This document shows, piece by piece, positions 1-64,000 of a stretch of 64,000 nt of DNA. Numbering within the stretch: the stretch's first letter is position 1; every line of letters begins with the position of its first letter. The translations under genes and the position numbers were made by a program. The notes under the pieces are model-generated. The model saw only the letters and a program-made list of their open reading frames with translations. It was not told where the DNA came from and made no database searches. The stretch is from Lentibacter sp. XHP0401 (lineage in GTDB: Bacteria > Pseudomonadota > Alphaproteobacteria > Rhodobacterales > Rhodobacteraceae): NCBI RefSeq assembly GCF_025751535.1, contig NZ_JAOWLC010000013.1, positions 1 through 64,000 of the forward strand. Direction: 5' to 3'.

Positions 1-782
1 CGCCGCCGGTGAAGTGGGTTCTAAGGTTAGTAGCCAATACCCGCAACCCCTTTTTTCATAAATCTGTCTTTTTTTTAATAATCCCCGAATTGACCGGAGA
101 GATACCTTTATTCACAAGGCACTTCCCCCTCTCAGCGCACACGAAAAAGGAGAGGCTCACACGCAATGATAAACGAAAATCGTTGCAGATATTGCGATAC
201 GAGAAAGGAATCGGCCCCGTGACCAGTATTTGTCGGTATTTCAGATTCGATCATACCAATCACCACATCTCATACAAAGCCTACATAGGGCGCGGCGAAC
301 CCGACAAAGCAACACCCCCATATCCATACATCTGGAACCGGCCACTCCAGCCGAAGAGGCCGCGCAATCCAATTATTCAGACATTAGGAGCGTCTGGTCT
401 GTTCACGCGAGGCACTGCGCCAGAGCGAAGCCGATAAGAATTGCTCCCGCCGCAGAGCCTCCACTGATATGAGTTGCGCCCAGATACCCCCCTCGCCTTT
501 TGCTCCCTCTCGGCGCTGCGGGTGCCCAGCGCAAACCCGCGCCTTCAGCGATCCATTGCAGGTGGTTGTAAAAATCTTGCGAGTTTCGGCCCAAAAATAC
601 GGTGACGGAGCACGCTTGCTCAAACGCTAAGTCTTCCCACATTTCATCACAGCCACCTAGCCCATCCAAAAAGCGCCGCTGTGTAGCGGAAGGCATAGCG
701 ATCCAGAAGAGCTATGGCTGAGCCTCACAACCACTCTCCAAGATTTGGCTCTAACAGCCATGTAACTTACTGTGCGGCTTTT
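1..782. other. Gene-poor flank outside the island
   Basis: No convincing gene is seen in these bases. Several open frames exist on both strands, none with a recognisable domain. This stretch lies outside the distal attachment repeat, so it should be original chromosome that once adjoined the tRNA-Ser 3' end, or the edge of another element in the same hotspot. The last 80 bases run into the attachment repeat. Confidence 0.4.
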
Positions 783-798
783 GGTGGCGGAGACGAAG
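783..798. repeat. Distal attachment-site core repeat
   Basis: GGTGGCGGAGACGAAG is identical to 35272-35287 at the tRNA-Ser end and differs immediately outside it. Here it also opens a hairpin: GGTGGC pairs with GCCACC (802-807), and AGAC pairs with GTCT around a GAA loop. The tRNA body is absent on this side, so this is the distal copy made by site-specific integration. Confidence 0.85.
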
Positions 799-870
799 TC
801 TGCCACCACTTAATCGGGTGCAGTATAATTTTGTTATAAATCAATAACTTAAGTTAAACCCACACGCCAG

Positions 871-895
871 AATGTGTAGCGCAATGTGTAGCAAA
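871..895 (+). repeat. Candidate integrase arm sites, distal end
   Basis: The ten bases AATGTGTAGC occur twice, 12 bp apart (871-880 and 883-892), the second running into GTGTAGCAAA at 886-895. The same GTGTAGCAAA is found just inside the other end at 35153-35162. Short repeats at both inner ends of an integrated element are typical of tyrosine-recombinase arm sites. The rest of the gap between the attachment core and the first gene (799-1002) holds nothing else recognisable. Confidence 0.5.
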
Positions 896-1002
896 TTATC
901 TCTTGAACTGTTGGTTGCGGGAGTGCGCAACCGCCGTTGTCCACCCCGACTTCGGTGCATGATTTAAAAGAACGCCTGCAGGCCATCTGCCTAACAAACC
1001 CT

Positions 1003-1512
1003 CTAAAACGGAATTCCGATGAGAAACCTCAGTAAGGAGAATGCACCAATTGGGTTAACAGTTTCGCCAAATAGTGTCTCCCCGACAGCCAGTTCGAGAG
1101 TGGCATTCTCGATACCGGCGTCGATTACCACGCCAGTTCCAAGCTCAGCGGCAATCTCTGATGTTACGGCGAAGAGAACTTCCGGATCTTCTGCCATTGC
1201 TGCCGTTACATAACTTAACGAATCCGTTGCTTTCAGCTGTATCTCGGAGACACCGTCAAGACCGCCGAACACCATGATGTCCGTGACCGGGTGGTTGGTT
1301 GCTTCAAACATCGCAGCCTCAATACCTTGGACTGCCAGAGCTTCAACATACTCCTGCTCGAACAGGATGCCTTTTATGTTGCTCATGTGGCCAACTGTCG
1401 AAGCCGGATCAACAGTAGCGAAATAGTCGATGATCTCGTCGTTCGAAGCGGTTTCGAGGGAGTTATACCCGCGACGCACCGCTTCAAAAACGTCGTGATC
1501 GACGATGTTCAA
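1003..1512 (-). CDS. Small protein with possible PD-(D/E)XK (QxK-type) nuclease motif
   Basis: The product is 169 residues from a TTG start that overlaps the stop of the ankyrin gene (TTGA), with GGAG a few bases upstream, so translation is probably coupled. I recognise no named family. Residues 49-100 read like a minimal PD-(D/E)XK core: Glu52/Glu54 in a helix, Asp78 after a His-Pro-Val-Thr turn, then Glu90-Ile-Gln92-Leu-Lys94 on the next strand. A Gln before x-Lys is found in Mrr-like nucleases. The last 20 residues are hydrophobic (NPIGAFSLLRFLIGIPF), perhaps a membrane or interface helix. It is the last gene of the helicase-ankyrin cassette. A toxin or effector role is inference; it could equally be non-catalytic. 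Confidence 0.7.
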   Translation of the reverse strand: MNIVDHDVFEAVRRGYNSLETASNDEIIDYFATVDPASTVGHMSNIKGILFEQEYVEALAVQGIEAAMFEATNHPVTDIMVFGGLDGVSEIQLKATDSLSYVTAAMAEDPEVLFAVTSEIAAELGTGVVIDAGIENATLELAVGETLFGETVNPIGAFSLLRFLIGIPF

Positions 1513-2618
1513 GAAACAGCTCCGTAGCGCTTCAAAAGTTCAGTGCAGTTTGTATTCACCCGCGTAATCCCCTGACGGTCATAAGAAAAATCGAGCGCCG
1601 ATTTGCTTTCTGTATCGCTAAGGTTCGGGTCGGCACCGTTTTCAAGAAGTAACTCAACAACAGCCGTATGTTTCCGCTCCGACGCCTGCATCAACGCACT
1701 GCGTTTCTTAGCAGCCAGATGATCCACCGATGCATCTGCCTCTAGCAACGCTTTGCACAAGTCCACGCGGCCACGGTCTGCAGCTGCATGAATCGGTGCC
1801 CATTTTGGTCCTTTTACATTCACCGACGCACCACGTTCGATGAGGCGCATTGCGCATTCATCTTGGGCGACCATTATTGCGTTTAGAAGCGCTGGATTTC
1901 CTTCTTTGTCACGGATGTTGATGTCTGCTCCGGCATCAAGCATCAGATCTAGAATATCATCGTCACCCCTTCCGATCACCGAGATCAACAATGGCTGCGC
2001 GTCAGCAGCACCGACATTGACGTTCACGCCATCCGCGATCAGGAATCGAACAGTATCAAGCGAACCGTGCTCGTAAGCCGACAACAAGGCTGCTTCCTTA
2101 AATTTCCGGCCGAAGTTTGCGCCGTTCTCCGTCAAAAAGTCCACAATCGCGGTATGTTGTTTGAAAAACGCGCCAGTCACGGCGTTCCACCCGTCGTCTG
2201 AACAAATGTGAAGGTCTGCACCGTTTTCGATCAGATATTCTACGATATGCTTATAGCCCTTGATCGAAGCCCAAATTAATGGTGTCCAACCCCGATGATC
2301 TCGCGCGGAGATTTCAGCGCCATGCTGAAGCATCAGATCAGCAAGTTCAAAATGTTCGTTCTCAAGTGCAAGAACGAGTGCGCCCTTGCGGCAATCTGCA
2401 CCAAGGTTCGGGTTCGCTCCCAAAGTGACAAGTCGGGTTGCAATACCTAGATATCCTAACTCGACAGCGACAGTGAGAGAAATTCCTGTTTGCGCATTAG
2501 GGTCGAACTCCGGATTGGCGGCTATCTTCGAGGCCTCGTTCGCAAATCCCTTCTTCAAGGCTTCGATAAATTGATCGGCCAGGCTCTCGCCGCCGTCGCT
2601 GTGTTTACCGTCTTTCAT
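1509..2618 (-). CDS. Ankyrin-repeat protein
   Basis: The product is 369 residues from ATG at 2618, chosen because GGAGGG lies 10 bases upstream; an in-frame TTG at 2651 would add 11 residues. Nearly the whole chain is about ten ankyrin repeats, with the usual A-x-x-x-G-H and L-L-x-x-G-A-D-x-N signatures (for example GWTPLIWASIKGYKHIVEYL, then NGADPNLSD near the end). There is no signal peptide or enzymatic domain, so it is probably a cytoplasmic protein-binding scaffold. The end overlaps the small putative nuclease gene, and the start is about 100 bases after the helicase stop. It may bind or restrain one of these partners; that role is inferred from position. Confidence 0.85.
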   Translation of the reverse strand: MKDGKHSDGGESLADQFIEALKKGFANEASKIAANPEFDPNAQTGISLTVAVELGYLGIATRLVTLGANPNLGADCRKGALVLALENEHFELADLMLQHGAEISARDHRGWTPLIWASIKGYKHIVEYLIENGADLHICSDDGWNAVTGAFFKQHTAIVDFLTENGANFGRKFKEAALLSAYEHGSLDTVRFLIADGVNVNVGAADAQPLLISVIGRGDDDILDLMLDAGADINIRDKEGNPALLNAIMVAQDECAMRLIERGASVNVKGPKWAPIHAAADRGRVDLCKALLEADASVDHLAAKKRSALMQASERKHTAVVELLLENGADPNLSDTESKSALDFSYDRQGITRVNTNCTELLKRYGAVS

Positions 2619-2716
2619 AGTCGCTAGACCCTCCGCAAATTTTCGTTTCAAATATTATGAAGTTTCTATAAGTGGCTGTTTTGGGTTCCACTGGAGCTGT
2701 TCTAATATTTCAGTTT

Positions 2717-5413
2717 TCAGACAACAAACCTGTTGCTAAACAGGGGTTCAATTGGTGCGAGTTTGGCAGGCAATGTTTCTCCATGACATGTCAGCCCTAA
2801 ATAGGTAGCTGCCCTAGTGGTTCCAACGTAAAGGTATTTATCAAACAATTCAGGAAGTTGCTTGGCCAAGTCGTCAACACTAACAAAAAACACGGCTTCA
2901 AACTCCAAGCCTTTGATGTGTTGAACATCAAAAACTCGGATATCGTTATTTTGCCCCGCGAATTGGCCCTCATGGCACGGAACGACATTCATGTTATGTA
3001 TTTCGACTCGTTCACGCAGCATCTCGGCAAGAGGGCCGACTTCTTGTTCGTTGTTGACCAGAATAGCAACAGAGGGAAGCGGTGCAGTAAGGCTTTCGAT
3101 TTCCACCAAGCGTTTGGTAAGCCAATCTGCGATGGCAGTCCGGTCACTTAGATTCATGGCAAGCACTGGCTCAATACCGTCGCTATTGACGTCCTTGGGC
3201 AGGGTAACTTCCACCATTTGGCCGGAACACAGGCGCACGATTTCTGTCGCCAAGTGGCTGAGCTGCCGACTGTGGCGATAGGTAACCTCGATAGGTCGGA
3301 CGTCAATACCGGGGACAGCCCAGTTTATGTCATCATTCGACCGACTACCCCATTCAGTAATGCGTTGATTGAAATCTCCGCAAGCGAAGAATGACTGGAT
3401 TGCCGGGTTCGAAAGCGCGGCCATGCTACGCAACTGAAGCGGCGAGAAATCCGTCGCTTCATCAACCATAATCTGATTGCGGACAAGCTCAAGATATTGC
3501 CGGACTGGCTGAAGAGAGGCGTCATCTTGAAGCCGCGCCGCCGAGGGGTGCGCTACTACCTCTGCCAAAACGCTGAGTGCGCTCGCAAGCATCAGATCAA
3601 CTTCCAAAGGATGCGCATCCGTCGCAGATGCGGCTCCGACATCATACCAATGAGACTCAGCCAATCTAGTCCGACGGAAACGCCTATATCTCGTGGGCAA
3701 CCCATTGATATAGCGTCGTATAGGACTGACAAATCTCCGAAAAGCAGTTTGAAGTTGGAGGCTGCCGCCTATCTCGCTCAGTTCGCCTCGTTCCATTGTT
3801 CGATCGCCAATCCAAGCAGCGATTTTTCCAGTGCGTCCACCTTTTGGCACCTGCCGCCCAGACGCGGCAGCGAGTGCCTGGCTCCGGATATTCGCGGTAA
3901 ATGCTACCAGTGCTTTTGCGACCGGTGTCGGTGCAGTCGCGAGTTCCTCATCCTCATCTCCGTCTCCCTCCTCAGAATCTTCCTCAGAAGCAAGCGTGTC
4001 GAGGAACCGCGCAAAATCTTTAAGGAGCTCGCGATCATGATTTAGACGTAAAGTGATGTGTCGACGAATTCGATCATCGGTTTCCGACCGCAAAGTAGCC
4101 AGAGGCACTTGCACGTCGTTGGAAAAGCGGACCAGCTCAAGAAGAGCGCTAGCTGTGGTCGATCGACGTAGCTTTTTTAATACTTTATCAGCGTCAACAC
4201 CAAATCGCGAAATCTCTTTGCGCACAGATTTTTTTAAAGTTTCAGCAGCGGTGTTTAAGCCGGACCAGAAATCTTCAACCTGCCATTCATCAAAATCCTC
4301 AAACCAAATAGCTTGCCCAGTAATTGTGTCAGAAAGTAATATTTGGGCAGCACGTTGTTGGACGAAGGCACCACTTCCTCCGCTTGATTTCAGAATTCGG
4401 AAATGGTTGCGTGCAAGCTCCAGACGATATCGCTCCCAAGTAGATATCCTTTGGTCCGGGGCCGCTATGCCCTCGCGCGCAAAGGCCTCTTTCAGATACT
4501 GCTTCAACAGTTCTGTCGGAGTAAACATCATCCAACTGTCCCTATGCGGGAGCATGGTTTCAGCTTCCGTGCCTGACACAATGCGTCTCTCATCGTCTTC
4601 GAGGTAGACTACATCCAACTTCTGACCGAGTCGGCGAATAAGTGTTGTGGTCTTTCCAGTTCCTGGCGGGCCGATAATCAATAGTTGCTTCTGTAGTGGC
4701 AGACGAAATATTTCGTCTTGGTAGCGGTCTAGGATCGGCTGATCCCGCAGGCCCATTTTTGTGATGACGGTGCGCTTTATACCTTCGATGATTTTATCAG
4801 CGTGCTGAGCCTCTGAAAGGATATGGCTAAGAATATCCTCATCGATCAGGGATCCGGTGCCAGCATCATCCAAAAGTTGACGCATCGATGGAATCGTGAT
4901 CGTGCCATAGGAGTCTGCCGACAATACTGAGTCACGCGAATCCCAAGTTTCGTGCGCAAAAAGCGGATACAGAATCCCTTTTTCCTGCACCGTTACGGAA
5001 AGTTCGCCGTTTGGGAGGCGCAATTCAAAGTCATCGCCGACAGCAAGAGACGCCAAGCGACCAGCGGGGGAATTGCGACCGGCAAGACGGTAATTCGAGT
5101 TGCCAAAGCTTTCGGCTGTATTTCTGCAGATGTAATAGGTAACCGTTTCACCATCATCACGTAGAACAACGACTCTTGCGATTGCAGGTTCTCGAGCGAA
5201 TGAGATCAAGCTACGCATGCGCTCATCGTCGATGTTGTCGAGTGATCTTAATGCTCCACCCGAAGTGAATGTATTGATGCTTGCGAAAGCCTCCGCGCCC
5301 GATGAACGGTTTCCTTCAAGTCGCGTTCGAGCGGCTGCTGCCAATTCGGTCAATGTGCTTAAAGTATCGCTTGATATCCGAACAACATCATCTTTCTGGC
5401 TGGCATCGATCAT
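2717..5413 (-). CDS. UvrD-like superfamily 1 helicase with N-terminal GreA/GreB-C-like domain
   Basis: The product is 898 residues. Residues 248-255 are a Walker A (GPPGTGKT) after a Q-motif-like stretch. Near 655 is the Walker B MVDEATDFSPLQL, followed by a UvrD-type GDFNQRI and Y-R-H-S-R motif. Near 833 and 861 are HIKGLEFEAVFF and YVGTTRA, the C-terminal motifs of UvrD/Rep helicases. Residues 74-145, with NSPAGRLASLAVGDDF at 114-129, resemble the FKBP-like C-terminal domain of transcript-cleavage factors GreA/GreB. That fold would suggest contact with RNA polymerase, as in HelD-type proteins; this is inference. An acidic linker (EEDSEEGDGDEDEE) sits mid-protein. The gene starts 155 bases after brxL, in the same direction, and heads the helicase-ankyrin-nuclease cassette. 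It is not one of the usual six BREX type 1 genes. Confidence 0.85.
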   Translation of the reverse strand: MIDASQKDDVVRISSDTLSTLTELAAAARTRLEGNRSSGAEAFASINTFTSGGALRSLDNIDDERMRSLISFAREPAIARVVVLRDDGETVTYYICRNTAESFGNSNYRLAGRNSPAGRLASLAVGDDFELRLPNGELSVTVQEKGILYPLFAHETWDSRDSVLSADSYGTITIPSMRQLLDDAGTGSLIDEDILSHILSEAQHADKIIEGIKRTVITKMGLRDQPILDRYQDEIFRLPLQKQLLIIGPPGTGKTTTLIRRLGQKLDVVYLEDDERRIVSGTEAETMLPHRDSWMMFTPTELLKQYLKEAFAREGIAAPDQRISTWERYRLELARNHFRILKSSGGSGAFVQQRAAQILLSDTITGQAIWFEDFDEWQVEDFWSGLNTAAETLKKSVRKEISRFGVDADKVLKKLRRSTTASALLELVRFSNDVQVPLATLRSETDDRIRRHITLRLNHDRELLKDFARFLDTLASEEDSEEGDGDEDEELATAPTPVAKALVAFTANIRSQALAAASGRQVPKGGRTGKIAAWIGDRTMERGELSEIGGSLQLQTAFRRFVSPIRRYINGLPTRYRRFRRTRLAESHWYDVGAASATDAHPLEVDLMLASALSVLAEVVAHPSAARLQDDASLQPVRQYLELVRNQIMVDEATDFSPLQLRSMAALSNPAIQSFFACGDFNQRITEWGSRSNDDINWAVPGIDVRPIEVTYRHSRQLSHLATEIVRLCSGQMVEVTLPKDVNSDGIEPVLAMNLSDRTAIADWLTKRLVEIESLTAPLPSVAILVNNEQEVGPLAEMLRERVEIHNMNVVPCHEGQFAGQNNDIRVFDVQHIKGLEFEAVFFVSVDDLAKQLPELFDKYLYVGTTRAATYLGLTCHGETLPAKLAPIEPLFSNRFVV

Positions 5414-5567
5414 TTATTTCTCTTTTTTCATTAAACTCTCAACGCCGAACGGTAATTTAGAGAAACCTGCAGCATTGACCAAATCTATTTACGTCATTTC
5501 AAAAGTATTGTTGGCGGGGTCTGTCAATTTCAGCAAGGCCGAATGGCGAGACAGTTTTCCATAAACA

Positions 5568-7649
5568 CTAAGAACTGACATACGTCACATAAAACCCCTT
5601 GATCATCCTGTGTTCCTGCATCCTTTCGCCCAAAGAGAAGCCGTTCGTTTTGCGCGGGGTCGGTTGGAAGATGTCCAACCCGCGGTCAAGCACCATCTTC
5701 CAGCCAGTATCCGTGCTGATGTCACGAGCATGCATGGATCCCGTGCCATCAAAGGCCCAGGTAAAATCAACCCCTGTATCTGTGCAGGCTTCGGCAACAC
5801 CGTCCAGACATTCACGTTGTTCCTGAATATTACCATCGTCCGGTGCAGTCATCAGATGCACGGCGACCTGATCTTCAGGTGCCTTGCGGCGGATTAGCAT
5901 TTCGATGAACTCCATAACGTTCCGCGCTTGGTGGAACTTTCGGATATAGGGATCAGTGATCGTGATCCGGCTGGCGCCATCCGTCCATGGGCCAAATATC
6001 TTGTCGAAACTAATTCCCTTGCGATTTTCATTAAACACGATGTGTCCAGGTTTCGGGGCGAAGGCTTTGGGCTGTGCGTCAGGCGCCGTTACCGTATCGC
6101 CTTCTAAGCCTGTATCTGTTCGCTCTGTCGGCGCCTCGGCGTCCTCGTGCAAGATGACCTCTTCATCTTCACCAGTAGGCCTTCGATGATAGAACTGGGG
6201 ATACTCTTCTTCCTCTAAGGTAGTGACTTTCCGCTTTGCACCATCCGCACCAACATAGTAAAAGTCTGCCTTCTCAAAGGTGTTATCGATACGAAGCAAC
6301 TGGTCTTTCACCCGCTTGCGGCTTTCAATGGCCAAGCGCAGAAGCTCTTCGACCTCGTCTTCCGTTTCTCCGCCATTTGGAAAAATCAGCTTCAAAAGAC
6401 CGGACATGGTCTTGTCGATCGCGGCACGGTCGCGGATATGGGTCTGGACTGGCACGGAAAAAAAGCGATTAGGCCTGTTTGAAAAGTCTTCGGCACGTAA
6501 ATGACGTAGTATCTCGGCCAAGTAATCAACGATGAAGCCGTAGCCTGACGTGAACATTTGCCCTCGGATAATGTCGACTTCCCATCCCGGCAAATAGGCA
6601 TGCAAGCGGTCGATAAATGCGCTGTCGTGGAACTGGGGCGGCAAGGCTTCGAACAGATCGCTGTTCTTGAGCATCCAAGGAACGTTGTGATCGGTATTGC
6701 CTACGAAGGCGAAACTGGCCTCGGCGCCCATGGGATTGACCCCACGTGAAAACTGCTTGTTCGCCATATAGTTCTTCATGATGTCGACCAGCGCCTTGTT
6801 GGCCGTCTTTTCACGTCCGGCAAACTCGTCAAAGGCCACAACATCCCAATATCCAACGAGACCTATCCGTCCGTTCGAATTGTTGACGAACAACTTCGGC
6901 ACCGTGATTTCCCCGCCCGAGATCAGCTGACCATGAGGTGAGAATTCCGAATAGATGTGCGACTTACCCGTCCCCTTGGGGCCCAGCTCGATGATGTTGT
7001 AATTGCGCTCCACAAAAGGGATCAGGCGCATTAGCTGCAACAGCTTGGAGCGCCGGCCAAAGGCTTCCGGATCGAAACCGATGCTCTGCATCAGAAGATC
7101 AATCCATTCCTCGGTAGTGAATTGATCGCGCGTCTGACGGTAAGCGTCATAGTCGACACGCGCAATCTGGATCGGCTTCAACGTATCAACGATCCATGGT
7201 GAGATCCGGTTATCCTCGGAAAATTCATATTGCACATCGGCAATGCACCAGACGCCCGTAACCAGTAGCTTAGGATGTGCCTTAACAGTGGCAGCATCAA
7301 TGGCGACACGCTTGACCCCAAGGCTTTCGAACACCGCCTCATAGGCGTCAGTCTTCTCATTCAAAGCCACGCTAACCTGATCAATAACTTTGTAGCGCCC
7401 TTTTTCCTTGATCGTAGACTGAACCAGCCCGGCCTCGGAACGGTGAACGTAATGCTTCCGCAGGATGTCTTTTACCGTCTCAATGCCGGTGGCGATGGAA
7501 GCTTCATCATCGGTCGCGCAATATTGACCAAGGAGATATTCCAGAACGTAGGTGGGCACGATTGCATTGCCCTTTACGGCTTTCACCAGATCCTTGCGGA
7601 CCACATAGCCTGCGAAATGTTCATTGATTTTGTCATCTAATATGCTCAT
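5568..7649 (-). CDS. brxL: BREX protein BrxL, variant with MIT_C-type C-terminus
   Basis: The product is 693 residues. ATG at 7649 is preferred over 7679 because GAGG precedes it and the chain then begins as BrxL proteins do (MSILDDKINEHF). Residues 221-229 hold a Lon-type Walker A (LGPKGTGKSH), followed by SGGEITVPKLFVNN and the Walker B-like VVAFDEFAG: the AAA+ core of BrxL, a DNA-binding ring ATPase. After an acidic linker, residues about 545-693 do not look like the Lon protease domain of classical BrxL. They look like an MIT_C domain (phospholipase D-like fold): GISFDKIFGPW, ITITDPYIRKFHQ, TDTGWKMVLDRGLDIFQ and a final FYVTYV. The gene starts seven bases after pglZ ends. The family call is firm; the C-terminal domain is by pattern recognition. 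Confidence 0.9.
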   Translation of the reverse strand: MSILDDKINEHFAGYVVRKDLVKAVKGNAIVPTYVLEYLLGQYCATDDEASIATGIETVKDILRKHYVHRSEAGLVQSTIKEKGRYKVIDQVSVALNEKTDAYEAVFESLGVKRVAIDAATVKAHPKLLVTGVWCIADVQYEFSEDNRISPWIVDTLKPIQIARVDYDAYRQTRDQFTTEEWIDLLMQSIGFDPEAFGRRSKLLQLMRLIPFVERNYNIIELGPKGTGKSHIYSEFSPHGQLISGGEITVPKLFVNNSNGRIGLVGYWDVVAFDEFAGREKTANKALVDIMKNYMANKQFSRGVNPMGAEASFAFVGNTDHNVPWMLKNSDLFEALPPQFHDSAFIDRLHAYLPGWEVDIIRGQMFTSGYGFIVDYLAEILRHLRAEDFSNRPNRFFSVPVQTHIRDRAAIDKTMSGLLKLIFPNGGETEDEVEELLRLAIESRKRVKDQLLRIDNTFEKADFYYVGADGAKRKVTTLEEEEYPQFYHRRPTGEDEEVILHEDAEAPTERTDTGLEGDTVTAPDAQPKAFAPKPGHIVFNENRKGISFDKIFGPWTDGASRITITDPYIRKFHQARNVMEFIEMLIRRKAPEDQVAVHLMTAPDDGNIQEQRECLDGVAEACTDTGVDFTWAFDGTGSMHARDISTDTGWKMVLDRGLDIFQPTPRKTNGFSLGERMQEHRMIKGFYVTYVSS

Positions 7650-7656
7650 CGGGGCC

Positions 7657-10170
7657 TCAAAAATCCAGTTCAGCGCCACTCGCGCGCTTTAATTGCAAGG
7701 GTTGGCTGGCGTGGTCATCATAGTGGCTGGTCTTGCCGATACGCGCACGCAATTTTAAAAAGACCGTCTGGTTGTTATAGCCCTCGGCCTCGCGGGTCAG
7801 CAGGAAGCTGCGTGGCATTTCCCGTTCGCGGGAATTGTCCGATGTGAAATCAAAGTCGAGGTCGACCTCATCGGAAATCGCGGTGCCATCTGCCGCGTAG
7901 ATGCCCGCGCGCAAAGTGCGCGCTTGCAACTTTTCAGTAACCGGATTGTCTTGCCAGAACGTAATCTGGATTTGCCCCGTGGTAATCTGCGCTTTTTGTG
8001 GGGGGATGATCTGAACCGAGACCTGCGCGACATCTTCTTTTCGCTGTTTTCCGACCCGCAAGATCGGAATAACAATTTCTTGCAGACTCGCCCCCCCATG
8101 CACAAAACGGCTGCCAGATCCTTTCACCCGCAGGCGATTGATTGAATTCGGGATCAGAATCTCCTGATCCCCGTCCATTCCCAATTGTTCGGCGGTGAAG
8201 GTTTTCATACCCGAACTCACCCCAAGACCACGCCCGATAACGAACCGCCGGTTACGGAAGGTAATGCTGTCTCCAGCAGGTTCCGCCAAAGAAAAATCAC
8301 TCTCATCCAACGCACGGTGTTGCCAGAGGAAACCGTGATCGGCGGTAATCAGGATGTTCGAGAAATTGGCCGAAGTCAGCTTGCGAACCAGTTTTACCAA
8401 GTATTCAACAGTCGCTTGCGCTGCTGCGGGCACATTTTCTTCGGTGGCGATCTTGTCACCGACCGCGTCAATTTGGTTGTGGTAGAGGTAGACGATATCA
8501 TGATCGCGAAACATATCTTTGGCGTCGCTACCAGGCATGTTCATGAACTCATCCGCCTTAATGACCTTCGCGCGGTCACCGGCACGCCCCGTGCTCAGCA
8601 CCTTCTCGCGCGCAGCGGCCCCTTGCGTGCTTTCGCTGTCAGCCAGCACGAGATCGCTCTCGTCCTTGAAGGACAGCGACTTATGCGGCAACAGCGCCGC
8701 CATTCCCAACTGGGTGTAGCTGGGTAAGGATGAAATCATCGGTTTTAGATCCGCGTCGAACCGGTTTTGCTTGCGAATTTCGCGCAGCGTTTCCTCCGCC
8801 ACCTCATATCGCAGAGCGTCCGAGATGATGACGACAACCTTCTGATCCTTGCGCCGATATTCGGCGGCTTGCTGGGTGTAGAACTCAGCTTGGCGCGGGA
8901 AACCGGGGATATTCCAATCGGTTAGTCGGTTCACCTGATCCTGCCACGCATCGTTGAGGGCCAAGACAAAATTAGTCGTGTAGCGGTTCTCGACGGCCTC
9001 GTAGAGCGCTGCCAACAGGCCCGCCTGGCCGCTCTTTTGCATGTGATAGATAAAGTTGCGGTAGAGTTGATCGATGCGGAACCAACTGGCGGCATATCGT
9101 TTCACGCCGTCCGATACGCTGGTGATCGTCAGGGTCGCCTCGGCCAGCGCCTGTTGAAACTCCGTGGCAAAGCCGATGGCCTGATAGATGTCGGCGTAAC
9201 GGTCATACCAGTGGCTTTGCTTGCGTGCGCGGACCCATTTTAGCACATCGCCAGCCGGAACTGTCTGTTTTGCCATGGCGTCCACGATAGAGACGATGAT
9301 CTGGCGGTCGATGGCCTCAAAGTGGTCATGCGGCATCAGGCTGCGGAAGTCGCGGGCGGTCAGATCATCTCTGATGCTCAACACGTCTTGATATTCAGCG
9401 GACAGCACCTCGAACGCCTCGCCGGACCGTCGCGCATTGGTCCAGCGTTTGAACATCAGGGCTGCGTGGGCGGTCAGCCGGGCGGGGTCGCCCATTGCGC
9501 GGGTCCAAGCGCTGTCGAACAAGGCGATGGCGAAGTCTTGGAAGTCCGGTTCAGACGCGGTGTAGCCATAGTGTGCGGCGACTTCCTTCCAGAAAAATTC
9601 AGTCAGATGAGCGCGCTCTATCAGGCGCAGGGTGTCGTCGGCCTTTTCAGCCAACTCCCCCAGCATCGCCTCGATCACCGTGTCCAGATCACCATCGGCC
9701 CCGGCGCAGACGGCCAGCATTTTCCGGCGGATCTCGTTGGCGCTTTGCGAGGGCTTCTCTTGCTCCAACGCACGCAGGGCGGCCAAACGCTTGCCGGATT
9801 TGTAGAAATCGGCGTGGTCGCGCACTGCGGCTTCGTATTGCGCGGGGATGCCCAGCTCGGCGACCCAAATCGCGGCCTGATCGGCGCGGAAGACAGCGGT
9901 GGCGAGTTGCAAATCAAGCAGCCAGTTGTCCGCCATTTCGGGTTCCGGCCCGTCGTGGAACACCAGAAACCGCGCCTTGGGTTCTTGGCGCAGCATCCGG
10001 TATTTCAACCCGAACTCATTGTTGGCGATCTCGACCTTCTCGACACCCTCCAACTCAACAGCCTCGAACGCCTCGCGCAACTCGCGCTGCGTGTCATACC
10101 AGAACACAATCCGGTGGCCCTGATCCTCATAGAGGCGCAGCAGGCCCGCTTTGATGCGGTCATTCATCAT
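7657..10170 (-). CDS. pglZ: BREX phosphatase-like protein PglZ
   Basis: The product is 837 residues, the usual size for BREX type 1 PglZ, an alkaline-phosphatase-superfamily protein needed for both host DNA modification and phage exclusion. The metal-binding parts are visible: VVIISDALRYEVAEE near residue 445, and NILITADHGFLWQH near 605, carrying the superfamily D-H pair. The start overlaps the pglX stop by four bases (ATGA), so the two are translationally coupled. Nothing looks truncated. PglZ is thought to act within a complex with PglX and BrxB/BrxC; its natural substrate is not settled. Confidence 0.95.
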   Translation of the reverse strand: MMNDRIKAGLLRLYEDQGHRIVFWYDTQRELREAFEAVELEGVEKVEIANNEFGLKYRMLRQEPKARFLVFHDGPEPEMADNWLLDLQLATAVFRADQAAIWVAELGIPAQYEAAVRDHADFYKSGKRLAALRALEQEKPSQSANEIRRKMLAVCAGADGDLDTVIEAMLGELAEKADDTLRLIERAHLTEFFWKEVAAHYGYTASEPDFQDFAIALFDSAWTRAMGDPARLTAHAALMFKRWTNARRSGEAFEVLSAEYQDVLSIRDDLTARDFRSLMPHDHFEAIDRQIIVSIVDAMAKQTVPAGDVLKWVRARKQSHWYDRYADIYQAIGFATEFQQALAEATLTITSVSDGVKRYAASWFRIDQLYRNFIYHMQKSGQAGLLAALYEAVENRYTTNFVLALNDAWQDQVNRLTDWNIPGFPRQAEFYTQQAAEYRRKDQKVVVIISDALRYEVAEETLREIRKQNRFDADLKPMISSLPSYTQLGMAALLPHKSLSFKDESDLVLADSESTQGAAAREKVLSTGRAGDRAKVIKADEFMNMPGSDAKDMFRDHDIVYLYHNQIDAVGDKIATEENVPAAAQATVEYLVKLVRKLTSANFSNILITADHGFLWQHRALDESDFSLAEPAGDSITFRNRRFVIGRGLGVSSGMKTFTAEQLGMDGDQEILIPNSINRLRVKGSGSRFVHGGASLQEIVIPILRVGKQRKEDVAQVSVQIIPPQKAQITTGQIQITFWQDNPVTEKLQARTLRAGIYAADGTAISDEVDLDFDFTSDNSREREMPRSFLLTREAEGYNNQTVFLKLRARIGKTSHYDDHASQPLQLKRASGAELDF

Positions 10171-13100
10171 AGGCCCACGATCTTCTTCACAGCACCGGCG
10201 AACTTGGGGTAATTCGCCTTTACCCCGTCATCCAGATCAATGTCGATCTTGGCCTGCGCCATCGGGAACACCACATCGCGTTCCCAGTCGGTCAACTCGT
10301 CGATCTGCTTGATCACTGCGCCCACGGCCTTCATCGCCTTGGTGCGCTGGCTTTGCGTGGCGGTTGGATCATCGGCCAGCTTTTCCAGCGATGCGCGTTC
10401 TGCCGTCAGCTTGGTGATGAATTCGCGCAGGTATTCGTTCAGCACAACCGACACCGTGTCGGGACGATAGCGGTGCAGATAGACCAGTGCGTTGAAACTG
10501 CCCTTGGGCGAGGAGAACATCCAATAGATCGGGCGCTTCTTATAGCGCTTCACATGGTCGGTATAGAAATCCTTGGTGAAATACTTGCGGATGTCCTTGC
10601 CCAAGGCGTCTTCGATAAAGCTGAGGTTTTCGCGGAATTTGTCATCGCCAAACGTCACGCGCAGGAAGGTGCGGAAGCGTTCGGTGATGTCATCGGGGAA
10701 CCAATCGCCATCCAGCACAGGGATCACGTTATCCTCGTCCGGCATGAATTGCGGTTCGGGCACGCGGGCGAGGTAGTCTTGCAGCGTCTCGCCTTGATTG
10801 GCGAGGATCAGGCCCGGCGCGTCGAGGCTGTAACGCCCGAACATGCAGCCCACCGCGTAGGAGAGGAACTCGGCCATGGTGTCGGCGCGCAGGCGGGTTT
10901 CACGGTCGTCCTCGGTGCCCTTCACGCCATAGCGATAGGCGGGGTTGCAGGTGAGGGTGATCTCGTTGAGCGGCACCTCTGGGGTCAGCTCGTCTTGCAG
11001 ACCATAGGCGTCGATGAAGATGCGGTTGTTCTCTTCCTCCAGCCGCTGCATCTCGTCCGTCATGGATTGCCAATGGGTGCGGAGGGTGGCGTAACTGTCT
11101 TCCAGCGTCTCGCCCCGGTGATTGGGCGAGAGCAGCGGGAGCGTGGTGAAATCCCAGGAGGTTTCGTAGGCGTCCCAGTCCCCACGCGACAAACTGACAA
11201 GGCTTCGTGCTGTTTCCTCGGCGACTACGTCAATCAAAGGGATTCGACCAATATCACTTGTCTGAAAATTCAGCGTTGGGTTGAGAGAATTTAAGAAGTG
11301 AGTAGCAACCTTTGAGTTGGCAAGTGCAATCACGCGCTGACAATCCCCTTCTGCAAATATTCCAGGCCCTGCATCTGAAAACAAAACCCCAGTTGGATTA
11401 AACCTGAAGCCAACATTGCTCGATGTTATCCGCGACCAAGTCACGAAAGGGCGGAAGTAAAGCCGATCATCGCGTAAAGCAAAGTTCAACCCTGAAGATT
11501 TAATGTCTTCCGCATTGTTCCAAAGGTTGATGACGTGACTTTGATTTCCAAACCAACGACGGAAACTGCCTCCTTTGCTCATTGGGAAGAATCTTCTGGT
11601 CATCTGTGAGCTATGGCTCAAGCCAAACTCGATCTCCGATAGAGCCACTTCATGCCAAGTTCGAAGAAATTCGGAGTCGTTGCCGGTCATTATGCCCGAA
11701 CGCACCTCATAAGAGGCTTTCAGGTCTGGTTGATCTCTGAATGCCGCGATTGTTTTGTCGCCAACCCAGTAAGCAACCGGAGCCCCAGGAATCGTTCGGA
11801 TTTCACGAGAAGTTTTCGAGAAACGACCATCTTTCAAATGGCCCTTTTTTGCTTTCTTAAAGCGCTCAGGTTGCTCCGTCGCGTTTCCCAAATAGCCGAG
11901 ATCGAAGTATGTTGCCTTGAAATCTGGAGAGTTCGATCTTTTGGCGATGTAAGCACAAATTGGCACGATAGCGGACTGAAAGAACGCTGTGTAGGATGGT
12001 CGCACCAGAGTCAGCAACGTATTCTCTTTATAAAGAAGATCTCTCAGCTTGGAGTGAGCGGAAATAAACATCCAGACAAAAGGTGTCATTTGCCCACAAA
12101 TTCCCTTCTCCACCAGAAGCTCTGTTGAGCGCGAAACGAAAGCAGAAAAAAGATCGGACTTATAGTCAGAATACTCTTCGTAAACAAACCTCTTGAGCAG
12201 TTTGTTGGCACCAGTCACGCCCATATACGGCGGGTTGGCCACCACCACGTGATACTTCGACGACAGCGCCTCGGCCATGCGCAGCACGGCGACAACGCGC
12301 GCCTGCACCTCCTTCAGCAGCAGATCGCCGCCAAAGTCCCGTGCCTCGACCACCCGCAGAGTCTCTGCCGGGTCGCGCAGTTTAGGCACGATCAGCGAGC
12401 CGAAGTTCTTGGCCTGCTCGAACTGGCCCAGCGTCTCGCGCAGCTCATCGGTGAACAGATCCTTGCCCACCACGGCGGCAACGTCTTGCATCTCGGCAGG
12501 CGTAAAGCTCACGTTCTGCAACACGCAGATGTCGGGCTTGGCCGCCATCCGCAGGAACCGCCGCCGCCCCAACTTGGCCGCTGCCTTCATCGCCAGCGCA
12601 AAGGCCGCCAGCGCGCCCGCGCGGTCGTCAATCTCTACCCCCGTCAGGTTGTGCGTCAGGATCAGTTCGGGGATCGCGGCGGGTTCATAGCCTTCTTCGG
12701 CGTAAATCTCATACAGCAGATCAAAGGCATAGGTCAGCATATGCCCCGACCCGGCGGCGGGATCGCAGATGCGGATATCCTCGGGGCGCTCAATGCGCAG
12801 AAAATCCGTCTCGGGCTCTTCCGGCGCGATGTAATACTCCATCCTGGACGCAAGATCGCTATCGGGCCGGTTCAGCAGCCAGAGCCGCCCAAGCGAGTTC
12901 TCCACCAGATAGCGGACGATCCAATGAGGGGTGAACAGCTGCGTCGCGGCGGGGATATTCTCGGCCGTGATTTTGACGTTCTTCTTGAGGCCCGCGAAGA
13001 CCTGGTCCTTCTTCTCAGAGATGTAGAACTGGTAGAGCCAGCCGATGATCTCGACATCCTCACAGGCTTCTTCGGTCATCACATCGCGCAGGCGGGCAAG

Positions 13101-13619
13101 GATAGAGGTTTGCGAAAGAAGATCATCGGGCATCAGCAGTTCGGTGTAGTCATCCAGCGTCTCGAACAGCCAAGGCATCACGTTGTGCCAGTCGTGGCAG
13201 GCGTGGATCAGCAGCAGGCGATATGCCTCGGCCTGTGGATCATGGGCCTGACGCGTGCCTTGCAGCAGTTCGGTGATGTGGGGCGTGGCATTGTCCGGCA
13301 GGTTGCCTGCCATCGCCTCAGACAAGATCTCGGGCCGTGTGGCGCCATCGGCGGGGGAGACAACGCGCGGATTGGTCAGCCCGCTGGCATCCATAAAGCG
13401 CAGCGCGGTAAAGCGGTTGAACCACGTATAGGCGACCTGTTCGATGACCTGCTGCTGGCTGCTGGTGGGAATGGCCCCTTCCAGCGCTTTGATCGCAGCG
13501 GGGTGTTCACGGCGCGCAGGGGCGGCCTCGTCCAGCACCAGATCCAGTTTGGCGGTGACCTGATCAATCAGCAGATTGCGAGCGCCTTGGGCGAACTTTT
13601 TGAGCGCGTTGGTATCCAT
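10167..13619 (-). CDS. pglX: BREX adenine-specific DNA methyltransferase PglX (BrxX)
   Basis: The product is 1,150 residues, full length for a type 1 PglX. Motif I (CDPAAGSGH) sits near residue 283 and the N6-adenine motif IV NPPYMG near 460, so it should bind S-adenosylmethionine and methylate adenine at the BREX site to mark self DNA. The long C-terminal half is the expected target-recognition and BREX-specific region. The stop of brxC overlaps its start by one base (TGATG), and its own stop overlaps pglZ by four. The target sequence cannot be read from the protein alone. Confidence 0.96.
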   Translation of the reverse strand: MDTNALKKFAQGARNLLIDQVTAKLDLVLDEAAPARREHPAAIKALEGAIPTSSQQQVIEQVAYTWFNRFTALRFMDASGLTNPRVVSPADGATRPEILSEAMAGNLPDNATPHITELLQGTRQAHDPQAEAYRLLLIHACHDWHNVMPWLFETLDDYTELLMPDDLLSQTSILARLRDVMTEEACEDVEIIGWLYQFYISEKKDQVFAGLKKNVKITAENIPAATQLFTPHWIVRYLVENSLGRLWLLNRPDSDLASRMEYYIAPEEPETDFLRIERPEDIRICDPAAGSGHMLTYAFDLLYEIYAEEGYEPAAIPELILTHNLTGVEIDDRAGALAAFALAMKAAAKLGRRRFLRMAAKPDICVLQNVSFTPAEMQDVAAVVGKDLFTDELRETLGQFEQAKNFGSLIVPKLRDPAETLRVVEARDFGGDLLLKEVQARVVAVLRMAEALSSKYHVVVANPPYMGVTGANKLLKRFVYEEYSDYKSDLFSAFVSRSTELLVEKGICGQMTPFVWMFISAHSKLRDLLYKENTLLTLVRPSYTAFFQSAIVPICAYIAKRSNSPDFKATYFDLGYLGNATEQPERFKKAKKGHLKDGRFSKTSREIRTIPGAPVAYWVGDKTIAAFRDQPDLKASYEVRSGIMTGNDSEFLRTWHEVALSEIEFGLSHSSQMTRRFFPMSKGGSFRRWFGNQSHVINLWNNAEDIKSSGLNFALRDDRLYFRPFVTWSRITSSNVGFRFNPTGVLFSDAGPGIFAEGDCQRVIALANSKVATHFLNSLNPTLNFQTSDIGRIPLIDVVAEETARSLVSLSRGDWDAYETSWDFTTLPLLSPNHRGETLEDSYATLRTHWQSMTDEMQRLEEENNRIFIDAYGLQDELTPEVPLNEITLTCNPAYRYGVKGTEDDRETRLRADTMAEFLSYAVGCMFGRYSLDAPGLILANQGETLQDYLARVPEPQFMPDEDNVIPVLDGDWFPDDITERFRTFLRVTFGDDKFRENLSFIEDALGKDIRKYFTKDFYTDHVKRYKKRPIYWMFSSPKGSFNALVYLHRYRPDTVSVVLNEYLREFITKLTAERASLEKLADDPTATQSQRTKAMKAVGAVIKQIDELTDWERDVVFPMAQAKIDIDLDDGVKANYPKFAGAVKKIVGL

Positions 13620-16600
13620 CAGACAAGCACCTTTTTGCCCGAGCCGATTTCAGCCAGCAGGGTCTTTTTCATTTCATCGAGATAGCGATCCACGTCGGCG
13701 GCATCCTCAAGGTAGGATTTGTCGAAGGAGACGGGAATGGTCTGCGCCTTTATGAAGGTCGCAGCGGGCTCTTGCAGGTCGCCCTTGATCGAGTCGGGTT
13801 CAGGGTAAGGATCAGACGGATTTTGCAACGCACCGATCCGGTTCAGCGTATCGGCCAACAGATTGTTGCGCACACCAGTGCCACGATCCCTTAATACAGC
13901 AATATGGGTTTGGCTTTCCAGCCGCGCCTTATGCGCCTCAAGGCCTTGGCGGATGCTGTCCTGCTGTTCAGGAGTTAGGGCTGCGAATTCCGAGGTCTGG
14001 AAAACCTTTTTCGCCACATCGTCAATCGCCGTGATCACGCTATTGCGTTCGGTTAGGACGGCCTGTTCGATCCCCTCTTTCAGCGTATAGAAATCGGCCT
14101 TGAGGTTCTGGATGACCGTGCCTTTGTAGCAATCGGGATCAGTTAGGGCGGCATGAAGTTTTTCTGCGGCTTTCGGATCGGCATATGGCAGGTTCACCTC
14201 CTGCGCCGCTACGAAGCCGCGCACATCGTCATAAATCATACGCTGTTTGCCACCCATAAAGCTGCGAATTTTGTCGAGGATATCCTGTTTGGCATCCAGC
14301 AAAGCATCTTCCTGGTCCAACGGCCCGGTGATGAACCAAGTCGGCGATTGATCCCGCATCCCTGTGATTTTCTGGTGTAACGGCTCCAATGCCGCCACAA
14401 ATGGGTATTGCGCGGTTTGACGTGTGAGGGTGTCGAGTTCAACAGCCAGCTTACGCACGGCTTGGATCCATTCTGCACCAAGCGTGCGGGCATCTGACCC
14501 CGATGACGGAATGTCGAACAGTTCCTGAAATATCTCGCGGGATTTGCGGATTTGAGGCGGCGTGAATTCAGCTTGCGGTGACAACAGGATGTTAGCGAGC
14601 TTATTACTGTTGCGCAGAGCTTGCAAAAGAGCGTCGCCTTCAAGCGGCGTGCTGTCAGCGCGGGCCTCGATTTTGCCACGAGCCGCAAGACTGGCCGTCA
14701 GGCAAAGCACTGCAATAGACGGCCAACCATAAGGTTTGCCACCGAACTTCTCGATCATGGCCTTGACGGACACCTTCAGCCCAAGCCGCATTTGGGACTG
14801 GGCGTGGCTGAACACTTCCTGCTCGGCCTCGGTTAGACCGTCACCCTCACCGCCGAACAATCCACCGTCCACGCGACCAGCCTTGGCAAGATCGGCTTCG
14901 GTATAAGCCACGCCGCGCAGCATCGGCAGGCTGGTGTAGACCTTGTCGACCAGAATCTGAAAACCTTTGACCAACCGTTCCTGTGGATCATCACCACCAA
15001 TTTCCAACTCGCTGCCGCGCACGAACAGACGGGCCTGCGCCATTAGTGAGCGCATGCGAGATTCCAACTCCTTGCCTCGACGGCTGTTTTGTTCGCCTTT
15101 TTCCGCGATTATCCGGTCACGGCCGGGCTCTTCCGATCCACTGCGGGCCTGTTTTACGAATTTGATCGTCTGTATCCAGAGGTTCATATCCCGGGTAAAT
15201 CGGGCATCCCGGACAAGCAGAACCGTCATTTCATCACGAGACATGCTGTTCATTCGCACGGTCTCCGGCGCGTCGGCCTCATCGTTAAAGGGCGAGATGA
15301 TATTGACCGCCAGTTCATATTCGCGGTTCAGACTGTGGCCGTCCAGCTTACGGGTGAAGGCATAATCAAACCCTGTGCCGCCATGCCGGATCTTGGAGTG
15401 GCGCAGGATCGTGGAATAGGCGAGTTCATCAAGATGTTTCTCGATCTCGGAGGGATCAACCGGGATATTCTTGATTTCTGCCTCGACGTCTTTTTCCTCA
15501 TTGGTAAGGAATTCATAGACCTCGCCGTTGCGCTGGATCAGCGTTTGGCGTTCCAAAAGCGAAAGAGCAGCCTCGATTTTGCGGCGCTGTTCGGTCTGGT
15601 CAGTATCGAAGCGCGACAACAGCAGGATCGAGATGTTTCTGACGGTCGGTTTGAATTCCTTGACGTATTTCACAAGAAATAGGGATTTCAGCACGCGAAC
15701 GGCAAACTCATCGCCGAGATTGCGTTCTGCCATCTGGATGGATTGCTGAACCGTCGACTTTAGCGCGGTGCGAATGCCCTCAAACATCAGATCAAAGGTT
15801 GCCAGTCCGCCCACAGTTGCATCCGCCAGCTTTTTTGCGACCTCTTGGAACACGCCCAGCATAGAACGTTCCCCGACCGAACTATGCTTACCCTCAAACG
15901 CGTTATGCTGCGACAGCCCCATGATCGACCGCTGAAACAGATCATACTGATAGTTTGGAAAGGGGTAGCTATAGACGAATTGTTCTTTGCTGGAAAAATT
16001 CTTGAACCGGTATGAGCCATCGCCAAAATCAAACAAGGTGCGCAGGTTGTTCTCTTCTTGGTCATGCAGGTTGCCCAGCGTGATCTGCCCTGCGTCTGTT
16101 TTGGCCAACAGCCGTTTTTGGATCACCTCCGCCACATCTTGAGAATTCAGCGGCATCCGATGCGCAAACCGTGCCTGAATCTTGGAAAAGTCGTTCTCCT
16201 GCTGCGCGGTCATATCTCCGATGACCGATCCCATGTCCTGCTGTGCGGTCACGATAATCCATGCCTGACCTTTGCATTTGGTATTCAGGCTCTCTGCAAT
16301 GGTCTGCATGTTGGTCATCAGTTTGACGTTGTCAGCAATATACTGACCCACCTCGTCTACAAAGAAATTCAAACGGAATTTCGGCCCCTGAGTGTCAATC
16401 CAGTCTTTGACCTTCGTCGCAAAGTCTTCGATCGAAATTTTCGTGTCCTTGCGATACTGCCCAAGGATATCCTGCGCCGCATCACCAGTAGCCTCGGCAA
16501 AAGCCGCCGATATGTGCTTGCCCTCCATCAGCGCCTGCTCGCGGCCTCGCTCCCATGCCTTGCCTGCCGAGGCCTCGAAGGACGCTTTGAACGCATCGAA

Positions 16601-17122
16601 TTTGCCACGGCTGTCAAGATCACGTTCAAATTGCGCGATATGCGGCAGTTTTCCGTAGTAGCCGCACATGTCGTCGAAAACCTTCTGGAACACCGACAAA
16701 AGCGCATCGACATCCGTCTTGGAAATGACGTCCGCCTTTTGATCAATATTGAACAGGATCGATTTCGAAGGAATTGCCACGGCTTTGCGCAGCGCTCCAG
16801 AAAGCATTGGTCGGTCACCCAGCTTGCCTTCAAAGATATCGAACGGGCTTTTCCCCTCCACGGGATCATTTTCAAGCAGAAGCGCGAGCATCTTCAGGAG
16901 GTGAGATTTACCTGACCCAAAAAAACCAGAAATCCAGACGCCATTTGCAGTCTCATAGTTGTTGTAGGCCTCAAGGAATTGCTCAAGCCGTGCGCCGATT
17001 TCGTTGGTGATGACGTATTCATCCAATTCCGTCAGCAGGCTTGCCATGTCGTCCGCCTTGATAACCCCATCAATCGAGCGATCGACAGGCTTGGCAAAAA
17101 TTTCACGCAGTTGAGTAGCCAT
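13619..17122 (-). CDS. brxC: BREX P-loop ATPase BrxC
   Basis: The product is 1,167 residues. A Walker A (GFFGSGKSHLLKML) begins near residue 66 and a Walker B-like NFFVDEVGQY near 250, matching the large STAND/Orc-like ATPase BrxC (PglY-related). It is required for both defence and methylation in studied systems. The long C-terminal region is mostly helical. It sits between brxB (a gap of three bases) and pglX (one-base overlap). Length and motif spacing are normal. Confidence 0.95.
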   Translation of the reverse strand: MATQLREIFAKPVDRSIDGVIKADDMASLLTELDEYVITNEIGARLEQFLEAYNNYETANGVWISGFFGSGKSHLLKMLALLLENDPVEGKSPFDIFEGKLGDRPMLSGALRKAVAIPSKSILFNIDQKADVISKTDVDALLSVFQKVFDDMCGYYGKLPHIAQFERDLDSRGKFDAFKASFEASAGKAWERGREQALMEGKHISAAFAEATGDAAQDILGQYRKDTKISIEDFATKVKDWIDTQGPKFRLNFFVDEVGQYIADNVKLMTNMQTIAESLNTKCKGQAWIIVTAQQDMGSVIGDMTAQQENDFSKIQARFAHRMPLNSQDVAEVIQKRLLAKTDAGQITLGNLHDQEENNLRTLFDFGDGSYRFKNFSSKEQFVYSYPFPNYQYDLFQRSIMGLSQHNAFEGKHSSVGERSMLGVFQEVAKKLADATVGGLATFDLMFEGIRTALKSTVQQSIQMAERNLGDEFAVRVLKSLFLVKYVKEFKPTVRNISILLLSRFDTDQTEQRRKIEAALSLLERQTLIQRNGEVYEFLTNEEKDVEAEIKNIPVDPSEIEKHLDELAYSTILRHSKIRHGGTGFDYAFTRKLDGHSLNREYELAVNIISPFNDEADAPETVRMNSMSRDEMTVLLVRDARFTRDMNLWIQTIKFVKQARSGSEEPGRDRIIAEKGEQNSRRGKELESRMRSLMAQARLFVRGSELEIGGDDPQERLVKGFQILVDKVYTSLPMLRGVAYTEADLAKAGRVDGGLFGGEGDGLTEAEQEVFSHAQSQMRLGLKVSVKAMIEKFGGKPYGWPSIAVLCLTASLAARGKIEARADSTPLEGDALLQALRNSNKLANILLSPQAEFTPPQIRKSREIFQELFDIPSSGSDARTLGAEWIQAVRKLAVELDTLTRQTAQYPFVAALEPLHQKITGMRDQSPTWFITGPLDQEDALLDAKQDILDKIRSFMGGKQRMIYDDVRGFVAAQEVNLPYADPKAAEKLHAALTDPDCYKGTVIQNLKADFYTLKEGIEQAVLTERNSVITAIDDVAKKVFQTSEFAALTPEQQDSIRQGLEAHKARLESQTHIAVLRDRGTGVRNNLLADTLNRIGALQNPSDPYPEPDSIKGDLQEPAATFIKAQTIPVSFDKSYLEDAADVDRYLDEMKKTLLAEIGSGKKVLV

Positions 17123-17125
17123 GGG

Positions 17126-17728
17126 TCAAACCTCGTAGTTCATGATGTTAAAGGCGCGGTAGTATTTATCGTCGTGCAGGAGGCCAAACAGGTCCAAAGA
17201 GGCCCCGGTCGCCAGCGCATGGGTGTAATTACCTGGAAAAAACAGGACGGTCGGCTTGTCCTTTGCCGTGCTTTGCAGGTTATTCAGCACGTTATGCGAT
17301 CGTAGAAATGGGTAAACTTCACCCACACCTGATAGAAAGATCACCTCATGGGCGGTCGCTGCGATCCGGTCACCAATCTTCGGTATGAGGTGATCTTGCG
17401 GGTCAAGCACCCCTTGTAGCATTTCCTTCAGTTCGGATTTGTCGGTTTCAGGTTCGACCTCAATCAACTGGTCGAGGACGTCACGTTCCGCGAGTATTTC
17501 CAGCGACAGGTCATACAGATCAACATCCAATACCCTGATGCCTTCATGCCCGAGGCGGGCTATCAGATCCTTGCGATCCTCAACCATCGCAAGGCCATCC
17601 TCTGCGCCGAAAGGGCAGATAAAAAACGGAACTTCGTTGCCAAGCCCTTCCTTGGCCAGAAACCGTTCACCGGAAACTACTTTGAAAAGATGTTCAGCGC
17701 GGGCACGGCGGTCCAGTTGTTGGTTCAT
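17126..17728 (-). CDS. brxB: BREX protein BrxB (DUF1788)
   Basis: The product is 200 residues. The open frame extends upstream, but ATG at 17728 overlaps the brxA stop by four bases (ATGA) and gives the expected BrxB length. The chain shows the DUF1788 pattern: an early FICPFGAEDG, a central VLDVDLYDL, FLSGVGEVYPFLRSHNVLN, and a closing VLFFPGNY followed by an L-F-G-L-L-x-D-D-K-Y-Y-R-A-F-N segment. BrxB is a small adaptor needed for BREX activity. The gene lies between brxA and brxC as in type 1 operons. Confidence 0.93.
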   Translation of the reverse strand: MNQQLDRRARAEHLFKVVSGERFLAKEGLGNEVPFFICPFGAEDGLAMVEDRKDLIARLGHEGIRVLDVDLYDLSLEILAERDVLDQLIEVEPETDKSELKEMLQGVLDPQDHLIPKIGDRIAATAHEVIFLSGVGEVYPFLRSHNVLNNLQSTAKDKPTVLFFPGNYTHALATGASLDLFGLLHDDKYYRAFNIMNYEV

Positions 17729-18345
17729 GCCATTTTTCCAGGCAGTTTCGCCCCAGGGAACACCAGAAGGTCCTGTGGATCCACCTCCGAGATCAGTGTT
17801 TTCAATCCTGGCGATAGCCATATCGCCTGAATATTGTCATCTTCATTCAAAACGCCCGCCTCCCGCATGATCCGAAACATAACCTGGCGCAACTTCGCGC
17901 AGGTAGATGGCGATAATTGGGCAAGATGTTCATTCCATTCGGCCTTATCTGCGAGAAACCGGTCGAAGGTTTCATGTCCCAATTCCAGCCGCCAGGATTG
18001 ATAGCGGTCTTGGATCACTTCGACAGCAAATTCTCGGATAAACCGATAGGTTCGACAAACGCCAAGCCAAAGGATTGCCTGTTGCTCCTGTCGGTCCGCC
18101 TTCTCCACAAGGAAAACGCGTTCCGCCTCAGACAGATAGGTAATGCGAGTGTAGATCTCCCTCAGGGAGCGGGCCTGTGAGGAGAGCTTTGGCAGTGCGG
18201 TGATGCCCATTTCAAGCAAGCGTTCTTGGGATTTAGCCCAACTTTCGCCAGATCGATAATGCTCAGCCAGCGCGATGCTTTCATTCACAAACAGGCCTCC
18301 GGTGGAGAACGACATGCGGTATTTTTCAGTTTTCGTCGTGCTCAT
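17725..18345 (-). CDS. brxA: BREX protein BrxA (DUF1819)
   Basis: The product is 206 residues, normal for the small helical DNA-binding protein BrxA, which resembles the antitermination factor NusB in fold. The N-terminal motif (MSFSTGGLFVNESIALA) and the I-W-L-S-P-G-L run near the end fit the family. The start ATG overlaps the stop of a 43-codon ORF (ATGA), and the stop overlaps brxB, so it lies in the middle of a tightly coupled chain. Confidence 0.93.
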   Translation of the reverse strand: MSTTKTEKYRMSFSTGGLFVNESIALAEHYRSGESWAKSQERLLEMGITALPKLSSQARSLREIYTRITYLSEAERVFLVEKADRQEQQAILWLGVCRTYRFIREFAVEVIQDRYQSWRLELGHETFDRFLADKAEWNEHLAQLSPSTCAKLRQVMFRIMREAGVLNEDDNIQAIWLSPGLKTLISEVDPQDLLVFPGAKLPGKMA

Positions 18346-18473
18346 CGCGATGCCTCATCGGCTCGCCAGAGCTTCAAACACTCTACAGCGACGACCAGCC
18401 TGACAACAGCATTCGGACCTCCAGCAAAGATGTGATCCGGAGCGATATCGTGTTGCTTGCAAGCCGCCATCAT
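18342..18473 (-). CDS. Unannotated 43-residue ORF between brxR and brxA
   Basis: The ORF runs ATG-ATG-GCG-GCT to CGA-TGA. Its first ATG overlaps the brxR stop by four bases (ATGA), and its TGA overlaps the brxA ATG by four bases (ATGA). Double coupling of this kind rarely arises by chance. The product begins MMAACKQHDIAPDHIFAGG and ends LKLWRADEASR, with a small hydrophobic centre (VVRLVVAVECL). I recognise no family. It may be a true small BREX protein, or a leader whose translation carries ribosomes from the regulator to brxA. With no ORF here there would be a 124-base gap in an otherwise gapless chain. Confidence 0.6.
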   Translation of the reverse strand: MMAACKQHDIAPDHIFAGGPNAVVRLVVAVECLKLWRADEASR

Positions 18474-19390
18474 GCAGCACCTGCGGGTGTTGAATTGCCT
18501 TCGTCGATTTCAAACTCCAAACGCCGCAACGCCGTTTCGACTTCAGGCGCATTTACCGCGACAATATGCTGGGTCCGGGGGTCTTGCTGTGCGGCATCGC
18601 CAAGCAAACCAAGCCGTTTGAGGACATAGAACAGCATGGCGTAGCGCACGTTCAAAACAACCCGCCCGTCAACCATGCCGTAATCCTTGGCAACAACCGC
18701 CTGCTGTGATGCCGCGAGGTCGGGGTGCGGCGCGATTTGAAGTTCAAAAAAATCCTGCCACAGCACGTCCCGATCACCAGTGCTTTCGGGCAACCCCATC
18801 TCGCGCACGCCAAGAATCCGCGGCAAGAGGAAATCCTTGAAGCGCTCATTCAGATGACAAAACGCCCGAACATGCCAACGAAACCCGTCAAAGCCAAACG
18901 CATGTGGGGTTATTCGACGCCAGATCGGATCGGGACGGGCTTTGCTCATTGACTGATAATGAACCTCAAGTGACTTGTTTTCTCGCACCGCGTCTAGCAC
19001 AGCCCGCAGCACACCGAGATCGACCTCACGCCTTGGCGTCAGCGCGATGTCCACCATCGGCGGCTTTGCAATCCAGGACTCCACTGGGCCAGATATCTCT
19101 TCCGCAAGAGACCTCAACCGAGAAAGGTAGCTATCAGGATCGGGCTTCAAGAACTTGGGCGAAAACTTCGGGCCGGCGACATAGCGTTTCGCACTCTTGT
19201 CATAGATCGCGTTCTTGGGTGCCCGCTCCTGATACAATGTGAGATCCTTGGACGCTTGCGGGACGGAAACAGCAAACATATCAATGATATCAGCGCGATT
19301 TACGCCACCTTCCCAGAACAACCTGAACTCAATGAACTCAAGCCTCTGCTCAACACCCCACTTCAATGCTGTAGTGCGATCCGCGTTCAT
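18470..19390 (-). CDS. brxR: BrxR-type WYL-domain transcriptional regulator
   Basis: The product is 306 residues from ATG 19390; GTG at 19396, with GAGG a few bases upstream, is an alternative and adds two. The N-terminal region (residues about 10-70) is a winged helix-turn-helix. A WYL domain follows (SLEVHYQSMSKA, then an R-R-I-T-P-H-A-F run and FRWHVRAFCHL), with a C-terminal WCX-like extension. WYL proteins next to BREX operons (BrxR) repress or modulate them by binding inverted repeats. It starts the minus-strand BREX chain and faces sbcD across about 120 bases that hold two AT-rich repeats, so it may control both directions. Confidence 0.9.
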   Translation of the reverse strand: MNADRTTALKWGVEQRLEFIEFRLFWEGGVNRADIIDMFAVSVPQASKDLTLYQERAPKNAIYDKSAKRYVAGPKFSPKFLKPDPDSYLSRLRSLAEEISGPVESWIAKPPMVDIALTPRREVDLGVLRAVLDAVRENKSLEVHYQSMSKARPDPIWRRITPHAFGFDGFRWHVRAFCHLNERFKDFLLPRILGVREMGLPESTGDRDVLWQDFFELQIAPHPDLAASQQAVVAKDYGMVDGRVVLNVRYAMLFYVLKRLGLLGDAAQQDPRTQHIVAVNAPEVETALRRLEFEIDEGNSTPAGAA

Positions 19391-19410
19391 CCTCACTTCA
19401 CCTCAAATTA

Positions 19411-19462
19411 GTATATAAAGTATATGGACATCTATCAAGCATCCGTATATTAAGTATATCGG
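19411..19462. promoter_or_regulatory. Paired AT-rich operator-like boxes between brxR and sbcD
   Basis: GTATATAAAGTATATGG (19411-19427) is repeated as GTATATTAAGTATATCGG (19445-19462), with 34 bp between starts, about three helical turns. The second copy is flanked by CCG and CGG, giving a rough dyad. The boxes lie in the 120-bp divergent region, so they are the natural candidate binding sites for BrxR. The assignment is inferred from position and repetition. Confidence 0.55.
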
Positions 19463-19517
19463 TATAAATTTAATGTCAATCACATCTTAAAAATGAATAT
19501 CATCTAGGAGGATACCG

Positions 19518-20735
19518 ATGCGCATCTTGCACACCGCCGATTGGCATCTTGGACAAACGCTGAATGGCTGGTCGCGCGAGCATGAGCATCGCACCTTCTT
19601 TAACGACCTGAACGGTGTGATCCAGAATGAGGCAGTCGATGTTTTGCTGGTCGCGGGCGATGTGTTTGACGGCATCAATCCCTCCGGTGATACACAGCAA
19701 TTACTCTACTCCACACTCGCGCGTTTTCTAAAATCGCGCCCCGGGCTGCAAATCATTCTGATCGCTGGCAATCATGACCCGGCCCAGCGTTTGGAGGCGC
19801 CCGAGGCGGTTCTGCGCGAACTTGGCGTTCATGTCGTGGGCACGTTGCAACGCGATGGAAACGGCGTGGATATGGATCGTCACCTGATCCCGATGCGTGA
19901 TGCGCAGGGTGTGGTCAAGGCCCACCTTTTGGCTGTGCCTTTCCTTCGGCAGGCAGATTTGCCCGGGCTGACATTAAGCGCGGAAAATGGCGCGGAACCT
20001 GCGATTGTTGCGGCCGCGCGGCGCCTGCATGCCGATATGACAAACGCCGCCGCCGCGCGTGCAGGCGGCCTGCCCATTGTCGCGATGGGGCATTTGACCT
20101 GCAATGGCGCGCTGGAAAGCGAAGGCGCAGAGCGGCGTATCATGATCGGCGGCGAACATGCCGTGCCCCCCGATATTTTCCCTGAAAAATTGGCCTATGT
20201 CGCGCTTGGTCACCTGCATCGCCCACAATCGCTGGACGGCGGGCGGGTGCGCTATTCCGGTTCACCCTTCCCACTGTCAGCGACAGAAATCCCCTATGAT
20301 CATGGCGTCACGCTGCTGGACCTTAACGAAGGGCTGGTTCCGTGCCATATTCCCTTGCAGCGCCCGATTGAAGTTTTGCGCTTTCCAACCACCGGTGCCG
20401 CCCCCTTGCAAGCGGTAGAAGCCGCATTGAGCGCGTTAAACCTTGATCCCGAGGTGCCGCGCGATGCCCGACCATTCGTCTATATTACCTTGACCGCCGA
20501 TCGGCCCGCATCCTCGCTCATGGCCGAAGCCGAAGCACTGATTGAACGGACTCCGGTGCGTTTGGCCGGTCTGTCCATTGCGCGCACAGAACTGGCCGCG
20601 CCCACGGCACCACCGCCTACGTTGGCCGAAACCTCGCCCGAGGATTTGTTCTTGACTGCCTTTCGTCAAGCGCACGCACTTGACGCAGACCCCCGCCACA
20701 TCGCCGCATTCCGCGACGCATTCTCGGAGGTTTAA
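19518..20735 (+). CDS. sbcD: Exonuclease SbcD (Mre11-type nuclease subunit)
   Basis: The product is 405 residues. The metallophosphoesterase motifs appear in order: ILHTADWHLGQTL at the start, LLVAGDVFDG, LIAGNHDPAQR, GHLTC and ALGHLHRP. A strong Shine-Dalgarno (AGGAGG) lies eight bases before the ATG. SbcD is the nuclease partner of SbcC and cleaves hairpins and DNA ends. The gene is divergent from brxR and immediately upstream of sbcC. Core-genome sbcCD is common, so it is notable that this pair lies inside the island next to BREX. Confidence 0.95.
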   Translation: MRILHTADWHLGQTLNGWSREHEHRTFFNDLNGVIQNEAVDVLLVAGDVFDGINPSGDTQQLLYSTLARFLKSRPGLQIILIAGNHDPAQRLEAPEAVLRELGVHVVGTLQRDGNGVDMDRHLIPMRDAQGVVKAHLLAVPFLRQADLPGLTLSAENGAEPAIVAAARRLHADMTNAAAARAGGLPIVAMGHLTCNGALESEGAERRIMIGGEHAVPPDIFPEKLAYVALGHLHRPQSLDGGRVRYSGSPFPLSATEIPYDHGVTLLDLNEGLVPCHIPLQRPIEVLRFPTTGAAPLQAVEAALSALNLDPEVPRDARPFVYITLTADRPASSLMAEAEALIERTPVRLAGLSIARTELAAPTAPPPTLAETSPEDLFLTAFRQAHALDADPRHIAAFRDAFSEV

Positions 20736-20739
20736 TCCC

Positions 20740-23700
20740 ATGCGCATCCTGTCCATATCGGGTCAAAATATCGCCAGCCTCGCCGATACTTTTGTCATTG
20801 ATTTCACCGCACCGCCGCTACTTGGGGCCGGGCTTTTTGCCATTACGGGCGAAACCGGTGCGGGCAAATCCTCCATTCTTGATGCGATGTGTCTGGCGCT
20901 TTATGGCGATGCGCCCCGTCTTTCGGGCGGTGCTGCCTCCGATGAGGTGCCCGACCCTTCGGGTGATACGATCAAAGCCAAGGATTCCCGCGCCATTCTG
21001 CGCCGTGGCGCTGTGCAAGGGTGGGCCGAGGTGCGATTCACCGCGCTGGACGGCGAAGATTACATCGCCCGTTGGCAGGCCCGCCGCGCACGTGACAAGG
21101 TGGATGGGCGTTTGCAAAGCGTCGCCCGGTCCATCGCCCGCGCGGCTGATGACCAGATCCTTGCAGGGCAAACCAGCGCCGTCGCCGAACAGATGCAGCA
21201 TTTGACCGGCCTGACCTATGACGAATTTCGCCGCACGGTCTTGCTGGCACAGGGGGATTTTGACGCTTTTTTGCGGGCCGACACCAATGATCGGGCTGGG
21301 CTATTGGAAAAGGTCACCGGGTCTGGCCTTTACCGCGCGATCTCAACCCGCGTTTATGAACGCACCCACGCGTCGCGCGATGCTCATAACGCGCTAATGC
21401 TGCGACACGCCGAACACAAACTGTTGAGCGACGAAGCACGAACTGAGTTGAAGGCCGAACAAGACGCATTGATTGCTGCAAATGTTACGGATCGCACCGA
21501 AGGCAAATCCCTGACTGCCAGCCTTGATCTGCACCGCCAGTTCGACGCCGCAAAGGTAAGATTAACCGAGGCCGAAACACAGGAAAAAATTGCAGCACAA
21601 GCGGTTCTTGATGCGGCCAAGGACAAGGCACTCCTTGCGCAGATTGATCGCGCAGAGCCTCTGCGTTTGCCGTGGCAAGCGAAAGTTTATGCCGAAAAAC
21701 GCAAAGTAGACGCGACTTCCGCAGTAAAAGAGGCCGAAGAAGCCGCACGAAACGCCGCTGCAGCCGCTAAAAACTTACAAAATGACGCTGAGGACAAAAG
21801 CAAGGCCTTCGACGCCAAAGAAGTAGAGTTCAAGGCGTTTGGCCGTGTTTGGGACCAAGCAGCAAACCTCGACGCGCAGATCGAAACCGCGCATGCCGAG
21901 ACCAAACGCGCAAGTGATGAAACGCAAACCAAAGCGCAAGCCGCTACAGATTTTAGAACTGCGCTCGACGCGTTGAAAAGAGCCGAGAGCGAGACCAAGG
22001 CGAACCAAACCACCGCAGAAAACGCACTATCCGCCCTCGCCGAGGCCATTCCAATTGCGGACCATTGGCCGCAGGTGTGCCAGAACCTTACCGACTATTC
22101 AGACGCAAATGCTTCGCTGGAAAAGGCGCAAAACCTTGTGTCGGGTTGTGCAAAGCAGCTTGGAGAAGTGACCACCCGTCAGACCGAGATTGACGAGAGT
22201 GACAAGGTTGACCGCACGTCCGAAACAGAACTGACGGCAGAACTGAAAGAGCTTGAGAAAGCGATCAACCGTTCGGAAACAGACCACCCGCCCGAAAAGG
22301 CCGAATCTCTATCATCATTGGCGCAAAGCCTGGCAAACCTGACCCGAATTCAGGAGGCCCATGCCGACGCAGAAACCGCGTTGGCAACCGCCACTGATGC
22401 CCAAGACAACGCAAAAACGCAGGCCCAAAAGGCAATCGACCAAAGAGCCGTGGCCGAGGCCGCTCTGCACAATGCAGAGGCGCAAATTACCGCACTTGTT
22501 GCACCAGTGGAACAGGCTGATCTGGCATTGTCTGACAAAGCCCGCGACCTGCGGTTGCGGCTGGAACCTGATCAACCCTGCCCCGTGTGCGGTGCCAAAG
22601 ATCACCCCGTTCACGCCGATGAAGACCTGCTGAAGCTTGCCGAAACCCTGCGGAACAACCTCAGCACAGCAAAGGGCGGCGCAGAAACCGCGCGCAATCA
22701 GCGAACCACCGCAGAGGGGCAACTGGCCGCGGCCCAAGCACGCGAAAAACAAGCGCAGGGTGAAATTTTAATGGCAACACAGCGCAAATCAAAGGCTTTA
22801 ACTCAATGGTCGGAAAACCTACGGGCCGCGCAGGCCAACCCGCTTTACCCGACATTGCCCGCGCAACCTGCCGATCCGGAAAAGACGCTTCTGGCGGCAG
22901 TCAAAACGCTCACCACCCAACAACGGGCAGAGCAAGCAGCGGCGCGCGAACTGGTCGCGCTCCGCAAAACGCTAACAGCGAAGAATACGAGCCGCGAAAG
23001 CTTGCGCGCGACCATTTCGACCCGCAGCACAGAACGCGACGCGTTGGCCACCACGGCGGCCGAGATACGGCAGGCGCAGGCCCTTGCGAAACAAGAGCTT
23101 TCAGGCACAACCACACGCATCGAAAAGCTGACCGCCGGCTTGCGCCCCACACTTACGGCGGCACAGGAACCGATGTCGGCCCTGAGCGATATCCCCGCCC
23201 TGCAGTCCCGTCTTGCCGCGCTGGTCGATCGCATCGCCAGCGCCCGTGCCGCACAACAATCCGCCAGCGATCAACTTGCCGCCCTTGGCCCGCAAATCGC
23301 AACGGCGACCAGCAAAGCAGAAAGCGCTGCGGATCAGGCAAAACATGCTGCCGAGACAGAGACGTCACGTAAAAAGGCTCTGTCAGACCTTCGCACGGCA
23401 CGCGCACCGCTTTTGGATGGGGAAGACACGAAAGCCCATCGCTCACGGCATAACGAGGCCCGCAAAACTGCGCTCAAAACCAAAGAGGAAGCGCAGAACG
23501 CATTGGGCGTCAGCATGCAGAAATCTGCGACCGCCAAGGCCCGATATGACAACGCGCAGAATACCGAGAGCAACGCCGCCGCCGCATTGGAAAAGGCCAC
23601 CATCGGGCTGGCGCAGGCCCTGACCGAAACAGGTTTGGAGACGGAGGAGCTTGCGCCGCTCTTTGCCACCTCACGCGATGACGTTGAAAAGCTCCGCCAT

Positions 23701-24489
23701 CGCCTGCGGCAACTGGATGACACGGTAACAGCCGCACGGTCGGCCACTGCCTCGCGTCGCGCCGATCTGGACAAATTGCAATCGACAGGATTGCCCGAAA
23801 CATCCGCTGCAGACCTGTCCGTGGCGCTAAACGTGATAGACGCGGCAATGGGCAAACGACAAGAACGTATCGGCACAATCAGTGGCGATCTGGCGCGTGA
23901 CGATGCGACGCGTAAGACTCTGGTAGGGCTGGAGGCGGAAACCGCAAAGGCAAAGGCCGAACTCGAGGTTTGGCAGGCGGTCAACGATGCCATTGGCTCC
24001 AGAAACGGCGATCGTTTTGCGCGCGTTGCACAGTCCATCACGCTTGATGTCTTGGTCGATCGCGCCAACCATCATCTTGCCGACCTGAACCCGCGCTATC
24101 TTTTGCGCCGCGCCGACGATCTTGCGCTTCAGGTGGAGGATCGCGATATGGCGGGTGAGGCTCGCGCGACCCGTAGCCTGTCAGGCGGTGAGAGATTTTT
24201 AGTCTCTCTAGCACTTGCATTGGCGCTTTCGCGCATGGGCAGCCAAGGCGGGCTTGCGGCAACGCTATTCATCGACGAAGGCTTCGGGTCCCTGGATGCA
24301 ACCAGTCTCGATCTTGCGATTGATGCGCTGGAAACCCTGCAATCCCAAGGCCGTCAGGTCGGTGTCATCAGCCATGTTGAAGCTATGAAGGACCGCATCC
24401 CGACCCGTATCGCCGTGCGTAAACAGGGTGGCGGGAAAAGTGCAGTCTCCATTTCGGGGCTATGTGGGCCTGGTGGCGCCACAGGTTGA
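20740..24489 (+). CDS. sbcC: Exonuclease SbcC (Rad50-type ATPase subunit)
   Basis: The product is 1,249 residues from ATG 20740, four bases after the sbcD stop, with GGAGG inside the sbcD end. The Walker A (ITGETGAGKSSILDAM) is near residue 35. A long Ala/Glu/Lys-rich coiled coil follows, and the zinc-hook CPVCGAKDHP is near 612. The ABC signature SLSGGERFLVSLALALALS is near 1146 and the Walker B FIDEGFGSLD near 1175. All catalytic parts are intact. Together with SbcD it forms the ATP-dependent exonuclease that processes DNA ends and palindromes; a defence role here is inferred from its neighbours. Confidence 0.95.
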   Translation: MRILSISGQNIASLADTFVIDFTAPPLLGAGLFAITGETGAGKSSILDAMCLALYGDAPRLSGGAASDEVPDPSGDTIKAKDSRAILRRGAVQGWAEVRFTALDGEDYIARWQARRARDKVDGRLQSVARSIARAADDQILAGQTSAVAEQMQHLTGLTYDEFRRTVLLAQGDFDAFLRADTNDRAGLLEKVTGSGLYRAISTRVYERTHASRDAHNALMLRHAEHKLLSDEARTELKAEQDALIAANVTDRTEGKSLTASLDLHRQFDAAKVRLTEAETQEKIAAQAVLDAAKDKALLAQIDRAEPLRLPWQAKVYAEKRKVDATSAVKEAEEAARNAAAAAKNLQNDAEDKSKAFDAKEVEFKAFGRVWDQAANLDAQIETAHAETKRASDETQTKAQAATDFRTALDALKRAESETKANQTTAENALSALAEAIPIADHWPQVCQNLTDYSDANASLEKAQNLVSGCAKQLGEVTTRQTEIDESDKVDRTSETELTAELKELEKAINRSETDHPPEKAESLSSLAQSLANLTRIQEAHADAETALATATDAQDNAKTQAQKAIDQRAVAEAALHNAEAQITALVAPVEQADLALSDKARDLRLRLEPDQPCPVCGAKDHPVHADEDLLKLAETLRNNLSTAKGGAETARNQRTTAEGQLAAAQAREKQAQGEILMATQRKSKALTQWSENLRAAQANPLYPTLPAQPADPEKTLLAAVKTLTTQQRAEQAAARELVALRKTLTAKNTSRESLRATISTRSTERDALATTAAEIRQAQALAKQELSGTTTRIEKLTAGLRPTLTAAQEPMSALSDIPALQSRLAALVDRIASARAAQQSASDQLAALGPQIATATSKAESAADQAKHAAETETSRKKALSDLRTARAPLLDGEDTKAHRSRHNEARKTALKTKEEAQNALGVSMQKSATAKARYDNAQNTESNAAAALEKATIGLAQALTETGLETEELAPLFATSRDDVEKLRHRLRQLDDTVTAARSATASRRADLDKLQSTGLPETSAADLSVALNVIDAAMGKRQERIGTISGDLARDDATRKTLVGLEAETAKAKAELEVWQAVNDAIGSRNGDRFARVAQSITLDVLVDRANHHLADLNPRYLLRRADDLALQVEDRDMAGEARATRSLSGGERFLVSLALALALSRMGSQGGLAATLFIDEGFGSLDATSLDLAIDALETLQSQGRQVGVISHVEAMKDRIPTRIAVRKQGGGKSAVSISGLCGPGGATG

Positions 24490-24867
24490 TTTGCATCTCA
24501 ACATGCTTAGCGCGAGATTCAGGCTATAGTGCAATATATACTACCTAACTCTAATTGTCGTCGCGGTCGGGTAGCCTGGATGATGGACATCCCAAGTCCT
24601 CACTCAACAGGCCAAAAATCTTCGGCATTAATGCCTTACCAAAACATATTCCAATATCTCCGTAAATCGTGCCTTCATTTGTCCGACCTTTTTGTTGGGC
24701 GGAATCTACACAAATTTGGAGGAATTTTAGGGGCTCAGGTCACTATCAATCGCACCGACAACCGCCCTCTTCGCTATCCGGTTAGTTCTTGACGGTTTGC
24801 TTTGCTCCATCAGGCCTCGGATTCGCGCAGGCCCATTTTCATCAAAACCAACCGCGGCAATCAGCAG

Positions 24868-24989
24868 TGTTCCCATGTTCCCACTCATACAGCGGTTATA
24901 TAGAGGACGAGAAATCATCGTAAGGAGCGGAGTGTCACGGTTTTCATTCAAAGATATTTGTAGCTACAGGAAGTGGGAACATGGGAACA
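24868..24989. repeat. Perfect 18-bp inverted repeat built of GGGAACAT units
   Basis: TGTTCCCATGTTCCCACT (24868-24885) is repeated exactly in inverted form at 24972-24989. Each arm contains two tandem GGGAACAT-type octamers, an iteron-like arrangement. The 86 bases between the arms hold no clear gene. It could bind a replication initiator or a regulator. Confidence 0.65.
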
Positions 24990-25104
24990 TGTTTCGTTAC
25001 TTTTGAAAAATACGGATTTTTGCTGTCACGTCAATTTTCAGATTGAAGCCATTTCGCGTCTTGTCCAAAGGCGAAATGCTGACGCTCTCGAGTTGAAGAG
25101 CCGG

Positions 25105-25113
25105 TTATCCACA
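25105..25113 (+). promoter_or_regulatory. Consensus DnaA box
   Basis: TTATCCACA matches the classical DnaA-box consensus. It lies in the gene-free stretch about 200 bases before the primase-like genes, near two inverted repeats. One nine-base match can occur by chance, so it supports an origin only in combination with its surroundings. Confidence 0.4.
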
Positions 25114-25210
25114 GAATAGCGACAACCCACTAATCAAACCCTATTGCGAATTTTCAGAGATTACCTGACGTTTATAGCACGATCCAAGCCGAGCCGACGC
25201 TGGAAGAAAC

Positions 25211-25247
25211 GATCGGGTGGCGCAATGCCAATCACAACCACCCGATC
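25211..25247. repeat. 10-bp-stem inverted repeat upstream of primase operon
   Basis: GATCGGGTGG (25211-25220) is exactly complementary to CCACCCGATC (25238-25247), with a 17-base loop. No U-tract follows, so it is not an ordinary terminator. It lies about 70 bases before the first primase gene and may be an operator or an origin structure. Confidence 0.5.
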
Positions 25248-25317
25248 ATCAGGTCTTCTTCCTGAACCGTCTCACATCTTTGTCCCGCAGGCAATATCTG
25301 TCTGTGAATAATGGAGT

Positions 25318-25677
25318 ATGTTCATGAAACATTCTTTGAACCAAAATACCAAGGCGCATGTGGCGAAAAAGCCCCGCATCTTCGATCGCAACATCTTTCA
25401 GGAGGTCAACGCCGCAGCTTTGCCCCAGCTGGAGAGCCTGTGCTCTCACTGGCTGGGACAAGGGCGCAAAGAAGGGCGCGAATATGTCGCCCTCAATCCC
25501 ACCCGTGCCGACAACCGCTTGGGTTCATTCCGGATCAATCTGATCTCCGGAAAGTGGGCAGATTTTGCTACCGGCGATCGCGGCGGCGATGCAATCAGCT
25601 TTTATGCCTACATCGAGGGTATGTCGCAGATCGAAGCCGCCCGTGCGCTGGCAATTGATCTGGGGGTGGCGTCATGA
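25318..25677 (+). CDS. Small primase zinc-finger-like protein
   Basis: The product is 119 residues. Residues 60-115 (LGSFRINLISGKWADFATGD, then the G-G-D-A-I-S-F segment and a short helix ending in AARALA) follow the pattern of the N-terminal CHC2 zinc-finger domain of DnaG-type primases, but the zinc cysteines and histidine are absent. Its stop overlaps the start of the Toprim/DUF927 gene by four bases (ATGA). The pair probably forms a split primase-helicase for element replication. The function is inferred. Confidence 0.75.
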   Translation: MFMKHSLNQNTKAHVAKKPRIFDRNIFQEVNAAALPQLESLCSHWLGQGRKEGREYVALNPTRADNRLGSFRINLISGKWADFATGDRGGDAISFYAYIEGMSQIEAARALAIDLGVAS

Positions 25678-28322
25678 ACGATATGTCTCCCACCCGCCCC
25701 GCGCGCATTGTTAAGGAACTTGCCCCGGATGCGAAGATCGTAGCAAATATTCCGCCTGAAACCCCTTGGCCCGATATTTCCAACGAGCGCTCACTTGTGG
25801 CCCGCTACCCGTATTTTGGGGAAGACGGCACGAAAGCGTTTCTGATCGCGCGTTATGAGCGGCCTGACGACCAAAAGCCAGGCGAGATGAAGAAAAGCAT
25901 GTTTCCTTACACATTCTGGCTGAATTCGGATGGCACCGCTGTCTGGGCGCGGAAGGGCGCCGAGGGGCTGCTGCCGGTTTATAATCTGCCCGAACTCATT
26001 CAGCGCCCCAAGGCTTTGGTCATCATTTCCGAGGGCGAAAAATGCGCCGATGCAGTGAAAGCTGCATTTCCTGAATGTGTCAGCATCACGTGGGCGGGCG
26101 GCACCAATGCTGTGAAGAAAACAGACTTTTCGTTCATGGAAGGCCGCGATGTTGTAATTTTCCCGGATAATGACGATCCGGGCCGTGCAGTTGTGAACTC
26201 ATTGACGGACATCTTGATGGATAATGGCGCAAAAGGCGTCCGTGTCCTTGATATTGCGGCTATGGGTGTGTGTATTTCGGAAGATGTGCCGCAGGGCTAC
26301 GACATCGCCGATGCAATCAACAACGGTCTTACCTTTGAGCGATTCAAGACCGTTTTGAAAGCGCATCCGGAAATGATGGTAGACGTGTTCAAGAGCGAAC
26401 CCGTTACAGAGAAGCATGTCGATGGAATCGAGGAAGGATCCGCGCCGACTGAGCCAGAGACAGGCTCCGTTTCAGAACCGGACGGTGACGCCTCAACCGA
26501 AGAAGAACACTCCGCGTCGGATAAGCCTGAAACTAAGAATGACCGCTTTCTCGAGTATTTGAAAAAAGAATGGAGCTGGAAGCAGAATTTTCCTGACGGC
26601 TATGAACTGACCAGCAAGGGTCTTTATAAAAATGGTCAGAACGCGCGCGGAAATCCGGTCACGACCTTTGTCGGCTCACCCATTGCAGTAGTCGGCAAAA
26701 GCCGTGAGGCGAACGGCAAGGCTGGCTCGGGGCGCATCATCGTGTTCCCAGACGACAGCGGCGGCTATGTGACGCTCATTTTGCCTAACATCCTTTGGGT
26801 CGGTGACGGCAAGGAAGCACGCGCCTCGCTTGTCCCCTACGGGTTTATTTGCCCGAATGATCGCAGCGGCCGTCTCGCGCTGGCTGACTTTATCAATCAG
26901 TCTGATACACCCGACACTTTGGAGATTACCTCCCGCCCGGGATGGATTGGAGACAGTTTTGCGCTCCCGCAGGGTGTCATCTCGCCGCCAGGTGACACGC
27001 GTCACATCAAGATCGACATGAGCGATAAAGAGCATTTCTTTGCAACTGCCGGGTCCTTCGAAGACTGGCGCGCCCTTGCCGAATTGGTAGGCAAGTCCTC
27101 GCGCGCGGCATTTGCGCTTTCGGTTGCCTTTGCCGCCGTATTGCTGAAACCGATGGGCGAAAGTGGCGGCGGGTTTCATTTTTACGGCCCTTCGTCCCGC
27201 AGCAAGACAACATTCTTGGTCTGTGCCGGATCCACCTTCGGGGGTGGTGGCGTCGACGGGTTCGTCCAAAGCTGGCTAAGAACAACCAACAGCGCGGAAG
27301 CGGAAGCCAACAATCATAACGACTGTCCGTTCATGCTCGACGAGTTGGGCTTGTCCGACCCTGAGAAGGGCGCAGACCTTTTTTACATGCTGGCCAACGG
27401 TCAAGGCAAAGGTCGCGCAACAGTCCTGGGAACGGCCGCTCCGGGTGCTCAGTGGCGCTCCATCACGCTGTCTTCGGGTGAAGATTCCAGCGCTGTGCAT
27501 ATGCGCTCGTGCGTCCGGGGCGCCAAAAAACGTTCGGTGGGCGGCGCTGCCGTGCGAATGATCGATATTCCCATTCAGGTGTCTCCGGATCAGAGTTTCG
27601 AGGATATCGGAGAGTTCGAGAGTGAACGCATGATGGCCGAACACATCGGGCGCGAGGCGCGCCGTGTGTATGGTCATGCCGGTCCCGAATTCGTCAAACA
27701 GCTTGTTGCAGACCGCGAAACGCACTTGGCAACCGCGCAGGAGATCAAAGAGCGCTTCCTTGCAGCAGTGTTCGAGCCGGAGGATGACAAGCAAGTGGAA
27801 CGCATCGCCGGCCGTTTCGGTGTGGTTGCAGCGGCGGGTGAGCTCGCTGTGCTGTGCGGGGTATTGCCTTGGGAAACGGATGACGCGTTTAACGCTGCGG
27901 TGACCTGCTACCGCGCGTGGAAAGATGCACGTGGGACGTCAAAATCCGAAGAAGAGCGTAACGCGTTGAGTGCCTTGCGGGTGTTTTTTGAGCTTTATGG
28001 CCGTTCCCGTTTCGAAGCGATTACGCCACCGCAAAACCTCACACCCGAACAAGAAGTCCAGCGAGAGGATGACAAGTTTGTTCGTGACCGGTGCGGCTAT
28101 CGCACGGTGGATGATGATGGCAACGCGTTGGTCTATGTCACGCCCGAAGCATTTCGTTCCGAAGTCTGTGATGGGCATAGTCCTGACATCATGTTGCGTG
28201 TCGCCCGTGAATGTGGAGCGTTGATTGTGGGGGATGGCGCCCATCTTCAGAAAAACGTGCGCCTGCCGGATCGCAGCGGCACCACTCGCGTTTATGCGTT
28301 CAAACCCCATAAATTCGATTGA
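25674..28322 (+). CDS. Toprim and DUF927 primase-helicase protein
   Basis: The product is 882 residues. A Toprim domain spans residues about 110-200, with the metal-binding Glu in ISEGEKCADA (near 118) and the D-x-D in FPDNDDPGR (near 163). An acidic, Ser/Glu-rich linker follows, then a DUF927 helicase-like domain (about 290-640). Its P-loop near 505 reads GPSSRSKTTF: the Gly that normally precedes the Lys is Ser. The Walker B is FMLDELG. Such proteins are common in plasmids, phages and integrative elements and are presumed to act in replication. It is coupled to the upstream small protein and ends just before an 11-bp inverted repeat. Confidence 0.88.
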   Translation: MNDMSPTRPARIVKELAPDAKIVANIPPETPWPDISNERSLVARYPYFGEDGTKAFLIARYERPDDQKPGEMKKSMFPYTFWLNSDGTAVWARKGAEGLLPVYNLPELIQRPKALVIISEGEKCADAVKAAFPECVSITWAGGTNAVKKTDFSFMEGRDVVIFPDNDDPGRAVVNSLTDILMDNGAKGVRVLDIAAMGVCISEDVPQGYDIADAINNGLTFERFKTVLKAHPEMMVDVFKSEPVTEKHVDGIEEGSAPTEPETGSVSEPDGDASTEEEHSASDKPETKNDRFLEYLKKEWSWKQNFPDGYELTSKGLYKNGQNARGNPVTTFVGSPIAVVGKSREANGKAGSGRIIVFPDDSGGYVTLILPNILWVGDGKEARASLVPYGFICPNDRSGRLALADFINQSDTPDTLEITSRPGWIGDSFALPQGVISPPGDTRHIKIDMSDKEHFFATAGSFEDWRALAELVGKSSRAAFALSVAFAAVLLKPMGESGGGFHFYGPSSRSKTTFLVCAGSTFGGGGVDGFVQSWLRTTNSAEAEANNHNDCPFMLDELGLSDPEKGADLFYMLANGQGKGRATVLGTAAPGAQWRSITLSSGEDSSAVHMRSCVRGAKKRSVGGAAVRMIDIPIQVSPDQSFEDIGEFESERMMAEHIGREARRVYGHAGPEFVKQLVADRETHLATAQEIKERFLAAVFEPEDDKQVERIAGRFGVVAAAGELAVLCGVLPWETDDAFNAAVTCYRAWKDARGTSKSEEERNALSALRVFFELYGRSRFEAITPPQNLTPEQEVQREDDKFVRDRCGYRTVDDDGNALVYVTPEAFRSEVCDGHSPDIMLRVARECGALIVGDGAHLQKNVRLPDRSGTTRVYAFKPHKFD

Positions 28323-28332
28323 TGGATACACT

Positions 28333-28366
28333 ATCAGACCTGCCACTTCTGGGTAGCAGGTCTGAT
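28333..28366. terminator. 11-bp-stem inverted repeat after the primase gene
   Basis: ATCAGACCTGC (28333-28343) pairs exactly with GCAGGTCTGAT (28356-28366) around a 12-base loop. It begins ten bases after the primase-helicase stop and lies between convergent genes, so transcription termination is plausible, although the following U-tract is weak. The remaining 250 bases up to the relaxase gene hold nothing recognisable. Confidence 0.45.
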
Positions 28367-28618
28367 CTACTGTAGAAGGCCTGAAAGGCTTGCCGGCAGC
28401 CTCATACAATCATGCTAATATGTTCTCATCGCCTTACCCCGCGAAAACATGCTGTCCTCCGTGAACGACAGAAGCGGACTACACCCTGCAAGGGGTGCCA
28501 GAGAGCCACCTTACAGCTTGCACGGCCCTACTCGCCATTTTCAAAGAATAGCGCACATGGCTGCTGTTTCAGGCTCCCTACCCCCATAAGAAACCTGTCG
28601 CCACACCATCATCGGAGA

Positions 28619-29701
28619 TTAAATGCGAGGACCCGCCCCATGGTCAGACTTTGAGGCGCCAACAGCAGTGAGGTCAGCAACTTTTTGCTGCAGGTTTTCC
28701 ATTGCGTCATCGACATCCGGTGACAACACAAGGGCCAGCTCATCACCTATGCAACCGACAGCCTTTTCCAGAGCAATGAAGCCTTCCGACAAAATGCGCC
28801 GTTCATCTTCCGACGATAACTTCGCGTCGATCACGATTTCAAAGGCTTCGTTTTTCGCCCTCATCATCATCCTGCTGATCTCAAGTCTGGCGCGTCCCAA
28901 TTCCTTTTTCGCCCGTTCTTGTTCAAGATCAAAAGCGGAGCGGTCAGCCACAATTTGTCGACGCTCTTCAGCAAGCCTGGCAGTCTCTTCACGCACCCAC
29001 ATACCTGTCGGTTTGCGTTTGGGAGACGGCTCTCCTTCAGCCACAAAATCCCTACCATAGCCAATTCCGAGAGGTTCAACAGCTGCATGATATGATTGCC
29101 GAGCACGACGCAGCACTGACATCTGCGACCAGTATTTATTGCTCGATCGACCCGCTGTTCTTTGAGTTTTAGTGTTTCTCGCAACGGCTACACGGGCATC
29201 AAATTCTTGTGGTGTTTCATCTTTAAATGGCTTTCCGGGCCTGCGTGCTTTTTTGTCATAAGTAGGGACGACAAGGATGTGAAGGTGCGGTGTGTCTTCA
29301 TCCAGATGCAGCGCCACATGAACCAAATCCTGACCAAATTCAGCTGCCAGCCATGCCATCGTAGTAGTTAACCATGCTTCAAGGCGCTGAGAATGCCACT
29401 CCCCCGGACCGTGATGTTCGTCACGAAAATAGGTCGTTGAAGCACTAATCACGGTCTGAACATAGGGCCGCTCGGCTTGCGCGGCAGGGCGTTTAACCCC
29501 CGCTTCCCATAGCTTCTCCAGAGCTTCTTGTTGTGTGGAAGGGCCGTGAAGAATTTTATTCAAATGGGTCCGCATGGGATCTATGGCTGACGATCCGTCA
29601 GGTGTTCTATGTTTTTCGTGATCGGTTAGCTGGCGAATTTCTGACGCGCCAACGTATCGGCTTGTCATCACAAGGTCCGGTCCATCTCGTTCATGTGCCA
29701 T
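28619..29701 (-). CDS. mob: MOBV-family relaxase (Mob/Pre)
   Basis: The product is 360 residues. Near residues 128-143 it carries the diagnostic H-x-D-E-x-x-P-H-x-H motif (HLDEDTPHLHILVVP) of Mob_Pre relaxases, which nick the transfer origin and pilot the strand. The early Thr-Ser-Arg-Tyr stretch fits the N-terminal active-site region. The C-terminal 120 residues are a charged coiled coil, typical of the family. It is transcribed away from a 415-base non-coding region that should hold oriT. With no transfer apparatus in view, it makes the island mobilizable rather than self-transmissible. Confidence 0.9.
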   Translation of the reverse strand: MAHERDGPDLVMTSRYVGASEIRQLTDHEKHRTPDGSSAIDPMRTHLNKILHGPSTQQEALEKLWEAGVKRPAAQAERPYVQTVISASTTYFRDEHHGPGEWHSQRLEAWLTTTMAWLAAEFGQDLVHVALHLDEDTPHLHILVVPTYDKKARRPGKPFKDETPQEFDARVAVARNTKTQRTAGRSSNKYWSQMSVLRRARQSYHAAVEPLGIGYGRDFVAEGEPSPKRKPTGMWVREETARLAEERRQIVADRSAFDLEQERAKKELGRARLEISRMMMRAKNEAFEIVIDAKLSSEDERRILSEGFIALEKAVGCIGDELALVLSPDVDDAMENLQQKVADLTAVGASKSDHGAGPRI

Positions 29702-30116
29702 ATCTATCTCCCGCTACATTCTATGAAAGATAAACGGAATCCATGAAAAAATCTCCATGCATAGATGGATACTTTGTTATCAAAGTCTGGTTTCATGTTT
29801 CGGCACTTTGCACAGCTTTGTTTTACGAACATTTCGTGGCCCTTGTTCGTAAAACAGAGTTCGGCATCCACAATTGTTCGTAAAACAAAAATGGTTCAGC
29901 AACACCTTTCTGAGCCGGAGCCGCTCTCTAGTTGACGGAAGTCTTGAATGAGCTTGTGCAGATTTATGCATCCGTTTATAACTCGCATATGATGAAAAAC
30001 CTTTTCCGAATTATGTGCTCACGCGCCTGACCCCCTCCGGTTCTCGGGTCTGAGCTGCGTTCTCACTTATAATTCGAAACGCGTCCGTTGAGGACGGATG
30101 AAAAGGAAGACCTCCC
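29702..30116. other. Divergent intergenic region, candidate oriT
   Basis: No gene is seen in these 415 bases between the divergent relaxase and AAA ATPase genes. The region contains three copies of a 13-bp motif (29819-29887). Relaxase substrates usually lie just upstream of their own gene, so this is the likeliest oriT, but the nick site cannot be picked by eye. GGAAGA lies eight bases before the ATPase start. Confidence 0.4.
29819..29887. repeat. Three copies of a 13-bp iteron-like motif
   Basis: TGTTCGTAAAACA occurs at 29844-29856 and 29875-29887, and inverted at 29819-29831. All three copies are exact. The first two form a 13-bp stem with a 12-base loop; the third repeats it 31 bp on. 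The arrangement resembles binding sites for a relaxosome accessory protein, a replication initiator or a regulator. Confidence 0.7.
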
Positions 30117-31250
30117 ATGAACACGACTATCCCCGTCCGATTTATCGGTGTCCATTTGCCGACAACACTCGAAGAATCAGAACTGCAAGTTCGGGACCGC
30201 CTGGCACGTAGCTTGCGGAAACGTCGGATAGATCATTATGGCAAATCGGACGGCTTTGGTAGTTTTTTAGGGTCGGAGGAAGAGATGGATGACTGGCTTG
30301 AGACAGGCCAGATTTCTGGGGCGGATCACTGCCGTGTTCTGAATCGTGCGCGCCGATTTTTTCAAGCGAAAATGAAAGCGATCAATGCAATTAATCATAT
30401 CAAAGGCGATGACCGCAAAGCTCTCATCGCTGCTGGTCGCGGAAGTCATTCGCGCGGAGTTGTTGATCGTCATGGCATGGAGGAGCGGATCGCAGCATTG
30501 CACAGCGATTTTCCTTGGCTTGCACCTGCGTCCACGGCTGTGATGCAACATATGCGTGGCCGGACTATAGACGGCTCTGCCCCGATGCATACCCCGCCTC
30601 TCATCTTGTTAGGTCCGCCTGGGATTGCCAAATCTTCCTGGGCGCGGGCTGTAGCGCGGATTTTTGGTGTGGCCTCCGCTGAGGTGGATATTGGTGCGAG
30701 CCAAGGTGCTACTTTTTCCATTGCTGGAATGGAACGTGGATGGAGCAGTGCGGCGCCTGGTCGCGTAGTCCAAACAATGCTGCGTGAACGAACAGCCAAT
30801 CCAGTTATCATCATTGACGAAATCGACAAGATTCCTGAGCAGATTGCGACAAGCAAAGGCAGCATGCTTCCAGGTGCATATGAGGCACTCAAGAGTATGC
30901 TTGAGCCTACAAGTGCGCGAACTTGGAGCTGTCCATTTTATCAAATTCCATTCGATTTGAGTGCGGTAAGCTGGATAATGACGAGCAATTCGCTCGACGG
31001 TATTCCAGCGTCTTTTTTGGATCGCTGCAAAGTTGTTAGACTGGGTGATCCAACGCCGGAGCAGCTTATGGTTATCGGTCGGAACATGATTTCCAGACGT
31101 TTGCCTGAATCGTTAAGAGATGCGGGTCAGGAAGCTATCGAAACCGGTCTGAGGCGATGGTCTTCACAGGGCACCCGAATTTCATTGAGGATGTTAGAGC
31201 GTATGGCTGATAGCATTTCGGAAATTTTGAACCGGCCACGCCTGATCTGA
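30117..31250 (+). CDS. Lon-like AAA+ ATPase without protease domain
   Basis: The product is 377 residues. The AAA core begins near residue 160, with the P-loop LLGPPGIAKSSWARA (around 162-176); here Ala replaces the usual Gly before the Lys. The Walker B is VIIIDEIDKIP (near 230), and a sensor-1-like WIMTSNSLDGIP and an arginine-finger region FLDRC follow. The spacing resembles the AAA module of Lon, but no Ser-Lys protease domain follows. The N-terminal 150 residues are unassigned. The gene belongs to the element backbone; its role is unknown. Confidence 0.8.
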   Translation: MNTTIPVRFIGVHLPTTLEESELQVRDRLARSLRKRRIDHYGKSDGFGSFLGSEEEMDDWLETGQISGADHCRVLNRARRFFQAKMKAINAINHIKGDDRKALIAAGRGSHSRGVVDRHGMEERIAALHSDFPWLAPASTAVMQHMRGRTIDGSAPMHTPPLILLGPPGIAKSSWARAVARIFGVASAEVDIGASQGATFSIAGMERGWSSAAPGRVVQTMLRERTANPVIIIDEIDKIPEQIATSKGSMLPGAYEALKSMLEPTSARTWSCPFYQIPFDLSAVSWIMTSNSLDGIPASFLDRCKVVRLGDPTPEQLMVIGRNMISRRLPESLRDAGQEAIETGLRRWSSQGTRISLRMLERMADSISEILNRPRLI

Positions 31251-31300
31251 TCAGTTTTATGTAGGCAGAAAAGTGGGCTAACTTCTGCTTAGAACTGTAT

Positions 31301-31348
31301 CATTCCATTTTACGGATACTTGCACCAAGAAGTCCGTAAAATGGAATG
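31301..31348. repeat. 16-bp-stem inverted repeat after the AAA gene
   Basis: CATTCCATTTTACGGA (31301-31316) pairs exactly with TCCGTAAAATGGAATG (31333-31348), with a 16-base loop. It lies 50 bases after the ATPase stop, between convergent genes. No U-tract follows. The core TCCGTAAAAT recalls the TTCGTAAAAC motif of the repeats before the ATPase gene. It may be a terminator or a protein-binding site. Confidence 0.6.
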
Positions 31349-31386
31349 GCTTGCGTTTGGCCGTTGGTTGGTAAGTTCATCGTTGA

Positions 31387-31621
31387 TTAGCAAGGCCAGA
31401 TATCTTTGGCATCAGAGAACATCTGTTCAGCTCGCGCACCGATAGCTTTATCGGACCAATTATCATTATGATCATCCAACAATTTTCGGTTGATCATGAG
31501 CATTGTATGGGCATGTAATCCTGACCGCTTGCCAGGTTTGTCAGCGTCGAGATCAGACCATGGGCCATTGGAAAGACTCGGGTTCAGCTTTTTGCTCACA
31601 AGTGTGAGGTTTCCGATCCCT
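31387..31621 (-). pseudogene. C-terminal remnant of a GmrSD-type restriction enzyme (DUF1524)
   Basis: About 78 residues remain. They contain G-I-G-N-L-T-L-V, KKLNPSLSNGPW and a final MLMINRKLL...NWSDKAIGARAEQMF...IWP, the signature of the DUF1524/HNH-type C-terminal domain of GmrSD-like type IV restriction enzymes. The frame is cut at 31621 by the IS3 end. Removing the IS and one CCT target copy joins it to ERRANLQ from 33023 onward, the kind of sequence expected before G-N-L-T-L, but that frame meets a stop within about 20 codons. The gene was therefore broken by the insertion and also decayed or truncated. Confidence 0.75.
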
Positions 31622-31671
31622 TGAACCGCCCCGGGTTTACCGGAGAGTAAAACACTCCGAAGGTGAACCCT

Positions 31672-32004
31672 ATGACGAAGAGAAAACATACCCCCGCCTA
31701 TCCTGCCGAACTGCGTGAACGTGGTGTTCGGCTTTTTCAAGAGAACCGCGCGGATCATGCGAGTGATAACGCTGCCTATAAAGCAATTGCGCCCAAGCTG
31801 GGGTGTTCACCTGATAGCCTGCGCGGTTGGTGCCAGCAGGCGGAGCGCGATTGTGGCCGACGTGAAGGGCTGACAACGGCTGAGAAGGATCGCATCAAAG
31901 AACTTGAGCGAGAAGTTCGAGAGTTGCGAACCGCGAATGAGATCCTCAAGAAGGCATCGGCTTATTTTGCACAGGCGGAACTCGACCGCCCGTTCAGGAA
32001 ATGA
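31672..32004 (+). CDS. IS3 transposase OrfA
   Basis: The product is 110 residues from ATG 31672. It has an N-terminal helix-turn-helix (YPAELRERGVRLFQENRA ... KLGCSPDSLRGWCQQAE) and a C-terminal leucine-zipper helix (KDRIKELEREVRELRTANEI). It binds the IS ends. The stop overlaps the orfB ATG (ATGA). In IS3 elements the active transposase is normally an OrfAB fusion made by programmed frameshifting in this overlap. Confidence 0.92.
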   Translation: MTKRKHTPAYPAELRERGVRLFQENRADHASDNAAYKAIAPKLGCSPDSLRGWCQQAERDCGRREGLTTAEKDRIKELEREVRELRTANEILKKASAYFAQAELDRPFRK

Positions 32005-32981
32005 TTACATTCATTGAAGCGTATCGCGCGGACTTTGGTGTCGGGTCGATCTGCAAGGTACTGCCGGTCGCACAATCGTCCTACTATGCCCACTTGGCCG
32101 TCAAACGAGACCCTCATCGGGGGTCTAACCGGGTCAAGAGGGATGTTATTGATCGCGGTAAAATCCAAGAGGCTTTTGATGACAGCGGCAAAAGATATGG
32201 TGCGCGTAAAATTTGGCATGAACTGTGCCGTAAAAAACATGACATCGCGCGTTGCACGGTGGAACGCCTGATGAAAGTCATGGGGTTACAGGGTGTTGTT
32301 CGTGGTAAACAGATCATAACGACAAACCCCGACACCTCCCAACCGTGCCCGGACGATAAGGTGAACAGGGAATTCAAAGCGCAATCCCCGAACCAACTTT
32401 GGGGTCGTCCATTGATGCGCCATTGGTTCAAGCCCAATGGACGACGACTTCACTTACGTATCGACCTGGCAGGGCGTCCGGCATGGTCCTCGGACCGATG
32501 GCGGCCTCATGCCGAACTCTATGTTGCTTTCGTCGTCGACGTCTTCTCTCGCAGGATCGTTGGCTGGCGCGTATCGACATCTATGACAACAGCCTTCGTG
32601 CTTGATGCTTTGAACCAAGCGATCTGTCAGCGCAGCCCTGAAAAAGGTGGCGGGTTGGTACATCATTCCGACCGCGGCTCTCAATATCTGTCCATAAAAT
32701 ACACCGAGCGATTGGCCGATGCTGGGATTGATCCATCCGTGGGAACAGTGGGGGATTCCTACGATAATGCCCTCGCTGAAAGCGTCATTGGCCTATTCAA
32801 AACCGAGGTCACAAAGCTGATGGGGCCATGGAAATCAATGGACCAGCTTGAATGGGAAACGCTGAAATGGGTCGATTGGTACAACACCAAGCGCCTGCAC
32901 AGCTCCATCAGATATGTCACGCCGCACGAAGCAGAGGAGATGTTCTATGAAACCTTGAATGCGCATGAAAAAGCAGCCTAA
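32001..32981 (+). CDS. IS3 transposase OrfB with two palindromic insertions, probably inactive
   Basis: The ORF is 326 codons. The DDE integrase core is visible at HHSDRGSQYL (second Asp) and GDSYDNALAESV (Glu). The first Asp region is displaced: family members read N-Q-L-W-x-x-D-F-T-Y-V-S-T-W-Q-G-x-x-Y-V-A-F, and here DFTYVSTWQG is encoded at 32446-32475 in a different frame from its surroundings. Extra segments at 32403-32445 (about 37 nt more than expected) and 32476-32519 (about 38 nt more) flank it. They add up to a multiple of three, so the ORF stays open, but the first catalytic Asp is lost in the continuous reading. Confidence 0.85.
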   Translation: MITFIEAYRADFGVGSICKVLPVAQSSYYAHLAVKRDPHRGSNRVKRDVIDRGKIQEAFDDSGKRYGARKIWHELCRKKHDIARCTVERLMKVMGLQGVVRGKQIITTNPDTSQPCPDDKVNREFKAQSPNQLWGRPLMRHWFKPNGRRLHLRIDLAGRPAWSSDRWRPHAELYVAFVVDVFSRRIVGWRVSTSMTTAFVLDALNQAICQRSPEKGGGLVHHSDRGSQYLSIKYTERLADAGIDPSVGTVGDSYDNALAESVIGLFKTEVTKLMGPWKSMDQLEWETLKWVDWYNTKRLHSSIRYVTPHEAEEMFYETLNAHEKAA

Positions 32982-33022
32982 CATTTGAACCAAACGACCT
33001 CCGGTAAACCCGGGGCGGTTCA

Positions 33023-33512
33023 CCTTGCAGGTTGGCCCTTCGTTCATCGCGCCATGAGTGACAGTAACGGTAACGTTATTTTTCGTTATGCTTTGATCGT
33101 ATTCTAAAGAGAATTCACAATCACTTGCAACTGCTGAGATGGTTGCGCAGACAGCGGAGGCTCTGTTTGAAAGGGGTGAGGCCGCCACGGTCCGGAAGCT
33201 GTAGCTGTTTGGCGTCAGCACACCGATACTCTGGGTCGCTGAAAATACGGATTTTGGAGTTTCCCGGATTTGTTCATTTCCAAACTGATTATTGTGCCTC
33301 CCTTGCGTGTCAAAGGATTTGAATAACTTTTTCGGCACGCCCGTAATCCACATAAATGAAACATTCCGACGGTCTTTTCAAACATTCAAAGCAACGCGGT
33401 CGGTCGTCATTGCCCTATATTGATGCACGGAACGTCGGACCAATTCACGGCGTCATAAACATCAATTTAAACCGTTTGGCACTGCGCTGGAACGGGCGAG
33501 AGACTTCGGCCA
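33023..33512. other. Degraded sequence between IS3 and the integrase-side ORF
   Basis: The first bases may continue the broken GmrSD-like gene on the minus strand (ERRANLQ directly before the remnant), but the frame hits TAA within 25 codons. A longer minus-strand frame (33353 down into the IS) has no recognisable domain. No other feature is seen, so this is probably decayed gene sequence. Confidence 0.4.
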
Positions 33513-33785
33513 ATGGCACGAGACCGAAAGAGGCATGCAAGCGACAAGAAGGTGCCGCCCGCACCGCCTGTTGCAGTCGTCGTATCACCCGACGCGTTGA
33601 CATCATCCCTGTTCGACGCGAAACACCAGCGCATCCAATCATGCCTTCAAACCGTCGCCATTCTGCTCGAAACGAACGACGCGTATTTGCCCATCTTCCT
33701 GCGTCTGGAGCGGGAGCTTGAGGCCGAGCAAAGGAAACGCGACACCATTGCACGCGCGCGGAAGTATTTGCCTCACCGGAATTGA
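33513..33785 (+). CDS. Small hypothetical protein convergent with the integrase
   Basis: The product is 90 residues from ATG 33513. It has a basic start (MARDRKRHASDKKVPPAPP), then a predicted helical region (FDAKHQRIQSCLQTVAILLE) and a charged Glu/Arg helix ending in ARKYLPHRN. No family is recognised. It ends seven bases before the integrase stop, convergently. The ordered amphipathic composition suggests a real gene, but without homology evidence the call is tentative. Confidence 0.45.
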   Translation: MARDRKRHASDKKVPPAPPVAVVVSPDALTSSLFDAKHQRIQSCLQTVAILLETNDAYLPIFLRLERELEAEQRKRDTIARARKYLPHRN

Positions 33786-33791
33786 TAGACT

Positions 33792-35132
33792 TCATTTAAG
33801 ATGATCGGGCACGGCAAACATGATCTCCTCAGCAACGGACAGGCGCTCGGAGAGGCTCAGGCTGTCGCCATAAGTCTCGCGCCCGCGACGGCCCTTAAGG
33901 GAATGCCCCATCAGTTCCCCACGATCATCCGTCTGATAGCCCGCTTTCTTCATCCGGCTTTCCCAACTGTGACGCGTGCCGCCGATAGTCACTCCTTCCG
34001 GCAACAATTCATGCTTGCGCAAATATTTGTTAACTGCGGCGCTATAACTGGCCTTGTTTCTGTATCTGGGAAAACCGGTCGGATGCCGCCTGGCCGCCGC
34101 CAACGCCACCCCGACCAAAGGTATCTCCCGATGCGATGAAAGGTTCTTGACCTCACGCCGCTCCTCGGGGTTGTCGGAAAGTTCATGGGCAATACACAAG
34201 TGCGGGATCGGATCATCCAGGCGGATCGCTGAACTCGGCAAGTTGTAGATTTCATTCTGACGGCAGCCGGTTTCAATCGACATCAACAGAATATCTCGTG
34301 CCTCGTCGTTGAGGCCATCCAACGCACATGGCGCAAACCACTTATCGACAATCCAGTCGACAGGCACTTCTGCCTTCTGGCTGGGCTGTGAATGGCGGTC
34401 TTTGATTGAAATTCCGGCATAGGGTCGCGGCGGGTCTTCATGCTCAAGGTCTTCGTAGAAGCGTGAGAGCATGCCGGACAGGTAGTTGAAATCCTTGTTC
34501 GCGGTATCCGCGGACTGCCCTTCCGTTGTCATGCGCGCCTGCCACCAACGCTTGTGTTTACGCGCTTCTGCTGTGCCAACAGAGATAACATCCGAGTCTT
34601 TACCAAGGGCCTTTATCAAATTGTTTACCGCCCGAAGACGCGGCGACCGCCACAAACGCATTTGTTCGCTGTTTTTGAACCGGTTGTCATGCGCCGCAAG
34701 CCCCTCGACGTGTTCCACCAGTCCAGACAAAAGCAATTTTGGCGCATCGGTGATGCCAAGAACAGCTGATGCGATGACCTCGTTGGGCATACCGTCCGTC
34801 CCACGAGACGCCTCGACCCGTTCCAACACCTCCTCCAAAGCGGCGTTCTCCACTTTGTCGATCGCCAGAAACTGAAATCCACGCGTCGCTGCCAATTGCT
34901 GCGCGGCGCGAAACCTATCGGCTGCGTCACCATCCCGTCCGGCCAAAAGGGCTTCCCAACCCTCAACATAGGCATTCCAAACGCCAGCCGATTTTTGCAT
35001 GGCAACACTATAGGAATCAGTCTTTAGGCTTTCCCAAACAACGGGACGCGCCTCAACAGCCGCATAACGCTTCGGGACACGCCGTTTCAAATACCAGGTC
35101 TTTCCCCGCAGGACAGGCTTTGACATATCCAC
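33792..35132 (-). CDS. int: Tyrosine recombinase (island integrase)
   Basis: The product is 446 residues. The N-terminus (LRGKTWYLKRRVPKRYA) matches the short DUF6538-type domain of Rhodobacterales and Rhizobiales integrases. A core-binding helical region follows, then the catalytic domain: Arg in ETGCRQNEIYNL near residue 288, T-R-H-S-W-E-S-R near 383, GH in LMGHSL near 404, and the Tyr nucleophile in RETYGD near 420. It starts 141 bases from the tRNA-Ser 3' end, with candidate arm sites just upstream of its start, so it is the enzyme that integrated the island. Confidence 0.93.
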   Translation of the reverse strand: MDMSKPVLRGKTWYLKRRVPKRYAAVEARPVVWESLKTDSYSVAMQKSAGVWNAYVEGWEALLAGRDGDAADRFRAAQQLAATRGFQFLAIDKVENAALEEVLERVEASRGTDGMPNEVIASAVLGITDAPKLLLSGLVEHVEGLAAHDNRFKNSEQMRLWRSPRLRAVNNLIKALGKDSDVISVGTAEARKHKRWWQARMTTEGQSADTANKDFNYLSGMLSRFYEDLEHEDPPRPYAGISIKDRHSQPSQKAEVPVDWIVDKWFAPCALDGLNDEARDILLMSIETGCRQNEIYNLPSSAIRLDDPIPHLCIAHELSDNPEERREVKNLSSHREIPLVGVALAAARRHPTGFPRYRNKASYSAAVNKYLRKHELLPEGVTIGGTRHSWESRMKKAGYQTDDRGELMGHSLKGRRGRETYGDSLSLSERLSVAEEIMFAVPDHLK

Positions 35133-35152
35133 ACCTCACTACAACCAACCAC

Positions 35153-35186
35153 GTGTAGCAAAATGTGGTGCAGAAAGGGTAGCAAA
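35153..35186 (+). repeat. Candidate integrase arm sites, tRNA end
   Basis: GTGTAGCAAA (35153-35162) and the related GGGTAGCAAA (35177-35186) lie 24 bp apart between the integrase start and the attachment core. The first is identical to 886-895 at the other end of the island. Their place next to the integrase promoter could also allow autoregulation. Confidence 0.5.
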
Positions 35187-35271
35187 TCAAGTATATAAGC
35201 GCTACTCGATCACAGCATTTACTTCTAAGTTACGGATATGATTATAAAATAAAGAACAGCGCGCAAGGCGA

Positions 35272-35287
35272 GGTGGCGGAGACGAAG
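35272..35287. repeat. Attachment-site core repeat at tRNA-Ser 3' end
   Basis: GGTGGCGGAGACGAAG is the exact partner of 783-798. Read on the minus strand it is the last 14 bases of tRNA-Ser, with the CCA, plus two bases. The tRNA gene is therefore kept whole by the element. Confidence 0.85.
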
Positions 35288-35363
35288 GGATTCGAACCCT
35301 CGAGACCCTTCCGGGCCTACTCCCTTAGCAGGGGAGCGCCTTCGACCACTCGGCCACGTCTCC
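35274..35363 (-). tRNA. tRNA-Ser (anticodon GCU)
   Basis: The gene is 90 nt on the minus strand. The acceptor stem GGAGACG pairs with CGTCTCC before discriminator G and an encoded CCA. The anticodon stem CTCCC/GGGAG surrounds loop CTGCTAA, giving anticodon GCU. It has the long variable arm of class II tRNAs (GGCCCGGAAGGGTC) and GGTTCGAATCC as the T arm. It is the integration target of the island. Confidence 0.97.
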
Positions 35364-35514
35364 GCCGACGGGTATAGCCGCGCGGCGATCAGGTTTACAA
35401 GGGTAAATTTCAAAGAAATGGACGAAGCAGGAGCTTCATCGCAAAACCTTGTTTTAAAATAACAAAAAATGCTTTAGCCACTTTGCGGCAGCCAGGTATT
35501 TACCCTTTTTACGT

Positions 35515-35760
35515 TTAAACTTTTCGCAAGGCAGCGATCATTTCAGGTACATCGGTAGCGATCAACGCCAGAAGCTTTAACGCAGGTCCACCCGGCTTGC
35601 GTGCACCGCGCTCCCAAGCGCTGTGGCCATAGTCTCCCATCCCGAACAACGCCGCCATTTCTTCCTGGCTCAAGCCAGCGGTCTCCCGCACGGCACGTGG
35701 ATCAGTACTCATATCGCTGGCGGGGGTTCCAGTCATGGGGGTGCGATCTTGCTTGGTCAT
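35515..35760 (-). CDS. XRE-family helix-turn-helix protein
   Basis: The product is 81 residues from ATG 35760; an in-frame upstream start at 35820 would add 20. The segment REEMAGLSQEEMAAL-type helix pair (REtAGLSQEEMAALFGMGDY, then SAWERGARKPGGPALKLLAL) is a classic XRE/HigA DNA-binding domain. There is no adjacent toxin gene, so it is either an orphan antitoxin-like regulator or a stand-alone repressor. It is the first chromosomal gene beyond the tRNA. Confidence 0.8.
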   Translation of the reverse strand: MTKQDRTPMTGTPASDMSTDPRAVRETAGLSQEEMAALFGMGDYGHSAWERGARKPGGPALKLLALIATDVPEMIAALRKV

Positions 35761-35808
35761 TCTAAAGTCCTGCTCTGATTGGCCGCGTCCGATACGGCAG
35801 ATATGAAA

Positions 35809-35825
35809 ACTCCAAACCATGGAGT
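35809..35825. promoter_or_regulatory. Short palindrome upstream of the XRE gene
   Basis: ACTCC-N7-GGAGT lies about 50 bases upstream of the chosen start of the XRE-type gene. Small regulators of this kind usually repress themselves through such dyads. The five-base arms make this a weak call. Confidence 0.3.
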
Positions 35826-36010
35826 CTTTTTCCGCACGGGCGGAACATTACTTACAAATCAAAGAGGAAGCACCGCGCAGATCGTGTTTGTGGATAACTC
35901 CACAACCACTGTAAAATGATATGCTTATAGCGTGTTCTTCATTCTGGTAAGCTAGCAGGCTTGGTCGCAAATTTCAAATCAGGCGCAAAACGCCCCGTTG
36001 CGTAAATGCA

Positions 36011-36406
36011 TCAGAACCGCGTTGGAAGCCACTCTTTTGCATCGAAAAACAGGCACTGATAGCGCTGCTCTGTCTCATCCGAAAGCTTTATGGCCGCCGC
36101 TTCAAGCTGCTTCATTTCCTGCTGAACCGCTGTCTCACCTTTGCCCGCGTCATACCCCGACATCACCCGCTCGGCAAATCGCTCGGCAATCGCATCAAGC
36201 CGCTTGTCAAAAAACTGATGCGCCTTGCCAGCACGCGCCTTGGTCTCGGCCTCACTCGGCCCCGCCTCACAGGCATAGGAATTGAGATCGCCCTCCATCG
36301 AACGGAAGCGGAAAATCTCGCGGTCAGGATAAGCCGTCTGAATGAGGCTGTCCGCAGTGCAACCCGTCACCATAAGACCGATCACAAAAGCATAGACACC
36401 ACGCAT
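36011..36406 (-). CDS. Small lipoprotein of unknown function
   Basis: The product is 131 residues. It has a signal peptide with lipobox (MRGVYAFVIGLMVTGC), so it should be lipidated at Cys16. The mature part is charged and helical, with two further Cys residues (SYACEAG and RYQCLFF) that could pair. No family is recognised. It ends close to the gene-free strip beside the tRNA and starts ten bases downstream of the ychF stop, same direction, so co-transcription is likely. The 250 bases between it and the XRE gene hold nothing recognisable. Confidence 0.7.
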   Translation of the reverse strand: MRGVYAFVIGLMVTGCTADSLIQTAYPDREIFRFRSMEGDLNSYACEAGPSEAETKARAGKAHQFFDKRLDAIAERFAERVMSGYDAGKGETAVQQEMKQLEAAAIKLSDETEQRYQCLFFDAKEWLPTRF

Positions 36407-36415
36407 GACTAAAAC

Positions 36416-37513
36416 TCACTTGCTGAACAGGAAGTGCAAAACGTCTCCGTCTTTCACAATATAGGACTTGCCCTCGGCGCGCATTTTGCCCGCTTCCTTC
36501 GCACCCTGTTCCCCTTTGTGCGCAACAAACTCGTCAAAAGCGATGGTCTCGGCCCGAATAAAGCCTTTCTCGAAGTCGCCATGGATCACACCCGCCGCTT
36601 GCGGCGCGGCTGTGCCTTCGCGAATGGTCCAGGCACGCGCCTCTTTGGGCCCGACTGTAAAGTAGGTCTCAAGATGCAAAAGATCATAACCCGCACGGAT
36701 AAGACGGTCGAGCCCCGCTTCCGCAAGGCCCATTTCCTCCAGAAACATTGCAGCTTCGTCGTCTTCCAGCTGGCTGATCTCTTCTTCAATCTGCGCCGAG
36801 ATAATCACATGGCCCGCACCCTGCTCTGCCGCCATCGCCGCAACGGCCTCCGAGTGCGCATTGCCGGTGGCCGAGCTGGCCTCATCAACATTGCAGACAT
36901 ACAGAATCTTTTTAGAGGTCAAAAGTTGCAAGCCTCTCCAGGCTTTCGCATCTTCGGCATCGACATCGACCATCCGCGCAGGCTTACCCTGCTCCAGCAT
37001 GGCCTGAGCCGCCGCCAGCAAACGGTCCTGCTGCGCGGCATCCTTGTCATTGCCCTTAAGCTTGCGCACAAGCCCTTGGCGGCGCTTTTCAACACTCTCG
37101 AGGTCGGCAAGCATCAGTTCCGTCTCGATCACTTCGGCGTCTTCAACAGGGTTCACGCGCCCTTCAACGTGGGTCACATCCCCGTCTTCAAAGCAACGCA
37201 GCACATGGGCAATCGCGTCGGTTTCGCGGATATTGGCCAGAAACTGGTTGCCCAGCCCCTCACCCTTGCTCGCACCCTTTACGAGGCCCGCAATGTCCAC
37301 GAAAGTCATCCGCGTCGGAATAATAGCCTTGGATCCGGCAATCGCGGCCAAAGTATCAAGCCGCGCGTCCGGCACGTTGACCTCGCCCACATTGGGCTCG
37401 ATCGTGCAAAACGGAAAGTTCGCCGCCTGCGCCGCAGCTGTCTTTGTCAGCGCATTAAACAAGGTTGATTTGCCCACATTCGGCAAACCCACAATTCCCA
37501 TCTTAAAGCCCAT
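36416..37513 (-). CDS. ychF: Redox-regulated ATPase YchF (Obg family)
   Basis: The product is 365 residues from ATG 37513, which gives the standard start MGFKMGIVGLPNVGKSTLFN with its P-loop. NFPFCTIEPNVG (switch I) and DIAGLVKGASKGEGLGNQFL (G3 region with the YchF signature) follow. The noncanonical N-V-D-E (in YVCNVDEASS) replaces N-K-x-D, which explains ATP over GTP preference. The C-terminal TGS domain ends FLFSK. It associates with ribosomes and responds to stress. Confidence 0.96.
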   Translation of the reverse strand: MGFKMGIVGLPNVGKSTLFNALTKTAAAQAANFPFCTIEPNVGEVNVPDARLDTLAAIAGSKAIIPTRMTFVDIAGLVKGASKGEGLGNQFLANIRETDAIAHVLRCFEDGDVTHVEGRVNPVEDAEVIETELMLADLESVEKRRQGLVRKLKGNDKDAAQQDRLLAAAQAMLEQGKPARMVDVDAEDAKAWRGLQLLTSKKILYVCNVDEASSATGNAHSEAVAAMAAEQGAGHVIISAQIEEEISQLEDDEAAMFLEEMGLAEAGLDRLIRAGYDLLHLETYFTVGPKEARAWTIREGTAAPQAAGVIHGDFEKGFIRAETIAFDEFVAHKGEQGAKEAGKMRAEGKSYIVKDGDVLHFLFSK

Positions 37514-37613
37514 GGCTTTTCTCCCGCATATGCTGTTGAGCGCCTCATAAGCCCTCCCCCGCCCCGCTGCAACACCTGCGAGCAGTTCAAACACCGCAGC
37601 TCTTTCTTATTGC

Positions 37614-37708
37614 CTCAAATATCCCGGGGGGAGGATGCAAAACCACAGGTTTTGCATCAGGGGGGCTGGCCCCCCGCTTTGGTCCGATGGTGCGCAGCGC
37701 CATTGGAA
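37614..37708. repeat. GC-rich multi-hairpin intergenic repeat, copy A
   Basis: After CAAATATCCCGGGGGG come three stems: GATGCAAAACC with AGGTTTTGCATC, GGGGGCTGGCCCCC, and ATGGTGC-GCA-GCGCCAT. The layout (CAAATA-CC-GGGGG box, GC-rich stem, then a final stem near GGTCNGA) recurs at 47351-47418 and 60529-60606. It lies between ychF and trpA and may terminate or stabilise transcripts. Confidence 0.6.
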
Positions 37709-37775
37709 CTCTCTTTCTATTGATTTCCCCCCCATTTTCGGGGCACATCACTCCCGACACATAAAGGAATGCCCC

Positions 37776-38567
37776 ATGAGCCGCATCGACGCCAAATTCG
37801 CCGCCCTCCGCTCGGAAGGCAAAAAAGCCTTCGTCGCATATATCATGGCGGGCGATCCCGACGAGGCCGCCTCCTTTGAGGTGATGAAAGGTCTGCCTGC
37901 CGCAGGCGTCGATATCATCGAACTTGGCGTGCCCTTCACCGATCCGATGGCCGACGGCCCCACCATCCAGCTCGCAGGCCAGCGCGCTCTTGCGGCAGGC
38001 ATGACGCTCTCCAAAACCCTCGCAATGGCCACCGAGTTCCGCAAAACCGATGACACAACCCCGATTGTTCTCATGGGATATTACAACCCGATCTACTCTC
38101 GCGGCGTAGAAACCTTCCTGAAAGATGCCCAAGCTGCAGGTATCGACGGGCTCATCGTGGTTGATCTACCGCCCGAAGAAGACGCCGAGCTCTGCATCCC
38201 GGCCCAAGCCGCCGGCCTCAACTTCATCCGCCTCGCCACACCGACAACCGACGACGCCCGCCTGCCCAAAGTGCTGCAAAACACCTCGGGCTTCGTCTAT
38301 TATGTTTCCATCACAGGCATCACAGGCGCCGCCGAAGCGCAGGCTGTTGATGTTGCGCCCGAAGTGGCGCGCATCAAATCCAAGACCGACCTGCCCGTTA
38401 TCGTCGGCTTCGGCATCAAAACCCCCGCACAGTCCGAAGCCATCGCAGGTGTGGCCGATGGTGCGGTTGTAGGCTCCGCGATCGTTGACCGTATCAGCAA
38501 AGGCGAAAGCGCCGCCGATGTTCTGACCTTCGTCAAGACACTGTCCGACGGTGCGCACCGCGCATAG
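37776..38567 (+). CDS. trpA: Tryptophan synthase alpha chain
   Basis: The product is 263 residues from ATG 37776, with AAAGGA eight bases upstream. Family features are present: [11 protein letters not shown], the catalytic Glu in [18 protein letters not shown], the Asp in [24 protein letters not shown], and GFGIKTPAQ for phosphate binding. It cleaves indole-3-glycerol phosphate to indole for the beta chain. It stands about 8 kb from trpB-trpF on the opposite strand, so the two subunits are not in one operon. Confidence 0.97.
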
Positions 38568-38679
38568 GTCAGATCGTCAGGGCAAAGCAGCCTGCACCCC
38601 AAAATGCGTTGCAGGCACTGGGAATTGTTCGTAAGCATTTACAACAATTCTCAGGACTTCTCAGGATAAAGGGGCCATC

Positions 38680-39846
38680 ATGCCCGTCATCACAAACATT
38701 GACGATCTCAAGCGCATCTACCAGCGGCGCACCCCTCGCATGTTTTATGACTACTGCGAAAGCGGCAGCTGGACCGAGCAGACCTTCCGCGAAAACACCT
38801 CTGATTTTGACAAGCTCTACCTGCGCCAACGCGTGGCGATTGACATGGCAGGCCGCACCACCAAAACCCAAATGATCGGGCAGGACGTTTCCATGCCTGT
38901 GGCCCTCGCACCTGTCGGTCTCACGGGTATGCAAAGCGCCGATGGCGAGATCAAGGCCGCCCGCGCCGCCGAAAAATTCGGTGTGCCCTTCACGCTGTCG
39001 ACCATGTCGATCTGCTCGATCGAAGATGTGGCCGAGAACACCGAAAATCCCTTCTGGATGCAGGTCTATACCCTCAAGGACGACGACTTTATGCAGCGGC
39101 TCTTTGACCGCGCCAAAGCCGCCAAATGCTCGGCTGCCGTGATCACGGTAGACCTTCAACTCCTCGGCCAGCGCCACAAAGACTTGAAGAACGGCCTCTC
39201 TGCCCCGCCCAAGCTCACGATGAAATCCATCGCAAACATGATGACCAAAGCACATTGGGGCCTTGGAATGCTAGGCACAAAGCGGCGCTTCTTCGGTAAT
39301 ATCGTTGGTCATGCCAAAGGTGTGGAAGATGCAAGCTCGCTCACCACATGGACAGCGGAATCTTTTGACCAATCTCTTGATTGGGACCGCATCCGCCAGT
39401 TTCGCAAGATGTGGGATGGGCCGCTCATCATCAAAGGTATAATGGATGCACGCGACGCCCTTGAAGCCCTCAACGTGGGCGCAGATGCGATCATCGTCTC
39501 CAATCACGGTGGCCGCCAGCTTGACGGCGCGCTGAGTTCCATCCGCGCCCTGCCGGCCATTCTCGATGCGGTGGGCGACAAAATCGAAGTGCATCTCGAC
39601 AGCGGCATCCGCTCGGGGCAGGACGTGCTCAAAGCCATGGCCATGGGCGCGAAAGGAACCTACATCGGCCGCGCCTTTGTCTACGGTCTCGGCGCAATGG
39701 GCGAAGCAGGTGTCACGAAGGCGCTCGAGGTCATGCACAAAGAGCTCGATGTCTCGATGGCGCTCTGTGGCAAGACCGATATCAACCAAGTTGATCGCGA
39801 CATCCTGATGATCCCCAAAGGTTTTGAAGGCGACTGGCAGGACTGA
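38680..39846 (+). CDS. lldD: FMN-dependent L-lactate dehydrogenase / alpha-hydroxy-acid oxidase
   Basis: The product is 388 residues with the full alpha-hydroxy-acid dehydrogenase fold: YDYCESGSWTE, the FMN-binding PVALAPVGLTG and STMSICSIEDV, QVYTLKDDDF, and the catalytic VSNHGGRQLDGA (His-Gly-Gly-Arg). DSGIRSGQDVLKAMAMGAKG follows near the end. It most resembles LldD, oxidising L-lactate to pyruvate at the membrane. Other 2-hydroxy acids are possible substrates. Confidence 0.9.
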   Translation: MPVITNIDDLKRIYQRRTPRMFYDYCESGSWTEQTFRENTSDFDKLYLRQRVAIDMAGRTTKTQMIGQDVSMPVALAPVGLTGMQSADGEIKAARAAEKFGVPFTLSTMSICSIEDVAENTENPFWMQVYTLKDDDFMQRLFDRAKAAKCSAAVITVDLQLLGQRHKDLKNGLSAPPKLTMKSIANMMTKAHWGLGMLGTKRRFFGNIVGHAKGVEDASSLTTWTAESFDQSLDWDRIRQFRKMWDGPLIIKGIMDARDALEALNVGADAIIVSNHGGRQLDGALSSIRALPAILDAVGDKIEVHLDSGIRSGQDVLKAMAMGAKGTYIGRAFVYGLGAMGEAGVTKALEVMHKELDVSMALCGKTDINQVDRDILMIPKGFEGDWQD

Positions 39847-39901
39847 TTGACGCTACTGACGGTTTTCCACTAAACTTCCGTTACCCATATCAGGCAGGCC
39901 C

Positions 39902-40522
39902 GTGCAGATATTCTTCAAACAAAACCTTGCGATGCTGGCCGTGCCCAAGACGGGCACCACGGCATTGGAAACAGCGTTGCGCAGCAAAGCGGACATCCAG
40001 TTCAAAGGCCGGCGCAAGCATATGTCTGCCGCCGCGTTTGACAAATTTTGCGCACCTTTTTTGGCCAAAGCCTACGATCTGACACCCGAGCGCATCGCTG
40101 TCATGCGCGACCCGCTTGATCACCTGCGCAGCTGGTATAAATACCGCACGCGGCAGGTGCTTCTGGGAACAAACAAATCCACCGCAGGCATATCATTTGA
40201 GGCCTACGTGCAAGACACGCTGGACAATCCGAAGCTCCCGCATGTCAACGTTGGCACGCAATTCAGGTTTCTCACCCTCAAAAACGGCACACCGCCCCTA
40301 CATCATATCTTCGCCTACGAAGAAATGCCCGTGCTCCTGAGCTTCCTCAGCGCGCGGTTCGGCCGCGACATCACCCTGCCAACAGCCAATGCATCTCCCT
40401 CCGCTGAGGTTGCGATCAGCCCCGAAACAGAAGCCCTTTTCAAGCAAGCCCGCGCTGCGGATTATGCGCTCTATTCCCGTGTGCGTGAGGCCGGCGGGCA
40501 TTTGCAACTGGAATACAGTTAA
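39902..40522 (+). CDS. Sulfotransferase-like protein
   Basis: The product is 206 residues from GTG 39902; an ATG lies ten codons in. The start carries the PAPS 5'-phosphosulfate loop pattern (MLAVPKTGTTALETAL) and, near residue 68, the 3'-phosphate motif R-D-P-L-D-H-L-R-S-W-Y. Both fit the sulfotransferase family. There is no signal peptide. The acceptor is unknown. It is short for the family but appears complete. Confidence 0.75.
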   Translation: MQIFFKQNLAMLAVPKTGTTALETALRSKADIQFKGRRKHMSAAAFDKFCAPFLAKAYDLTPERIAVMRDPLDHLRSWYKYRTRQVLLGTNKSTAGISFEAYVQDTLDNPKLPHVNVGTQFRFLTLKNGTPPLHHIFAYEEMPVLLSFLSARFGRDITLPTANASPSAEVAISPETEALFKQARAADYALYSRVREAGGHLQLEYS

Positions 40523-40629
40523 AACAGCCCCAAACCTCTTGCCAACATGGCTAAACTCGGCTATCGCCCAGCCTTCACGCGGGGATACAGCCTTGGAGGA
40601 TCCCCGCCCTAACTTATGGAGTATTCAAC

Positions 40630-41277
40630 ATGGCTGGACAGATCCCAGATCTTCACGCCGAGGCACGCACGGGGACAGGCAAGGGCGCCGCTCGTCAGGC
40701 ACGCCGCGACGGTATGGTTCCCGGAATCGTTTATGGTGGTGAAGCAGACCCGCTGCCCATCAACATTCCCTTCAACAAGCTTCTGAAAAAGCTGAAAGAA
40801 GGCCGTTTCCTTTCGACCCTTTTCAACCTTAAAGTTGAAGGTCAGGAAGACGTGCGCGTCATCTGCCGCAGCGTCCAGCGCGACGTTGTCAAAGACCTGC
40901 CGACACACATCGACTTGCTGCGCCTGCGCCGCACATCGCAAATCGCCCTCTTCATCCACGTGAACTTTATCAATGAAGAAGAAGCACCCGGCATCAAAAA
41001 AGGCGGCGTTCTGACAGTTGTGCGCCCTGAAGTCGAGCTTGTCGTGACAGCTGGCGATATCCCTGAAAGCATCACAGTCGATCTGGCAGGCCTCAATGTC
41101 GGCGACATTGTTCACATCTCCGATGTGACACTGCCCGCTGGCGCGAAGCCAACAACAGACCGTGACTTTGTCATCGCCAACATCTCCGCGCCTTCAAGCC
41201 TTCGTTCCGAAGAAGATGAAGACGAAGAAGTGGCAGCAGACGAAGTGCCAGCCGCAGGCGACGACGCAGAAGAGTAA
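40630..41277 (+). CDS. rplY: 50S ribosomal protein L25 (CTC form)
   Basis: The product is 215 residues: an N-terminal L25 domain that binds 5S rRNA (starting [20 protein letters not shown], with PGIVYGG) plus the beta-rich TL5/CTC C-terminal domain. A very acidic tail ([20 protein letters not shown]) closes the chain. It is followed by a strong intrinsic terminator and lies upstream of pth on the same strand, a common pairing here interrupted by a methyltransferase gene on the other strand. Confidence 0.96.
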
Positions 41278-41301
41278 TGTCTGCTCGATACCATTCAGAA
41301 A

Positions 41302-41328
41302 AGCCCGCCTCATTCGGCGGGCTTTTTT
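41302..41328 (+). terminator. Intrinsic terminator after rplY
   Basis: AGCCCGCC (41302-41309) pairs with GGCGGGCT (41316-41323) around TCATTC and runs into T6. It is a textbook rho-independent terminator 25 bases after the stop. Confidence 0.92.
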
Positions 41329-41337
41329 GTGCGCGCC

Positions 41338-42012
41338 CTACACCCGCCGCAGCGCCAGAAGCGTGCCGCGCGAGGCAACAGGGTCATACGTCAGCCCCGA
41401 GCGTGAAAGCACATCAACCATATGCTTGATCACCTTGCCGCTCTCGTATTGCTTGGGGTGCAGCTCTATCACCACATGCTTTACAAAGCGCGGCCACTTG
41501 GCGGCAAAGAGATATTGCTCCGCCCCCTCGATATCCATGATCACAAAGTTGGGCTTCACCTCGCCAAGCAGCGCATCAATGCGTAACGCGGGCACCTCGA
41601 CAACGCCTGCCCCCGTGTCACCCGCTCCTGCAATCCGCGAGGCCCAGAACTGCTTGGCCCGTGCAAAGGCCAGCGTGTCGCCCTCATAGTCCTGCCCAAC
41701 AGCCGCGCCGTGGCGCAAATCAATCCCCCCGGCCCCATTCCTCGCATAATTGGCCGTAATCGCCCCGATCATGTCTGGGTTCGCCTCAACCGATGTCACA
41801 TGACTTGCGCCCACAATCTGCGCCGCCAGCGCACCGATATATCCCAGCCCCGCGCCCAGCTCGAGCACACGATGCCCCGCCTTCACGCGCATTTTCACAG
41901 CGCGCGCCTCAGATCCCTCATATTCGCCCGAAGCAAGCTTGCTACGGATCTTCTCTGTCAGCTGCGCCTCGGGGCACACCAGCGTCACACCGTTGATCTC
42001 GAAACTCTCCAA
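41338..42012 (-). CDS. FkbM-family methyltransferase
   Basis: The product is 224 residues. It has a SAM-binding motif (VLELGAGLGYIGALAAQIVG), then VTSVEANPDM, and the FkbM hallmark NFVIMDIEGAEQYLF. These methylases act on small-molecule or sugar hydroxyls; the substrate cannot be told. It lies between convergent rplY and divergent pth. Confidence 0.85.
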   Translation of the reverse strand: MESFEINGVTLVCPEAQLTEKIRSKLASGEYEGSEARAVKMRVKAGHRVLELGAGLGYIGALAAQIVGASHVTSVEANPDMIGAITANYARNGAGGIDLRHGAAVGQDYEGDTLAFARAKQFWASRIAGAGDTGAGVVEVPALRIDALLGEVKPNFVIMDIEGAEQYLFAAKWPRFVKHVVIELHPKQYESGKVIKHMVDVLSRSGLTYDPVASRGTLLALRRV

Positions 42013-42094
42013 GTGCTTCCTCCATCGCTCTTTGGTTGAAACTTAGGCCGCGCATCCCTAAACCACAATGACAAGCAGCGTGAGAAAGAACCCC

Positions 42095-42775
42095 ATGCAA
42101 CTCTTCGTCGGCCTCGGAAATCCGGGCGCAAAATACGCGCAGAACCGCCACAACATCGGCTTCATGGCACTGGATGAAATCGCCAGCGCCCATGGCTTCG
42201 GCCCGTGGAAGTCACGCTTTCAAGCCAGCGTCAGCGAAGGCCGTTTCGGATCTGATAAAGTTGTGCTCATCAAGCCCGAAACCTTCATGAACCTCTCGGG
42301 CCAGTCGGTTGGCGAGGCCATGCGCTTTTACAAACTCACGCCCGATGACGTGACGGTGTTTCACGACGAACTCGACCTGGCCCCTGGCAAATGCCGCGTG
42401 AAGCTCGGCGGAGGCCACGCGGGCCACAACGGCTTGCGCTCCATCCATGCCCACATCGGCCCCGACTATCACCGCATCCGCCTTGGCATCGGCCATCCGG
42501 GCCACAAAGACGCCGTGGCGCGCTATGTTCTCAACGACTTTGCCAAAGCAGAAGCCGGCTGGCTCGATGACCTTCTGCGCGGCATTGCCGACGGTGCCCC
42601 CGATCTGGCCCGGGGCGACAGCTCCCGCTTCATGAACGCGGTTGCCCTGCGCGTGAACCCGCCGCGCGAAAAGCCAGCCAAAGCGAAACAGGCAGAAAAA
42701 ACCGACGCGGCAGCACAGGAGCCGGCTGAAGACACCCGCTCTGCCATGCAAAAACTCATGGATAAATTCAAATAA
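42095..42775 (+). CDS. pth: Peptidyl-tRNA hydrolase
   Basis: The product is 226 residues from ATG 42095, giving the canonical start [20 protein letters not shown] with the catalytic His. [13 protein letters not shown] and [11 protein letters not shown] (catalytic Asp), then [12 protein letters not shown], are all in place. It recycles peptidyl-tRNAs released from stalled ribosomes. The C-terminal 40 residues are a Lys/Ala-rich extension seen in Rhodobacterales. Confidence 0.97.
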
Positions 42776-42835
42776 GCGACCGTTGCTTTGCAGCACGCAC
42801 TCATGCATCCTAGCGTCAACACAACAGGAGGCATC

Positions 42836-44002
42836 ATGCGCACATTCGGAAAATGGCTCGGCCGCACTCTTCTCTTCCTCGTGCTCTCAGGCGTGCTCCT
42901 CTATGTCTGGAAGCGCGAAGAAATCACACGCGTGATGGCCGTCAACTCTCTCTTTGCCGGCGAAAAAATCGTCAACAACTTCTCGCATATGAACAGCCTG
43001 TTCCTCTCCACGCCCATGCCGCGCGGTGATGGCCCTGTCTCACCCATTGTGATTGGCCAGCCGATCGAGTTGCCCGATAGCTTTGAAACATGGGCCATTG
43101 AACGCGCAGTCACAGGGGTCGTTGTTCTCAAAGACGGCCTCCTGCGCCATGAAGCCTACTACCTCGGCACAGGCCCCGATGATCTGCGCATCTCGTGGTC
43201 CGTGGCCAAATCCTTTCTCTCCGCCCTCATGGGCGTGATGCTCGATCAGGGCAAAATCGCTTCGCTTCAAGATCCTGTCACAAAATACGCGCCCACCCTC
43301 ATCGGCACGGCCTATGACGGTGCAACCATCGAAGATGTGCTGCAAATGGAAAGCGGCGTAAAGTTCAACGAGGACTATTTCGACTTCTGGTCTGACATCA
43401 ACAAAATGGGCCGTGTCCTTGCCCTCGGTCAGTCCATGGACAGCTTCGCCGCTGGCATTGACGAGAGTATCTCCGAACCGGGCGAGGCTTGGAAGTATGT
43501 CTCGATTGACACTCACGTCCTCTCCATGGTTATCCGTGGTGCAACCGACACCCCCATCGCCACGCTCCTCTCTGAGCACATCATCGCCCCCTTGGGCCTT
43601 GAGAAAGAGCCCTACTACGTTACCGATGGCCACGAGACAGCCTTCGTGCTCGGCGGGCTCAACCTCACAACACGCGATTATGCCCGCTTTGGCCAGATGG
43701 TTGCCCAGAACGGCCTCTGGGACGGCACACAAGTTGTCCCCGCCGCGTGGATTGCCGAAAGCACCCGCCCCTCCGCCAAAACAGCCGAAGGCAACACGCA
43801 ATACGGCTACCAATGGTGGATGCCTGCCGATGCCCGCCAAGGTGAGTTCTTCGCGCGCGGCGTTTATGGCCAGTATATCTACATCAACCAGCCCCTTGGC
43901 GTGGTTATTGCAATCAACTCGGCCGACAAGAACTTCCGCGATGCGGGCGTAACCCTGAGCAACATCGCCATGTTCCGTGCACTGGCGGAGGCCACCCAAT
44001 GA
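42836..44002 (+). CDS. Serine hydrolase of the beta-lactamase / penicillin-binding class C family
   Basis: The product is 388 residues from ATG 42836, with AGGAGG upstream. An N-terminal membrane anchor (LLFLVLSGVLLYVW) suggests a periplasm-facing enzyme. The S-x-x-K motif (SWSVAKSFLSALMG) is near residue 120, and a Y-x-S/N-like YVSIDTH and a late RGVYGQYIYI complete the active site. The family includes esterases and peptidases as well as beta-lactamases. It overlaps the next gene by four bases (ATGA). Confidence 0.85.
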   Translation: MRTFGKWLGRTLLFLVLSGVLLYVWKREEITRVMAVNSLFAGEKIVNNFSHMNSLFLSTPMPRGDGPVSPIVIGQPIELPDSFETWAIERAVTGVVVLKDGLLRHEAYYLGTGPDDLRISWSVAKSFLSALMGVMLDQGKIASLQDPVTKYAPTLIGTAYDGATIEDVLQMESGVKFNEDYFDFWSDINKMGRVLALGQSMDSFAAGIDESISEPGEAWKYVSIDTHVLSMVIRGATDTPIATLLSEHIIAPLGLEKEPYYVTDGHETAFVLGGLNLTTRDYARFGQMVAQNGLWDGTQVVPAAWIAESTRPSAKTAEGNTQYGYQWWMPADARQGEFFARGVYGQYIYINQPLGVVIAINSADKNFRDAGVTLSNIAMFRALAEATQ

Positions 44003-44370
44003 CACCTGACGCCTCTGTCAATGTTCTGGGCGGCGTGCTTGCGCCCTGCTCGTCCGATCCGCTCACAGGCTACTTTCGCGATGGCGCCTGCAACACCTGC
44101 CAAGCCGATACAGGCAGTCACACCGTCTGCGCAGTCATGACAGCAGAGTTTCTCGCGTTCTCCAAATACGTCGGCAACGATCTTTCCACACCGCGCCCCG
44201 AATTCGGTTTTGCAGGACTCAAGGCAGGCGACAGCTGGTGCCTCTGCGCCGCGCGCTTCCTGCAAGCACATGATGAAGGCTGCGCGCCCAAAGTATCTTT
44301 AGAGGCCACTCACATCCGCGCACTCGAAATAATCCCGTTGCGTGTGTTGCAAGAGCACGTTCGCGCCTAG
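43999..44370 (+). CDS. DUF2237 protein
   Basis: The product is 123 residues. The sequence fits DUF2237: NVLGGVLAPCSSDPLTGYFRDG, then VCAVMTAEFLAFSKYVGNDL, GLKAGDSWCLCAARF and EGCAPKVSLEATH. Six conserved-looking Cys residues suggest a metal or redox site. It is coupled to the serine hydrolase gene by ATGA. The function is unknown. Confidence 0.85.
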   Translation: MTPDASVNVLGGVLAPCSSDPLTGYFRDGACNTCQADTGSHTVCAVMTAEFLAFSKYVGNDLSTPRPEFGFAGLKAGDSWCLCAARFLQAHDEGCAPKVSLEATHIRALEIIPLRVLQEHVRA

Positions 44371-44579
44371 CCCCAAGAGAAAACGCGGCCCTAAGCCGCC
44401 ACGTCACAAAACACGGCGCATGAACCTTTCGTTTATGCGCCTATACCCTTCGTTTGCGCCTGCAAAAATAAACGATCTGCCAATAGAGACCTCAACCCAA
44501 AAACCCTTTCTCCAGTCCACAAGCCGCGTTCAACACCGGATGCGGCAAAGACAAATCAAACACCTTGAAAGGGTAAACA

Positions 44580-44819
44580 ATGAAAAATCTCATCGTAACA
44601 ACAGTCGCGGCAGCAACTCTTATCGCGGGTTCCGCCGCATTCGCCGAAGGCGATTACTCGGGCGACAAAGACTATGTCAGCGCGCGCATTTCTCAACAGC
44701 AAGCCAACGCAACCCAAGTTCAAGTCGAAGTGGAAGAGCACGGGAACATCGAACAAATGACACTCACCATTTATCCCACTGTTCCTTCGCAACAAGCCGA
44801 CGCAAACCGCGGCAGATAA
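44580..44819 (+). CDS. Small secreted protein of unknown function
   Basis: The product is 79 residues. A Sec signal peptide (MKNLIVTTVAAATLIAGSAA, cleaving after FA) leaves a mature peptide of about 57 residues, rich in Gln and Glu. GAAAGGG precedes the ATG. No family is recognised. The 210 bases upstream hold no other gene. Confidence 0.65.
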   Translation: MKNLIVTTVAAATLIAGSAAFAEGDYSGDKDYVSARISQQQANATQVQVEVEEHGNIEQMTLTIYPTVPSQQADANRGR

Positions 44820-44857
44820 GCCGGCGTCTCTCCACGCGCTGTGACCTATGGCGCTTT

Positions 44858-44883
44858 GCCCGTCCGGCTTTGGCCGGGCGGGC
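44858..44883. terminator. Strong hairpin after the small secreted protein
   Basis: GCCCGTCCGGC (44858-44868) pairs with GCCGGGCGGGC (44873-44883) around TTTG with one G-T pair. No U-tract follows on the plus strand, so it may be a rho-independent-like stop or an RNA 3' stabiliser. Confidence 0.45.
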
Positions 44884-45020
44884 CAAACCAAGTAAACGTT
44901 TCCGTTACCAACCTGAAATCCCCCTAGAACCTCCGCTCGTGCAGGCCTAAGTAAGTCTTTCGCAACGGCTCGAACACCAGATCAATACCGCTGCATCAAC
45001 CAAAAAGAGGAGCGGCGGTT

Positions 45021-45536
45021 TTGGGCAAGCTTTCAGTCACACAACTTCGGATCATTTTTTATATTCAGGTTGTCTGCGTTGCACTGTTCTTTTTGGGAAC
45101 TTACGTCGAATACAATCAGAGCACGGCGCAATCTCCCGGATGGGACTTCAAGACACTTGTGCGGCTGGGAATCGGATTGGGCCTGGTCATAGGAACTTTC
45201 GTTGGCTGGCGCGAATTGCGCTTCAGCCGGCACCGCTCGGCCGAAACCGAGCTCAAACTCCGCGCAGCTTCAAATGCATTCATGGAAGTCATGGCAGAGC
45301 ATTTCGAGCAGTGGGGCCTGACCCCCGCCGAAAGCGATGTGGCGCTGTTCTCCCTCAAGGGCATGAAAGTGAACGAGATCGCCGAGCTACGCGGCACCTC
45401 GCAAGGGACAGTAAAAGCGCAAACCAACGCAATCTATAGAAAGTCGGGCGTAAGTGGACGGCCACAGCTTTTGAGCATCTTTATTGAAGATCTCATTCAG
45501 GACGAATTGCCGGCACATATGTCGCAAGCAGCATAA
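45021..45536 (+). CDS. Membrane-anchored LuxR-type HTH regulator
   Basis: The product is 171 residues from TTG 45021, with AGGAG ten bases upstream. Two transmembrane helices (IIFYIQVVCVALFFLGTYV and LVRLGIGLGLVIGTFVGW) are followed by a short linker and a LuxR/GerE helix-turn-helix (LTPAESDVALFSLKGMKVNE ... TSQGTVKAQTNAIYRKSGV). There is no sensory domain outside the membrane, so a signal from the bilayer or a partner is implied. The targets are unknown. Confidence 0.85.
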   Translation: MGKLSVTQLRIIFYIQVVCVALFFLGTYVEYNQSTAQSPGWDFKTLVRLGIGLGLVIGTFVGWRELRFSRHRSAETELKLRAASNAFMEVMAEHFEQWGLTPAESDVALFSLKGMKVNEIAELRGTSQGTVKAQTNAIYRKSGVSGRPQLLSIFIEDLIQDELPAHMSQAA

Positions 45537-45661
45537 CGGCTCTCCCGCCGCCCACCGGTTGCTGCGCACTGTCTATGCAGCTAAGCTGCACTCAGCCCGC
45601 CCGACAGCCTCCCGGCCTGTCCAGCCAGTAAACCATCCAACATCACATAAAAGAGACAGAC

Positions 45662-45982
45662 ATGAGCTATATCGCTATGAACCGTTTCCGCGTTGCCCTT
45701 GGCCGCGAGGATGATTTTGAAGCCATCTGGAAAAACCGCGAGGGCCGCCTCTCGGAAATGAAAGGTTTTCGCGAGTTCCGCTTGCTGAAAGGCCCCACAG
45801 CCGATGACCACCAGCTTTACTCAAGCCACACGCTCTGGGAGAGCAAAGATGACTTTGACGCATGGACCAAGTCACAACAATTCCGCGACGCCCACAAAAA
45901 CGCAGGCAACGGGCGCACCGAGGGTGTGATGGTCGGCCACCCGCAGTTTGAAGGCTTCGAAACCGTTCTGATTGAAACCTGA
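45662..45982 (+). CDS. Antibiotic biosynthesis monooxygenase (ABM/IsdG-like) domain protein
   Basis: The product is 106 residues. The dimeric alpha-beta barrel pattern is clear: MSYIAMNRFRVALGREDDFE, GFREFRLLKGP, SSHTLWESKDDFDAWTKSQQ and HPQFEGFETV. The His/Asn arrangement resembles heme-degrading monooxygenases (IsdG/HmoA), but ABM proteins vary in substrate. AAAAGAGACAG precedes the start. Confidence 0.82.
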   Translation: MSYIAMNRFRVALGREDDFEAIWKNREGRLSEMKGFREFRLLKGPTADDHQLYSSHTLWESKDDFDAWTKSQQFRDAHKNAGNGRTEGVMVGHPQFEGFETVLIET

Positions 45983-45999
45983 GCTTTGCGCGCGGGGCC

Positions 46000-47253
46000 T
46001 TAGTCGGCCTCGCGCCCTTCCGTATCCGACATGTCAAATCCGAGATGTTTGGCAACAGTGAAGATATCCTTGTCGCCACGGCCGCACATGTTCATCACAA
46101 GGATATGCTCGCGCGGCAACTTCGGCGCAATCTTCATCACATGCGCCAGCGCATGAGACGGCTCGAGTGCCGGGATAATCCCCTCCAAAGCGCATGACAG
46201 CTGGAACGCCTCCAGCGCTTCCTTGTCAGTGATGCTCACATACTCGGCGCGCTTCGTATCATGCAGCCAGGCGTGCTCGGGCCCGATCCCGGGATAGTCC
46301 AGCCCGGCCGAAATAGAGAAGCCTTCCAGAATCTGCCCGTCATCATCCTGCAAAAGATAGGTGCGGTTGCCGTGCAAAACCCCGGGCCGCCCGCCGGTGA
46401 GGCTCGCGCAATGCTCCATCTTGGCGTTCACACCCTTACCGCCGGCTTCCACGCCGATAATATTCACCGAAGGGTCATCAAGGAACGGATAAAACAAGCC
46501 CATCGCATTGGAACCGCCACCAATCGCCGCAATCAGCGTATCGGGCAAGCGCCCTTCGCCCTCCTGCTCGGCCAACTGCCAGCGCACTTCCTTGCCGATG
46601 ATGCTCTGGAAATCGCGCACCATCGCAGGGTAAGGGTGCGGCCCCGCCACCGTGCCAATGCAATAAAACGTATCACGCACATTGGTCACCCAGTCACGCA
46701 AAGCATCGTTCATCGCGTCCTTGAGCGTGCCGCGCCCGCTCGTCACAGGTATGACCTCTGCCCCCAAAAGGCGCATGCGGAAAACATTGGGCGCTTGCCG
46801 CTCAACATCGTGTTTCCCCATATAAACAACGCATTTCAGGCCGAATTTCGCACAAACCGTCGCCGTAGCCACCCCATGCTGCCCCGCGCCCGTCTCCGCA
46901 ATGATCCGCTTCTTGCCCATGCGCCGCGCAAGCAGAATCTGCCCCAACACATTGTTGATCTTATGCGCGCCCGTGTGGTTAAGCTCGTCACGCTTGAAAT
47001 AAATCTTCGCGCCGCCAAGATGCTCTGTCATCCGCTCCGCATAATAGAGCGGGCTCGGACGGCCCACATAATTGGCCCAAAGATCATCCATCTCCGCCCA
47101 GAAAGCATCATCCGTCTTCGCCTTCTCATATTCGGCCTCAAGCTCGAGGATCAGTGGCATCAGTGTCTCGGAAACAAACCGCCCACCAAAGTCACCGAAA
47201 CGGCCGTTTTCGTCAGGCCCGTTCATGAAAGAATTGAAAAGATCGTCGGCCAT
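46000..47253 (-). CDS. trpB: Tryptophan synthase beta chain
   Basis: The product is 417 residues. The PLP lysine lies in [48 protein letters not shown]-type and [13 protein letters not shown] (phosphate loop) are all intact. It condenses indole with serine. It lies downstream of trpF on the same strand, with about 165 bases and a repeat between them. Confidence 0.97.
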
Positions 47254-47350
47254 AAGATGCCCTCTCTATCAGCGTTACCCTGTCCTAAATTGCGACGCCT
47301 CCAAGAGCAAGCAAAACGCGCCGACAAGCTCTCCCGTGGCTTCTTCTGTT

Positions 47351-47418
47351 CACAAATACCTCGGGGGGTCCGGGGGGCTGGCCCCCCGCCGGGTCGGATT
47401 TGCGAAGCAAATTCGAAA
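47351..47418. repeat. GC-rich multi-hairpin intergenic repeat, copy B
   Basis: CACAAATACCTCGGGGGG is followed by GGGGGGCTGGCCCCCC and, after GGGTCG, GATTTGC-GAA-GCAAATTC. It shares its layout with the copies at 37614 and 60529. It sits exactly between trpF and trpB, reaching the trpF stop. Confidence 0.6.
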
Positions 47419-48057
47419 TCAACGCAGAGCCGCCACAAAAGCCGCAATCCGCGCCGCATCCTTCACACCGGCACGGGCCTCAACGCCCGATGATACATCC
47501 ACCTGTCGCGCGCCCGTCATCTGCACAGCCTGGCGCACATTCTCAGGCGTCAATCCGCCCGCAAGCATCCAAGGCTTGCGCCAGTATTTACGTCCCGACA
47601 AAAGCCGCCAGTCAAAAGCCAGCCCGTTTCCGCCGGGCAACTCGGCCCCCGTTGGCGGCTTGGCGTCAATCAACAACTGGTCGGCAACTTCTTCATATAA
47701 CCCGATCTGCGCCATATCTCCCGCATCGGCCACGCCCACAGCTTTCATCACAGGCAGGCCATAGCGCGCACGGATTCCGCTCACCCGCTCGGGGCTCTCG
47801 GCGCCGTGAAGCTGAAGCATATCCAAAGGCACAGCTTCCACAATCGCGTCCAGATCCGCGTCCGTGGCATTCACCACAAGCGCCACCTTGGCCAAGCCCA
47901 CTGGCGCATCCAGCGCCAGAGCGCGCGCGGTTTCAACGCTCACATGGCGCGGTGATTTCTCAAAAAAAACAAACCCCGCATAATGGGCGCCCGCTTTTGC
48001 AACCGCGGCCACATCCTCGGGCCGCGTCAGCCCGCATATTTTCACCCGCGTGTCCAT
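47419..48057 (-). CDS. trpF: Phosphoribosylanthranilate isomerase
   Basis: The product is 212 residues from ATG 48057, which yields the family start [16 protein letters not shown] (catalytic Cys). [47 protein letters not shown] (catalytic Asp) and [10 protein letters not shown] follow. It makes CdRP in tryptophan synthesis. The in-frame upstream extension lacks a ribosome site. Confidence 0.96.
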
Positions 48058-48129
48058 ATTTGTCCCCCGGAAATCAAAAGCGCGGAGCTGTCGCACCCGC
48101 GCCTGATATCTCATAGTTGTCTGTCGACT

Positions 48130-48489
48130 TCAGCCCGCTTTTTCAAGCAGTGCCAAAACTTCGTCGCCGGTCTTTGCCGTCTCGGCTGTCGCACCTTTTA
48201 CGCGCTTAAGCTCGTTCTCCAGCTTTTTCACTTCGCCACGGCGCCGCGCGGCCTCGGCACGGTGTTTGTGTTCGCGCATCCACTCCCAGACGAAGCCCAT
48301 AAGCAGGCCCGCTAGAATACCGATAAACACCACCACAAACAGCGGCAACTCGATCGCCCAGCTGTAGCCTGTCGCCTGTGCAAGAGCTTCTGGCAGAAGT
48401 TTCAGGCTAACCATCTGTGCATTCGCCAGCGCAATGGTCACCAAACATACCGCCAAGGCAGCCAAAAAAACGTACCTGATAAAGCGCAT
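48130..48489 (-). CDS. lapA: LapA-domain (DUF1049) membrane protein
   Basis: The product is 119 residues with two transmembrane helices (YVFLAALAVCLVTIALANA and LPLFVVVFIGILAGLLMGFV) and a cytoplasmic coiled coil (RRRGEVKKLENELKRVKG). This is the LapA/YciS pattern, involved in LPS assembly control in enterobacteria. It lies three bases after ihfB, the usual neighbour. Confidence 0.88.
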   Translation of the reverse strand: MRFIRYVFLAALAVCLVTIALANAQMVSLKLLPEALAQATGYSWAIELPLFVVVFIGILAGLLMGFVWEWMREHKHRAEAARRRGEVKKLENELKRVKGATAETAKTGDEVLALLEKAG

Positions 48490-48492
48490 CTT

Positions 48493-48774
48493 TTACTTTC
48501 CGTTCAGTCTGTCTCTCAAAAGCTTGCCCGTCTTGAAAAACGGGACGTACTTTTCTTCCACGTCAACCGCTTCGCCCGTTCGCGGGTTGCGGCCCGTGCG
48601 GGCGTCGCGTTTTTTGACAGAGAAAGCACCGAAACCGCGAAGCTCGACACGGTCGCCCCGCGCCATAGCATCAATGATCTCTTCAAAAATGGTATTCACT
48701 ATGCGTTCTACGTCACGCTGAAAAAGATGCGGATTTTCTTCCGCAATTTTCTGAACAAGCTCCGAGCGGATCAT
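48493..48774 (-). CDS. ihfB: Integration host factor beta subunit
   Basis: The product is 93 residues. The HU/IHF fold is complete, with the [20 protein letters not shown] core and the DNA-intercalating Pro in [15 protein letters not shown] bends DNA in transcription and in tyrosine-recombinase integration. It sits between rpsA and lapA. Confidence 0.95.
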
Positions 48775-49002
48775 ACGAGTCTGTCTCCCCAGGCAGAATT
48801 ATTATTTTTATCTTCACCTGACTATAGAAGAAAATTTGCTATGAGAAACCATTAAGCTTGCCTCAATCACGGAAAAATAGAAGCGAAATCAGGGGTTTTG
48901 CTGCAAATGGCGGCTAGAATGCGCCTGCCGCAGCGCGGCACAGGCAAAGAAGCCTCACGCACCCAGTCTTTCCGTGCCCCCGATTCGCACAGAGATTTGC
49001 GC

Positions 49003-49038
49003 AAAAGAAAAGGCCCCGCAACTTGCGCTGCGAGGCCT
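49003..49038 (-). terminator. Intrinsic terminator of rpsA
   Basis: On the minus strand AGGCCTCGCA pairs with TGCGGGGCCT (one G-U), then TTTTCTTTT. It starts about 20 bases after the rpsA stop, so ihfB needs its own promoter or readthrough. Confidence 0.88.
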
Positions 49039-49060
49039 CTCCAAAGCGTTAAAGCTGGTC

Positions 49061-50740
49061 TCAGTCGTCCGACTTGAGCGCCGCGCCGAGGATATCCCCA
49101 AGCGATGCACCGCTGTCTGATGAGCCATACTGCTCCACAGCTTCTTTCTCTTCGGCAATTTCACGTGCCTTGATCGAGAGGCCAAGACGGCGTGTTTTGC
49201 TGTCTACGTTTGTAACGCGCACATCAACCTTGTCACCAACCGAGAAGCGCTCAGGGCGCTGCTCTGCACGGTCACGTGACAGATCGCTGCGGCGGATGAA
49301 GCTCTTCATGCCTTCATAGACAACTTCAATGCCACCGTCTTCGATTGATGTAACCTCAACCGTGATGATCGAGCCGCGCTTCGTGCCGCCAACGGCTTCG
49401 GCAAACTTGTCGCCGCCAAGGCCTTTGATAGAGAGCGAAATGCGCTCTTTCTCGACGTCAACTTCCGAGACAACGGCCTGAACCATATCGCCTTTGCGGT
49501 AGTTCTGGATCGCGTCTTCGCCACGTTCGTCCCAGCTGATGTCGCTGAGGTGCACCATGCCGTCGATGTCGCCTTCGAGACCGATGAACAGGCCGAATTC
49601 GGTGATGTTCTTGACTTCACCTTCAACTTCCGTGCCCTCAGGGTGCGTTTCCGCAAAGACTTCCCATGGGTTGCGCTGTGTCTGCTTGAGGCCAAGTGAA
49701 ACGCGGCGCTTCGCACCATCGATCTCCAGAACCATAACTTCGACTTCTTGCGATGTAGACACGATCTTGCCGGGGTGAACGTTCTTCTTCGTCCATGACA
49801 TTTCCGAAACGTGCACAAGGCCTTCAACACCGGCTTCCAGCTCAACAAATGCGCCGTAATCGGTGATGTTGGTCACGCGGCCCATGTGAACGCTTTCCAG
49901 CGGATACTTGGCAGCCACGAGATCCCATGGATCGTCTTGCAGCTGCTTCATGCCGAGGCTGATGCGGTGCGTCTCTTTGTTGATCTTGATGACCTGAACC
50001 TTCACAGTTTCCCCGATTGAGAGGATCTCTGATGGGTGGTTCACACGGCGCCATGCCATGTCGGTCACGTGGAGAAGGCCGTCTACGCCGCCAAGGTCCA
50101 CAAACGCACCGTATTCGGTGATGTTCTTGACCACACCGTCAACAGAATCGCCTTCAGCAAGGTTGCCGATAACTTCTGCACGCTGTTCGGCACGTGATTC
50201 TTCAAGGATCGCACGGCGCGACACAACGATGTTGCCACGGCGACGGTCCATCTTGAGGATCTGGAATGGCTGCTTGAGGCCCATAAGCGGGCCCGCGTCG
50301 CGCACGGGGCGCACATCAACTTGCGAGCCGGGCAGGAAGGCCACGGCGCCGCCGAGGTCAACCGTGAAGCCGCCTTTGACGCGGCCAAAGATCGCGCCAT
50401 CGACACGCTCTTCGTCGGCATATGCTTTTTCCAGACGGTCCCATGCTTCTTCGCGGCGCGCCATCTCACGTGAGATAACAGCTTCGCCACGGGCGTTTTC
50501 AGCCGAGCGCAGGAAGACTTCAACTTCGTCGCCGACAGCGAGTTCAGCTTCTTCACCTGGGTTTGCGAATTCTTTAAGATCAACGCGGCCTTCCATTTTG
50601 TAGCCGACGTCGATGATGGCTTGGCCCGCTTCAATCGCGATTACCTTGCCTTTGACAACAGAGCCCTCTTCGGGCGTGTCCATTTCGAAGCTTTCATTCA
50701 GAAGGGCTTCAAAGTCTTCCATAGATACGGTGTTAGCCAT
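49061..50740 (-). CDS. rpsA: 30S ribosomal protein S1
   Basis: The product is 559 residues with six S1 RNA-binding repeats. Typical units are SVVKGKVIAIEAGQAIIDVG, KNITEYGAFVDLGGVDGLLH and RVTNITDYGAFVELEAGVEG. ATG 50740 gives MANTVSMEDFEALLNESF; an ATG four codons earlier directly abuts AAGGA and is too close to it. S1 binds mRNA at initiation. The leader holds a terminator-like hairpin. Confidence 0.96.
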   Translation of the reverse strand: MANTVSMEDFEALLNESFEMDTPEEGSVVKGKVIAIEAGQAIIDVGYKMEGRVDLKEFANPGEEAELAVGDEVEVFLRSAENARGEAVISREMARREEAWDRLEKAYADEERVDGAIFGRVKGGFTVDLGGAVAFLPGSQVDVRPVRDAGPLMGLKQPFQILKMDRRRGNIVVSRRAILEESRAEQRAEVIGNLAEGDSVDGVVKNITEYGAFVDLGGVDGLLHVTDMAWRRVNHPSEILSIGETVKVQVIKINKETHRISLGMKQLQDDPWDLVAAKYPLESVHMGRVTNITDYGAFVELEAGVEGLVHVSEMSWTKKNVHPGKIVSTSQEVEVMVLEIDGAKRRVSLGLKQTQRNPWEVFAETHPEGTEVEGEVKNITEFGLFIGLEGDIDGMVHLSDISWDERGEDAIQNYRKGDMVQAVVSEVDVEKERISLSIKGLGGDKFAEAVGGTKRGSIITVEVTSIEDGGIEVVYEGMKSFIRRSDLSRDRAEQRPERFSVGDKVDVRVTNVDSKTRRLGLSIKAREIAEEKEAVEQYGSSDSGASLGDILGAALKSDD

Positions 50741-50860
50741 GTGGCGTTTCATTCCTTTTAAGTGTTGCTGGCCGTGCGGTTGTCTCCGCCGGTCTCTCGG
50801 GTTTCGTCCCGCCAATGGCAGGCACTCTCTAGTTGGTCAGGCAGTTGGCGCAGGGTTTTC

Positions 50861-50889
50861 AAAACAAAGAGGGCCGGAGTTTCCGACCC
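50861..50889 (-). terminator. Terminator-like hairpin within the rpsA leader
   Basis: On the minus strand GGGTCGG (50889-50883) pairs with CCGGCCC (50877-50871, one G-U) around AAACT, followed by TCTTTGTTTT. It lies about 120 bases upstream of the rpsA start and downstream of the likely promoter, so it could act as an attenuator or as the 3' end of a short leader RNA. Confidence 0.6.
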
Positions 50890-50936
50890 TGCTCTCTTCA
50901 TGCCCTGCGGTTGCCCCGCCTTGTTCGACAGGCGCG

Positions 50937-50965
50937 CGTATATAACGGGCCTGCCCAATGTGCAA
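50937..50965 (-). promoter_or_regulatory. Probable sigma-70 promoter of rpsA
   Basis: On the minus strand TTGCAC (50965-50960), a 17-base spacer and TATACG (50942-50937) fit the housekeeping consensus. Transcription would start near 50930, giving a leader of about 190 bases. The remaining gap up to 51169 holds no gene. Confidence 0.5.
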
Positions 50966-51169
50966 GTCCCATGCACGCACAAGCGCCAAGCCCGGCATTC
51001 ATCCGCTAGACTTTGACCAGACACAGAAACAAAATCTGTTCCCCGACATTCCGGCAAACTGCGCGGCCGAACGCGCACGGCACTCTTCTCTGCGCCCCCC
51101 TTTGCCCGTTGAACCGTCAAATCGCGGGTGCTACCCTTGCCGCTCATCGCCCCATAGGAAAGCGCCCCA

Positions 51170-52918
51170 TTGTATACTCTCGGCCTCGCAACAATGGACA
51201 ACTCCGCCGCAGCACTCATGAAAAACGGTGTGCTCATAGCCGCCGTTGAAAACGAGCGTCTCACACGGGTCAAGAATGATGGCAGCTTTCCCTTCGAGGC
51301 CATCGACGAAGTGCTGCGCATCGCAAACGTTAAAGCGCAGGAGATCGGCCTTATCGCGGTCTACTGGCAGCCGTGGCGGCTGCGTGGCCGCTCTTTTGGC
51401 ACCCTCGCCAAAATGCTGCGCGCCCCCTCGCAAGCCGCCGCCCCTGCCGCCCGCGCGCTCACGCTCTTCCGCCGTTCAGGCGGCGAAGATGCCGCCCCCT
51501 CCGGTTCCTGGGCCGATCTCTTCCGCCTGCGCCGCAAGCTTACAGGCCGTTACGGCGATATCCCCGCCGCTATCCGCTACTACGATCATCACCTCACCCA
51601 TCAGCTCTACGCCGAGGCCATGCAGGACTGGGACACATACCTCTCGCTCAGCTATGATGGCGGCGGGGAAGATGCTTCAACCGTGCTCACTGCTGTGCAA
51701 AACGGCACCCGCACCGAGCTGTCCCGCCACCGCTGGCCCAACTCTCTGGGGCATTTCTATTCTGTATTCACAGGCTATCTCGGCTTCCGGATGCTTGAGG
51801 GCGAATACAAAATGATGGGCCTCGCCCCTTACGGCGAGCCGCTCTGGAAAGACGATATTCTCAATCACATCCTGCGCCTGCGCTCACACGGCCGCTACCA
51901 GCTCAACACCCGCCTCTGCGACTATCACGGCGCGCGCAAAGGCCGCTTTCACCCACGGCTTGAGGCGCTCTTTTGCCCGCAACGCCAGCCCGATGAAGCC
52001 CCCACGCAAGATCACATCAACCTCGCCGCCTCTGTGCAAGCCGCCTATGAAGAAGCGCTTGCACATATGCTTGCACCGGCGCGCGCAAACTTCCCCGAAA
52101 TCACCCGCCTCGCGCTTTCCGGTGGCTGCGCCCTCAATGTCACAGCCAATGGCAAACTGCTCGAGCGTGGCGCGGTGGCCGAGGTCTCCATCCCTCCCGC
52201 ACCGCATGATGCAGGCTGCGCCATCGGCGCCTGCCTCGCGGCATTGCTGGATACCCCCGTCAAACCTGACTCTGCTTCGCTGCGCACGCCCTACCTCGGC
52301 GCCTCTTTTGATGATGCCGATATCGCCGCCGCCCTTGAGGCCCATGTCACAGACCTCCCCGTGCCGCTCTCCGATACCGCTCTCACAAAGCAAACCGCCG
52401 ATCTGCTCGCAAACGGCCAGATCATCGCGTGGTTTCAAGGTGCTGCCGAGTTCGGCCCAAGGGCTCTGGGCACGCGCAGTTTCCTCGCCGATCCGCGCAA
52501 TGATGCCATCCGCGACGCGCTCAACGACAAGATCAAAAAGCGCGAGCTTTTCCGCCCCTTTGCCCCCTCGGTCACAGAAAGCGCGGCGCAAGACTTCTTC
52601 GCGCTGAACCAGCCCAGCCCTTACATGAATATCGTCGCTCAAGTGCTCGATGACAAACGCAGCATTATCCCCGCGGTAACCCACACCGATGGAACCGCCC
52701 GCGTTCACACCGTCAGCCACGAAGCCGACCCCCTCTACCACGCACTGCTCACCGCTTTTGGCAAGCTCACAGGCGTGCCCGTCCTGCTCAACACCAGCTT
52801 CAACATCCAGGAACCCATCGTCTATTCCCCCGCTGATGCCGTCGCGACCTTCCGCGCCAGCGGCGTCGATGCTCTGGTCATCGGTCCCTACATCTTCACA
52901 CGTGACTTACTCACATGA
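51170..52918 (+). CDS. NodU/CmcH-family carbamoyltransferase
   Basis: The product is 582 residues from TTG 51170, with AGGAA nine bases upstream. The N-terminal domain (LGLATMDNSAAALMKNGVLI, VENERLTRVKNDGSFP, YYDHHLTHQLYAEAM, LSYDGGGEDAS) is ASKHA-like. The C-terminal YrdC-like half carries FGPRALGTRSFLADPR and the late PVLLNTSFNIQEPIVYSPAD. It would transfer carbamoyl groups to a sugar or lipid hydroxyl. It overlaps a polysaccharide deacetylase gene, so a surface-glycan role is likely. Confidence 0.9.
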   Translation: MYTLGLATMDNSAAALMKNGVLIAAVENERLTRVKNDGSFPFEAIDEVLRIANVKAQEIGLIAVYWQPWRLRGRSFGTLAKMLRAPSQAAAPAARALTLFRRSGGEDAAPSGSWADLFRLRRKLTGRYGDIPAAIRYYDHHLTHQLYAEAMQDWDTYLSLSYDGGGEDASTVLTAVQNGTRTELSRHRWPNSLGHFYSVFTGYLGFRMLEGEYKMMGLAPYGEPLWKDDILNHILRLRSHGRYQLNTRLCDYHGARKGRFHPRLEALFCPQRQPDEAPTQDHINLAASVQAAYEEALAHMLAPARANFPEITRLALSGGCALNVTANGKLLERGAVAEVSIPPAPHDAGCAIGACLAALLDTPVKPDSASLRTPYLGASFDDADIAAALEAHVTDLPVPLSDTALTKQTADLLANGQIIAWFQGAAEFGPRALGTRSFLADPRNDAIRDALNDKIKKRELFRPFAPSVTESAAQDFFALNQPSPYMNIVAQVLDDKRSIIPAVTHTDGTARVHTVSHEADPLYHALLTAFGKLTGVPVLLNTSFNIQEPIVYSPADAVATFRASGVDALVIGPYIFTRDLLT

Positions 52919-53775
52919 GCCTGCTCTTCCTCAGCATTGATTTTGAGGATTTTTCCCATGACCTCGGCCGCGACCTTGGCCTGTGGAAAACCCGCCCCCT
53001 GCGCCTTGAAGCCCTCACTCGCGCCTACGAGGCCATCGAGCGCTTCCTGCAAGCCCACGGTGGCGCGCGCGCCACGTTCTTCTGCACAGGTATCATCGCC
53101 GAGCAAACCCCCGGCCTCATCGCGCGCATCGCCGCCGAAGGCCACGAAATCGCCTGCCACTATCACTTCCACGACCACATTGACGAGGAAACGCCCGAAG
53201 CTTTCGGGGCCAACCTGCTCACCGCGCTCAAAGCCCTGCGCGCCGCCTCTGGCCAGTCGGTCACAGGCTTTCGCGCGCCAAAGTTCCGCATCCCGCAAAC
53301 CAGCCCCGCGCATTACAACATCCTCGCGCAGTATGTGGATTACGATAGCTCCTTCCTCGCCGCACACCCGCATCAGGCCAAAGCCTTTGCCGCCAGTCTT
53401 GCCACCCCGCTCAAGCTCCTGCCCGTCTACGCCGCCCGGCCCGCAGCCCTCTCCCCAAAAATGCGCCTCGGCGGAACCTATATGAAGCTCTTCCCCCGCG
53501 CGGCCACAACACGTCTCATAGCAAGCAGCGAGGCCGCAGGCCTGCCCCCGCATATCTACCTGCACCCTTACGAATTCCTAAGCGATGGCAGCTTCACGCT
53601 TTCCCGAAAAGAGCTCGCCCCTCTCGGCCCCGCGAAAGCGGCCTACTGGCGCGTCCGACAGGCCCAATGGCACACAGTCGGCAACCGCTCCCTGCCGCAA
53701 AAGCTCTCTCACTTCGCACAGCACCACGGACTCGGCGGAAGGCTTGATCAAAACCTGCAAACTCTCGCCTTCTAA
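52915..53775 (+). CDS. NodB-type polysaccharide deacetylase
   Basis: The product is 286 residues. SIDFEDFSHDL carries the metal/catalytic Asp; ATFFCTGIIAEQ, HEIACHYHFHDHI (metal His pair) and TGFRAPKFRI follow the NodB fold. The late IYLHPYEF carries the catalytic His. It is most like the PuuE/DUF3473-type exopolysaccharide deacetylases. It overlaps the carbamoyltransferase by ATGA. With it, it forms a two-gene plus-strand unit set between cmk and rpsA. Confidence 0.9.
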   Translation: MSLLFLSIDFEDFSHDLGRDLGLWKTRPLRLEALTRAYEAIERFLQAHGGARATFFCTGIIAEQTPGLIARIAAEGHEIACHYHFHDHIDEETPEAFGANLLTALKALRAASGQSVTGFRAPKFRIPQTSPAHYNILAQYVDYDSSFLAAHPHQAKAFAASLATPLKLLPVYAARPAALSPKMRLGGTYMKLFPRAATTRLIASSEAAGLPPHIYLHPYEFLSDGSFTLSRKELAPLGPAKAAYWRVRQAQWHTVGNRSLPQKLSHFAQHHGLGGRLDQNLQTLAF

Positions 53776-53822
53776 GCCTTTTTCTTTCTAGAAATGTCTT
53801 GGGACGTTTCCGCGCATCAAGC

Positions 53823-54431
53823 CTACGCCCGCGCTGCCTCTACAGCCGCAATCGCCCCGGCAACTGCCGCTTCAATGCTCATCTCCGAGGTGTCAATCAG
53901 CACCGCATCCCCGGCCGCGACCATAGGCGCTTCAGCCCGTGAGGCATCCCGCGCATCACGCTCTTTCACGTCGGCCAGGACCTCTTCCAATGTCGCCTCC
54001 GCCCCGCGCTCCAGCAGCTCCGCATGCCTGCGCGCCGCGCGCACTTCAGCGCTGGCCGTCACAAACAGCTTCGCCTCCGCATCGGGACAAATCACCGTGC
54101 CAATGTCGCGCCCGTCCAGAACGGCTCCACCTGCGCGCCGCGCAAAGGCGCGCTGGAAATCCACCAAAGCCGCGCGCACCTCGCCAATCACAGCCACACG
54201 GCTCGCCGCCTGCGCCACATCCGCTGTGCGCAAGCTCGCATCCTCCAGATCTTCCGCCACAAGCGCCTGCGCCGCCTCAACAGGGTCAACCCCCGCCAGC
54301 ACCTTCGCTCCAACGGCCCGATACAAAAGCCCCGTGTCCAGATGAGCAAAACCGAAATGCGCTGCCACGGCCTTGGAGATCGTCCCCTTCCCCGCAGCAG
54401 CCGGCCCGTCTATCGCAATCGCAAAGCTCAT
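53823..54431 (-). CDS. cmk: Cytidylate kinase
   Basis: The product is 202 residues from ATG 54431, giving [20 protein letters not shown] with its P-loop. [14 protein letters not shown] and [20 protein letters not shown] (nucleotide-binding Asp-Arg) follow. It phosphorylates CMP and dCMP. It starts one base after the aroA stop; the usual downstream neighbour rpsA is displaced by two surface-sugar genes. Confidence 0.95.
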
Positions 54432-54432
54432 C

Positions 54433-55779
54433 TCAAACCCGTTCAATCGTGGCACCAAGCCCGCCCATCAGGCTCTCGAATATGGGGAAAGACGTGGCAA
54501 TCGGCCCGCCGTCATCCACCTGCATGAGCTTCTCGGAAGCCATCCCCAAAATAAGAAACGACATCGCAATCCGGTGATCAAGACGGCTCTCTACCGTTGC
54601 ACCGCCCTGCACATTGCCATGCCCGCGGCCCTCAACAGCCCACCAGTCCTCGCCCTCGTCTACTGTCACACCCGCCGCACGCAAGCCCTTGGCCATCGCG
54701 TCAATACGGTCGCTTTCCTTCACCCGCAGTTCTTTCACGCCATGCATCTCGGTGCGTCCTTCAGCGAAGGCCGCCACAACAGAGAGCACAGGGTATTCAT
54801 CAATCATGCTCGCTGCCCGCGCGGGCGGAACTTCTATCCCCCTGAGATCAGGCGAAAACTTCGCCCGCAAATCAGCCACAGGCTCGCCACCCTCTTCACG
54901 CAGGTTCTCGTAAGTCAGCTCCGCGCCCATCTCGACCAGCGTTGTAAACAGCCCCGCGCGCGTCGGGTTCAGCCCGATATTGGGCACAAGCACATCAGAA
55001 CCCTCGGTGATAAGCGCCGCACACACAGGAAAAGCCGCAGAGCTCGGATCACGCGGCACTGTGATATTCTGCGCCTTGAGTTCCGGCTGTCCCTGAAGGC
55101 GGATCACGCGGCCCTCCGCTGTCTCTTCCGTCTCGATCAGCGCGCCAAAGCCTGCCAGCATCCGCTCGGTATGGTCCCGCGTCGCTTCACGCTCAATCAC
55201 AACACTCTCGCCGCGCGCATTCAGCGCCGCCAGAAGCACCGCCGATTTCACCTGCGCACTCGGCACAGGCACTTCATAGTGCACGGGTGCTGCATCACGC
55301 GTACCGACAATAGTCATCGGCAAACGCCCGCCCCGCCGCCCGTAAGCCCGTGTGCCAAACAGCGCCAGCGGGTCTGTAACCCGCGCCATAGGCCGCGAGT
55401 TAAGAGAGGCATCGCCCGTAAATGTCGCCGTCATATCCGTGGTTGCCATCGCGCCCATGATGAGGCGCACGCCCGTGCCCGAATTGCCGCAATCAATCAC
55501 ATTTTCAGGCTCCGCAAAGCCGCCCACGCCCACACCGTAAACCCGCCAGTTGCCTTGCCCGAGGTCTTCCACCTCCGCGCCAAAGGCCCGCATCGCGCGG
55601 CCCGTATCAAGCACATCCTGGCCCTCAAGCAGCCCGGTAATACGGGTCTCGCCCACAGACAATGCGCCCAATATCAAGGCCCGATGCGAGATCGATTTAT
55701 CGCCAGGCACATGCGCCTCGCCTTTAAGCGGGCCACATTTACGTGACACCATCGGAATTGCTGCGCCATGTGATGACAT
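54433..55779 (-). CDS. aroA: 3-phosphoshikimate 1-carboxyvinyltransferase (EPSP synthase)
   Basis: The product is 448 residues. [36 protein letters not shown] (the Gly-Asn-Ser-Gly-Thr loop), [18 protein letters not shown], and the late [20 protein letters not shown] are all intact. It makes EPSP in the shikimate pathway. The active-site loop reads N-S-G-T-G-V-R-L with Ala in M-G-A-M, a pattern seen in class II enzymes of alphaproteobacteria. Confidence 0.96.
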
Positions 55780-55850
55780 ATCGGTCCCCGCGAAATTATC
55801 TCATCGCGTTTTAGACGAGCCGCACTCCGAGGTCTATGTCTAACCTGCCC

Positions 55851-56732
55851 TTAAAACCACTGCCCCGGCTCCATCAGCCCCAAGTCGAGCAACTGCCGCG
55901 AGTGCCATTCAAACGGCACCGAGTTGTGCCACTTGAACGTATGGATATCAAAGGTCGAGCCCGGGTTGCGCTTGAGCGCTTTGGCGGTGCGAAACGAGCA
56001 GACAGAGGCCGTGAGGTTGTTGTGCCACGGGCAGGCAAAGGTGTTATATTCCTCGTCGTTAAACGTGTGATCCTCGCGCAGCTTCAAGCCCGACTTGGCC
56101 CGAAACAGCGAGACACGGTCAATCTTGCGGCGCGGCAGCGGCACGTGCTCCTCATAACGCCAGCGCAAGCCTCCGAAAAAGTCGAGTTGCCGCTCCTTGG
56201 GGTGATTGTGATTTGCCGCATCTGGCCGCGCCAGCGCATAATATCCAGTGCGGTCAATGAAAGCACTGTCCAGCGACACCGCGTTCGGATAGCTGTTCAG
56301 ATCGCCCGCATAAAGGTCAATCACATAAGACAGCATCGCATCGCGGCGCTCTTCGGTGTGAAAGGCCAGCATCTCGCCCACAGTGCGCGTCTCGCAAAAC
56401 GGATAAAAGAGGTATTCCGCATTAAAACAATAATAGAGCCACTGCCCTTCTGCCGTCTCGATCACCGCATTCACTGCCCTTGAGAGCGCCGACTCACCAC
56501 GCAAATCGTAGCCCACCCGCACAACCGTATCGGCCAGATCGGCCGCCAGAGAGAACTCCTTGGGCATAAAACCGATCACCCGATGAAACCCGAGTTGCTG
56601 ATGGTGGCGCAGCGTGGTGTCAAGCTCGGCCTCGTCTTCCGCAAAGACAAGTGCAACCGGCCCCTTGGCCAGAAAGCCCGCCCCGTCTTTGATAAATGTC
56701 TCAAGATCGGAAAATGAAATCTTCATACTCAT
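55851..56732 (-). CDS. Family 2-like glycosyltransferase (Glyco_tranf_2_4 type)
   Basis: The product is 293 residues from ATG 56732. The pattern [20 protein letters not shown], then [10 protein letters not shown] and a Y-Y-C-F-N-A-E-Y segment with a following D-x-Y-A-G-D-L, fits GT-A-type sugar transferases common in Roseobacters. The end ([12 protein letters not shown]-type, then [19 protein letters not shown]) is typical of that group. The acceptor is unknown. Confidence 0.7.
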
Positions 56733-56835
56733 GCGCCCGTATTTTGGAGCAGAATCGGTTAATTCATCGTGCATTGCAAGTGGGCAAGGTTTTCGATACC
56801 CAGCGCCCAAACCCGCACACTCAGGAAACACGCTC

Positions 56836-58158
56836 ATGACCAGCCCCAAAAAGCTCTTCATCAAGACCTATGGTTGCCAGATGAATGTTTATGATTCCGA
56901 GCGTATGGCCGAGGCCTTGAAGGGCTATGAGCAAACCGACACGCCCGATGACGCAGACATGATCCTGCTCAACACCTGCCACATCCGCGAGAAGGCAGCG
57001 GAGAAAATCTACTCCGAGTTGGGCCGCTACAAACCCCTGAAAGACGCCCGCCCCGACCTTAAGATCGGTGTCGCCGGCTGCGTCGCGCAGGCCGAGGGCG
57101 GTGAAATCATGCGCCGCCAACCGATGGTTGATCTTGTCGTCGGCCCGCAAAGCTATCACCGCTTGCCCGAAATGGAAGCCAGACTGCAAGCTGGTGAAAA
57201 AGCGCTCGACACAGACTTCCCCGAGGAAGACAAATTCGAGCACCTCGCCGCCCGCCCCAAGGCCGCGCGCGGCCCCACCGCCTTTCTCACCGTTCAGGAA
57301 GGCTGCGACAAGTTCTGTGCCTTCTGCGTTGTGCCCTATACCCGCGGCGCAGAAGTTTCCCGCCCTGTTGACCGCATCCTCACCGAGGCCCGTGATCTGG
57401 TCGAGCGCGGCGTGCGTGAAATCACCCTCCTGGGCCAGAATGTGAATGCCTATCACGGTTTCGGCACAGATGGCTCCGAGGCCACCCTCGCCCAGCTTAT
57501 CTGGCAGCTTGATAAAATCGACGGCCTGGAGCGCATCCGCTTCACCACATCACACCCCAACGACATGACAGACGAGCTCATCGAGGCCCACGGAACCTGC
57601 GACAAGCTCATGCCCTACCTGCACCTGCCCGTGCAATCAGGCTCCGACAAGATCCTCAAGCGCATGAACCGCTCCCACACCCGCGACAGCTACCTCAAGC
57701 TCATCGAGCGCATCCGCGAGGCCCGCCCGGATATCCTGATCTCGGGTGATTTCATCGTCGGCTTCCCCGAAGAAAGCGATCAGGACCATGCCGACACGCT
57801 CGATATCATCCGCGAGGTGAATTACGGCCAAGGCTTCTCGTTCAAATATTCTCCCCGCCCGGGGACGCCCGCAGCCGAGCGCCCCGAAGTGGATGCCGCC
57901 GTGGCAGATGCCCGTCTGCAAGAGCTGCAAGCTCTCATCGCGCATCAGCAAAAAGCGATCCAAGATACAATGGTCGGCCGCGAACTGGACGTGCTGTTTG
58001 AAAAGCCCGGGAAATTCGAAGGCCAGATGATGGGCAAATCAGGCTATCTTCACGCCGTCCATGTGAAAAACTGCGACCTCCCCCGCGGTGCTTTGGCCCG
58101 CGTCAGAATCATCGAAAGCGTGCGCAACTCGCTGGCAGGCGAACTTGTCATCCGCTGA
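56836..58158 (+). CDS. miaB: tRNA-2-methylthio-N6-dimethylallyladenosine synthase
   Basis: The product is 440 residues from ATG 56836. The N-terminal MTTase domain has its three cluster Cys ([33 protein letters not shown]). The radical-SAM C-x-x-x-C-x-x-C is [24 protein letters not shown] domain closes the chain. It thiomethylates A37 of tRNAs reading U-starting codons. Confidence 0.97.
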
Positions 58159-58391
58159 TTCTCGATCGTGGCGGAAATTTGGCGGCTATGCGGCAGAAAT
58201 TTGACACCGTGAAAGGCAATTTCCCCCCAGAATTGCCCGTTTGCAGCGAAACACCACAAGATATTGTAATTTCTACGCTTCACAAGCCTAACAATCTTGT
58301 TAAACTAGAACGATAAGACAGTGTCAGAACCTATGGCTGCCATACCATTTTTCAGGTCTGACCGGGGGAATTAACATAAGGGACACCGGCT

Positions 58392-58958
58392 GTGGCGAAT
58401 TTGATTTCAAAATCAGTAACAAGCCTTGCTGCCTTTGCTTTGGGCGCGGTGATGACAGTCACAGCGGCAGAAGCACAGCAAGGAACACGCACCGTAACGG
58501 GCGAAAGATATGCACCGACAATCTGGGTTGATCCGGACGGATGCGAACACTGGGTTATGGACGACGGTTTTGAGGGCTATATGTCTCCCCATACCACGCG
58601 CCAGGGTATCCCTGTGTGCCACCGTGGCAATGTCTGCGGCGTCATGAACTCCGACCAGTTCTTCGCCACCAACAGTCACCACATCAGCGCCTCGGGTAAA
58701 GCGAGCCTTGCAGAATTCTTCCGCAGCGCTCAGGCCACATCCTTCATCATTGCGGGTCATACCGACAGCCGCGCATCCGATGAATACAACATGAAGCTCA
58801 GCTACAACCGCGCCAATGCCGTTGCCGCTGTGGCCAAATCGACAGGCGCTCGCATCGCTGATGTGCGCGGCTATGGTGAGCGTATGCCCATCGCGTCAAA
58901 CAAGACAGCCGGCGGCATGAAGCAAAACCGCCGCGTCGAAATCATTTGTGTACGCTGA
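58392..58958 (+). CDS. OmpA-family peptidoglycan-binding protein
   Basis: The product is 188 residues from GTG 58392. The signal peptide ends at TAAEA-QQ. A short Cys-flanked unit (IWVDPDGCEHWVMDDGFEGY ... IPVC) precedes the OmpA-C domain (SFIIAGHTDSRASDEYNMKL, then LSYNRANAV and the final NRRVEIICV). The Asp and Arg that bind diaminopimelate are present. The following lipoprotein repeats the Cys-flanked unit. Confidence 0.9.
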   Translation: MANLISKSVTSLAAFALGAVMTVTAAEAQQGTRTVTGERYAPTIWVDPDGCEHWVMDDGFEGYMSPHTTRQGIPVCHRGNVCGVMNSDQFFATNSHHISASGKASLAEFFRSAQATSFIIAGHTDSRASDEYNMKLSYNRANAVAAVAKSTGARIADVRGYGERMPIASNKTAGGMKQNRRVEIICVR

Positions 58959-58972
58959 TAGGGAGCCGGATC

Positions 58973-59320
58973 ATGCTTAAAGTAAAAATCGCCGCGCTCA
59001 TGACAAGCGCACTTCTCGTCTCAGGTTGCGGAGAATCCGTAATTGCAGGGTTGTCGGGTGAAGGTGGCGGAGGCCGTGTCAACACCGACAAAACAATCGA
59101 CTACGGTCAAGGCGGCAAGGAGAAACACCTCTCCAACCTCGTCGCAGGCATCTGGGTTGATCCGAACGGCTGTGACCACTGGATCATCGACGATGGTATC
59201 GAAGGATATCTCAGCCAACGCCTCGACCCATACGGCAAGCCCGTCTGCTCGGGCATCGCGCCACCCAATACAGCCGTTGGCCCCTACAAGGGCAATCAAA
59301 CAATCCGTGACTCGCTCTAA
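58973..59320 (+). CDS. Lipoprotein sharing a domain with the upstream OmpA-like protein
   Basis: The product is 115 residues from ATG 58973, with GGGAG ten bases upstream. The lipobox is LLVSGC. Residues about 62-93 (IWVDPNGCDHWIIDDGIEGY ... KPVC) match the same unit in the OmpA-like neighbour, so the two genes share a duplicated domain. Beyond that no family is recognised. It follows its neighbour by 14 bases and is probably co-transcribed. Confidence 0.8.
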   Translation: MLKVKIAALMTSALLVSGCGESVIAGLSGEGGGGRVNTDKTIDYGQGGKEKHLSNLVAGIWVDPNGCDHWIIDDGIEGYLSQRLDPYGKPVCSGIAPPNTAVGPYKGNQTIRDSL

Positions 59321-59346
59321 GCGGTGCTCATCACCATAATACCACG

Positions 59347-59378
59347 TCAGGCCATGGTGCACCCGCACCGTGGCCTGA
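59347..59378 (+). terminator. Hairpin after the lipoprotein gene
   Basis: TCAGGCCATGGTGC pairs with GCACCGTGGCCTGA around ACCC, 14 bp with one T-G pair. It lies about 27 bases after the stop. No direct U-tract follows. Confidence 0.55.
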
Positions 59379-59439
59379 TGCATTCTGGGGCCTGCTTTTT
59401 AGCAAACTCCGCGCATCACCACATAGTTCAGGAGGTCTG

Positions 59440-60495
59440 ATGACCACTTCAACATTGCCCCCCGCAGGCTCCACCGGCTCCAACGACACCGGTTCTGATA
59501 ACAAAGACATCCTCAGCGAAGTGCTGCTTGATTTTCCCGACAACCGCCTGCTGATCGAGCTCTGCGGTGAGTTTGATCGCAATCTGGCCGACATCGAGCA
59601 AAAGCTTGCCGTCCAGATCCTGCGTCGTGGCAACCACCTCGCCATCATCGGCGATGCCTTCCAAACCGAGGGCGCCGCCAAAATCCTGCAAACCCTCTAC
59701 GCCCGCCTCGAGGAAGGCCGCCCTGTCGAGGCCGCCGATATCGACCGCGAGTTCCGGATGGACACAAGCGCTGCCGCCTCGGCTGCGGCCAGCCCGGCCC
59801 CTGCAGGCCAGATGGAAATGTTCAAATCGGGCCGCGTCGAGATCCGCACCCGCAAAAAAACAGTCGAACCGCGCACCGCCGCGCAAAAGACCTACGTTGA
59901 AAACCTGTTCAAAAGCGAACTTGGCTTCGGCATCGGCCCCGCAGGCACAGGCAAAACCTACCTCGCCGTTGCCGTTGGCGTGAATATGTTCATGGAAGGC
60001 CATGTTGATCGCATCATCCTGTCCCGTCCCGCTGTCGAAGCAGGCGAAAAGCTCGGCTACCTGCCGGGTGATATGAAAGACAAGGTCGATCCCTACATGC
60101 AGCCGCTTTACGATGCGCTGAATGATTTCATGCCAGCCAAACAACTCGCCAAACTGCTCGAAGAAAAGCGCATCGAAATCGCGCCGCTGGCCTTCATGCG
60201 CGGCCGCACGCTCTCAAACGCGTTTGTCGTGCTAGACGAAGCGCAAAACGCCACTGCGATGCAGATGAAAATGTTCCTCACCCGTCTGGGCGAAGGCTCC
60301 CGCATGGTCATCACGGGCGACCGCTCCCAAGTCGATCTGCCCGCCCATATCACCTCGGGCCTCACAGAAGCCGAGCGCTTGTTAAAGCGCATCCCCGATA
60401 TCAGCTTCAACTATTTCACCGCCGATGATGTGGTCCGTCACCCCCTCGTCGCCGCCATCATCAAAGCCTACGACGCCGACGCGCCGCTCGGATAA
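59440..60495 (+). CDS. phoH: PhoH-like ATPase
   Basis: The product is 351 residues. A KH-like N-terminus is followed by the P-loop GIGPAGTGKTYLAVAVGVNM, RPAVEAGEKLGYLPGDMKDK, the Walker B VVLDEAQNATAMQMKMFLTR and the TGDRSQVDLP sensor. It normally pairs with ybeY, as here about 1.7 kb downstream after two minus-strand genes, and is thought to be an RNA helicase/ATPase. Confidence 0.95.
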   Translation: MTTSTLPPAGSTGSNDTGSDNKDILSEVLLDFPDNRLLIELCGEFDRNLADIEQKLAVQILRRGNHLAIIGDAFQTEGAAKILQTLYARLEEGRPVEAADIDREFRMDTSAAASAAASPAPAGQMEMFKSGRVEIRTRKKTVEPRTAAQKTYVENLFKSELGFGIGPAGTGKTYLAVAVGVNMFMEGHVDRIILSRPAVEAGEKLGYLPGDMKDKVDPYMQPLYDALNDFMPAKQLAKLLEEKRIEIAPLAFMRGRTLSNAFVVLDEAQNATAMQMKMFLTRLGEGSRMVITGDRSQVDLPAHITSGLTEAERLLKRIPDISFNYFTADDVVRHPLVAAIIKAYDADAPLG

Positions 60496-60528
60496 ACACC
60501 GACAGCGCCAAAGCTCCTTTTTTCTTGC

Positions 60529-60606
60529 TCAAAATATCCTGGGAGAGCGCGAGAGGGCAAAGCCCTCTCGCATCGGTCGGATTTTCGCTATGCGAAAATC
60601 CGATCC
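60529..60606. repeat. GC-rich multi-hairpin intergenic repeat, copy C
   Basis: CTCAAAATATCCTGGGAG is followed by GAGAGGGC-AAA-GCCCTCTC and then CGGATTTTCGC-TAT-GCGAAAATCCG. The layout is as in the copies at 37614 and 47351. It lies between convergent phoH and the hydroxylase gene and would serve as a bidirectional stop. Confidence 0.65.
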
Positions 60607-60608
60607 CA

Positions 60609-61262
60609 CTACTCCGCCCACATCCTCAGCAGATTACTGCGCGCCTTACCAATCCGCTGCACCTGTTCAAAGTCTTCTGCCGCCTCGGCAGCCACTCCAG
60701 CCTGCCAAAGATCAAACAAAATCTCCCGCGCGCGCGGATCACGGATAAAGCTCGTCACCCAGCCGACAATCACAATCCGCGCGCCACGCGTCACAGGCGC
60801 GACCCTGTGCAGGCTATCAGACGCGTATAAAATCATCTCGCCCTGATTAAGCTTCACCGCGCGGTCCTCAAGTCCGTCCACAATCACCAGCGCGCCGCCC
60901 TCATAGTCCTCGGGGGGCGTCAGAAACATCGTAAAGCTCAGGTCCGTGCGCGCACCGCCCATCAGAGCGTTGTCCACATGGTCACCATACTGCCCGCCGC
61001 CCTCGGTGCGCGAAACGATCAGCCGCGCAAACCCCTTCGGATAGGCCAGCGCGCCAAAGACAGGATGCGCCAGCAAAGCCGCTTCAAGCTTGCCCAACAC
61101 GGCCGCTGTCTCGGCACAGCTCCCGGCTTGCAGGTTGTCCTTCACCCGCCGCGCCAGCCGCCCGGCCGTTTTGGCCCCGTCCTCAAACGGCAGCGCCTGT
61201 GCCGCATCATAAAGCACCTGCGCCTCGGTCGCGCTCAAAACATCCGAAAGAACCTGCGCCAT
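60609..61262 (-). CDS. piuC: PKHD-type Fe(II)/2-oxoglutarate hydroxylase (PiuC-like)
   Basis: The product is 217 residues from ATG 61262; a GTG codon directly precedes it. The iron site is GGQYGDHVDNALMG (His-x-Asp) and YASDSLHRVAPVTRGARIVI (second His with the 2-oxoglutarate Arg). Such enzymes often accompany iron-uptake receptors. Its ATG overlaps the stop of the upstream gene by one base (TGATG). Confidence 0.9.
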   Translation of the reverse strand: MAQVLSDVLSATEAQVLYDAAQALPFEDGAKTAGRLARRVKDNLQAGSCAETAAVLGKLEAALLAHPVFGALAYPKGFARLIVSRTEGGGQYGDHVDNALMGGARTDLSFTMFLTPPEDYEGGALVIVDGLEDRAVKLNQGEMILYASDSLHRVAPVTRGARIVIVGWVTSFIRDPRAREILFDLWQAGVAAEAAEDFEQVQRIGKARSNLLRMWAE

Positions 61263-62083
61263 CACTTCAGTCGCAGCGCAATAATCTCGGCCCAGCCTGC
61301 CGCCACGCTCAGTTGCGACGCATCCACAGCGGCAGTGTCAGAGGTCAGTGAAGGGTAAAGCGCCTCCACACCCTCAAGCTGGGCAAGCACATCCGCGCCC
61401 GCCTTGGCAAGGCTCACATCGGTTCCCCTCGCAAGGCGCTCGGCCCGTGCGCGTGCCGTTTCATAAAAGCCCCAGCTGTCACGATACTCGATCACGATAT
61501 CCACCGCGCCTTCGGTGACACCGCCTTCGTATTCCGCAGCCGCCAGCTTGATCAACTCATGCACCGACATCAGCCTGTCATATCCCGAAGGCGAAGCGCT
61601 GATGATATTGCCGTCAATCGCCGTCATCAAGGCATCGTAAGCCTCCGTAACAGCCACATTGCCCTTGTCTTCGTTCACAGCCGCCAAAAACACCTCAGCC
61701 TCCCGAGCAAATCCGATGGCCTTATACTCGGCCAGGCTGTCCTCGATATCCTCGTAAAACGCGTGATGCGACTCTTCCAGATGCGCCTTGGCACCGTCGC
61801 GCGCTCCGCTCAGATAAAGCGAAGCGGCAATGCGATAAGTTCCTTCAAAATAGCCCAGCTTCGTCAAAAACCCCGCTGGCCCTTCGCTCAGCACAACGCC
61901 GGCTTCTCCCGCTTCACCACCTTCGCCCGCTTCAGCCTTACTCGCCGTTTCGGCATAAGCCTTGCCCACGAACATATCCTGCACCCCGTAAGAGTGTGTC
62001 ACAGAAATCCCCGCAACAGTCGCAAGCGCAATTCGTCGCGGAGTGATCAGCCTTGGAGCCGCGGGAGCTTTGGTCTTGGTCAT
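61262..62083 (-). CDS. Exported helical protein of unknown function
   Basis: The product is 273 residues from ATG 62083. The start has TPRRIALATVAGISV, a Tat- or Sec-like signal. The mature chain is helical, with EGTYRIAASLYLSG and HLEESHHAFYEDIED as its most distinctive parts. It faintly recalls imelysin-type iron-associated proteins, but I cannot assign it. The overlap with a PiuC-like gene suggests an iron-related role (inference). Confidence 0.7.
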   Translation of the reverse strand: MTKTKAPAAPRLITPRRIALATVAGISVTHSYGVQDMFVGKAYAETASKAEAGEGGEAGEAGVVLSEGPAGFLTKLGYFEGTYRIAASLYLSGARDGAKAHLEESHHAFYEDIEDSLAEYKAIGFAREAEVFLAAVNEDKGNVAVTEAYDALMTAIDGNIISASPSGYDRLMSVHELIKLAAAEYEGGVTEGAVDIVIEYRDSWGFYETARARAERLARGTDVSLAKAGADVLAQLEGVEALYPSLTSDTAAVDASQLSVAAGWAEIIALRLK

Positions 62084-62187
62084 AGCCTGTGTCCTAATTC
62101 CGAGCATTTCTATCAGATATGTAAATTCTTCCTGCCTTCGTCAAGCCTTCTCTTTATCCTCGCGCCGCAAACGGCTATCGCTCGCGC

Positions 62188-62691
62188 ATGTTGATTGATC
62201 TCATCACCGAAGACCCGCGCTGGCAAGAGGCCGGCCTTGACACGTTGGCCGAAAATGCTGCGCGCGCCGCGCTCGCACATCTCGGCCTTGTGCCCGCCGC
62301 GCATGAAATCGCCCTGCTCGCCTGCGATGATGCCCGCATCGCAACCCTCAATACCGAGTTTCGCGGCAAGCCGGTGCCAACCAATGTGCTCAGCTGGCCC
62401 GATGAAGACCTCGCCGCCGAAGAGGCAGGCGCACCGCCCGCCCTGCCAGACCCAAGCGCCCAAGACCCCGAAGAAGCGCTCTTCCTCGGCGATATCGCCA
62501 TCAGCTATGACACCTGTGCGCGCGAAGCCGCCGATCAGGCCAAGCCCTTTGCCGATCATGTCACCCATCTGATCCTCCACGCCACCCTTCATTTGCTGGG
62601 CTATGATCACATTCGTGACAAGGATGCCACGCTCATGGAAACACTCGAGATAGAAATACTTGGCAAAATGGGCATTGCTAACCCATATTGA
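62188..62691 (+). CDS. ybeY: Endoribonuclease YbeY
   Basis: The product is 167 residues. The zinc motif H-x3-H-x5-H is intact in HLILHATLHLLGYDHIRD. VPTNVLSWPDED and FLGDIAISYDT precede it. It matures 16S rRNA 3' ends and acts in ribosome quality control. It lies upstream of corC and lnt in the usual order. Confidence 0.96.
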   Translation: MLIDLITEDPRWQEAGLDTLAENAARAALAHLGLVPAAHEIALLACDDARIATLNTEFRGKPVPTNVLSWPDEDLAAEEAGAPPALPDPSAQDPEEALFLGDIAISYDTCAREAADQAKPFADHVTHLILHATLHLLGYDHIRDKDATLMETLEIEILGKMGIANPY

Positions 62692-62727
62692 ACGCAGTAT
62701 CGCAAGGCTCCCTTCAGGAAAGAGATA

Positions 62728-63690
62728 ATGGGCGACAGTATAGACGGTTCTTCTAACGCAGCGCCAAGCGCGCAGCCTTCCCCCGAGGCCAACCCTCACC
62801 CGACACCCCAAAAAACCGGTTTTTTCGCGCGTATCATCGGCGCGCTCAGCCCGTCTGATGCAGGTGACAAACCCCTGTCCCCACGGCCCGGTAACAGCAG
62901 AACAAACATCGCCCATGGCGTTCTAAATCTGCGCCGCATGGCGGTTGAAGACGTCATGGTCCCCGCCGCCGATATCGTCGCCGTGCCGTCCACCACCACA
63001 AAAGAAGAGCTGGTCAACGTGTTCCGCGAAAGCGGTCTTACGCGCCTGCCCGTCTATGAAGACACGCTCGACAGCCCGATCGGCATGGCCCACCTCAAGG
63101 ATTTCGCACTCCAGCACGGCTTCAACGGCTCTGCCAAAGGCCGCTTCTCGCTCAAGGCTCTGCTGCGCCCGCTCATGTTCGTGCCGCCGTCGATGCCAAT
63201 CGGTGTTCTGCTTGCCAAAATGCAGGCCGAGCGCAAGCACATGGCGCTGGTGATTGATGAATACGGCGGCGTCGATGGTCTGGTGACCATTGAAGACCTC
63301 ATCGAGCAGGTCGTCGGCGAAATCGAAGACGAACACGACGCCGAAGAAGATGTCTATTTCACCTCCGACAAAAAAGGCGGCTATTTCGCGCTCGCCAAAA
63401 CCCCGCTCGACGAGTTCGAGGAAGAAATCGGCCTGCCCCTCACCGACGTTGATGAAGTCGATGGAGAAGAAGTCGATACTCTCGGCGGCCTTGTCTTCAT
63501 GCTCACAGGTCGCGTGCCCGTACGCGGCGAGGTGGTAAAACATCCGGAAGGCTTCGAGTTCGAAGTGGTCGATGCCGACCCGCGCCGCATCAAGCGTCTT
63601 CGCGTGCGCCTGCCAGATCACGCCGAGCGTGCCGCCAAAGCAGCCGCCGCCTCAACGGCCGAAAAAAGCAGCAATGCGGCGGCCACTTAA
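62728..63690 (+). CDS. corC: CBS-pair/CorC_HlyC protein (hemolysin family)
   Basis: The product is 320 residues. Two CBS domains (VMVPAADIVAVPSTTTKEEL ... LPVYEDTLDSPIGMAHLKDF; then VPPSMPIGVLLAKMQAERKH ... IDEYGGVDGLVTIEDLIEQV) are followed by a CorC_HlyC transporter-associated domain. There are no DUF21 membrane helices, so it is the soluble YbeX/CorC type linked to magnesium or cobalt efflux. Its end overlaps lnt by 17 bases. Confidence 0.93.
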   Translation: MGDSIDGSSNAAPSAQPSPEANPHPTPQKTGFFARIIGALSPSDAGDKPLSPRPGNSRTNIAHGVLNLRRMAVEDVMVPAADIVAVPSTTTKEELVNVFRESGLTRLPVYEDTLDSPIGMAHLKDFALQHGFNGSAKGRFSLKALLRPLMFVPPSMPIGVLLAKMQAERKHMALVIDEYGGVDGLVTIEDLIEQVVGEIEDEHDAEEDVYFTSDKKGGYFALAKTPLDEFEEEIGLPLTDVDEVDGEEVDTLGGLVFMLTGRVPVRGEVVKHPEGFEFEVVDADPRRIKRLRVRLPDHAERAAKAAAASTAEKSSNAAAT

Positions 63691-64000
63691 CCCTATGCCA
63701 TGGCTCACGGCGCTCGGCCTGCGTGCGCAAATGGCCCTCGCGGCTCTGGCGGGCGGGGGCGCCGCGCTCGGCCTTGCACCGTTCAATCTCTGGCCCCTCG
63801 CCCTTGTGGCGCTGGCCTGCGTTTATCTTATGTCTCTTGCGGCACAGAGCCGCCGCGCAGCCGCATGGCTCGGCCTCGCCGCAGGCACAGGCTACTTTGC
63901 CTTCGCCCTCATCTGGCTGGTCGAACCTTTCATGGTCGACCCGTGGCGCCACGCATGGATGGCCCCTTTTGCGCTGTTTTTCATGTCCGCAGGCCTTGCG
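63674..64000 (+). CDS. lnt: Apolipoprotein N-acyltransferase, N-terminal part
   Basis: The first 109 codons are visible and the gene runs off the window. The ATG is at 63674, inside the corC end; an in-frame ATG at 63695 is an alternative. The membrane helices and Lnt pattern (LGLAPFNLWPLALVALACVY ... GTGYFAFALIWLVEPFMVD) are clear. Lnt adds the third acyl chain to lipoproteins. Confidence 0.92.
   Translation, partial: MRRPLNPMPWLTALGLRAQMALAALAGGGAALGLAPFNLWPLALVALACVYLMSLAAQSRRAAAWLGLAAGTGYFAFALIWLVEPFMVDPWRHAWMAPFALFFMSAGLA

What the first reader, a model, noticed from the sequence alone, without database searches (positions are those of the whole stretch)
1003..5413. Helicase, ankyrin and putative nuclease cassette downstream of BREX
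Three genes in one direction, the last two coupled by a four-base overlap, follow brxL but are not BREX genes. They combine a motor (UvrD-like), a protein-binding scaffold and a small protein with an E...D...QxK pattern. Helicase plus nuclease is a recurrent anti-phage design (for example Gabija), but this three-part set is not one I can name.
Basis: partly seen in the sequence, partly recalled or inferred. Interest (0 to 1): 0.8.

Follow-up and report, generated by a model that had tools for sequence, protein, structure and literature searches.

The report
Ankyrin–nuclease pair beside RNAP-motor-like helicase
Downstream of a phage-defence operon sit two separate add-ons, a conserved gene pair for an ankyrin protein and a small nuclease-like protein and a roaming motor protein that looks built to grip RNA polymerase, rather than one three-gene machine.

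Summary
The three genes exist as described, but they are not one conserved cassette. (1) The ankyrin and small genes form a conserved pair: adjacent in 9 of 9 loci with a close small-gene relative, and already listed in PADLOC-DB as candidate PDC-M72A/B. The pair sits beside different defence genes (BREX, a type III methyltransferase operon, Druantia III, UvrD-like genes). The small protein is predicted to have the PD-(D/E)XK nuclease core, with E52, D78 and K94 invariant and Q92 in 19 of 20 relatives (identity down to 26%). Its hydrophobic tail ends in G(I/L/F)PF only in ankyrin-paired members; distant kin pair with or are fused to glycine-zipper proteins. (2) The helicase is a separate roaming accessory: with the pair in 2 of 9 loci, but inside other BREX operons (between brxC and pglX) and in type I and type III R-M loci. 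Its core is closer to the RNA-polymerase motor HelD than to UvrD, and its N-terminus matches GreA/HelD N-terminal profiles, so I read it as an RNA-polymerase-docking motor. All cargo lies in a ~34.5 kb tRNA-Ser island with 16-bp repeats. The biochemistry is inferred.

The parts
1003..1512 (-). Small protein (PDC-M72B), predicted PD-(D/E)XK nuclease, 169 aa
   Evidence: PADLOC PDLC04785 1.9e-84; AlphaFold2 mean pLDDT 82, pTM 0.77, alpha-beta-beta-beta-alpha-beta core; Foldseek best rows nucleases but weak E-values and TM-scores
1357..1359 (-). E52, first predicted active-site residue
   Evidence: invariant in 20 of 20 and 17 of 17
1279..1281 (-). D78, second predicted active-site residue
   Evidence: invariant; lies in a stretch of lower model confidence (mean pLDDT 66 for residues 71-80)
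1231..1239 (-). Q92-L-K94 motif (QxK)
   Evidence: K94 20 of 20, Q92 19 of 20
1006..1071 (-). C-terminal hydrophobic tail ending GIPF; proposed ankyrin-docking peptide (inference)
   Evidence: G(I/L/F)PF end in 8 of 8 ankyrin-paired intact members, 0 of 12 others; low pLDDT in the monomer model
1509..2651 (-). Ankyrin-repeat protein (PDC-M72A), 380 aa
   Evidence: PADLOC PDLC04783 4.6e-143; Pfam Ank_2 1.6e-44; next to the small gene in 9 of 9 loci
2717..5413 (-). HelD-like SF1 motor protein, 898 aa
   Evidence: PDB profile search: HelD 1.2e-12 and 1.3e-12 ahead of UvrD 4.1e-8; Pfam UvrD_C_2 1.7e-11; P-loop, DEA.DFS and other motif residues invariant in 13 sequences (motif names recalled)
4964..5188 (-). 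GreA/HelD-N-like domain (aa 76-150 of the motor)
   Evidence: profile-profile vs GreA score 41.3 (best of 60 shuffles 20.6); vs HelD N-terminus 46.6 (best of 60 shuffles 22.9)
4643..4672 (-). P-loop GPPGTGKTTT with Lys254
783..798 (.). att-like 16-bp direct repeat, distal end of the island
   Evidence: exact copy of 35272-35287 at the tRNA-Ser 3' end
35272..35287 (.). att-like repeat at the 3' end of tRNA-Ser(GCT)
33792..35132 (-). Integrase of the island
   Evidence: phrog_1 integrase 1.3e-16

Best explanation
A ~34.5 kb tRNA-Ser mobile island carries type I BREX plus two independent accessory modules. Module A is a two-gene ankyrin-nuclease unit (PDC-M72). The small protein is a PD-(D/E)XK nuclease (E52/D78/Q92xK94) held by the ankyrin protein, most likely through its conserved hydrophobic C-terminal GIPF tail. 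A phage cue read by the ankyrin surface releases or presents the nuclease, which cuts DNA as a backup to BREX. Module B is the upstream gene, a HelD-like SF1 ATPase. Its Gre-like N-terminal domain docks on RNA polymerase, and ATP hydrolysis strips or remodels transcription complexes on invading DNA, helping modification-dependent restriction systems (BREX, type III, type I) or blocking phage transcription. Shown here: genes, conservation, pairing, fold prediction, HelD/Gre profile similarity, modular distribution. Inferred: nuclease activity, ankyrin control, tail docking, RNAP binding, anti-phage role.
For: Pair: PADLOC PDC-M72A/B; ank next to small in 9 of 9 loci; correlated divergence r=0.95 over 8 intact pairs, permutation p 0.0004. 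Neighbours differ: BREX (L020), type III methyltransferase operon (L021), Druantia III (L024), GajB-like UvrD genes (L023, L025); integrase-like genes in L022 and L041 by my reading only. Nuclease: invariant E52, D78, K94; model core; 9 of the first 10 PDB rows are restriction enzymes or Hjc, 5 distinct proteins (class recalled); 15 of the first 30 BFVD rows are named nucleases and the other 15 have no functional name. Tail: G(I/L/F)PF in 8 of 8 ank-paired, 0 of 12 others. Motor: HelD best solved relative; N-terminal profile matches GreA and HelD-N well above 60 shuffles each; between brxC and split pglX in L077 and L078; type III R-M in L030, L031, L057, L081; type I R-M in L036, L039, L040.
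Against: Foldseek scores for the small protein are weak (best E 0.02 in PDB and 0.01 in BFVD, none at or below 0.001; query TM-scores of the first ten PDB rows 0.24-0.41) and no sequence profile links it to a solved nuclease. The motor model failed (pLDDT 48), so the Gre-like domain rests on profiles: of 20 single N-termini only 2 reach E<0.001 against GreA and 5 against HelD-N; the window's own gives 0.0061 and 0.23. One other UvrD-like protein (L021) scores as well against the motor profile (3.8e-12) as HelD does. HelD's own N-terminus did not match GreA in the same test (E 0.54), and HelD's DWR(A/S)P motif is absent. No ankyrin-nuclease complex was modelled. No phage data exist. Association with defence genes was not compared with random genes; 6 of 24 motor neighbourhoods were not counted as defence-linked (L032, L034, L038, L079, L089, L129).
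Confidence: 0.55

Rival explanations
1. A true three-gene helicase-ankyrin-nuclease system: the motor feeds DNA to the nuclease through the ankyrin scaffold.
For: Same strand, short gaps, trio kept in L020; in L021 and L025 a different UvrD-like gene also lies upstream of the pair, and the L021 one scores against the motor profile as well as HelD does.
Against: The same helicase is present in 2 of 9 pair loci (L042 holds only 0.7 kb upstream) and the pair in 0 of 22 other helicase loci in the flanks held; the helicase resembles HelD rather than canonical UvrD; a 65-base gap separates it from the pair, against an overlap within the pair.
Confidence: 0.12
2. The pair is a toxin-antitoxin-like addiction module of the mobile island: the ankyrin protein is a neutraliser and the nuclease a toxin, with island stabilisation rather than defence as the main role.
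For: Order neutraliser then toxin with overlapping genes; one locus (L024) has an intact ankyrin gene but a small gene broken by an in-frame stop; integrase-like genes nearby in L022 and L041 (my reading).
Against: Lies beside several different defence genes and is listed among defence candidates; one broken copy is weak evidence and may be an assembly error.
Confidence: 0.25
3. Membrane-associated nuclease: the hydrophobic tail anchors the enzyme at the inner membrane to cut incoming DNA at entry, and the ankyrin protein recruits or regulates it; distant kin reach the membrane through glycine-zipper or DUF697-like partners.
For: Glycine-zipper partner or fusion in distant relatives (the label is mine); DUF697-like partner in L074, Pfam 1.8e-6; aromatic hydrophobic tail.
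Against: The tail is short for a transmembrane helix and its last residues are nearly fixed, more like a docking peptide; the relatives' C-termini differ.
Confidence: 0.25
4. The small protein keeps the PD-(D/E)XK fold but acts as a nucleotide or DNA sensor rather than a nuclease, like inactive REase domains described for BrxHII.
For: QxK replaces ExK; an inactive REase with a proposed nucleotide-sensing role is described for BrxHII (PMC12839542, passages).
Against: E52, D78 and K94 are all kept in 20 of 20 diverse members, unlike degenerate domains.
Confidence: 0.15

Closest known systems
PADLOC candidate PDC-M72 (M72A ankyrin + M72B small protein)
   Same: The small protein matches its model over full length and the ankyrin protein over residues 19-375; the two genes overlap
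   Different: The model entries carry no description and no paper in the held library contains the name.
HelD / HelR RNA polymerase recycling motors
   Same: SF1 core with HelD as best solved relative; HelD-N-like and Gre-like N-terminal profile; about 400 residues between P-loop and motif II
   Different: Far below the NCBIfam HelD cut-off (33.9 against 419 bits); no DWR(A/S)P motif; found in restriction and BREX loci; GreA similarity detected here but not for HelD itself
BrxHII, the RapA-like SF2 helicase of type-3 BREX
   Same: A BREX-linked motor whose architecture parallels an RNAP-associated ATPase (PMC12839542, passages)
   Different: SF2 Swi2/Snf2 with TUDOR and inactive REase; ours is SF1 with a Gre-like domain
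Gabija (GajA + GajB)
   Same: UvrD-like motor gene near a nuclease-like gene
   Different: No GajA (OLD ATPase with TOPRIM) hit among the genes scanned; GajB similarity only 1.4e-6
Auxiliary PD-(D/E)XK nucleases beside BREX
   Same: Nuclease accessory next to core BREX genes (PMC12839542 section 35 part 1)
   Different: The word ankyrin does not occur in that paper's main text

Membership tests
PDC-M72 | Adjacent M72A and M72B proteins | tested here: met
   PDLC04783 4.6e-143 and PDLC04785 1.9e-84, genes overlapping by 4 bases
PD-(D/E)XK nuclease superfamily | alpha-beta-beta-beta-alpha-beta core | tested here: met
   AlphaFold2 model, pLDDT about 90 over most of the core but 66-73 around residues 71-90; Foldseek best rows mostly this class but E at least 0.01 and low TM-scores
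PD-(D/E)XK nuclease superfamily | Conserved acidic residues and (D/E/Q)xK lysine | tested here: met
   E52, D78, K94 invariant; Q92 19 of 20
PD-(D/E)XK nuclease superfamily | Metal-dependent cleavage | not testable with these tools
   needs purified protein
HelD | SF1 core closer to HelD than to other SF1 helicases | tested here: inconclusive
   PDB profile search 1.2e-12 HelD against 4.1e-8 UvrD; 8 of 8 single HelD sequences (1e-7 to 3.3e-13) beat the own-genome UvrD (1.9e-6) and the L023 and L025 UvrD-like proteins, but the L021 UvrD-like protein (3.8e-12) ties with HelD
HelD | NCBIfam HelD curated score | tested here: not met
   33.9 bits against cut-off 419
HelD | DWR(A/S)P motif in the N-terminal domain | tested here: not met
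   aligned stretch reads GRNSP in the window and SYR(S/A)P in several relatives; motif definition from PMC8655204 passages
HelD | Clamp arm inserted in domain 1A | tested here: inconclusive
   about 400 residues between P-loop and motif II but no reliable model
HelD | RNA polymerase binding | not testable with these tools
   -
Gabija | GajA OLD ATPase with TOPRIM beside GajB | tested here: not met
   no GajA hit for the ten cassette and BREX-region proteins scanned (top 25 rows shown per protein); GajB only 1.4e-6
BREX helicases BrxHI/BrxHII | SF2 helicase models | tested here: not met
   Pfam hits are SF1/UvrD; no BrxH model among the 25 of 29 PADLOC hits shown
Toxin-antitoxin | Toxicity of the second gene, neutralised by the first | not testable with these tools
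   gene order only

The most novel reading that the evidence does not exclude
The motor gene represents an undescribed class of defence component: an RNA-polymerase-docking HelD/Gre-like ATPase that is swapped between BREX, type III and type I restriction loci and couples transcription complexes on foreign DNA to modification-dependent restriction, paralleling the RapA-like BrxHII of type-3 BREX.
Probability: 0.35. Interest if true: 0.8.

Novelty: new variant of a known kind. Interest (0 to 1): 0.5.

Why it matters
If the pair works as proposed it gives a mechanism, and testable residues, to a candidate defence system that so far is only a catalogue entry. If the motor binds RNA polymerase, it would link BREX and restriction-modification to transcription, a link I have otherwise seen hinted at only by the RapA-like BrxHII, and would help explain why helicase-like genes recur in these loci.

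Tried and rejected
Three-gene system: rejected as a conserved set. Gabija: rejected. BREX helicase BrxH: rejected, SF2 against SF1. Sequence routes from the small protein to a solved nuclease, Pfam or PHROGs gave nothing useful (best Pfam among 20 relatives was TOBE at 0.0016 in 2). Structure of the motor failed at pLDDT 48, so no fold search was run with it. Promoter/terminator scan: 2 promoter-like sites against 4.3 expected, terminator-like sites 10 against 5.9; not used. Papers: 'PDC-M72' found in 0. Searches with HelD, UvrD, RapA, ankyrin, DUF4391, BREX and defence terms returned capped lists in which no title or abstract start pointed to this motor or pair; DefensePredictor (PMC13092281) has no main-text hit for ankyrin, UvrD or helicase. 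The word 'held' swamps HelD and preprints are largely missing, so this is weak evidence of absence.
Full report
What is there. The BREX genes brxA, brxB, brxC, pglX, pglZ and brxL are confirmed by PADLOC models. The whole set lies between two exact 16-bp repeats at 783-798 and 35272-35287, the second at the 3' end of tRNA-Ser(GCT), with an integrase beside it. So this is the distal cargo of a ~34.5 kb mobile island.

The pair is the conserved unit. PADLOC lists the ankyrin protein as PDC-M72A (4.6e-143) and the small protein as PDC-M72B (1.9e-84). A scan of genome contigs with the small protein gave six loci. The order-wide search found a match in 14 of 292 genomes: 3 full-length (own, G144, G258), 11 with only a divergent domain. 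With the window that is 9 loci holding a close relative, and in all 9 the ankyrin gene is adjacent. Divergence of the two proteins is correlated (r 0.95 over 8 intact pairs, permutation p 0.0004). In the ninth, L024, the small gene has an in-frame stop at codon 55 while the ankyrin gene is intact. The neighbours change: BREX in L020, a type III methyltransferase operon in L021, Druantia III in L024, GajB-like UvrD genes in L023 and L025, and, by my reading of the sequences without a family search, integrase-like genes in L022 and L041 and a transposase-like gene in L023. The pair is therefore a portable accessory. In a class-wide sample the ankyrin model at E 1e-60 found only the own genome (1 of 385), so it looks rare; the named loci are Roseovarius, Yoonia, Citreicella, Roseococcus, a Rhodobacterales bacterium and Rubellimicrobium.

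The small protein looks like a nuclease. Pfam, NCBIfam, PHROGs and solved sequences give no useful relative. The AlphaFold2 model (17 sequences, mean pLDDT 82, pTM 0.77) has a long helix 36-61 carrying E52, strands 65-68, 79-83 and 87-94 with D78 just before the second and Q92/K94 at the end of the third, then a helix and a strand: the PD-(D/E)XK order. Confidence dips to 66-73 around residues 71-90. Foldseek against PDB has no row at E 0.001 or better and query TM-scores of 0.24-0.41 in the first ten rows, but 9 of those ten are restriction enzymes or Hjc resolvases (5 distinct proteins: EcoO109I, two Hjc, AvaII, Ecl18kI), the tenth a protein of unknown function (class membership recalled). 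Against viral models 15 of the first 30 rows are named nucleases and the other 15 have no functional name. E52, D78 and K94 are invariant in 20 sequences with identities to the window down to 26%, and Q92 is in 19. I take the fold as likely (about 0.85) and activity as inferred.

What the kin say. Distant relatives of this domain sit on longer proteins. In L044, L048, L054 and L056 the gene overlaps by four bases an upstream gene for what I call a glycine-zipper protein (label mine; Pfam gives no family for the one scanned); in L046, L049, L050, L051 and L053 the two are one protein. Thirteen viral contigs hold the same domain; in 7 of the 13 my script printed a glycine-zipper gene directly upstream, and in one, L074, a DUF697-like gene (Pfam 1.8e-6). 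All 8 intact ankyrin-paired proteins end in G(I/L/F)PF after a hydrophobic stretch and none of the 12 others in alignment A1 does. Because the tail tracks the partner, I propose that it is the ankyrin-docking peptide; a membrane anchor is the main rival.

The motor is a separate accessory. Relatives along nearly the full length occur in 3 of 292 genomes of the order (E 1e-20), 5 of 385 of the class (E 1e-20) and 2 of 398 of the phylum (query from L078, E 1e-40), the own genome counted each time; 16 plasmid records match, 9 of them over 80% or more. I looked at 24 neighbourhoods besides the window. BREX: L020, L077, L078. In the last two the motor gene lies between brxC and a split pglX, two bases behind brxC in L077 and, if the GTG start is used, overlapping it by four in L078. 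Type III R-M with SNF2 and DUF4391 genes: L030, L031, L057, L081 (PADLOC was run on L057, the others follow by annotation or similarity; L057 and L081 are near-duplicates). Type I R-M: L036, L039, L040. Other modification or restriction genes: L033, L035, L037 (truncated motor, about 10 kb away), L086, L087. SbcCD-like genes: L029, L058, L088. That is 18 of 24. Six were not counted: L032 (one annotated restriction endonuclease about 5 kb away among conjugation genes), L034 (toxin-antitoxin, DEAD and ParB-type genes), L089 (one neighbour scanned, no hit), and L038, L079 and L129, which were not scanned with family models. No random control was run. The motor in BREX locus L077 is 85-87% identical to those in type III loci L030 and L057, so the same motor has moved between BREX and type III R-M. 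The motor accompanies the pair in 2 of 9 pair loci (L042 holds only 0.7 kb upstream), and none of 22 motor loci tested carries the pair in the flanks held.

The motor is HelD-like. A 13-member profile finds two HelD structures (6wvk 1.2e-12, 6yxu 1.3e-12) ahead of UvrD (4.1e-8) in the PDB (6wvk is named there DNA helicase IV and identified as HelD in PMC8655204 passages). Profile comparison aligns residues 40-886 with a HelD profile. Of single sequences, 8 of 8 HelD (1e-7 to 3.3e-13) beat the own-genome UvrD (1.9e-6), but the L021 UvrD-like protein (3.8e-12) does as well as HelD. Residues 77-144 match GreA (score 41.3; best of 60 column shuffles 20.6) and residues 40-150 match the HelD N-terminus (46.6; best of 60 shuffles 22.9). 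Against this: Pfam's GreA_GreB model is hit only weakly (0.0044 in the window, 3 of 13 members at E 0.1); of 20 single N-termini 2 reach E below 0.001 against GreA and 5 against HelD-N, the window's own giving 0.0061 and 0.23; and HelD's N-terminus did not match GreA in the same test (E 0.54). HelD's DWR(A/S)P motif (PMC8655204, passages) is not kept: the aligned stretch reads GRNSP here and SYR(S/A)P in several relatives. It scores far below NCBIfam's HelD cut-off. So it may work like, but is not filed as, a HelD. The structure prediction failed. With one HelD as query the own genome shows no other relative at E 0.001.

Mechanism. I propose two modules: an ankyrin-restrained PD-(D/E)XK nuclease serving as a backup effector, and an RNAP-docking motor that clears or blocks transcription complexes on foreign DNA. 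Auxiliary PD-(D/E)XK nucleases next to BREX are described in PMC12839542 (section 35 part 1), whose main text has no occurrence of ankyrin or UvrD and which notes that BrxHII parallels the RNAP-associated RapA (passages). That HelD has a Gre-like arm is from the start of the abstract of PMC7749165 as listed, and its anchoring in the RNAP secondary channel from passages of PMC8655204.

Novelty. The motor family got only generic helicase or weak HelD, GajB and C3a187 hits in PADLOC, Pfam and NCBIfam. Overall: new variant of a known kind, interest 0.5.

Noticed in passing
window 19518-24489 and 18470-19396: SbcD-like (Metallophos 7.8e-14, SbcD_C 4.6e-8) and SbcC/RAD50-like genes beside a WYL regulator, on the far side of BREX in the same island; SbcCD-like genes also lie near the motor gene in L029, L058 and L088.
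   Followed up: partly
window 783-35287: Island bounded by 16-bp repeats at tRNA-Ser(GCT) with integrase, Mob_Pre relaxase-like gene, DUF927 primase-like gene and an rve-type transposase gene; looks like a mobilisable integrative element.
   Followed up: partly
L063-L075, L044, L048, L054, L056: Two-gene unit of a glycine-zipper protein (my label) and a protein with the same nuclease-like domain, in IMG/VR contigs of unknown host and in genomes of the window's order; no convincing Pfam or PHROGs match in the members scanned.
   Followed up: partly
L074:4360-5753: Variant in which the nuclease-like domain follows a DUF697-like protein (Pfam 1.8e-6).
   Followed up: no
L024:10001-10510: Natural copy of the small gene with an in-frame stop at codon 55 while its ankyrin gene is intact.
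   Followed up: no
window 5568-7679: BrxL carries a phospholipase-D-like C-terminal domain (MIT_C 4.1e-38), apparently the HKD-fused type discussed in PMC12839542.
   Followed up: no
window 1003-10170 vs L020: Synonymous divergence is patchy: helicase 0.09, ank 0.15, brxL 0.36, small 0.40, pglZ 0.64, which suggests recombination within the cargo; pglX is only 75% identical in the part held.
   Followed up: no
L077, L030, L057: Motor proteins 85-87% identical although one is in a BREX operon and the others in type III R-M operons.
   Followed up: partly
L021:6664-10510: The pair follows a UvrD-like protein with a RelE-like N-terminus (RelE label is my reading) in a type III methyltransferase operon; that protein scores against the motor profile as well as HelD does.
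   Followed up: no
window 31387-31758: Possible fragment of a HEC-06-like defence gene (1.2e-7).
   Followed up: no
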